From IMG/VR virus record IMGVR_UViG_3300045141_000085, positions 1 to 26,457 of that record: a DNA stretch of 26,457 nucleotides, one strand, 5' to 3'. The position numbers and the translations under genes were made by a program. Of this stretch, positions 1 through 26,457 are shown piece after piece (positions within the stretch are counted from its first letter, which is position 1; the number at the start of each line of letters is the position of its first letter). Source of the DNA: a virus. Below the pieces are notes generated by a model that saw only the letters and a list, made by a program, of their open reading frames with translations, ran no database searches and was not told where the DNA came from.

Positions 1-27
1 GCACCGTCGGGAGGCTGACAAACTGAC

Positions 28-204
28 ATGGATGCAGAACAGAATAATGCTGGAAGCGAAGAAAAGACTCCACGGACCTTTGTGCGGGAGTTGCCTCTAA
101 CGGCAAAAGAAGTCTGGCTATTGCTCGCTCAAGAGGAATGTGGTCGCGGGGTTCCACCAAAGCCATTGCTGGCGCAACGCATAAACCTCTGGGGTGAAGA
201 CTAA
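28..204 (+). CDS. Small hypothetical protein (58 aa) upstream of tail tubular protein A
   Basis: The ATG at 28 opens a 58-codon frame that closes with TAA at 202-204, directly before the ATG of the next gene. A purine-rich GGGAGG at 9-14 precedes it, but at a long spacing of 13 nt. The protein starts acidic (MDAEQNNAGSEEK) and ends in a helical, Leu/Trp-containing part (EVWLLLAQEECG, then LLAQRINLWGED). No family is recognised. Its base composition is lower in GC than the following genes. Abutting the gp11-like gene suggests co-translation and a role in tail or head-tail assembly, which is inference only. The frame starting at base 1 ends at TGA 16-18 and may be the last codons of an upstream gene. 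Confidence 0.55.
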   Translation: MDAEQNNAGSEEKTPRTFVRELPLTAKEVWLLLAQEECGRGVPPKPLLAQRINLWGED

Positions 205-843
205 ATGGCTGTGTGCGGACTCTCAAAACTCGAAGCCGTCAACGAGATGCTGGAGTCGAACAACCAGGCGCGGATGGGCGCGCTGGAATCCTCCGGCGCA
301 TGGCCCGCACTCACCTACGGCACCGGCATCGCCAGCAAGGCCGAGTACATCCTCGACCGGATGAGCCGCCGCATCCAGACGATGGGCTGGCCGGACAACA
401 CCGATTACTTCACGACCGTCACGCCGATCGCGGTGGCGTTCACGGTGACGCTCGCGAACACGGTCCTGTGGGTCCGTGGCTCGGGATCGAGCCAGGCCCG
501 CAACCTCACCATGCGGGGGACCGGAGGGGCGACGTACCTGTGGGACATGGACAACCGCACCAGCAACTTCGGGACACAGACCCCGATCATGGTCGATCAA
601 GTCCTCTGGCTCGACTTCGACAACATGCAGCCGCGCACCAAGGACATCGTGGTGGCGGCGGCGGCGACGGTGTTCCAGCGCCGGACACGGGGCTCCCCCG
701 ACATGGACGCCTACCTGAAGGAGGAGGCGATGATCGCGGACCTTGTGGCAGACCGGATCAAGATGCGGTTCGTGGCCGAGCCGATCAACCCCACGCCCGC
801 GCTCGCGGCGGTCTCTCAGGCGCAAGGGCGGCAACAGCAATAA
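205..843 (+). CDS. Tail tubular protein A (T7 gp11-like)
   Basis: This 212-aa protein fits the gp11 family (196 aa in T7), which forms the ring joining the portal to the tail nozzle in podoviruses. The visible signature is an N-terminal helical part beginning with a gp11-like pattern (LSKLEAVNEMLES). It is followed by AEYILDRMSRRIQTMGWPDN, which matches the family's typical helix ending in Q-x-x-G-W-x-x-N. The C-terminus holds a long helix with FQRRTRGSPDMDAYLKEEA and a Gln-rich tail. The ATG at 205 follows the previous stop without a gap. The next gene is gp12-like, the same order as in T7. A structural role is well supported by position and by the family helix. Confidence 0.82.
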   Translation: MAVCGLSKLEAVNEMLESNNQARMGALESSGAWPALTYGTGIASKAEYILDRMSRRIQTMGWPDNTDYFTTVTPIAVAFTVTLANTVLWVRGSGSSQARNLTMRGTGGATYLWDMDNRTSNFGTQTPIMVDQVLWLDFDNMQPRTKDIVVAAAATVFQRRTRGSPDMDAYLKEEAMIADLVADRIKMRFVAEPINPTPALAAVSQAQGRQQQ

Positions 844-951
844 CCCTTGTTCGCGGGGCGAACCGCACTCAGCATATGGACTAGGCCGGATACACTGTTC
901 GCGATGGCCCAGAAGCAGCGGCGACAGGAACGGGACCAATCCAGAGTTTTG

Positions 952-3900
952 ATGCCGGTTCCGATCCCGGCGCGCGGGATTTCAAATCAACCGCCACATT
1001 TACGGCTTCCCGGTCAGTGCACCGAGGCCAAGAACTGCCACGTCTCGGTGGTCGATGGGACCAGCAAGCGGCCCGGGACCGAGTACCGGCAGGCCGTCAC
1101 GCTGGTCGGCGGCGAGAACTACCGCACCTCGCCCTTGGTCATCGACGATACCGAGCAGTACGTGATGCTGTTCGGCAAGCCCGCGACCACCGGCATCACG
1201 GTGTTCCGCGTGTTCAGGATGGGGGGAGCCGAGGCATCGGTCACGATCGCGACGGCGGCGCAGACGTACCTGAACAACGCCAACGCCGATCAGCTCCGGT
1301 GCATCCCCATCGACAAGGACAGCACGCTCCTGACGGCGATCAACGTGGTGGCCGGGACGGTTCCGGCGCCGACCTACTCGGTGGCCGGGATCTACCGCGA
1401 TTACGGCATCATGACCGCGCAGACGCCCGCCGATGCGAGTTATTCGCAGGCCCGCGAACAGGACCTCGATGCCAACAAGCCCGCGGGGTACTACCAGTAC
1501 AACGTCAACGGGACCACCTTCGCGACGATCAAGTTCGCGGTGGTGACGGGGCGGGAACTCGCCAGTTCCGTCGGCATCTACGACAACACCCTCGACAGCC
1601 CGATGGGGTTCTCGATCACCTTCCGGAAGTACGACATCCAGTTCACGGGCGGGACATGGACGGCTGGCACGCTGACGCTGACCAAGACCGGGGCGTTCGC
1701 GAACTACGTCTTTCAGGACGGCGACTACATCCAGATGGAGGCCACCGGCGGGCTCGCGGCGGGGCCGTACCGGATCACCTCCCGCGTCAACGCCAACTCG
1801 ATCACGCTGGCGACATCGCCGGGCGCGGACACCGGGTCGGCGCAGGTCATCTACGGCGTCATCGTGACCTTCGACGTGCAGCGGCCCAACAACGGTGTGG
1901 CGCTGGCCGATATGTTCGCGGTGGCCGAGGACCTTCAGACGGCGCTCCGGGTGGCCGGCGCCGATGACGCCCTGATCTCGTGGACGCCCGTGGGGTCCCT
2001 CGCCGGGTACTTCACGGTCACGAGCCCCTTCCGCGGCGCCGGGGCGACGGTCTACTCGGTCGGGGCTCCCAGCACGGGCTACGACCTCACAGGGGCCGGG
2101 CAGCCGTTCGCCCTGTCGGGGTCCACCATCACGGCTGGGGCGGGCACGGGGTCGCTCACGCTGACTCCCGCGAGCCGGTGGACGCAGGTGTCGCAGACGG
2201 GCTCGGCGGACGGAGGGATCGACTCGACCAAGTTCCCGGTCAAGCTCACGCGGGTCTCGGCGGGCAACTTCACGATCGACCCGGTGATCCCGACGCCGCG
2301 AATGTCCGGCGACGGCAAGACCAACCCCAGCCCTTCGATTTTCCAGAAGTCCGGCACGGTGACGGCGGTGACGGCGACCAACCCGGCCAGCCTCACGGCC
2401 CCGCTGCACGGGCGGCGCACGGGCGACGTGGTGGCGCTGGCGGGCCTCACGCACCCGGTCGATGGCTCCTACCCGGTGACGGTCATCGACGACAACACCT
2501 TCACGGTCCCGGTCACGGGTGTCGGCACTGGCGGGACCGGCACCTGGACCAAGGGCGGATCGGCGATCACGGATATCGCGGTGCACCGGGGCCGACTGGG
2601 CATCTTCGGCGGCAGTTTCGCGGTCTTCAGCCGGGCTAACGACTTCTTCAACTTCTACCTCGCCGACTACCAGAACGTCGTGGACTCTGACCCGGTGGAC
2701 GCCCCGTTCGGCGGCAAGGAAGTCGTGAATGTGGACTTCGTGGCCGACTTCAACGGGACGCTGATGGCGTTCAGCAAGGGCGGCCGGCAGTACGTCTTCG
2801 GGAGCCCGGACGCGCTGACGCCTTCGAGTGCATCGTGGACAGCCCGGACGCGGTACGTGACCTACTCGATCCGGCCCGCGTCGATGGGGCCGTACCTGTA
2901 TTTTCTGGGCCCGCGCACGAACAAGAGCGTGGCGTGGGAGATGTACTTCGACGCCCTGAACGTGATCTATAACGCGGGCGAGATTTCGGCGCACGTGCGG
3001 GACCTGCTGCCCATGTCGCTGCGGTCCATGTGCGCGGGGGTGAATGAGTACGTCCTGATCGTGCTTCCGACTGGGAACGGGTCAACTTCCAAGCTGTTCG
3101 TGTACCGCGCCTTCTGGGACAACACCCGCAAAGAGCAATCCGAGTGGGTTGATTACGTGTTCGACTCGCAGGTGCGATTAGTGGATGTCTGCGTGGTCAA
3201 GGGAGACGCGATCCTCTTGACCGAGACCACGGGCCTGATCACCAGCATCACGGCGGCGGGCTCGGCCGTGGTGACAACACAGACCAACCACGGGCATATC
3301 TCGGGTGACACGGTGTACCTGTCCGAGACCCAGAGCACGCCCAGCATCGACGGGGCACGGGTCATCACGGTCATCGACGCCACTTCGTTCTCGGTCCCGG
3401 TGACGACGACGGTGGGTGCCAACAACTCCGCCGGGGTCGGTCGCTGGAGCAACACCGACTACATGCTCGAGAAACTGAGCCTGTCCCGCGAGGACCCGCA
3501 GACGGGGTATCCCTACACGATCCACCTTGACCGCCGGATCGAACTGACGGGCGTGTTCGCGGCGGGCAACACGACCTGGACGCTCCCGTTCCCGGCCCCG
3601 GGCTCGACGCTGAACCGCGCGGTGCTCAAGACCAGCGGGACCGTGGTGGACCTCTCGACGGCGGTGTACTCGGGCAACACCATCGTCATCGCCGGGAACT
3701 ACGCCGGGCTCGCTTTCCTTGGCCGGAACTTCGACTTCCAGTTGCAGTTGACGCCGCCGTACTTCCGGGACGGGCAGGGTGTGCCGGACCAGATGATCGC
3801 CATCCTGCTGTCGTCCATCGTCATCGCCTACCAGAACTCCGGGGATTTCAGCGTGCGGTGCGATTACGATGATGCGCGGGCCGATATCACGACTTCATTC

Positions 3901-4059
3901 GCCCCGGTGGGCGTGATCGACACGGGCCGGTTCGTGGACATGACCGAGGGCGACGGGGAGCACATGACGGTGTACATCGAGAGCAACAGCCCCAAGCAGT
4001 TGACGATCTCGGCGTACCAGCAGCAGGGCGACTACGCCTTCGGGATCAGGAATGGCTGA
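952..4059 (+). CDS. Tail tubular protein B (T7 gp12-like), enlarged
   Basis: This is the nozzle protein of the short tail. From the ATG at 952 it is 1035 aa, against 794 aa in T7. The N-terminus PIPARGISNQPPHLRLPGQ corresponds to the GGISQQPDILRYPDQ start of T7 gp12, followed by a KRPGTEY motif. A central RGRLGIFGG...SRANDFFNFY...DSDPVDAP block matches the family's core, and FVYRAFWDN and IAYQNSGDF mark the C-terminal half. Extra length comes from inserted beta-rich modules at about residues 230-301, 470-535 and 763-834. The last two are clearly related to each other (HG-x3-GD, then TVID-x3-F-x-VPVT). The start is uncertain: in-frame ATG 904 and TTG 847 exist, but 952 best fits the family N-terminus and has a weak AGAG upstream. 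The stop overlaps the next start by 8 nt. Confidence 0.87.
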   Translation: MPVPIPARGISNQPPHLRLPGQCTEAKNCHVSVVDGTSKRPGTEYRQAVTLVGGENYRTSPLVIDDTEQYVMLFGKPATTGITVFRVFRMGGAEASVTIATAAQTYLNNANADQLRCIPIDKDSTLLTAINVVAGTVPAPTYSVAGIYRDYGIMTAQTPADASYSQAREQDLDANKPAGYYQYNVNGTTFATIKFAVVTGRELASSVGIYDNTLDSPMGFSITFRKYDIQFTGGTWTAGTLTLTKTGAFANYVFQDGDYIQMEATGGLAAGPYRITSRVNANSITLATSPGADTGSAQVIYGVIVTFDVQRPNNGVALADMFAVAEDLQTALRVAGADDALISWTPVGSLAGYFTVTSPFRGAGATVYSVGAPSTGYDLTGAGQPFALSGSTITAGAGTGSLTLTPASRWTQVSQTGSADGGIDSTKFPVKLTRVSAGNFTIDPVIPTPRMSGDGKTNPSPSIFQKSGTVTAVTATNPASLTAPLHGRRTGDVVALAGLTHPVDGSYPVTVIDDNTFTVPVTGVGTGGTGTWTKGGSAITDIAVHRGRLGIFGGSFAVFSRANDFFNFYLADYQNVVDSDPVDAPFGGKEVVNVDFVADFNGTLMAFSKGGRQYVFGSPDALTPSSASWTARTRYVTYSIRPASMGPYLYFLGPRTNKSVAWEMYFDALNVIYNAGEISAHVRDLLPMSLRSMCAGVNEYVLIVLPTGNGSTSKLFVYRAFWDNTRKEQSEWVDYVFDSQVRLVDVCVVKGDAILLTETTGLITSITAAGSAVVTTQTNHGHISGDTVYLSETQSTPSIDGARVITVIDATSFSVPVTTTVGANNSAGVGRWSNTDYMLEKLSLSREDPQTGYPYTIHLDRRIELTGVFAAGNTTWTLPFPAPGSTLNRAVLKTSGTVVDLSTAVYSGNTIVIAGNYAGLAFLGRNFDFQLQLTPPYFRDGQGVPDQMIAILLSSIVIAYQNSGDFSVRCDYDDARADITTSFAPVGVIDTGRFVDMTEGDGEHMTVYIESNSPKQLTISAYQQQGDYAFGIRNG

Positions 4060-4579
4060 CTTCGGCATCGGAGAGACCGCGCTGATCATCGGGGCCATCG
4101 GTGCCGCGGCGGGCACCACTACGGCCGCGGTTTCCGCCGAGCAGCAGAACAAGGCGGCGAACGCCTCCAAGCAGGCGGCGCAGCGGGCGGCGCAGGTGCA
4201 GTCCAAGCAGGTGTCGGATGCCGCGAAGCTGGAGCAGTTCAAGGTGCTGCGTCGCCAGGAGCAGATCCGTGGCCGCATCCGGCTGGCGTCGGCAGAGGGC
4301 GGCGTGGCGGACTTTGGTTCGCTGTCGGCGCTCAACCGCCAGAACGACCTCGACTCGGCGCTGAACCTCGACGTGCTCCGGACCAACACGGCGTCGGCGA
4401 GCGCCCGGATCGGGAGCGACCTGAACGCCGAGCTGGCCCGGCTGTCGGGCTCGTACCGCAACACGCTCCTGTCGGGGTTCGAGGGGACGCTGGGCGGCGC
4501 GGCGCAGGGGATCAACCTTGGCGGCGGACTTTCCCGAGCAAGGGACAACGCCCCGGTGGGCCCGTTTGATCAACCATGA
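4052..4579 (+). CDS. Internal virion protein (T7 gp14-like)
   Basis: The 175-aa product begins with a hydrophobic Gly/Ala/Ile stretch (about residues 8-27, TALIIGAIGAAAG), followed by a long Ala/Gln/Lys-rich helix (EQQNKAANASKQAAQRAAQ). This layout is typical of the small ejected core protein gp14 (196 aa in T7), which is thought to insert into the host outer membrane. The middle part has the RGRIRLASAEGGV segment and a SALNRQNDLDSALN helix seen in such proteins. Its place between gp12-like and gp15-like genes is the T7 order. It overlaps gp12 by 8 nt, and its stop overlaps the next start as ATGA, so translational coupling is likely. Confidence 0.75.
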   Translation: MADFGIGETALIIGAIGAAAGTTTAAVSAEQQNKAANASKQAAQRAAQVQSKQVSDAAKLEQFKVLRRQEQIRGRIRLASAEGGVADFGSLSALNRQNDLDSALNLDVLRTNTASASARIGSDLNAELARLSGSYRNTLLSGFEGTLGGAAQGINLGGGLSRARDNAPVGPFDQP

Positions 4580-6909
4580 GCCAACTCCCCTACACCGCAC
4601 TTGAGGGACGCAACCCGGCCGGGCTCGTGCGCCCGAACCGGCCGCCCGAAGTCCAGCCGATGCCCGTGGACGAGTCGCTGACGGCCCCCGGGCTGGCGGT
4701 GCCGCAACCGGCGGTGTCGCGCGGGATGATCCTCGCGCAGGGGCTCTCCAAGGTGCTGGGAGAGGCCGGGTCTCTGGGGCACGAGATCGGTGTGCAGTCG
4801 CGGTACGCCCGGATCGCTCGGGCGCGGGTGGAAGAGAAGGCCAAGCTCGCCGACCAGGGCAACGCAGCCGTCAGCACCGGGGCGATCCTGCCCGGCATCA
4901 TCGGCCAGATCCACGAGGGGACCGAGACCCGCAGCCCGGACGAGATCATCAACTCGGCGATCCCGGCGGGCGCGTCCCCGGCCTACACGCTCAAGGCCAA
5001 GGAACTGATGACCGAGCCGGTGGCAAAGGCGATCGAGGTGCGGCGGGAGTTCTTGCAGAACCAGCAGAAGACCGACGACCTGTCGCTCCGGGCCGCGGGC
5101 GTGGCGGGGTTCACCGACCCGGCGGATGCGGAGAGGGCGGCGGCGGACATGAAGGCGGCGGCGCCGAACGTGTCCACGCAGAAGATCAAGGGCCTGATCG
5201 TGCAGTCATCGCTGGACAAGGCGAAGGCGCTGGCGGTACAGGACCCCGAGGGCGCGACGAAGATTCTGGAAGGCGTCAACAAGTACGACGCGAACAACGA
5301 GTTTGCGACCGAGCGGCTGCTCGCGCAGAACCACATCGACACCGCCGCCAAGACCAAGGAGACCCGCGACCTCGCCGACATCAAGGAGAACGTCGGCAAG
5401 ATGCTGGACACGAATGTCCCGTACCCGACGATCCACGAGTTCATCGCCGATCAGGGCCAGAAGATCGGGGTTGACGTTCACGCGCTCCAGCGGGAAGTCG
5501 AAACTGAGCACCACGTCCAGCACGACCGGGCGCGGTCGCTGGCCACAGAGAACCAGAAATCCGCCGAGGACGTAGCGGCCAACGCGGTCGCCGAGAAGGA
5601 ACTGGACAGCCGGTTCGGGGAAGCCCAGCAGATCATCACCGACAACAGGGGCTCGCTCCCGGCGAAGTACCTGTTGTCCCTGAGCAATCAGGTTCGTGCC
5701 CACGAGAATCAGCAGATCGCCGACGCCAAGGCTGCCACCAAAGAGGCCGAAAAGACGGCCATGACCCAGACCGCCCAGCAGCAGGCATCGGCCCTGTGGG
5801 ACGCCGGGCGCGGGTTCAACATCCAGAAGTACACCGACCAGCACAGCGACGGGACCGCGTTCGACATCCCCAAGGCGAAGTTGCTCGATGACGTGGCCAA
5901 TCAGAAGGCGCTCGACATCATCAAGGACGGGGCGGCCAAGCAGCAGTCGCCGGGAGAGATCCAGGACCGCATCGTGCAGGACTTCGGGCGGAATGCCTAC
6001 GTGCCGCCGCAGTTGGAGTCCAGCATCAAGGGCGGGGCCGAATCGTTGTCGGAAGCCGCGTTCGGCGCGACCGACCAGGGGATCGCCCAGCCGCAGTTGA
6101 TCGCGGCGGGATTGGCCGGGAGCGAGCAGTACGACCGGGTTTCCAGGCTGGCGCCGGGGCTCTTGGCGTCGATGCAGTTGTCGCCGCGCACGCGGGAAAT
6201 CTACGAAGGCACCAAGGCGCTCATGGGATCGCCCGGCATCGGCGACAACCGGCGCGAGGCCATGCTGAACGCCGTCCGTGCCGCCGACCGGCCGCCGTCG
6301 CCGCTCGATACCGTCCGGCTGGGGCAGGTGGGCCAGATCCTTGACACGACCCTGCAGGGCGACCGGGACCTGTGGCGGGACGCGGCGCCATTGGCCGTGA
6401 TCTATTCCAAACTGGGCAAGCCGCCCGATCAGTCTGTGGCGCAGGCCATCACCGAGGCCAAGAAGTCCCGCATCGAGATCAACGGCTGGTCGAGCAAGGC
6501 CGTGGCCGTTCCGCCGGACGTGAAGGATGAGTTCGGATACGTCGCCGACGGGATCATCCGCGACTACGCGGAGCTGCCCGAGCACGCCGACGGTGGCGTG
6601 AACAAGGGCGACATCGCGTTCCGGTACAACGACCAGACCGGTCTCTGGGCCATGATCAACGCTCACACCGGTCTGACGGTCGAGCCGACGAAGAAGCGGG
6701 AGCAGTTGACGCCCGGAGGTAAGTCCGAATTGGTGCCCGATTCCGACAGCGTGTTCTTCACGACCGATGAACTGGTCAACCGAGCGAAGGTGCTCAAGGG
6801 CGACCCAGACGTGCAGCGGGAACTGTTCAAGCGAAGGCTCCGTGAGAACCAGAGCCGCAAGCCCCTGTTCGACCTTGGCGCTCCGTTCGCGGGGATGACC
6901 GGCGGATAA
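4576..6909 (+). CDS. Internal virion protein (T7 gp15-like)
   Basis: This 777-aa protein is close to the 747 aa of T7 gp15, a core protein ejected into the host that forms part of the trans-envelope DNA channel. Residues 1-45 are proline-rich (NRPPEVQPMPVDE). Most of the rest is predicted by eye to be alpha-helical, with many Ala, Glu, Lys and Gln residues and few Cys. A globular C-terminal part contains a Gly/Asp-rich turn region (HADGGVNKGDIAFRYNDQ). No enzymatic motif is visible. Identification rests on length, composition and the conserved 14-15-16 gene order rather than on a diagnostic motif. The start overlaps the gp14-like stop (ATGA). Confidence 0.7.
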   Translation: MSQLPYTALEGRNPAGLVRPNRPPEVQPMPVDESLTAPGLAVPQPAVSRGMILAQGLSKVLGEAGSLGHEIGVQSRYARIARARVEEKAKLADQGNAAVSTGAILPGIIGQIHEGTETRSPDEIINSAIPAGASPAYTLKAKELMTEPVAKAIEVRREFLQNQQKTDDLSLRAAGVAGFTDPADAERAAADMKAAAPNVSTQKIKGLIVQSSLDKAKALAVQDPEGATKILEGVNKYDANNEFATERLLAQNHIDTAAKTKETRDLADIKENVGKMLDTNVPYPTIHEFIADQGQKIGVDVHALQREVETEHHVQHDRARSLATENQKSAEDVAANAVAEKELDSRFGEAQQIITDNRGSLPAKYLLSLSNQVRAHENQQIADAKAATKEAEKTAMTQTAQQQASALWDAGRGFNIQKYTDQHSDGTAFDIPKAKLLDDVANQKALDIIKDGAAKQQSPGEIQDRIVQDFGRNAYVPPQLESSIKGGAESLSEAAFGATDQGIAQPQLIAAGLAGSEQYDRVSRLAPGLLASMQLSPRTREIYEGTKALMGSPGIGDNRREAMLNAVRAADRPPSPLDTVRLGQVGQILDTTLQGDRDLWRDAAPLAVIYSKLGKPPDQSVAQAITEAKKSRIEINGWSSKAVAVPPDVKDEFGYVADGIIRDYAELPEHADGGVNKGDIAFRYNDQTGLWAMINAHTGLTVEPTKKREQLTPGGKSELVPDSDSVFFTTDELVNRAKVLKGDPDVQRELFKRRLRENQSRKPLFDLGAPFAGMTGG

Positions 6910-6917
6910 AGTCCCAC

Positions 6918-9900
6918 ATGCCCGACATCGCCCAAATGCAGCCGCAGGTGGCCGAGCCCGAATCCGACCGCCTCCGGAAGCAAGCTGCGCTGTCGCGGGA
7001 GATGGGCACGCCCGGCTTCGGCGACCTTGGCACGGCCGCGCTCGAACAGACCTTCACAGCCAGCGCGTTCAACCGCATCGGCGCCTCGCCCTTGCTCTGG
7101 GAGCCGGACCCGAAGTTCCAGTGGACCGACAAGCTGTTCAAAGAACTCTCTGACGGGATGGACCCCGCGGCGTGGCCGCAACTGGCCGACGCCGTGAGCT
7201 ACCCGCACGCGGCGTTCATCGCCAACATGGACAAGAACCGGCAGAAGTTCCGGGAGCAACTGGGGTCGGCGGGGGTCGGCGGCACGGCGGCGTCGATCGT
7301 GGCGAGCCTGGCTGACCCGGCGTTCGTGGCCGCGACGGTCGCTTCGGGTGGGCTGGCATCGGTGGGGAGCGCAGGCAAGATCGCGCAACTGACACGGGCC
7401 GGGTTACTAACAGGTGCCGCATTCGCTTCGATGGAGGAGTTCAAGCAGGCCGGCGACCCGACGATCCGTGACTCGGACGTGCTGCTGGCGGGAGCGATGG
7501 GATTGACCACAGCGGTCGCTGGCGGCCTCACAGAGGGCTTGCCGCGTTCGATCCGATTCCCGGTCGGGGGATTGGCCGCGGCGGCTCCTGGGACCGCCTA
7601 CGCCGCCCTGACGAGCGATGAGCAGAACCAGAGCCGGGACATCATGCTCAACTTCCTGCCCCAGTTCTTCCTGGGCGGGGCGATGACGGCCCTGCACCCG
7701 ACCGGCCGGTCGCTGGACGGGGTGGTGGACACGGCGGCCCGTGGCGCGATGAAGGACCAGGAGTTCGATCTGGTCAAGCAGCAGGCCGAGGCGCTGGGGA
7801 AGAAGCCCAGCGAGGTGCTGAGCGATCCGGGGAAGGCGTATTTCAACCAGCAACTTTCGGATTATCTCGATGGGGGTCTGGCCCGGCTGAGCAAGTCGCT
7901 GAACGCTGGGGAACCGAACCCCGAGCATTTCGACGTTGGTGCGGCCGATTGGGAATCTCACCCGCTTGTGGATGTCCAGCAGCGGGATCGGGCTTTGGAA
8001 CCGTATCGGATCGCCCTTGATCGGCTTTCCAAGATGGACCCGGAGAAGCGGCTGAACCGGGAGGAGGCCGACGCGGCGCTGGAAGGAACCGCGTGGAAGA
8101 CGGCCAATCAGGGCTTCCCCACTGTTGACGACATGAAGGGCTACGTCCGGCACATGATGAGCAAGATTCCCCTCACTCCAGAGGACGGCCAGCGGATTCT
8201 CGCTCAACAGGATTACGCCAGCCCCATCGTCCGCACCTCGCCGCCGCCCGAACCGCCGTCGATGGAGTTGCCCAAGCCACCGGTGCCCGAACCCAAGTCG
8301 GGCGAGGAACTGACGGCGATGGGCGCGGCAGCCGCCAACGACCCTGTGTTCAAAGCATGGGCCGACAAGGCCGAGAACGTCCGCAAGTTTCAGGACCTCG
8401 ACCTGTCAGGCACACCGCGAGAGAACGCTTCGGGCGCCCGCTTCAGCATGGCGGGAATGGCGAGCAGGTCCGAGTCGGATGACATCGCCTGGGCCGCGAA
8501 CATGATGGGCCGGGACGACCTGCCCAAGGGCAAGGGCGTGGCCGCGTGGAGCGCCCGCGAGCAGACGCGGGACCGGGTGAACGCCAAGAGCAACGAACTC
8601 CTGCACACCAACACCGATGCGTACAAGGCCTACGCGGCGGCCGAGCACGAGGCCGGGCGCACACCGCTCCCCTTCGACGAACTCCAGAACACGCTGGGAC
8701 GCCAGTACCGCCAGAATGCCATGCCCACCGGCAACGAGCACATGGACCGGATGCTGGCGACGGCGCGGAAGATCAGGAAGGACAACCTCGAATACGCCCA
8801 GCGTGCCGGGGTGCGGGGCGCGATCGAGACCCAGTGGGACCCGACGCTGCTCGACCGCCACACCGTCCGCGACAAACTCGACAACGCGATCAAGGCGTTC
8901 GGGATGGACCAGGTGGTCAAGTGGGCGCACGAAGATGTTGCGTCCCACCCCGAGAACGCCGACCTGAGCGAGAAGCAGCACCTCGCCCTCGCGCGTGATT
9001 GGTTGCTCGGTGCCGGTCGCCAGGGCGGCGTCATCGACGCGGCCGAGGCCAACCACATGCAGTTGAGCCTCCCGGACTTCATCGCGGGCCGGTTGCGGGA
9101 GATCGATTCGAGCCTAACTCCCGAAGAGATAGAAGGTCTCATCTGGAAGAAGGCCGAAGTCCCCGAGGGCGAGGGTACCGGCGCGGGCAACCCGCCCCGT
9201 TTCCGCCGGCAGACCCGCATGGAGACCTCGACGGTCCACGAGGCCGCCGACGGGCGCAAGTTCAGTTTCGATGACGTGATCGACCAGAACCTTGAGCGGA
9301 TCGTCCTGTCCAACTCCCAGCAGTTGAACGGGCTCGCGGGCATGGCCGAGGTATACCGGCAGTTCTCGACGCCCGAGCGCCCCATCGAATCCATGCCGCA
9401 GTTGAAGTTGCTCCTCGCCGAGCGGGCCGTGGCGCAGGGGATCAACTCCGATGCGATCAAGGCCGACCTCGACCGCATCGACATGATGGCCAAGATCATC
9501 CAGACCGGCGGACCGGGCGAGCAGAACACACCCTACAACCGGGCGCTGCGGACGCTGCGGAACCTCTCCTTCATCCGCCTGATCAACCCGAACACGTCGC
9601 TCCGCAACTCCTTCGAGATGGCGGGCGCGATGGCCGAGCACTCGCTGGGGACGATGCTCCGGGCGATGCCGGATATCGGCGACTTCTTCGAGGCGACCCG
9701 CGGCGGGAAGGCCGACAACCAGCTCGCCCGTGAACTCACCGAAGTCGGCATCGCGATGACCAACATGAACCGCCGGGTGATGCCCGGACCGGAGGAGGGG
9801 GATATCTATGCGCCGCCCAAGACCGTCAAGGACCGGCTCAACGACGCGATGCGTGCGACCGACAAGGGCCTCCGGATCGCGTCCAACTTCGTGTCCAAGG

Positions 9901-10874
9901 TCTCGTTCCTCGCCGCCGAGCACTCGATCCGCCAGAAGGTTGTGGGCAAGTTCATCGCCCAGAAATGGTTCGATGCCGCGCAGTCGGGCAGGCTCCCCAA
10001 TACGCAGCGCCTCGCCGCGATGGGCATGGACGAGCCCATGGCGCGGCGGATCATCGACCAGATCAACGGCGAGAACGGGGCCGCCTTCGAGAAGTCGGCG
10101 TTCGGCAAGCGGCTGACGGGCTTCAACTGGTCACAGTGGGAGGACGTGGAAGCGGCGGCCCACCTGCGCCAGGCGATCAGCAAGACGGCCTCGCGGCTGG
10201 CCTTCATCCCCGACCCGACCCAGATGGGCGTGTGGATGCAGAAGCCAACCGCCCGCGCCATGATCCAGTTCAAGCACTGGGCGCTGGGCTCCTACGAGAG
10301 CAAGACGCTTTTCAACCTGAAGATGAACGACAGCACGGCCTACGTCTCCTACGGGGCGCAGATGCTCGGGAAGGCGATCTCGTACACGCTGGCCACCTAC
10401 CTCTATTCGCTGGCCCGGCCCGACAAGGAGAAGTACCTGCGGGACCGGCTCTCGACCGGCACCATCGCCAAGGCCGCGTTCGCGCAGGCCGACTTCGCGT
10501 CCCTGATCCCGACGGCCGTGGACGCGATGATGGCCGCGCGTGGCAGATCGCCCTTCTTCGCCTTCGCTCGCACCACAGGTCTGGGGCAGGGCGGCGGTGG
10601 CGTGAATCCGTCCCGTGTCGAAGCAGCGACGGCGTTCCTCACTCAGAGCGCTCCGCTCGACACGCTGAGCAAGATGGTGGGGATCACCGGCGTCGGTCTG
10701 GAGAAGGTTTTCGGGTTCGCCGGGCACACGCTCGACTCTTCGTATCACTATGACCCGCGCTTCAACCAAGCCGATGCCCGCACTGTCGCGGGTGGGCTGC
10801 CGATGCAGAACTTCTGGGGCATCAAGCAGGCGATCCAGGCCGGGATCAACCAGTTCGCCAAGCCGAGGAAGTAA
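6918..10874 (+). CDS. Large internal virion protein (T7 gp16-like)
   Basis: At 1318 aa the protein has the same length as T7 gp16, the largest ejected core protein. Residues about 115-175 and 187-230 are Gly/Ala-rich and hydrophobic (AASIVASLADPAFVAATVAS, then AGAMGLTTAVAGGL), a pattern seen in phage internal virion proteins that may interact with membrane. A Pro-rich linker lies near residues 440-460 (SPPPEPPSMELPKPPVPEP). The C-terminal half is helical and contains NPNTSLRNSFEMAGAMAEHS and a hydrophobic SYTLATYLYSLARP segment. The N-terminal lytic transglycosylase signature of T7 gp16 (catalytic Glu in an ES-type motif) is not seen. The stop TAA overlaps the next ATG. Function is inferred from size, order and composition. 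Confidence 0.72.
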   Translation: MPDIAQMQPQVAEPESDRLRKQAALSREMGTPGFGDLGTAALEQTFTASAFNRIGASPLLWEPDPKFQWTDKLFKELSDGMDPAAWPQLADAVSYPHAAFIANMDKNRQKFREQLGSAGVGGTAASIVASLADPAFVAATVASGGLASVGSAGKIAQLTRAGLLTGAAFASMEEFKQAGDPTIRDSDVLLAGAMGLTTAVAGGLTEGLPRSIRFPVGGLAAAAPGTAYAALTSDEQNQSRDIMLNFLPQFFLGGAMTALHPTGRSLDGVVDTAARGAMKDQEFDLVKQQAEALGKKPSEVLSDPGKAYFNQQLSDYLDGGLARLSKSLNAGEPNPEHFDVGAADWESHPLVDVQQRDRALEPYRIALDRLSKMDPEKRLNREEADAALEGTAWKTANQGFPTVDDMKGYVRHMMSKIPLTPEDGQRILAQQDYASPIVRTSPPPEPPSMELPKPPVPEPKSGEELTAMGAAAANDPVFKAWADKAENVRKFQDLDLSGTPRENASGARFSMAGMASRSESDDIAWAANMMGRDDLPKGKGVAAWSAREQTRDRVNAKSNELLHTNTDAYKAYAAAEHEAGRTPLPFDELQNTLGRQYRQNAMPTGNEHMDRMLATARKIRKDNLEYAQRAGVRGAIETQWDPTLLDRHTVRDKLDNAIKAFGMDQVVKWAHEDVASHPENADLSEKQHLALARDWLLGAGRQGGVIDAAEANHMQLSLPDFIAGRLREIDSSLTPEEIEGLIWKKAEVPEGEGTGAGNPPRFRRQTRMETSTVHEAADGRKFSFDDVIDQNLERIVLSNSQQLNGLAGMAEVYRQFSTPERPIESMPQLKLLLAERAVAQGINSDAIKADLDRIDMMAKIIQTGGPGEQNTPYNRALRTLRNLSFIRLINPNTSLRNSFEMAGAMAEHSLGTMLRAMPDIGDFFEATRGGKADNQLARELTEVGIAMTNMNRRVMPGPEEGDIYAPPKTVKDRLNDAMRATDKGLRIASNFVSKVSFLAAEHSIRQKVVGKFIAQKWFDAAQSGRLPNTQRLAAMGMDEPMARRIIDQINGENGAAFEKSAFGKRLTGFNWSQWEDVEAAAHLRQAISKTASRLAFIPDPTQMGVWMQKPTARAMIQFKHWALGSYESKTLFNLKMNDSTAYVSYGAQMLGKAISYTLATYLYSLARPDKEKYLRDRLSTGTIAKAAFAQADFASLIPTAVDAMMAARGRSPFFAFARTTGLGQGGGGVNPSRVEAATAFLTQSAPLDTLSKMVGITGVGLEKVFGFAGHTLDSSYHYDPRFNQADARTVAGGLPMQNFWGIKQAIQAGINQFAKPRK

Positions 10875-11188
10875 TGGGCTCACGGCAGATCAACATCGAC
10901 CGGCGCCTGCTCATGCCCGGCATGTCGCCCGAGGAAGTGGTGACCAAGCAGGTGCTCGTCACCGGGCTCAGCACGAAGCAGTCGGTCGCGGTGAAGGACG
11001 TTCCGGGCGGCTATGCGGGCCTGAACGCCGCCGGGTTCGTGGAGCCGACCAAGCTGGGTGCCGGGGACCCGACGGTGGATACTGTTCTGACGCCCGCCGG
11101 GTGGGTTCCTTCTTCGGCGACCGCCGGAAGCCCACCGACCTCTGGTATCATCACGCTGATCGCTCTGGCGTCTCCGCTGGTTTTCTGA
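10874..11188 (+). CDS. Small tail-fibre-like protein
   Basis: The 104-aa product contains the pattern PGGYAGLNAAGFVEPTKLG, then LTPAGWVPS. This resembles the short hinge module GYA-x-LD-x-x-G-x-(V/I)-x2-x2-L...L-x2-(D/G)-G-x-W that is widespread in phage tail fibres and appendages. The rest is a basic N-terminus (MGSRQINIDRRLLMPGM) and a hydrophobic C-terminus (GIITLIALASPLVF) that is too short to call a holin. It overlaps the gp16-like stop (TAATG) and is followed at once by the next appendage gene, so a fibre adaptor role is plausible. The module match is from memory of the family and has not been aligned. Confidence 0.55.
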   Translation: MGSRQINIDRRLLMPGMSPEEVVTKQVLVTGLSTKQSVAVKDVPGGYAGLNAAGFVEPTKLGAGDPTVDTVLTPAGWVPSSATAGSPPTSGIITLIALASPLVF

Positions 11189-11199
11189 AAGGATCGGAC

Positions 11200-11625
11200 A
11201 TGGCCGCAGGTGCATGGACCTTTACCAACGGGGGCAGGACCAAGCTCCTCGACGGCACGTTCGACATCGACAGCGACACGTACAAGCAAGCGCTGTTCCT
11301 CAGTACCTCCAACATCGGCGCGTCGAGCACGACCTACGCGGGCCTCACCAACGAAGTCGCCAACGCCAACGGGTACACGACCGGGGGTATCGGCGTCACC
11401 CTCACGCTCGCCGGGACCACGACCGTCACCGTGGATATTTCCACCGATCCGGTATGGACAGCCTCTGGCGGTTCCATCACCGCCCGCTTCGCCGTGATCT
11501 ACGAGGTCAGCGGGAACGTGCTCTGCTACTGCCTGCTCGATTCAACCCCGGCCGACGTGACGGTCACGACCGGCAACACGCTGACCGTCCAGACCAACGC
11601 CTCCGGGGTGTTCACGCTCGCCTGA
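11200..11625 (+). CDS. Phage virion-associated hypothetical protein
   Basis: The 141-aa protein starts at ATG 11200, preceded by AAAGGA at 11188-11193 (good ribosome binding site). It is Thr/Gly/Ala-rich and predicted to be beta-structured. It carries the pattern found in a recurring small phage protein family placed next to tail genes: DGTFDIDSDTYKQALFLSTS near the N-terminus, then GLTNEVANANGYTTGG, and a late ITARFAVIYEVSG. The biochemical role of that family is not established, to my knowledge. Its location between a fibre-like gene and the LamG-repeat gene suggests a tail appendage or decoration part. Confidence 0.6.
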   Translation: MAAGAWTFTNGGRTKLLDGTFDIDSDTYKQALFLSTSNIGASSTTYAGLTNEVANANGYTTGGIGVTLTLAGTTTVTVDISTDPVWTASGGSITARFAVIYEVSGNVLCYCLLDSTPADVTVTTGNTLTVQTNASGVFTLA

Positions 11626-11636
11626 AAGGACCGCCC

Positions 11637-11924
11637 GTGCGCCAAGCCGCAATGCTGCATTTTATCGACCTCGCGAAGAAGTCCAAGAATGAGATCGCCG
11701 TCGCGTGCCAGAAGTCCATCGAGGGCGGTGTCATCGACCCGAGCCTGCTCGGGGCGGCGCTGGAGACGATGGGATACACCGCGACCGAGACGCCCGGCGA
11801 GAAGCACGGGAAGTGGGTCGAGGTGAAGAAGGGCGGCGCGGTGGTCGCCAATGGGTTCGGCCCGGACACGAACGAGGCCTTCCTCGCGGCGATCAAGGCG
11901 TACCTGATCGAGGATTCCCGATAG
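11637..11924 (+). CDS. Hypothetical protein (95 aa)
   Basis: Translation probably starts at GTG 11637, preceded by AAAGGA with 6 nt spacing. The product is 95 aa, mixed alpha/beta, with a helical N-terminus (MLHFIDLAKKSKNEIAVACQ), a central charged hairpin (GEKHGKWVEVKKGGAVVANG) and a C-terminal helix (NEAFLAAIKAYLIEDSR). No family is recognised. It sits in a run of plus-strand genes with 11- and 9-nt gaps to its neighbours, so it is co-transcribed with the appendage genes. Confidence 0.55.
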   Translation: MRQAAMLHFIDLAKKSKNEIAVACQKSIEGGVIDPSLLGAALETMGYTATETPGEKHGKWVEVKKGGAVVANGFGPDTNEAFLAAIKAYLIEDSR

Positions 11925-11933
11925 GAGACGCCC

Positions 11934-12230
11934 GTGGCGACGTACCAAGAGCTTTACGGCGAGGCGAACAGCGATAGCCTGCTGTCACAGAAGGTCATCG
12001 CCGCCGCGCAGGACTATGCCGCGACGATCCTCGCCGAAACGGCTCCATCCGCGTCTCGCAAGGGATTCGCGACGGCTGTTCGCGATGATCCGAACAAGGC
12101 CAGGGAACTCATCTGGCCGTGCCTGATCGCCAACAAGGCGGCGACTCTGGCACAGATCATTGCCGCGACCGACGCGACGATCCTGACCAACGTACAGACG
12201 GCCGTGAATAACAGGTACGGCGCGACCTGA
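11934..12230 (+). CDS. Small phage protein next to tail genes
   Basis: The GTG at 11934 is preceded by TAGGAG with 8-nt spacing. The 98-aa product is all-helical by composition: MATYQELYGEANSDSLLSQK, then KVIAAAQDYAATIL, NKARELIWPCLIANKAATLA and QIIAATDATILTNVQTAVN. The layout (M-x-x-Y/F-Q-E-L-Y start, ANK-x-AT-x-AQI later) recalls small proteins that recur beside tail genes in many phages. Their role is unknown. The stop overlaps the next start (TGATG), which indicates coupling with the 12230 gene. Confidence 0.6.
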   Translation: MATYQELYGEANSDSLLSQKVIAAAQDYAATILAETAPSASRKGFATAVRDDPNKARELIWPCLIANKAATLAQIIAATDATILTNVQTAVNNRYGAT

Positions 12231-12757
12231 TGGCACTTCCCGACTATTTTCGCGTACAGAACGGCACCGCCAAGGTCGTCAAGAACTCCGGCGGTGACGC
12301 GGCCATCACGCTCGCCTCGCTGGCGAACGCGGCGGCGCGGCAGGCCGTCAAGCTGGACCTGGGCGCGACCCGCGCCGACTTCTGGGAAGTGAAGGCGACG
12401 TTCGAGATCGCCGCGACGCCTACGGCCGGGAACACCATCGACCTGTACTGGGCGCCATCCAGTTCCGCCACGGCGGGTACGGACAACCCCGGCAACACGA
12501 CCGGCACCGACGCCTCGTACGCGGGGTACTCGTCGAACCTCACGGCCACGCTCCCGCAGTTGCAGTTCATCGGCTCGTTCGTCTGCACCGCGCAGGCGAC
12601 CGCCACAGTGCAGGCAGCGACGGTCGGGCGGTTCCAGCCAGCGCAGCGGTACGGCAATCTCGTGGTGATGAACAACTCGGCGGCATCGCTGCACTCGACC
12701 GAGACCAATCAGGCCATCACGCTGATGCCGATCGAGGGCACAGTCGAGGACACGTAA
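12230..12757 (+). CDS. Predicted beta-rich virion protein
   Basis: The 175-aa product is rich in Ala, Thr, Asn and small residues with alternating hydrophobic positions, suggesting a beta-sandwich. Readable parts include a KATFEIAATPTAGNTIDLYW stretch and a QLQFIGSFVCTAQATATVQ strand region. It belongs to the appendage operon, coupled to the preceding gene (TGATG) and 3 nt ahead of the LamG-repeat gene. Similar proteins are often annotated only as phage structural or hypothetical. No catalytic motif is visible. Confidence 0.6.
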   Translation: MALPDYFRVQNGTAKVVKNSGGDAAITLASLANAAARQAVKLDLGATRADFWEVKATFEIAATPTAGNTIDLYWAPSSSATAGTDNPGNTTGTDASYAGYSSNLTATLPQLQFIGSFVCTAQATATVQAATVGRFQPAQRYGNLVVMNNSAASLHSTETNQAITLMPIEGTVEDT

Positions 12758-12760
12758 GCG

Positions 12761-14452
12761 ATGGCGGTCCCCGTCCTGCCGAACCCGAGGATCGTCACTC
12801 CGCGGTCCCCCATCCTCCAGCGACAACATCCGCTCAGCAAGGGGCTGGTGTCCGCCTTTGTTCTCAACGGCGGGATCTTCGGCAACCGCGACCTGGTGAG
12901 CCACCTCTCGGCGGTGGGCGCGAACCTCTCGACCACCATCGGACGCGGCGGCCGGGCCCTCTCCTTCAACGGGACAACCTCCGACCTGGAGGCGGACGGC
13001 AAGTCCATCATTTGCAGCAACGCCTACCCGCTGGCGATCGCGGTCCTGGCCTCGTGGACCAGCACCTCGCAGATGATGATTATCGGAGAGGCCAAGAACG
13101 GCGACAGCAGCCCGGGCTACGGCATCATCGTCAATAGCGCCACCAACCAGTGCGCCGGGTTCATCCGCAACGACTCGGATGTCGGGCCCGCGACTTTTGC
13201 TTCCCCCACCATCACGCAGAACGACGGGCTCGCGCACCTGCTGGTGCTGACCTCCACTTCCGCCACGAACCACGCCCTGTACCTCGACGGCTATCAGGTC
13301 GCGACTTCTTCGACTTCGGCGCCAGCCCCGATCGGAGCGACCAACTTCACAATGGGCCGGTTCCGGCGCGGCGGCACGGACCTGTGGTTCAGCGGAACGA
13401 TCTACGCGGCGTGGCGATGGAATCGGGCGCTCACGGCCCGTGAATGCCGAGACCTTGCGCGGGCTCCATTTGCAATGCTGACGCCGCGCCCGCCGCGCCG
13501 CAACTCCCAGCAGGGCGGCACGGACACCGCTGTCATCCCCGACACAGCGTCGCTCACCATCACGACGTACGCGCCGGTCATCGCCACGGCGATCGTCACC
13601 GCCTCCCCAACCGCCCTTGCGATCACGACCTATGCGCCGGTGATCGCTACCGCCATCGTCACGGCCGCTCCGACGGCGCTCGCGACTTCCGCGTTCGCCC
13701 CTGTCATCGCCACCGCCATCATCACCGCGAGCCCCACAGCGCTCGTGCTGACCACGTACGCCCCGCTGATCCAGCCCACGCCTGGCACCCTGTCGCTGAC
13801 GCTGACGACCTTCGCTCCGGTCATCGCGACGGCCATCGTGCCGGATACCGCGGCCCTGACGCTTACCACTTTCGCCCCGTCGATCGTGCTCGGGACGGTG
13901 GTGGTCCCCGACACGGCCGCCCTCACGACGACCAAGTACGCCCCGGTCATCGCCTACTCGATCATCCCGGCCACGGTCGCCCTGTCGCTGACCACCTACG
14001 CCCCCACGATCGGCACCAGCATCACCGCGGTCCCGGACACCCTCGCGCTGATCCTGACCACCTACGCCCCGCTGGCGGACGTTGGATCGGTTGTGGTGAT
14101 CCCGGGCACCAGGGCGCTCGTGATCACACCCTACGCCCCGCTGGTCCTGTCCTTCACCATGTACGGCGGCCTGTACCGGCACCGGGCCGAACTGTTCGGG
14201 ACGCCGATCGAGCCCCACTTTGAAGCCTGCTTCCGGGCCACCGCCGGGAACGTCTACGCCCAGTTGTACGACGAGAACCTGACGCGGGCGGTGCCGAACT
14301 CGCAGGTCTCCACCTCTTCGAGCACCCTGAACATCCAGGAGTCGGCCGCGATGACCCTGCTGGACACCCACGAGTACCGGGTGCAGGTCGGCAAGGACGT
14401 GGGCGGGGCCGGGGAACTGCTGGACGCCCGGATCATCATCCGGCTCGGATAG
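12761..14452 (+). CDS. LamG-like repeat protein, probable tail appendage/adhesin
   Basis: The 563-aa protein has three parts. Residues about 64-232 form a concanavalin A-like (LamG-type) jelly roll: GRALSFNGTTSDLE at its start, HALYLDGYQV in the middle, and the hallmark end GTIYAAWRWNRALTARECR. Such domains commonly bind carbohydrate. Residues 258-466 hold ten tandem repeats of about 20 aa with consensus P-x-T-x-A-L-x-(I/L)-T-T-(Y/F)-A-P-x-I. The C-terminal 97 aa (MYGGLYRHRAELFG to the end) appear to be a separate small beta domain ending IIIRLG. It is the last gene of the appendage operon, at the place where T7 has its tail fibre gene 17, so a receptor-binding role is likely but not shown. 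Confidence 0.72.
   Translation: MAVPVLPNPRIVTPRSPILQRQHPLSKGLVSAFVLNGGIFGNRDLVSHLSAVGANLSTTIGRGGRALSFNGTTSDLEADGKSIICSNAYPLAIAVLASWTSTSQMMIIGEAKNGDSSPGYGIIVNSATNQCAGFIRNDSDVGPATFASPTITQNDGLAHLLVLTSTSATNHALYLDGYQVATSSTSAPAPIGATNFTMGRFRRGGTDLWFSGTIYAAWRWNRALTARECRDLARAPFAMLTPRPPRRNSQQGGTDTAVIPDTASLTITTYAPVIATAIVTASPTALAITTYAPVIATAIVTAAPTALATSAFAPVIATAIITASPTALVLTTYAPLIQPTPGTLSLTLTTFAPVIATAIVPDTAALTLTTFAPSIVLGTVVVPDTAALTTTKYAPVIAYSIIPATVALSLTTYAPTIGTSITAVPDTLALILTTYAPLADVGSVVVIPGTRALVITPYAPLVLSFTMYGGLYRHRAELFGTPIEPHFEACFRATAGNVYAQLYDENLTRAVPNSQVSTSSSTLNIQESAAMTLLDTHEYRVQVGKDVGGAGELLDARIIIRLG
13532..14158 (+). repeat. Ten in-frame tandem repeats of about 60-66 nt in the LamG-like gene
   Basis: Ten degenerate units encode about 17-23 residues each, with a strong TTYAPVI core (variants TTFAPVI, SAFAPVI, TKYAPVI, TPYAPLV). 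Units 1-3 and 5 keep an identical APVIATAI end, while units 6-10 diverge and acquire a VPDT-type start. Nucleotide similarity is highest among the first three units. The most similar units lie together, which fits recent local duplication. Confidence 0.85.
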
Positions 14453-14461
14453 GATTCCCCC

Positions 14462-14626
14462 ATGAAGAAGCCGCAGATGGGCAAGTCGTCGGCCGCCGCG
14501 CGGATGACCAAGGCGCAGGCCATGTCGCACGCCCGCGCCATGAACCACAACCAGGTGCCGATCAAGCACACCCCGATCATGGGCAAGAGCACCACCATCG
14601 GGGCCGTCAAGAAAGTGAGCAGGTAA
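14462..14626 (+). CDS. Met/Lys/Ala-rich small protein (54 aa)
   Basis: ATG 14462 to TAA 14624-14626 gives a 54-aa basic protein, preceded by AGGATTCCCCC. It contains six Met, many Lys/Arg/His, and the segment AARMTKAQAMSHARAMNHNQ. No family is recognised. It is 9 nt after the LamG gene and 2 nt before another Met-rich small gene, so all are probably co-transcribed. The basic, low-complexity composition could suit nucleic acid binding or a minor virion component, but nothing in the sequence decides this. Confidence 0.55.
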   Translation: MKKPQMGKSSAAARMTKAQAMSHARAMNHNQVPIKHTPIMGKSTTIGAVKKVSR

Positions 14627-14628
14627 CC

Positions 14629-14811
14629 ATGCAGAGCAACATGCCGCCGATTTCCCCCAAGCCCGGTTCGATCTCGATGAGCAAGTCCGCCATGATGTCC
14701 AACGCGAAGTCGATGGAGAACTACCAGATGCCGCTCGGTGGAATCCCGGCCAACAAGACCACCGGCGCCGGCACCGGCGGGATGCCCAAGATCGTCAGGA
14801 AAGGGCCATAG
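14629..14811 (+). CDS. Met/Ser/Pro-rich small protein (60 aa)
   Basis: ATG 14629 follows the previous stop by 2 nt with AGG upstream. The 60-aa product contains eight Met (about 13 percent), including SMSKSAMMSNAKSMENYQM, and a Gly/Thr-rich C-terminal part (NKTTGAGTGGMPKIVRKGP). It looks disordered and has no recognisable domain. It shares the Met-rich, Lys/Ser-rich style of its upstream neighbour. Its last 17 nt overlap, tail to tail, the end of the HNH gene on the minus strand. Confidence 0.55.
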   Translation: MQSNMPPISPKPGSISMSKSAMMSNAKSMENYQMPLGGIPANKTTGAGTGGMPKIVRKGP

Positions 14812-15229
14812 CCCGCCGTCGAATGCCCTGCCTGCCTTTTTCCACCATGTCCCTCATGTTTTGTTTGTGCGTTCCAAGGAATAGGTGGCCGATGTTAACA
14901 CAAGCGGGGTTGTCGCATTTGTGGCATACGAAAAGCCCGACAGGGATAGATCCACGCTTGTTTTCCCAGATCCACCGATGCGCGTAGGTCACGCGCCCAT
15001 CCGCGTAGAACGCTCCATACCCACCCTTTGTCTTCGGTCCAGGGCCGGTCTTGGATCGGTTCCACAAGATGCACCCTTCCCTTGACGGCTTGGAGCACGC
15101 GGCTAGGAATCGATCCATCGGCTGAAGTCTGATGACGCTTGCGCGACAAGAGCGCGAGCAGTAGATACGATGCGAGTGCTTGCCCACGAAGTCCCGCCCG
15201 CAGACCGGGCATTTGAATGGGTATTCCAT
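14795..15229 (-). CDS. HNH endonuclease with N-terminal zinc ribbon (homing type)
   Basis: This 144-aa protein begins with a treble-clef-like zinc ribbon (C7-x2-C10, C24-x3-C28) and carries a full HNH nuclease core. The core runs GGYGAFYADG at about 69-78, YAHRWIWENKRGSIP at about 82-96, CHKCDNPACVNIGHLFLGT at about 102-120, then N124 and the KGR tail. The metal-binding and catalytic residues expected of this family (H84, H103, N112, H115, N124) are all present, so the enzyme looks intact. It lies on the opposite strand inside a plus-strand operon and is visibly less GC-rich, as expected of a free-standing homing endonuclease that has invaded the locus. Its start overlaps the plus-strand ATG of the 46-aa gene on a shared CATG. 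Confidence 0.9.
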   Translation of the reverse strand: MEYPFKCPVCGRDFVGKHSHRIYCSRSCRASVIRLQPMDRFLAACSKPSREGCILWNRSKTGPGPKTKGGYGAFYADGRVTYAHRWIWENKRGSIPVGLFVCHKCDNPACVNIGHLFLGTHKQNMRDMVEKGRQGIRRRAMALS

Positions 15230-15368
15230 GCCTTACAGCATATCCAAGAGTGGCCGTGGTTACAAGGTCAAAAAGGTTGGCAGCAAGAAGACCTACTCCA
15301 AAAAGGCCCTGAGCAAGAAGAAGGCGACGGCGCAGATGCTGGCGCTCTACTCCGCCGAGAAGCGATGA
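15228..15368 (+). CDS. Lys/Ser-rich small protein (46 aa)
   Basis: From ATG 15228 the product is a 46-aa very basic protein (YKVKKVGSKKTYSKKALSKK, then a helical KATAQMLALYSAEKR). The motif S-x-x-(S/P)-x-(S/T)-K-x-K-A-x-A-Q-x-x-A-L is familiar from small uncharacterised viral proteins. No good ribosome binding site is visible, which may reflect the HNH insertion right upstream. A TTG at 15180 would add 16 residues but would lie inside the HNH gene. The stop overlaps the next start (ATGA). Confidence 0.6.
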   Translation: MPYSISKSGRGYKVKKVGSKKTYSKKALSKKKATAQMLALYSAEKR

Positions 15369-15607
15369 AGAACACCGAGCGGCAAATGTCCGACCTCGCC
15401 GACGAGGTGATGCTGGGTTGGCTCCGGGAGGGTGTCCAGGTCGGCCACGACGAGGACAAGGAGCCCGTCTACCGCCCGATCAACTCCGCCGAGATGGCGT
15501 GCGTGATCCGTCGGCTGGCCAAGAGCGGCAAGAGCGTGAAGCCGTCGCTGGAAGAGGCGGCAAAACTGCGGCTGGCCGGGCTTGAGGAAGAATCGAAGAC
15601 CGCGTGA
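15365..15607 (+). CDS. Putative terminase small subunit
   Basis: This 80-aa acidic, helical protein lies immediately upstream of the large terminase and overlaps it by four bases (GTGA), the position of T7 gene 18 (89 aa). Residues 4-20 (TERQMSDLADEVMLGWLRE) and 43-55 (EMACVIRRLAKSG) form probable helices. The pattern LREG...P-x-(N/T)-x-AE-x-x-x-V-I-R-x-L-x-x-x-G resembles short small-terminase proteins of podoviruses. The identification depends mainly on gene order and size. No DNA-binding motif is certain. Confidence 0.6.
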   Translation: MKNTERQMSDLADEVMLGWLREGVQVGHDEDKEPVYRPINSAEMACVIRRLAKSGKSVKPSLEEAAKLRLAGLEEESKTA

Positions 15608-17427
15608 CCACCATCATCGACAAGGCCGACCACGAGCGGTTCGTCGAACGGATCAGGACCGACTTCCCGTTCTTCCTGCGCGCGCTCTGGCAGGACCGGC
15701 GGCTCGATAAGGTCGCCCCCCTTGGCCGCGTCGAGATGGACATGGCCCGGTGGTTCCAGAACGGGCCCCGGCTCCGGGGCGTGCTGGGGTTCCGCGGCGT
15801 GGGCAAAACGTACTTCGGTACCGCGGCGTTCTCGTGCTTCCGCCTGCGCCAGGACCCCAACCGCAAGATCCTGCTGCCGTCCAAGACGGCCCTCGCCATG
15901 CGGGAAGTCGTGGGCCTGTGCCGCGAGTGGATCGATCGGTGCTGGTTCCTTGAGGACATGGCGCCGCCGCCGCGCGAGGGCACCAGCACATCGTTCAACG
16001 TCGAGGGAGCCCGCGAGTCCAAGCAGCCGTCCATCAAGGCGATCGGCAACGAAGGGCAGTTGGAGGGCAACCGCGCCCACACCATCATCCCCGACGACGT
16101 GGAGACCAAGGACAACGTCAAGACCTTCGACTCCCGCGAAAAACTCGCGCACGTCATCAACGAGTACGTCAACATCCTCTACCCCGACGTGGTGGACAAA
16201 GACGACCCCGAGGTCATGTCGGCCAAGTTCCCCAGCGAAGTCATCATCGTCGGCACCGTGAAGCACGAGGACACGGTGTACCTCAAGATGGAAAAACGCG
16301 GGTACGTGTTCCGCACGTGGCCGCAGGTCTACCCCAGCAAGGCGGAGGTGAAGGGCGCGCTGGGCATGGCCCCCATGCTACTCAAGGACCTCGCCGACGG
16401 TCGCGCCGGCGTGGGCAACCCCACGGTCCCCAAGCGGTTCGACGAGAAGAAGTGCAAGCAGGACATGGAGTCGCTGCCCCGCACCGAGTGGCTGATGGAG
16501 CGCATGCTCCAGACCAACCTCGCGATCGCCAACCCGTACCGGCTCAAACTCGCCGACCTGATGGTCATGCACGTTGACCGAAACCAGGCGCCCATCCACC
16601 TGATCTACGGCCAGCAGGATTCCAACGGCACGACGGCGCTGGAGTCGATCCAGTGCCTCGGGTTCAACGAGGACCGCTTCTACCGCCCCGCCAGGATCGA
16701 CGGCCGGTACGCCCCGTACACGGGCACCAAGGCGTTCCTGGACACCTCTGGCAAGGGCGAGGACTCCAACGGGCTGGCGATCATCGGGCACCTGTCGGGT
16801 TTCTTCCACGTGAAGTGCTGCGTGGGTCTGGACGGCGGCTACGAGGAGCGGACCCTGGACGCGATCTGCGCGTTGCTGCTGCGGCACGGGGCGCGGGAGT
16901 TGTACGTCGAAGACAACTTCGGCGGCGGCATGTACGCCGAACTCCTGCGGCCGCGCCTGTCCCGCCAGTTCATCCGGCCCGGCGACACCACCTACCCCGA
17001 GGGCTGGGCCTGCTCGATCGTCGATGACGCCAAGATCACGCACGCGCACGGGATGAAGGAGGAGCGGATCGTCGCCACCCTTGAGATGGTCACGAGCAAC
17101 CACCGCATGGTCTGGGACATCGCGGTGGCCGAGAACACCAAGCTCCAGCACCAGTACACCCGCATCCGGCCCGAGAAGAACTGCCTGGGCAAGTCGCCCA
17201 ACGAACTGGACGCACTGGCCGGGTGCATGAAGGCGTGGGAGCACATGCTCGCGATGGACCCGGAGAAGGCCCTGAAGCGCGCCGACGAGTTCAGCGATGA
17301 GATAGAGATACAGCGGTTGCAGGACTTCCTGCGGGGCAAGGGGCGGATCAAGAAGCCGCGGCCGAACTGGATACGGCCTACTGCTGGACTGCCGGCACGC
17401 CCTCATAGATCTCGCCCAGTGACTTGA
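15604..17427 (+). CDS. Terminase large subunit (T7 gp19-like)
   Basis: The 607-aa packaging motor (586 aa in T7) has both expected domains. The ATPase domain shows Walker A GFRGVGKT at 62-69 and a Walker B-like TIIPDDVE at 160-167, with acidic D164, D165 and E167. The C-terminal RNase H-like nuclease shows FLDTSGKGEDS (D380), YVEDNFGGGMYAELL (E436, D437) and NELDALAGC (D536), with HGMKEERI at 482-489 matching the T7 RGMKEMRI block. It drives DNA into the prohead through the portal and cuts concatemers. Translation starts at GTG 15604, overlapping the small-terminase stop. Its 3' end overlaps the convergent gene at 17378-17665 by 50 nt. Confidence 0.95.
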   Translation: MTTIIDKADHERFVERIRTDFPFFLRALWQDRRLDKVAPLGRVEMDMARWFQNGPRLRGVLGFRGVGKTYFGTAAFSCFRLRQDPNRKILLPSKTALAMREVVGLCREWIDRCWFLEDMAPPPREGTSTSFNVEGARESKQPSIKAIGNEGQLEGNRAHTIIPDDVETKDNVKTFDSREKLAHVINEYVNILYPDVVDKDDPEVMSAKFPSEVIIVGTVKHEDTVYLKMEKRGYVFRTWPQVYPSKAEVKGALGMAPMLLKDLADGRAGVGNPTVPKRFDEKKCKQDMESLPRTEWLMERMLQTNLAIANPYRLKLADLMVMHVDRNQAPIHLIYGQQDSNGTTALESIQCLGFNEDRFYRPARIDGRYAPYTGTKAFLDTSGKGEDSNGLAIIGHLSGFFHVKCCVGLDGGYEERTLDAICALLLRHGARELYVEDNFGGGMYAELLRPRLSRQFIRPGDTTYPEGWACSIVDDAKITHAHGMKEERIVATLEMVTSNHRMVWDIAVAENTKLQHQYTRIRPEKNCLGKSPNELDALAGCMKAWEHMLAMDPEKALKRADEFSDEIEIQRLQDFLRGKGRIKKPRPNWIRPTAGLPARPHRSRPVT

Positions 17428-17665
17428 GCAGGTTGCACAGTTCGGTCGTGTGCATCCACCGGGCGTTGCTCGCGCCCTGTCGCTGGCCTTCCTTCTGCGG
17501 CTCCTGCGCCACCCCGTTGCCGCGCACGATCGCCAGCTTGGACGGCTTCTGGAGCGACAGCGCCCGCTCGACGGCGTGGAACTCCAGCGCCTTGCCCGAG
17601 TGGACGTTGATCAGGGTAAGCAGTTGGAACAGCCGGTCGGCCACCTCGGGCGTGATCTGGTTCAT
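17378..17665 (-). CDS. Hypothetical protein (95 aa) beyond the head-operon terminator
   Basis: ATG 17665 has a strong ribosome binding site (AAGGAG, 7-nt spacing). The 95-aa product is helical: a PEVADRLFQLLTLINVHSGK N-terminal part, a central LQKPSKLAIVRGNG, and a C-terminal TTELCNLLKSLGEIYEG. No family is recognised. The gene lies just after the intrinsic terminator that closes the capsid operon, so it depends on read-through or on its own promoter (none obvious). It overlaps the end of the large terminase on the other strand by 50 nt. The strong ribosome binding site and normal composition support a real gene. Confidence 0.6.
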   Translation of the reverse strand: MNQITPEVADRLFQLLTLINVHSGKALEFHAVERALSLQKPSKLAIVRGNGVAQEPQKEGQRQGASNARWMHTTELCNLLKSLGEIYEGVPAVQQ

Positions 17666-17692
17666 TCTTTGCTCCTTGGCCGGAGTGTACCC

Positions 17693-17727
17693 AAGAAAAA
17701 CTCCCCCGGGGACGATCCCGGAGGAGT
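17693..17727 (-). terminator. Rho-independent terminator of the head operon
   Basis: On the minus strand an 11-bp stem (ACTCCTCCGGG pairing with CCCGGGGGAGT, one mismatch, 6-nt loop ATCGTC) is followed by TTTTTCTT. It lies 28 bases downstream of the 206-aa gene that follows the capsid gene. The plus strand has no T-run after the stem, so the signal acts only for minus-strand transcripts. Confidence 0.85.
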
Positions 17728-17755
17728 GAGGAGAAAAGAACGAGACCCGTTCCTA

Positions 17756-18376
17756 TCAGACGATGTTGGCCGGGTAGTAGGCGTATCCGCCCATGTTGGC
17801 CCAGAGGAGCAGCCACCGTCCGGTGACGGTCAGGGTTGCGTCGGCGTCGATGTCGGTGCCCGTGCCGACGGCGAGGTTGAAGTAGACGGGCAGAGCAGTG
17901 GAAGACCCGTCAATCGGGACGAGGGCCGCGAGGTCGTGGTGCGTCACGGCGGCGGGCGCGACGTTGATGGTGGTCGAAGAGGTGAAGGTCGGAACGGTCT
18001 GACCGGTGCCAGCCAGGAAGTTGATCATGGTCGTGGCGAGCGTGGTCGCCGACGCCGCCGCCGATCCGAATCCGTACTGGACTGTCACGCCTGAGTTGAG
18101 CGTGGAAGCGATGGCGGAAGTCGTCGTGAAGATGAGGTAGGACGCACTGGACAGGACCTTGATCTTGCCCTTGGGCATCGTGTGGATGAGCAGGCTGGAA
18201 TAGGCCAGCGCGTCGGTGATGGACAGGGCCATCGAATCGAACTGGAACTCGGTGAGTACAAGGCCCGATCCGCCCGAGTAGTGCTGTATCGCCATCCCGG
18301 AGATGGCGACAGGCGTTCCCATCCGCCCGAGGCCGGGAGGGGTGCCGAGATTTGCGCCAAGAGTTGTTGCGGACAT
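17756..18376 (-). CDS. Capsid-adjacent virion protein (206 aa)
   Basis: The ATG at 18376 is preceded by AAAGGAG at 7-nt spacing. The 206-aa product is rich in Ala, Thr, Ser and Gly. It has a central predicted beta part (LVLTEFQFDSMALSITDAL, then GKIKVLSSASYLIFTTTS), a Gly-rich GVTVQYGFGSAAASA, and a C-terminal LTVTGRWLLLWANMGGYAYY. It has no catalytic motif. Its position as the first gene after the major capsid gene, 36 nt downstream, makes a head decoration or minor capsid function likely, though this is inferred from position. The operon terminator follows it. Confidence 0.6.
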   Translation of the reverse strand: MSATTLGANLGTPPGLGRMGTPVAISGMAIQHYSGGSGLVLTEFQFDSMALSITDALAYSSLLIHTMPKGKIKVLSSASYLIFTTTSAIASTLNSGVTVQYGFGSAAASATTLATTMINFLAGTGQTVPTFTSSTTINVAPAAVTHHDLAALVPIDGSSTALPVYFNLAVGTGTDIDADATLTVTGRWLLLWANMGGYAYYPANIV

Positions 18377-18391
18377 TTCTGGCTCCTTTCT

Positions 18392-18405
18392 GGGTCAATC
18401 GACCC
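18392..18405 (-). promoter_or_regulatory. Short hairpin between capsid gene and next gene
   Basis: GGGTC-AATC-GACCC forms a 5-bp stem with a 4-nt loop (7 bp if the flanking G-T and C-G pairs are counted). It lies between the capsid stop and the AAAGGAG of the next gene. No T-run follows, so it is not a terminator. It may be an RNA-processing or stability element, or chance. Confidence 0.3.
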
Positions 18406-18412
18406 GGCTTGA

Positions 18413-19465
18413 TCAGGTGATGACTTCGATGGAGCCGGCGCACTGCGGCGACATCTGGCCGATGCCGCACAGGATGAAGCTGGCCACGAGCCACGACAGC
18501 TTGTCCGGGTAGTACTGCACGAAGTTCTGGACCGTCTCCCAGGTGCCCATCGACACGGCGGCGTCGCCCTCCGGTCCCTGGCACAGCGCCAGCGCTACCG
18601 GCGATCCGGTCGCGGACTGCACGCTGAAGTCGGCCTGGTACTTGGTCGGCCCCGTGGTGATGTTCTGGTCCGGCATCGAGCCGTTGTTGGTGGTGGTGTT
18701 CACCCGCTCGTCGATGACCTTGAAGCCGTCGATGATGCGCACCTCGCGCCGCATGACGTTGTTGCCGTCGGTCGTCTCGATGTAGTCCCGGCTGAAGACC
18801 TGCCCGGAGTTGTCGTAGGACAGCACGTGGGCCATGTAGGGGGTGATCCACAGCCAGCGGTCGTCCGGCGGGATGTTGTCCTCGTCCATCAACTGCCCGA
18901 GGTTCCGCAGGTCGGCCCGGAAGTTGGCCGCACCGGTGGCGCTCTTGGGGTAGGCGGAGGCGAGCGAGCCGCCCGTGCGGGTCACGCGGTTGCCGCCGAA
19001 GTTGACGTTGAGGCCGTTCTTGGTCTTGGCCGCCGCCCGGGCCGCGAGGGCAGAGGTGATGAAGAGGCGTCGGTCGATCGTCATCGGGATCTTGCGGGCG
19101 TGGGTCTTGGCGATCCGCGGCAGGATCTCAAAGTGGTCCGTGCGCATGGCGTCGCGGGGCACCCAGTTGTGCTCGATCACGTACTTGTCGCGGGTGATGA
19201 CGTACTCATCGACCGCGTAGTTCTGGCCCAGGAGTTCGATCCCCGGCGTGTACTCCTGCTCGGGCTCGGGCATTTCGGCGAAGGCGAGGACCTGGTAGCT
19301 CTTGCCCATCGCCATCGTCTTGCGGTGGATGACGGGCACATCGGAGGTGAACAGCTTGGCGTGGGCGCGCCACGCTTCGGTGAACACCCCCGAGTAAATC
19401 TTCAGAGCGAGGTCAACGTCGTCGGTTCCGGTGCCGAGATATTGCACCGCATTGACGTTGGACAT
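18413..19465 (-). CDS. Major capsid protein (T7 gp10-like)
   Basis: At 350 aa it matches the 345 aa of T7 gp10A, the HK97-fold shell protein. Features consistent with a podovirus capsid include the N-terminal ALKIYSGVFTEAWRAHAKLF helix, the following GKSYQVLAFAEMPEPE (E-loop region), YVITRDKYVIEHNWVPRDA, the helix MTIDRRLFITSALAARAA, and the DDRWLWITPYMAHVL stretch, which equals the position where family members have a D-R-x-x-x-x-x-P motif. GGAG precedes the ATG at 7 nt. The scaffold lies upstream in the same operon, as in T7. A near-Cys-free composition fits a structural protein. Confidence 0.85.
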   Translation of the reverse strand: MSNVNAVQYLGTGTDDVDLALKIYSGVFTEAWRAHAKLFTSDVPVIHRKTMAMGKSYQVLAFAEMPEPEQEYTPGIELLGQNYAVDEYVITRDKYVIEHNWVPRDAMRTDHFEILPRIAKTHARKIPMTIDRRLFITSALAARAAAKTKNGLNVNFGGNRVTRTGGSLASAYPKSATGAANFRADLRNLGQLMDEDNIPPDDRWLWITPYMAHVLSYDNSGQVFSRDYIETTDGNNVMRREVRIIDGFKVIDERVNTTTNNGSMPDQNITTGPTKYQADFSVQSATGSPVALALCQGPEGDAAVSMGTWETVQNFVQYYPDKLSWLVASFILCGIGQMSPQCAGSIEVIT

Positions 19466-19587
19466 GGAATGTCTCCATGAAGGAAGGGTCGAAGGTGAAG
19501 AACACGCTTCGGCTTGTCCGCTTCACGGAGGTGCCCGGTCGGTGTCGCTCTCGCGCGGCCGGCTTCAAGAAGTCGTCTTCAGCCCGG

Positions 19588-19932
19588 TCAGCCGCCGCGA
19601 GTGTCCACGGATGGGTTCGCGGCGAGTGCCTGTTGAGGAAGCATAGCCGGGAACTCTGGTGGAACGAAGAATGTCCACTTCGCCCCATGATCTGGAAGTT
19701 TCACGGCCGCCCAGACAAGATAGGCCATGCGGTCCGCGTAATGCTGCTCGCCATGATCGATATCGCCAATAGGACACCCGTGCCTGTCAGCAAGTTCCCG
19801 GGCCAGTTTCCGGCGCGAAGACAACCGTTCTTCTGGGGTCGAGTTGGCGGCGGGTGCCCACACCCCTTTTTGCAGGTCTGGTTGGAGCAGCGTCATTCTG
19901 TTCAGTTGATCCGCGAGCCCACGTCGGTCCAT
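19588..19932 (-). CDS. Hypothetical protein, paralogue of the 92-aa head-operon protein
   Basis: The 114-aa product (102 aa if it starts at ATG 19896, which would avoid overlap with the preceding gene; neither start has a strong ribosome binding site) holds the motif GDIDHGEQHYADRMAYLVWA. This matches GADVHWGERYFHDKLAWFVY in the gene at 21427-21705: G-x-D-x-x-x-GE-x4-D-(K/R)-(L/M)-A-(W/Y)-x-V. An upstream basic helix (EERLSSRRKLARELADRHG) also corresponds between the two (LSEHKRLIRVKMDRAI). The function is not recognised. It lies between small structural genes and the capsid gene, with a 122-bp non-coding gap after it. Confidence 0.6.
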   Translation of the reverse strand: MDRRGLADQLNRMTLLQPDLQKGVWAPAANSTPEERLSSRRKLARELADRHGCPIGDIDHGEQHYADRMAYLVWAAVKLPDHGAKWTFFVPPEFPAMLPQQALAANPSVDTRGG

Positions 19933-20156
19933 GTGCTCGTGTCGGTGTTGCTCAGGCGCTGGATCACGTCGGACAGGAGCGTCGGGTTATCCAGCGCCCC
20001 GATGAGGTCCTGCAACAGTTCCTCTTTGCCGCCCGAGAAGTCGCCGCGAGGGGGACCGGCCAGCGTGGTCCCGTCGTAGACCGGCCAGCGGGTCAGCGAC
20101 CGACCGGCGAACGCCACGGTGTCAACGGTTGTCGTGCTGTGGACGGTCGAGGCCAT
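19902..20156 (-). CDS. Hypothetical protein (84 aa)
   Basis: ATG 20156 has a good ribosome binding site (AGGAG, 6-nt spacing). The 84-aa product has a Thr/Val-rich N-terminus (STVHSTTTVDTVAFAGRSLT), a GPPRGDFSGGKEELLQDLIG middle part and a C-terminal helix followed by TSTWTDVGSRIN. No family is recognised. It lies 9 nt after the AT-hook protein in the head operon and overlaps the next gene by 31 nt if that gene uses ATG 19932. Confidence 0.5.
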   Translation of the reverse strand: MASTVHSTTTVDTVAFAGRSLTRWPVYDGTTLAGPPRGDFSGGKEELLQDLIGALDNPTLLSDVIQRLSNTDTSTWTDVGSRIN

Positions 20157-20165
20157 GTCGGGCTC

Positions 20166-20585
20166 CTAGATCCCCGCGGGGATGTTCACTTTCTTGCCCA
20201 GCGACGGGCGGCCGCGCTTCTTGGGAGGTTCCTCGCCGAGGCTGTCCTCGACGGTCAGGTCGGCATCGGCCTCGCTGGACTTGGACGCGCGGGTGAGGTT
20301 GAACTTGCGGATGAGTTCGACCAGTTCGGGGTCTTCCAGCTGCGCCTTGGTCATCGGCTTGGGGCTGCGGACCGCGCCCTCGACGGCGTTGGTCACGGCG
20401 TCCATCTGGTCGGCCCCGCGGCGCGCACAAATAATCTGCCCGGTCTTGCGGCAGATGACCTCGCAGTAGAGCCCGCTCTTGTCCTCGCCCATGCCCTTCT
20501 GCGGGGTGCACTGCTTATGGACGAACCGGAAATCGGCGTCCATCTTCTCCAGCTTGGCCAGCACGTCTTCGGGGATTGTGATCAC
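20166..20585 (-). CDS. AT-hook-containing hypothetical protein
   Basis: GTG 20585 is preceded by AGGA at 8 nt and follows the scaffold stop by 9 nt. The 139-aa product has an N-terminal MITIPEDVLAKLEKMDADFR, a middle part with two Cys in LYCEVICRKTGQIICARRG (a possible beta-hairpin or metal site), an acidic SSEADADLTVEDSLGEE, and a C-terminal basic KKRGRPSLGKK. The RGRP core in that tail is the AT-hook minor-groove-binding motif. A DNA-binding protein between scaffold and capsid genes is unusual; it might be packaged or might act during assembly. The motif is plain, but its function here is inference. Confidence 0.6.
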   Translation of the reverse strand: MITIPEDVLAKLEKMDADFRFVHKQCTPQKGMGEDKSGLYCEVICRKTGQIICARRGADQMDAVTNAVEGAVRSPKPMTKAQLEDPELVELIRKFNLTRASKSSEADADLTVEDSLGEEPPKKRGRPSLGKKVNIPAGI

Positions 20586-20594
20586 GGGTTCATC

Positions 20595-21440
20595 CTATGC
20601 GAGTTTGGTGATGTCGGTCTTCCGCAGCAGTTCGATCGCGGCCGGGTCGCCCATCTCGGCCCGGCGGCGGACGGCGTTCCACTCCGCGAACGTCTTGGGC
20701 GCGCCGTTCAGGTTCGTGCTCACCCCGCCGGTCACGAGCGGCTGGGCGTTGCCGGCCCCCAGTTCCTTGGCGTGCTCGGCCTGGATCAGCCGCACCACCT
20801 CCGGGTACGCGCGGGGGTTGGCCTTGACCATCTCGCGGAACGTGTCCATGCGGGGCTTGGGGATATTCGCCTCCGCCCACAGGTTCAGGTTCTTCAGCGC
20901 TTCCTCGCCCCCGACGGCGCTCGCGGCCTCGGCGCGGATCGTCTGCTTGACCTGCACGTTCAGGGCCGCCGCGGCGTACTGGCCCCGGATCAGCGTGTCG
21001 GCGATCTTGCGCGGGTAGCCGACTTTCTTGAGCGCCGCGTACTGCTCGTCGGTCAGTTTCTCGCCCGCCTCCCACGACTTCACCAGGTCATCGGCCTTGA
21101 GCCCGGCCTTGGCCAGGATGCCGTCCACGTCCGGGTCGTCATCGACGGCGCCGATGGCCAACGGGTCATTGGCCGGGGCATTCGTGGTTTCGACGGGCTT
21201 TTCGACCGGCTTCGTCGCCGCCTCCACCTTGCGGGAACTGAGCACCTTGGCCCGCGCCAGGTACGCCTTCTCGAGGGCCTTGTCCTCTTTGAACACCGTG
21301 TCGATGGCGTCTTCGGAGAGGTCGTCGAGTTCCAACTTCTTCGACAGTTCGATGAACCCGGCCTTGAGCGCCGCCCGGTCGGTGTACTTCCCCGCCAGCT
21401 TCTCCTTCGGAGGGGGGTCCGTCACTTCAACTTCCGGCAT
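20595..21440 (-). CDS. Scaffolding protein (T7 gp9-like)
   Basis: The 281-aa product (307 aa in T7) starts at ATG 21440, chosen because it has AAGGAG and AAAGGA just upstream. A longer in-frame start would add 31 poorly characteristic residues. It is acidic and highly charged in its N-terminal half (KKLELDDLSEDAIDTVFKED), has a Pro/Thr/Glu-rich low-complexity linker (ATKPVEKPVETTNAPAND) and an acidic VDDDPDVDG. A helical C-terminal part with Arg/Lys clusters (EWNAVRRRAEMGDPAAIELL) could bind the capsid, as in other scaffolds. The order portal, scaffold, capsid supports the call. The upstream gene overlaps the start by 14 nt. Confidence 0.75.
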   Translation of the reverse strand: MPEVEVTDPPPKEKLAGKYTDRAALKAGFIELSKKLELDDLSEDAIDTVFKEDKALEKAYLARAKVLSSRKVEAATKPVEKPVETTNAPANDPLAIGAVDDDPDVDGILAKAGLKADDLVKSWEAGEKLTDEQYAALKKVGYPRKIADTLIRGQYAAAALNVQVKQTIRAEAASAVGGEEALKNLNLWAEANIPKPRMDTFREMVKANPRAYPEVVRLIQAEHAKELGAGNAQPLVTGGVSTNLNGAPKTFAEWNAVRRRAEMGDPAAIELLRKTDITKLA

Positions 21441-21705
21441 GTTCCTTTGCTCCTTGTAGCGCGACAGCATAGACGAACCAGGCCAGTTTGTCGTGAAAGT
21501 ACCGCTCGCCCCAGTGGACATCCGCTCCGGCAAGGTCTGGGTTGGCCTTGATCGCCCTGTCCATTTTCACGCGGATCAGTCTTTTGTGCTCGGACAGCAA
21601 TACGGCATCGCGATAATGATCACGAGCCACCCACCTGTACTCGATGTGATGCGGGCTATCCGTCAACACGCAGGCGACATCGTTTTCAAAAACGATTTCA
21701 GCCAT
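21427..21705 (-). CDS. Hypothetical small protein between portal and scaffold
   Basis: The ATG at 21705 has AGGAG upstream and overlaps the portal stop by 8 nt. The 92-aa product has an N-terminal beta-like part (VFENDVACVLTDSPHHIEYR), then a basic helix and the motif GADVHWGERYFHDKLAWFVY. The C-terminal half is related to the protein at 19588-19932. The gene is markedly less GC-rich than portal and scaffold, which suggests later acquisition (moron-like). An 18-nt AT-rich palindrome lies in codons 4-9. No family or catalytic site is recognised. Confidence 0.6.
   Translation of the reverse strand: MAEIVFENDVACVLTDSPHHIEYRWVARDHYRDAVLLSEHKRLIRVKMDRAIKANPDLAGADVHWGERYFHDKLAWFVYAVALQGAKEHAGS
21679..21696. 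repeat. AT-rich palindrome at the 5' end of the 92-aa gene
   Basis: ATCGTTTT-CA-AAAACGAT has 8-bp perfect arms around a 2-base centre, inside a GC-rich genome. It lies 9 nt inside the 92-aa gene and beside the portal stop. It could be a protein-binding site, an mRNA hairpin (7-bp stem, 4-nt loop) affecting translation, or incidental to the codons used. Confidence 0.5.
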
Positions 21706-23353
21706 TGGTTCCTACTCCTCGTGCGCCCACCTGGGCTTCGATGATGTTACCCGCCGTTTCCGCGGCCTGCTGACCCGCGGCCACCTGGGTCTGGGCGGCG
21801 ATCGCCCGCTGCTGCTCGGCCTGCTTCTGCTCCGGCGTCTTGATCATGCCCGGCTCGTACACCCCCGACAGCCGCGCCAGGACCTCCATCACAACGTCCA
21901 TGTTCAGGTCGTTGACCGTCCCTTCCAACCCCTTGATCACCTCGACGAACGTGACGAGTTTCTGCGCCCGCGCCTGCCGCGCCAGGGCCTCGATGCCCGA
22001 GAGCACCTGCACCTTCACGGCGTCCTTGGGCAGCGTCACGATCTTGTTCTGGCGCTGCATCTTGTACCGGGTGGACAGGAACAGGGGCAGTTGCAGCGTC
22101 CCGTACAGCGTCGCGTAGAAGCCGCCGGTCGAGCCCTGGAGTTCGGCCAGCGTCACCGACTGCACCTCGCCCAGGGTGGTGCGCTCGGAGTTCCGCACCG
22201 TCTCGGACCCGATCAGGAACACCTTGCCGATATCGCCCCGCAACCCTTCCTTCGATTGCTGCACGATCGAGAAATCGTTCAGCTTGTTGGACTGGTACAT
22301 CGCGAGGTACTTGGCCTGCCCGTTCTCCACGCGGTCGTGCAGGATGCTCCCCGAGGGCAGCTGCAGGTCATCGGCCTGGAGTTCGCTCGACGGGTCGATG
22401 ATCGGGTAGTGCTTGCTCGCGACGGCCGCGAAGTCCAGCGTCTTCTCGCACATCGCGTCGTAGCTGGACAGGTCGCCGCGGTTCATCTCGACGAGGCCGC
22501 GGCCGTAGTGCTCGGCGGGCGAGAGGTTGAACGGCGCCGTGAAGTGGCTCGACACCGACTCCTCGGTCGTGTTGAAGATGTGCCCGTTGAACTCCTGCTC
22601 GACCAGCCAGTTCTTCCCGCGCGGCTGGTACTCGGTCCGCGTGTACAGGGGCTTGTACCGCTCGTAGCTCTCGACCTCCTCGACCTCAGAGCGGGTGAGC
22701 CCGCACATATCCAGCTGCTCGTCGGTCAGTTCCAGCGGGTCCTTGCCCTCGATGGTGACGTGGTAGCACACGTCGCCCGAGTCCATGCGGCGGGTCACGT
22801 AGCGGTCGCGGCGGAACACCATCAGCCGCAGGCTGTCGTCCTGCCGCATGAGCGAATCGCCCGTCACCACCACCTGCGTGACGAACTGCCGCAGCGTCCC
22901 CTGGAGGCCCAGCATCCGGCCCCGCTGCTGCGTGTAGTTCGCGCTCGCGAGCGCCGCCATGATGTACTCGTCCATCAGGAACAGGCGCTGCGACCATCTC
23001 TCGATGTTCGCGGGGTCAACGCCCGGGTCGTACTGCACCTCGGCGGCCACCTCCTGCTGCACCCACAGGCGGTCGGCGGGGAACACCTCCACCATGGTCT
23101 TGCCCACGAAGTTGATGATGCCGCGGGCGCCGAGCGACTGGTAGTTGCTGGGCAGCTCGTAGTCCTGCGTCTGGTCGATCGGGGGCAGTTCGGCCGGGAG
23201 CGTCAGGCGGGCGCACTCGCGGGCCTCGGTCAGGATGTTCAGCCGGACGTTATGGTCCCGCTCGAAGCAGGCGCGGATCTCGCCGGGCCCGGGCTTGCCC
23301 GAGGGCTCGGTCGGGATCAGCAGCGCCGCCGAGTTGGTCGTGTAGGAACTCAA
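21698..23353 (-). CDS. Portal protein (T7 gp8-like head-tail connector)
   Basis: The 551-aa product (536 aa in T7) forms the dodecameric portal vertex through which DNA is packaged and ejected. The N-terminal region REC-ARLTLPAELPPIDQTQ, then ARGIINFVGKTMVEVFPADR, matches the family start (LTLPYLLP...GA..VNNLA.K.LLALFP type). Later come ADDLQLPSGSILHDRVENGQ and RDRYVTRRMDSG. The C-terminal part is a long helix rich in Gln/Ala (KQAEQQRAIAAQTQVAAGQQ), as usual for connectors. The start is TTG 23353, directly after the previous TAG, with AAGG at 5-nt spacing. No nearby ATG fits. Confidence 0.88.
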   Translation of the reverse strand: MSSYTTNSAALLIPTEPSGKPGPGEIRACFERDHNVRLNILTEARECARLTLPAELPPIDQTQDYELPSNYQSLGARGIINFVGKTMVEVFPADRLWVQQEVAAEVQYDPGVDPANIERWSQRLFLMDEYIMAALASANYTQQRGRMLGLQGTLRQFVTQVVVTGDSLMRQDDSLRLMVFRRDRYVTRRMDSGDVCYHVTIEGKDPLELTDEQLDMCGLTRSEVEEVESYERYKPLYTRTEYQPRGKNWLVEQEFNGHIFNTTEESVSSHFTAPFNLSPAEHYGRGLVEMNRGDLSSYDAMCEKTLDFAAVASKHYPIIDPSSELQADDLQLPSGSILHDRVENGQAKYLAMYQSNKLNDFSIVQQSKEGLRGDIGKVFLIGSETVRNSERTTLGEVQSVTLAELQGSTGGFYATLYGTLQLPLFLSTRYKMQRQNKIVTLPKDAVKVQVLSGIEALARQARAQKLVTFVEVIKGLEGTVNDLNMDVVMEVLARLSGVYEPGMIKTPEQKQAEQQRAIAAQTQVAAGQQAAETAGNIIEAQVGARGVGTNG

Positions 23354-23572
23354 CTAGGCCTTCGCCCCTCGCTTGGCTTCGTTCTCGCGCCGCCGCTTCT
23401 CGATCAGGAGTTCCTCGACCACCGAGCGCCGACCCAGTTCGTAGTTGAACGTCGCCAGTTCCTCGCTCAAGACCGGGGCCGTCATGCACGGGGCCGGGCA
23501 CTTGCGCGCGAGCAGTTCGGCCATCGAGACCAGCGTTTCCATCGGCACGTCATCGTAAGTCGCAAACGGCAT
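23354..23572 (-). CDS. Hypothetical protein (72 aa) upstream of portal
   Basis: ATG 23572 to TAG 23354-23356, immediately before the portal start. The 72-aa product is helical and charged: a DVPMETLVSMAELLARKCPA part with two Cys (C25, C29), then NYELGRRSVVEELLIEKRRR and a basic end. It overlaps the preceding gene by 23 nt. Small proteins of this size commonly precede podovirus portals but their role is unknown. A coiled-coil or portal-assembly helper role would be speculation. Confidence 0.55.
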   Translation of the reverse strand: MPFATYDDVPMETLVSMAELLARKCPAPCMTAPVLSEELATFNYELGRRSVVEELLIEKRRRENEAKRGAKA

Positions 23573-23972
23573 ACCGCCTCCTCAGCCAGCGGAACAGACC
23601 CGCCGGCGTCCTGATCCTCGCCGGGACAACGATCCCGGCCTGCGCCAGCATCTCGGCGGTCAATCCTACACAGTCATCGGCCCAGCGTGCGCCGGCTCCA
23701 AGCAGGTATTTCTTCCAGGCGCCCGCCGTCGGGTACTCGCCCATGCTCCGGATCGGGAACGCGACCGTCGGCCCCGACACCGCGATGCCGAGCAACCGGC
23801 CCGGATTGGCCCGCACGAACACCTCTTCCCGGATGATCGAGACCCGCTTCCAGTTCCGGTCCAGCACGTACCCGGCGCTGCACGGGCAGCAGTGCGTGAT
23901 CGCCGACAGCGACAGGCACCGCAGCGTCAGCGTCCGCCAGTGCAGTTTGGGCTTGACGAAGAACACGATCAC
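23550..23972 (-). CDS. Putative permuted papain-fold (NlpC/P60-like) protein
   Basis: The 140-aa product from GTG 23972 has an N-terminal hydrophobic segment and ends WADDCVGLTAEMLAQAGI, then RIRTPAGLFRWLRRR. The ending resembles a small phage family with (D/T)C-(V/G)-x-x-x-x-x-x-L-G-x-x-x-P-x-x-x-TP-x-x-L-(F/Y)-x-x-L, thought to be a circularly permuted papain-fold peptidase or amidase whose catalytic Cys lies near the C-terminus. The earlier His (ITHC) and a VSII-EE-like strand fit the expected order His then Cys, but the His assignment is uncertain. It is the first gene of the head operon, and the 17-bp gap to the divergent gene leaves no room for a normal leader. Treat the fold as a hypothesis. 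Confidence 0.5.
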   Translation of the reverse strand: MIVFFVKPKLHWRTLTLRCLSLSAITHCCPCSAGYVLDRNWKRVSIIREEVFVRANPGRLLGIAVSGPTVAFPIRSMGEYPTAGAWKKYLLGAGARWADDCVGLTAEMLAQAGIVVPARIRTPAGLFRWLRRRYAVCDLR

Positions 23973-23982
23973 GGTTTAGCAT
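23953..23982 (+). promoter_or_regulatory. Candidate sigma70-like promoter for the plus-strand accessory operon
   Basis: TTGACG (23953-23958) is followed, after 18 nt, by TAGCAT (23977-23982). Both are close to consensus (5/6 and 4/6). The predicted start falls at about 23989-23990, i.e. on the ATG of the next gene, which has no ribosome binding site. The same bases read TATGCT on the minus strand, so the region could serve both directions. Confidence 0.45.
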
Positions 23983-23989
23983 ACCGGTC

Positions 23990-24274
23990 ATGAGCACCAC
24001 CACCCTCGGCAAGGCCAGCCGCATCAGCCCCACGGAGGGATGGCAGGACCCGCCCGAGCCGGTCCAGCCAAGCCCGCGCGTCTACCAGAGAACGGGCAAG
24101 CCGGAAAAGCACTCGCCGATGAAGCGATCCGAACAGGATACAAAATACTGCCTGGACTGCGGGATTCCCCACTTCCACAAGGGGGCGTACTGCGGCGGGT
24201 GCTCGCCGAAGCACATCAAGAAACCGACAAGCCCGTGGAAGCATCTGCGCGAGGGGCTTGACAAGGACGAGTAG
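23990..24274 (+). CDS. Putative zinc-ribbon protein (94 aa)
   Basis: The 94-aa product has a disordered, Pro/Ser-rich N-terminal half (SPTEGWQDPPEPVQPSPR) and a C-terminal metal-binding-like motif CLDCGIPHFHKGAYCGGC (C-x2-C...C-x2-C with His residues between), followed by a basic tail (KHIKKPTSPWKHLREG). The motif suggests zinc binding and possibly DNA or protein binding. The ATG has no Shine-Dalgarno sequence, and the promoter candidate upstream would give a leaderless mRNA. It is the first gene of the accessory operon that ends in a methyltransferase. No family is recognised. Confidence 0.55.
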   Translation: MSTTTLGKASRISPTEGWQDPPEPVQPSPRVYQRTGKPEKHSPMKRSEQDTKYCLDCGIPHFHKGAYCGGCSPKHIKKPTSPWKHLREGLDKDE

Positions 24275-24286
24275 AGCCGGTACAAA
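24258..24286 (+). promoter_or_regulatory. Sigma70-like promoter upstream of the 105-aa gene
   Basis: A perfect TTGACA (24258-24263) is separated by 17 nt from TACAAA (24281-24286, 4/6 match to TATAAT). The -35 box lies in the last codons of the zinc-ribbon gene. The predicted transcript start (about 24292-24294) coincides with the left end of a 13-bp inverted repeat. Confidence 0.6.
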
Positions 24287-24294
24287 TCGATCGC

Positions 24295-24367
24295 TGATCC
24301 GTCCAGACCAGCACAACCCAGTCACGTATCGCACCCCCACATCTTGCCCTGATCTCTGGACGGATCA
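24295..24367 (+). repeat. Perfect 13-bp inverted repeat with 47-nt spacer
   Basis: TGATCCGTCCAGA (24295-24307) is the exact reverse complement of TCTGGACGGATCA (24355-24367). The 73-nt element starts right at the predicted transcription start and lies in the 133-nt non-coding gap before the 105-aa gene. In RNA it would form a closing helix of a structured 5' leader or small RNA. As DNA it could be a two-site operator. The internal 47 nt are C-rich with little own structure. No T-run follows, so it is not a simple terminator. Confidence 0.7.
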
Positions 24368-24407
24368 CCGGGGCGACGAAGTGGGTGGTGCTTTGCGCGG
24401 AGCGGTC

Positions 24408-24725
24408 ATGATCACTCTGGACCCGGCACGGCTCGAACGGATCTGGCATAAGTGCCCGGAGTTGAGGCCAGTCATAGACGGATCTCGGCTTGAGTACGGG
24501 TCGGTGCTTCATCTCGAATCGTGGTGCATTTCGTCCATAGGTCCAGAAAACTATGTCGGAGAATGCGGACCTGATCTTGCCGCCGCCCTGATCCGCGATC
24601 GGTGCGTGCTCTGGCTCATGGAGCGAGCCGACGACACCGGGAAATCGTTTCATTTCTGCCTGAAGCCAGACCCCACCAAAGCCCTCCTGCTCGCCGTCGA
24701 GGCCGCGCTGGGGATCACGGGATGA
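24408..24725 (+). CDS. Hypothetical protein (105 aa), start at internal ATG
   Basis: ATG 24408 is chosen because GGAG lies 5 nt before it and because the frame upstream of it is an uncharacteristic Arg/Pro-rich extension that overlaps the promoter and inverted repeat. The 105-aa product (MITLDPARLERIWHKCPELR, CGPDLAAALIRDRCVLWLME, then FHFCLKPDPTKALLLAVEAA) looks like a compact alpha/beta domain. No family is recognised. It overlaps the next gene by ATGA, and the operon continues through a Cys-rich small protein to a DNA methyltransferase. Confidence 0.6.
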   Translation: MITLDPARLERIWHKCPELRPVIDGSRLEYGSVLHLESWCISSIGPENYVGECGPDLAAALIRDRCVLWLMERADDTGKSFHFCLKPDPTKALLLAVEAALGITG

Positions 24726-24910
24726 CCGACCACATCCTCCACGACGACAGCGACGACGGCCGCAAGGTCAACCTGCTGGCCGCCATGCTGATCGACGGCG
24801 AGGTCTGCTGCTACTGTGGCAACGTGATCATCGGCTCGCCCTCCATCGCCTCCGCCGTCATCTGCAAACCCTGCTGGGAATACCAGACCGGAGAGAGGGG
24901 CGAGGAGTGA
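24722..24910 (+). CDS. Small zinc-ribbon-like protein (62 aa)
   Basis: ATG 24722 overlaps the preceding TGA (ATGA). The 62-aa product begins acidic (MTDHILHDDSDDGRKVNLLA) and contains a CCYCGN...ICKPC pattern (C-x2-C and C-x2-C separated by about 17 residues), a likely zinc ribbon. The next gene starts inside its stop (GTGA). It is coupled to a DNA methyltransferase, which may suggest a DNA-linked role, but no function is known. Confidence 0.55.
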   Translation: MTDHILHDDSDDGRKVNLLAAMLIDGEVCCYCGNVIIGSPSIASAVICKPCWEYQTGERGEE

Positions 24911-25965
24911 GCAGATACCGCCTCATCCACGGCGACGTTCGTGCGGTCCTGCCGACGCTGGAGGACGGCTCGGTCCATTGCTGCGTGACCAGCCCGCCGT
25001 ACTGGGGCCTGCGCGACTACGGGACGCCCGGTCAGATCGGCCTGGAAGCGACGCCCGATGAGTACGTGTCGGTGATGGTGGCGGTGTTCCGCGAGGTGCG
25101 GCGGGTTCTGCGGGACGATGGGACCGCGTGGGTGAATATGGGGGACGGGTACGCGGGCGGCGGTCATGGCGGCGGCGGTTCGTACGAGTCCGAACGCAAC
25201 TGTCGCAAGGGATCGGCCCGCGCCAACGGGGTCGTGCGTGAAGATTCGCCGCGTAATCGTGATGGTCTCGGCCGCGTGTCGGAGTGTAAGCCCAAAGACC
25301 TCATCGGCATGCCCTGGCTCCTCGCCTTCGCCCTCCGCGCCGACGACTGGTATCTCCGTTCTGACATCATCTGGCACAAGCCCAACCCGATGCCCGAGAG
25401 CGTCGCCGACCGGCCGACCAAAAGCCATGAATACATTTTCCTTCTCTCGAAGAGCGCGCGGTACTACTACGACGCGGAGGGGATCGCGGAACCCCTTGCG
25501 GAGTCAACAGAGAAAGACCGAATCGACGGCCACCTGTACCGCCGCGATGGACAGGTCGGAGGCGCGGACAAAGGCGGCGGTCGGCTGAGATCCCGCCTGA
25601 AGATGCCGCCCATTGGCGGGATCAAGCATGCAGAGAACGGGCACAATGGGACGCTCGTGGGCAATGAACCCGAATGGCCGGACGCTCGCAACAAGCGCAC
25701 GGTGTGGACCGTCGCAACCCAGCCGTTCCCCGAAGCCCACTTCGCCACCTTCCCCGAGAAGTTGATCGAGCCCTGCATCCTCGCGGGCTGCCCGGTCGGC
25801 GGGACGGTTTTGGACCCGTTCAACGGTGCGGCCACCACGGGAGTTGTGAGCCTGCGCCACGGGCGCAACTACATCGGCATCGACAACAACGCGGAGTACC
25901 TGGCGATGAGCGAGCGGAGGATGGAGAAGGTTGCCCCACTATTCACCGCGAGGGCCGGGGCATGA
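24907..25965 (+). CDS. Solitary DNA methyltransferase, beta class (N4-cytosine or N6-adenine)
   Basis: The 352-aa protein transfers a methyl group from S-adenosylmethionine to a DNA base. The catalytic motif IV TSPPYWGLRDYG is at 28-39. Then come the target-recognition and middle region (LIGMPWLLAFALRADDWYLR, SDIIWHKPNPMPESV, HEYIFLLSKSARYYYD), and the SAM-binding motif VLDPFNGAATTG is at 301-312 with NYIGIDNN at 321-328. The order IV then I marks the permuted beta class, and the SPPY form is typical of N4-cytosine enzymes, although some N6-adenine enzymes share it. The start is GTG 24907, overlapping the previous stop, with GAGGGG upstream. No restriction nuclease gene is near, so it probably protects phage DNA or modifies its expression. 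Confidence 0.92.
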   Translation: MSRYRLIHGDVRAVLPTLEDGSVHCCVTSPPYWGLRDYGTPGQIGLEATPDEYVSVMVAVFREVRRVLRDDGTAWVNMGDGYAGGGHGGGGSYESERNCRKGSARANGVVREDSPRNRDGLGRVSECKPKDLIGMPWLLAFALRADDWYLRSDIIWHKPNPMPESVADRPTKSHEYIFLLSKSARYYYDAEGIAEPLAESTEKDRIDGHLYRRDGQVGGADKGGGRLRSRLKMPPIGGIKHAENGHNGTLVGNEPEWPDARNKRTVWTVATQPFPEAHFATFPEKLIEPCILAGCPVGGTVLDPFNGAATTGVVSLRHGRNYIGIDNNAEYLAMSERRMEKVAPLFTARAGA

Positions 25966-26067
25966 GCAGGCGGCACCGAACAGCCCGGACTTCTTCGACT
26001 TCCATTTGGCCATCGCCGCAGAAATAGCGGCGTTGTTCGTTTTTGGATATGCAGGCCCGTCCGATTC

Positions 26068-26152
26068 GATCCGTTGCAGTCCCCCGGTCAGGGCCGATCA
26101 GCACGCCACACCCGCGACGGATTCCACAGCGGTGAGGCAGAAGCAACGGATC
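26068..26152. repeat. 10-bp perfect inverted repeat in the final non-coding stretch
   Basis: GATCCGTTGC (26068-26077) pairs with GCAACGGATC (26143-26152), spacer 65 nt. An 8-bp arm CCGATCAG (26094-26101) inside it can pair with CTGATCGG (26156-26163) just outside it. Confidence 0.55.
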
Positions 26153-26155
26153 TCC

Positions 26156-26255
26156 CTGATCGGCGAACAGGCAAGGCGCCAGGACCTCGGCTTCTGCGAC
26201 ACCCCGGCCACCTCCCGACGGCGGACTCTGGAAAGAAGGGTCCGTCTCCGATCAG
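26156..26255. repeat. 8-bp inverted repeat enclosing a hairpin
   Basis: CTGATCGG (26156-26163) pairs with CCGATCAG (26248-26255), and between them CGGACTC / GGGTCCG (26222-26244, one G-T pair, 9-nt loop) forms a hairpin. The same CCGATCAG also occurs at 26094-26101. Confidence 0.4.
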
Positions 26256-26457
26256 ATCCAATGGGCACGACAATAAGACCGGCGAACTCACCCCTACGAC
26301 CGGCCACCCAGCCAGGTGCATTCAACTGATCTCGTGCGATGGAGCCTCGCCCACTCGAAATGGTGAAACAGAGATCGTCGAAAACGAACCGCTCCTAACG
26401 AGGGAGCATGTTGATTTCGACCCCGAAGCGAAAATAAAAACGACAAGGGGACTCTGC

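Follow-up and report, generated by a model that had tools for sequence, protein, structure and literature searches.

The late gene order of T7 is among the more conserved gene orders of phages, and in T7 a terminator located just behind the capsid gene limits the expression of the genes that follow. LUZ100 carries a strong terminator immediately 3′ of its capsid gene, which limits downstream gene expression (PMC10134795). Mycobacterium phage jiawei (OR464703) and other Autographiviridae harbor the T7-type portal, scaffold, capsid, tubular, core and terminase genes in strict T7 order on one strand, together with a phage RNA polymerase gene. Opposed late genes occur in the T7-type Prochlorococcus phage P-SCSP1a (OM416763.1) and in the contigs G009, G014, G018, G024 and G025, in which the inversion is confined to the terminase gene and a few small genes. 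The P-SCSP1 paper nevertheless calls this architecture well-conserved T7-like (PMC9860041), despite the inverted terminase seen in OM416763.1. The Saffermanviridae Pf-WMP3 and Pf-WMP4 combine T7-type structural genes with two opposed blocks, early versus late; their terminase, portal, scaffold, capsid and tail genes all lie on one strand, and the terminase precedes the portal.

We analyzed the entire IMG/VR record IMGVR_UViG_3300045141_000085, a linear contig of 26,457 bases that is hereafter referred to as the window. Autographiviridae are characterized by linear genomes of about 40 kb with direct terminal repeats. The 26.5-kb record is classed as 'linear', which means that end repeats were not found, and linear IMG/VR records are often fragments. 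The left end of the contig lies 204 bp upstream of gp11. No match to an RNA polymerase gene was obtained anywhere in the 26,457-nt window, and the contig is partial. When the window was compared with phage records by megablast, the methyltransferase gene gave the only match. PHROG matches and alignments identified the T7-type portal, scaffold, capsid, tubular, core and terminase proteins, and all of the late genes identified on the contig are open frames (Table 1).

Unlike those of the Autographiviridae, these genes do not follow the 8-9-10-11-12...19 order on one strand; gp8-gp9-gp10 are flipped and located downstream of gp19. The first-pass annotation had assigned the portal, scaffold and capsid genes to the minus strand, behind the terminase and reading towards it, and the tail, core and terminase genes to the plus strand. 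PHROG matches to gp8, gp9 and gp10 agree with the former assignment, and PHROG profiles for gp11, gp12, gp14-like, gp16 and gp19 bear out the latter. The coordinates it gave for the head genes are also correct, but the block is larger than the three genes named, covering 17.70-23.97 kb and adding the PHROG 11997 gene, a terminator and two conserved genes. According to open frames and coding statistics, the minus-strand block spans from the terminator at 17.70 kb to the start codon at 23972, and neither edge cuts any conserved gene.

Table 1. Features of the window, with positions on the 26,457-nt record and the supporting evidence. Percentages are protein identities to the sequences compared.
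Feature	Position	Strand	Evidence
58-aa gene	28..204	+	adjoins gp11, stop/start adjacent (TAAATG); direct reading
gp11-like tail tubular protein A	205..843	+	phrog_446, 1e-22; 30% to jiawei gp11
gp12-like tail tubular protein B	847..4059	+	phrog_457, 3e-85; 38% over 921 aa to G056
gp14-like internal virion protein	4052..4579	+	phrog_418, 7e-4; 32% to G054
internal virion protein at gp15 position (putative)	4576..6909	+	without PHROG; 25% to G054 gene at the same place
gp16-like internal virion protein	6918..10874	+	phrog_342, 1e-74
candidate small terminase at gp18 position	15365..15607	+	30% over 60 aa to G050 gene preceding terminase
gp19-like large terminase	15604..17427	+	phrog_38, 2e-63; 39% to G054 and G050
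95-aa gene, convergent with terminase, in the stretch holding the junction	17378..17665	-	coding score 0.52 per codon; GC3 0.92
intrinsic terminator closing the head unit	17700..17727	-	11-bp stem, then TTTTTC; position of the T7 post-gene-10 terminator
PHROG 11997 gene, post-capsid in relatives	17756..18376	-	phrog_11997, 2e-25; 51% to G056
gp10-like major capsid protein	18413..19465	-	phrog_267, 2e-26; 61% over 347 aa to G056
small gene, scaffold-capsid interval	19902..20156	-	40% over 63 aa to G056
small gene, scaffold-capsid interval	20166..20585	-	33% to G054, 30% to G056
gp9-like scaffold protein	20595..21533	-	phrog_1052, 9e-18; 37% to G054, 32% to G056
gp8-like portal protein	21698..23353	-	phrog_449, 2e-76; 40% over 524 aa to G054, 35% to G056
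72-aa gene preceding portal	23354..23572	-	42% to G056, 39% to G054
first head-unit gene	23550..23972	-	alignment with L169 and L085; 27% to G054
divergent plus operon (94 aa, 105 aa, 62 aa, DNA methyltransferase 24907-25965)	23990..25965	+	direct reading

Two genes of the plus-strand set, gp15 (4576-6909) and gp18 (15365-15607), are assigned from their positions, the homology to the neighboring genes of relatives being weak, and should be regarded as putative; the candidate gp18 also matches genes in other terminase loci. The terminase gene is full length. At the left end, the 58-aa gene differs from the core genes in GC3 (0.47 vs about 0.9), and it is coupled to gp11; the plus operon extends leftward beyond the end of the contig. 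Three further features were observed in this part of the window. The codon usage distance of gp15 and gp16 (4576-10874) is about 1.1, compared with 0.5-0.7 for the other genes of the window. A 563-aa protein (12761-14452, plus strand), whose second half consists of a repeat unit of ~21 aa at 63-base spacing with a motif like TTYAPVIAT, probably functions in the tail fibre or at the surface. The tail-fibre region is separated from the gp18 position by a minus-strand HNH endonuclease gene (14795-15229; PF13392, 3e-16), likely a homing endonuclease insertion.

To place this arrangement, we compared the window with relatives at 30-61% protein identity, which were found by alignment-guided scans of viral contigs; single-protein scans revealed no near relatives of the portal or the terminase in IMG/VR, and a genome scan for relatives returned one distant match only. 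The closest contig holding the whole region is G056 (IMGVR_UViG_3300025310_000224), whose head genes, PHROG 11997 gene, terminator, gp11, gp12, gp14 and terminase are all homologous to those of the window. In contrast to the window, G056 carries all of them on one strand, with head before tail and ~5 kb of other genes between the terminator and gp11. The order of its head genes is nearly that of the window, except that the pair of small genes in the scaffold-capsid interval matches in swapped order, one of them weakly. G056 (L222) also harbors two gp11-like genes, at 8643-9251 and 10387-10995. The capsid and PHROG 11997 proteins of the window are 61% and 51% identical to those of G056, in comparison with 32-35% for portal, scaffold and terminase, and exchange of a capsid segment (17756-19465) is possible.

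Three further relatives, L169/G044, L085/G001 and G052, have head, tail and terminase genes on one strand in T7 order, and in each of them the RNA polymerase gene directly precedes the first gene of the head unit. This gene, lying after RNA polymerase and ahead of the portal, is the counterpart of 23550..23972 in the window. L217, L219 and L220 contain the RNA polymerase gene and the head part of a G056-like layout, and in L217 the polymerase gene again immediately precedes the head unit. Because the first gene of the block follows RNA polymerase in relatives and the last follows the capsid gene, both edges of the block are module edges there. The portal (40%) and the terminase (39%) of the window are closest to those of G054 (IMGVR_UViG_3300049436_000085), which has the same small genes around the portal; it differs in that its head genes, a gp12 remnant and the terminase are co-directional and in the presence of an integrase and a helicase. 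At ~16.0-16.4 kb of G054, the series of portal, scaffold and one small gene is followed immediately by the C-terminal half of gp12, and the contig is devoid of the capsid gene, gp11 and the N-terminal half of gp12, owing to either deletion or misassembly. G052 (IMGVR_UViG_3300044695_003432) spans 85 kb and has T7-type portal genes at two places, 37.8-39.4 and 67.9-69.4 kb; it represents either a junction of two phages or a double genome of an unusual kind.

In the gene-order comparison that had been proposed, G056, L169, L085/G001 and G052 are one-stranded and in T7 order, and relative to them the head block of the window is inverted and relocated. The first-pass annotation regarded strictly one-stranded relatives as evidence against the arrangement; these relatives are indeed so, yet this makes the arrangement a singleton rather than refuting it. 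In a sample gathered via portal, capsid and terminase searches, which is not a census, gp10 and gp11 are on opposite strands in one of the 59 distinct T7-type sequences with both, namely the window, and each of the 82 sequences that carry both portal and capsid has them on one strand. The portal and the terminase are opposed in 6 of 28 contigs that carry both, and head and tail genes are kept together wherever both were seen. In G002, the large terminase is likewise opposite to all head and tail genes. The contrast with T7 that had been drawn from the opposed units holds, but such units are not unique, given the inverted terminase of P-SCSP1a and others. While late units in opposition are known from these phages, the separation of the capsid from the tail tubular genes is without precedent among the phages compared, and no strand split between head and tail genes in T7-like phages was found in the literature searched.

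The stretch holding the junction is occupied by the 95-aa gene, for which the family search gave no match, and this gene and the terminase gene overlap tail to tail by 50 bp. The strongest site of the terminator scan (-22.1 kcal/mol, z -2.65) lies on the minus strand at 17727-17700, just past the capsid gene region, where T7 and LUZ100 also have a terminator. A hairpin followed by a T run is found at the equivalent place in G056, L169, L085 and G052, that is, in five of the five members inspected including the window. Since the terminator is conserved at the T7-type post-capsid position, the break appears to coincide with an existing transcription boundary.

The divergent plus operon on the other side of the block ends with a DNA methyltransferase gene (N6_N4_Mtase, 6e-47); the last 490 bases of the contig (25966-26457) contain no convincing gene and may be non-coding or a terminal region. 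The start codons of this operon and of the head unit are 17 bp apart, so that there is scant room for a promoter outside coding sequence if both start calls are right. A test for a promoter on the minus strand upstream of 23972 had been suggested, and none was found, the sigma-70 scan being at chance. Neither T7, SP6 or T3-like promoter cores nor repeated phage promoters were found in the window.

The proposal that late transcription uses at least two opposed units is soundly drawn from the 50-bp tail-to-tail overlap and from the head unit's own terminator, although the transcripts themselves are deduced from this layout. Most likely, the head genes would be transcribed leftward from a predicted promoter near 23.97 kb, ending at ~17.70 kb, while gp11 to terminase would be transcribed rightward from a predicted promoter to the left of the contig. 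A head unit with a promoter of its own could flip and yet stay expressed. On the plus strand, no terminator was found from the terminase to 19.85 kb, and rightward transcripts could therefore enter the capsid gene in antisense orientation unless another stop exists.

We consider it likely that a natural rearrangement inverted the whole head transcription unit, which is now located downstream of the large terminase gene and points at it. The moved unit would comprise the gene following RNA polymerase, the portal, scaffold and capsid genes, and the region through the terminator behind the PHROG 11997 gene. The first-pass annotation ascribed the whole change to one inversion plus a move. Relocation and inversion relative to the relatives are supported, and this route is a possible one, but an inversion of gp11-gp19 yields the same adjacency without a move. 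Viewed from the other strand, such an inversion beside an unmoved head unit would give the identical convergence of head and terminase genes, and the T7-type contigs and isolates with the terminase alone inverted demonstrate that late-region inversions happen. An origin of the real arrangement by in-place inversion from gp11 to the terminase, or by several overlapping inversions, is a possible but rather doubtful variant, which differs in the steps alone. An in-place inversion predicts RNA polymerase or co-directional genes upstream of the head unit and, to the left of gp11, minus-strand genes formerly flanking the terminase. Instead, the genes following the block on the right are on the plus strand and do not include RNA polymerase, and the gene that precedes gp11 and is coupled to it is also on the plus strand. 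For these reasons a moved head unit is mildly favored, fitting the flanking genes better than an in-place inversion on a contig that is short on both sides.

The arrangement rests on a single linear metagenome contig, and we hold with good confidence that it is real. A misassembly or amplification chimera, in which the true genome is one-stranded and the reversed head segment was fused to the terminase segment's end during amplification or assembly, appears unlikely. The arrangement is a singleton among relatives, the same junction occurs in no second contig, and the window is one linear contig. As the contig ends 204 bp left of gp11, near the site from which the block is missing, one internal false join would suffice, and a whole-genome amplification chimera could also invert a segment. 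The gap in G054, which removes the capsid gene, gp11 and half of gp12, indicates that contigs of this clade can be odd in exactly that region. However, the join leaves complete genes on both sides, coincides with a module edge known from the relatives and is spanned by a convergent open frame, whereas misjoins at random would interrupt genes more often. The two sides of the join are also concordant in codon usage and phylogenetic affinity.

Two specific forms of artefact were rejected. None of the 16-mers in the leftmost 250 bases has an exact copy elsewhere in the window, in either orientation, and thus the sequence shows no repeat by which an assembler could have been misled, contrary to a repeat-mediated artefact. 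An origin of the contig from two unrelated phages is unlikely, since the best matches of most late genes are in the same relatives and the codon usage of the head and terminase genes matches: their distance of 0.47 is the closest of the gene sets compared, with 0.55 between the head genes and gp11/gp12.

It is highly improbable that the window represents an ordinary member of an established group whose gene blocks are opposed, for instance Zobellviridae or Saffermanviridae. T7-type structural genes and a pair of opposed blocks do occur in those groups, but there replication genes oppose late genes or the terminase has moved: the portal, scaffold, capsid and tail tubular genes are together on one strand in Pf-WMP3 and Pf-WMP4 and form one plus-strand cluster in the Klyazma paper, while the terminase of the window is convergent with the head block rather than preceding the portal among co-directional structural genes as in Saffermanviridae, and its genes are split across strands rather than gathered with the terminase in one single-strand cluster as in Zobellviridae.

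Engineered rearrangements of T7 reduce fitness lastingly (PMC3737178). We favor, with some reservation, the interpretation that the window derives from a natural T7-type phage in which the head genes and the tail and packaging genes are divided into two convergent late units, split exactly at the post-capsid terminator, and in which the head unit is independent and movable. If this is true, a naturally flipped head unit would separate the constrained from the modular parts of the T7 gene order, and the phage would provide a natural test of how far convergent late transcription is tolerated.
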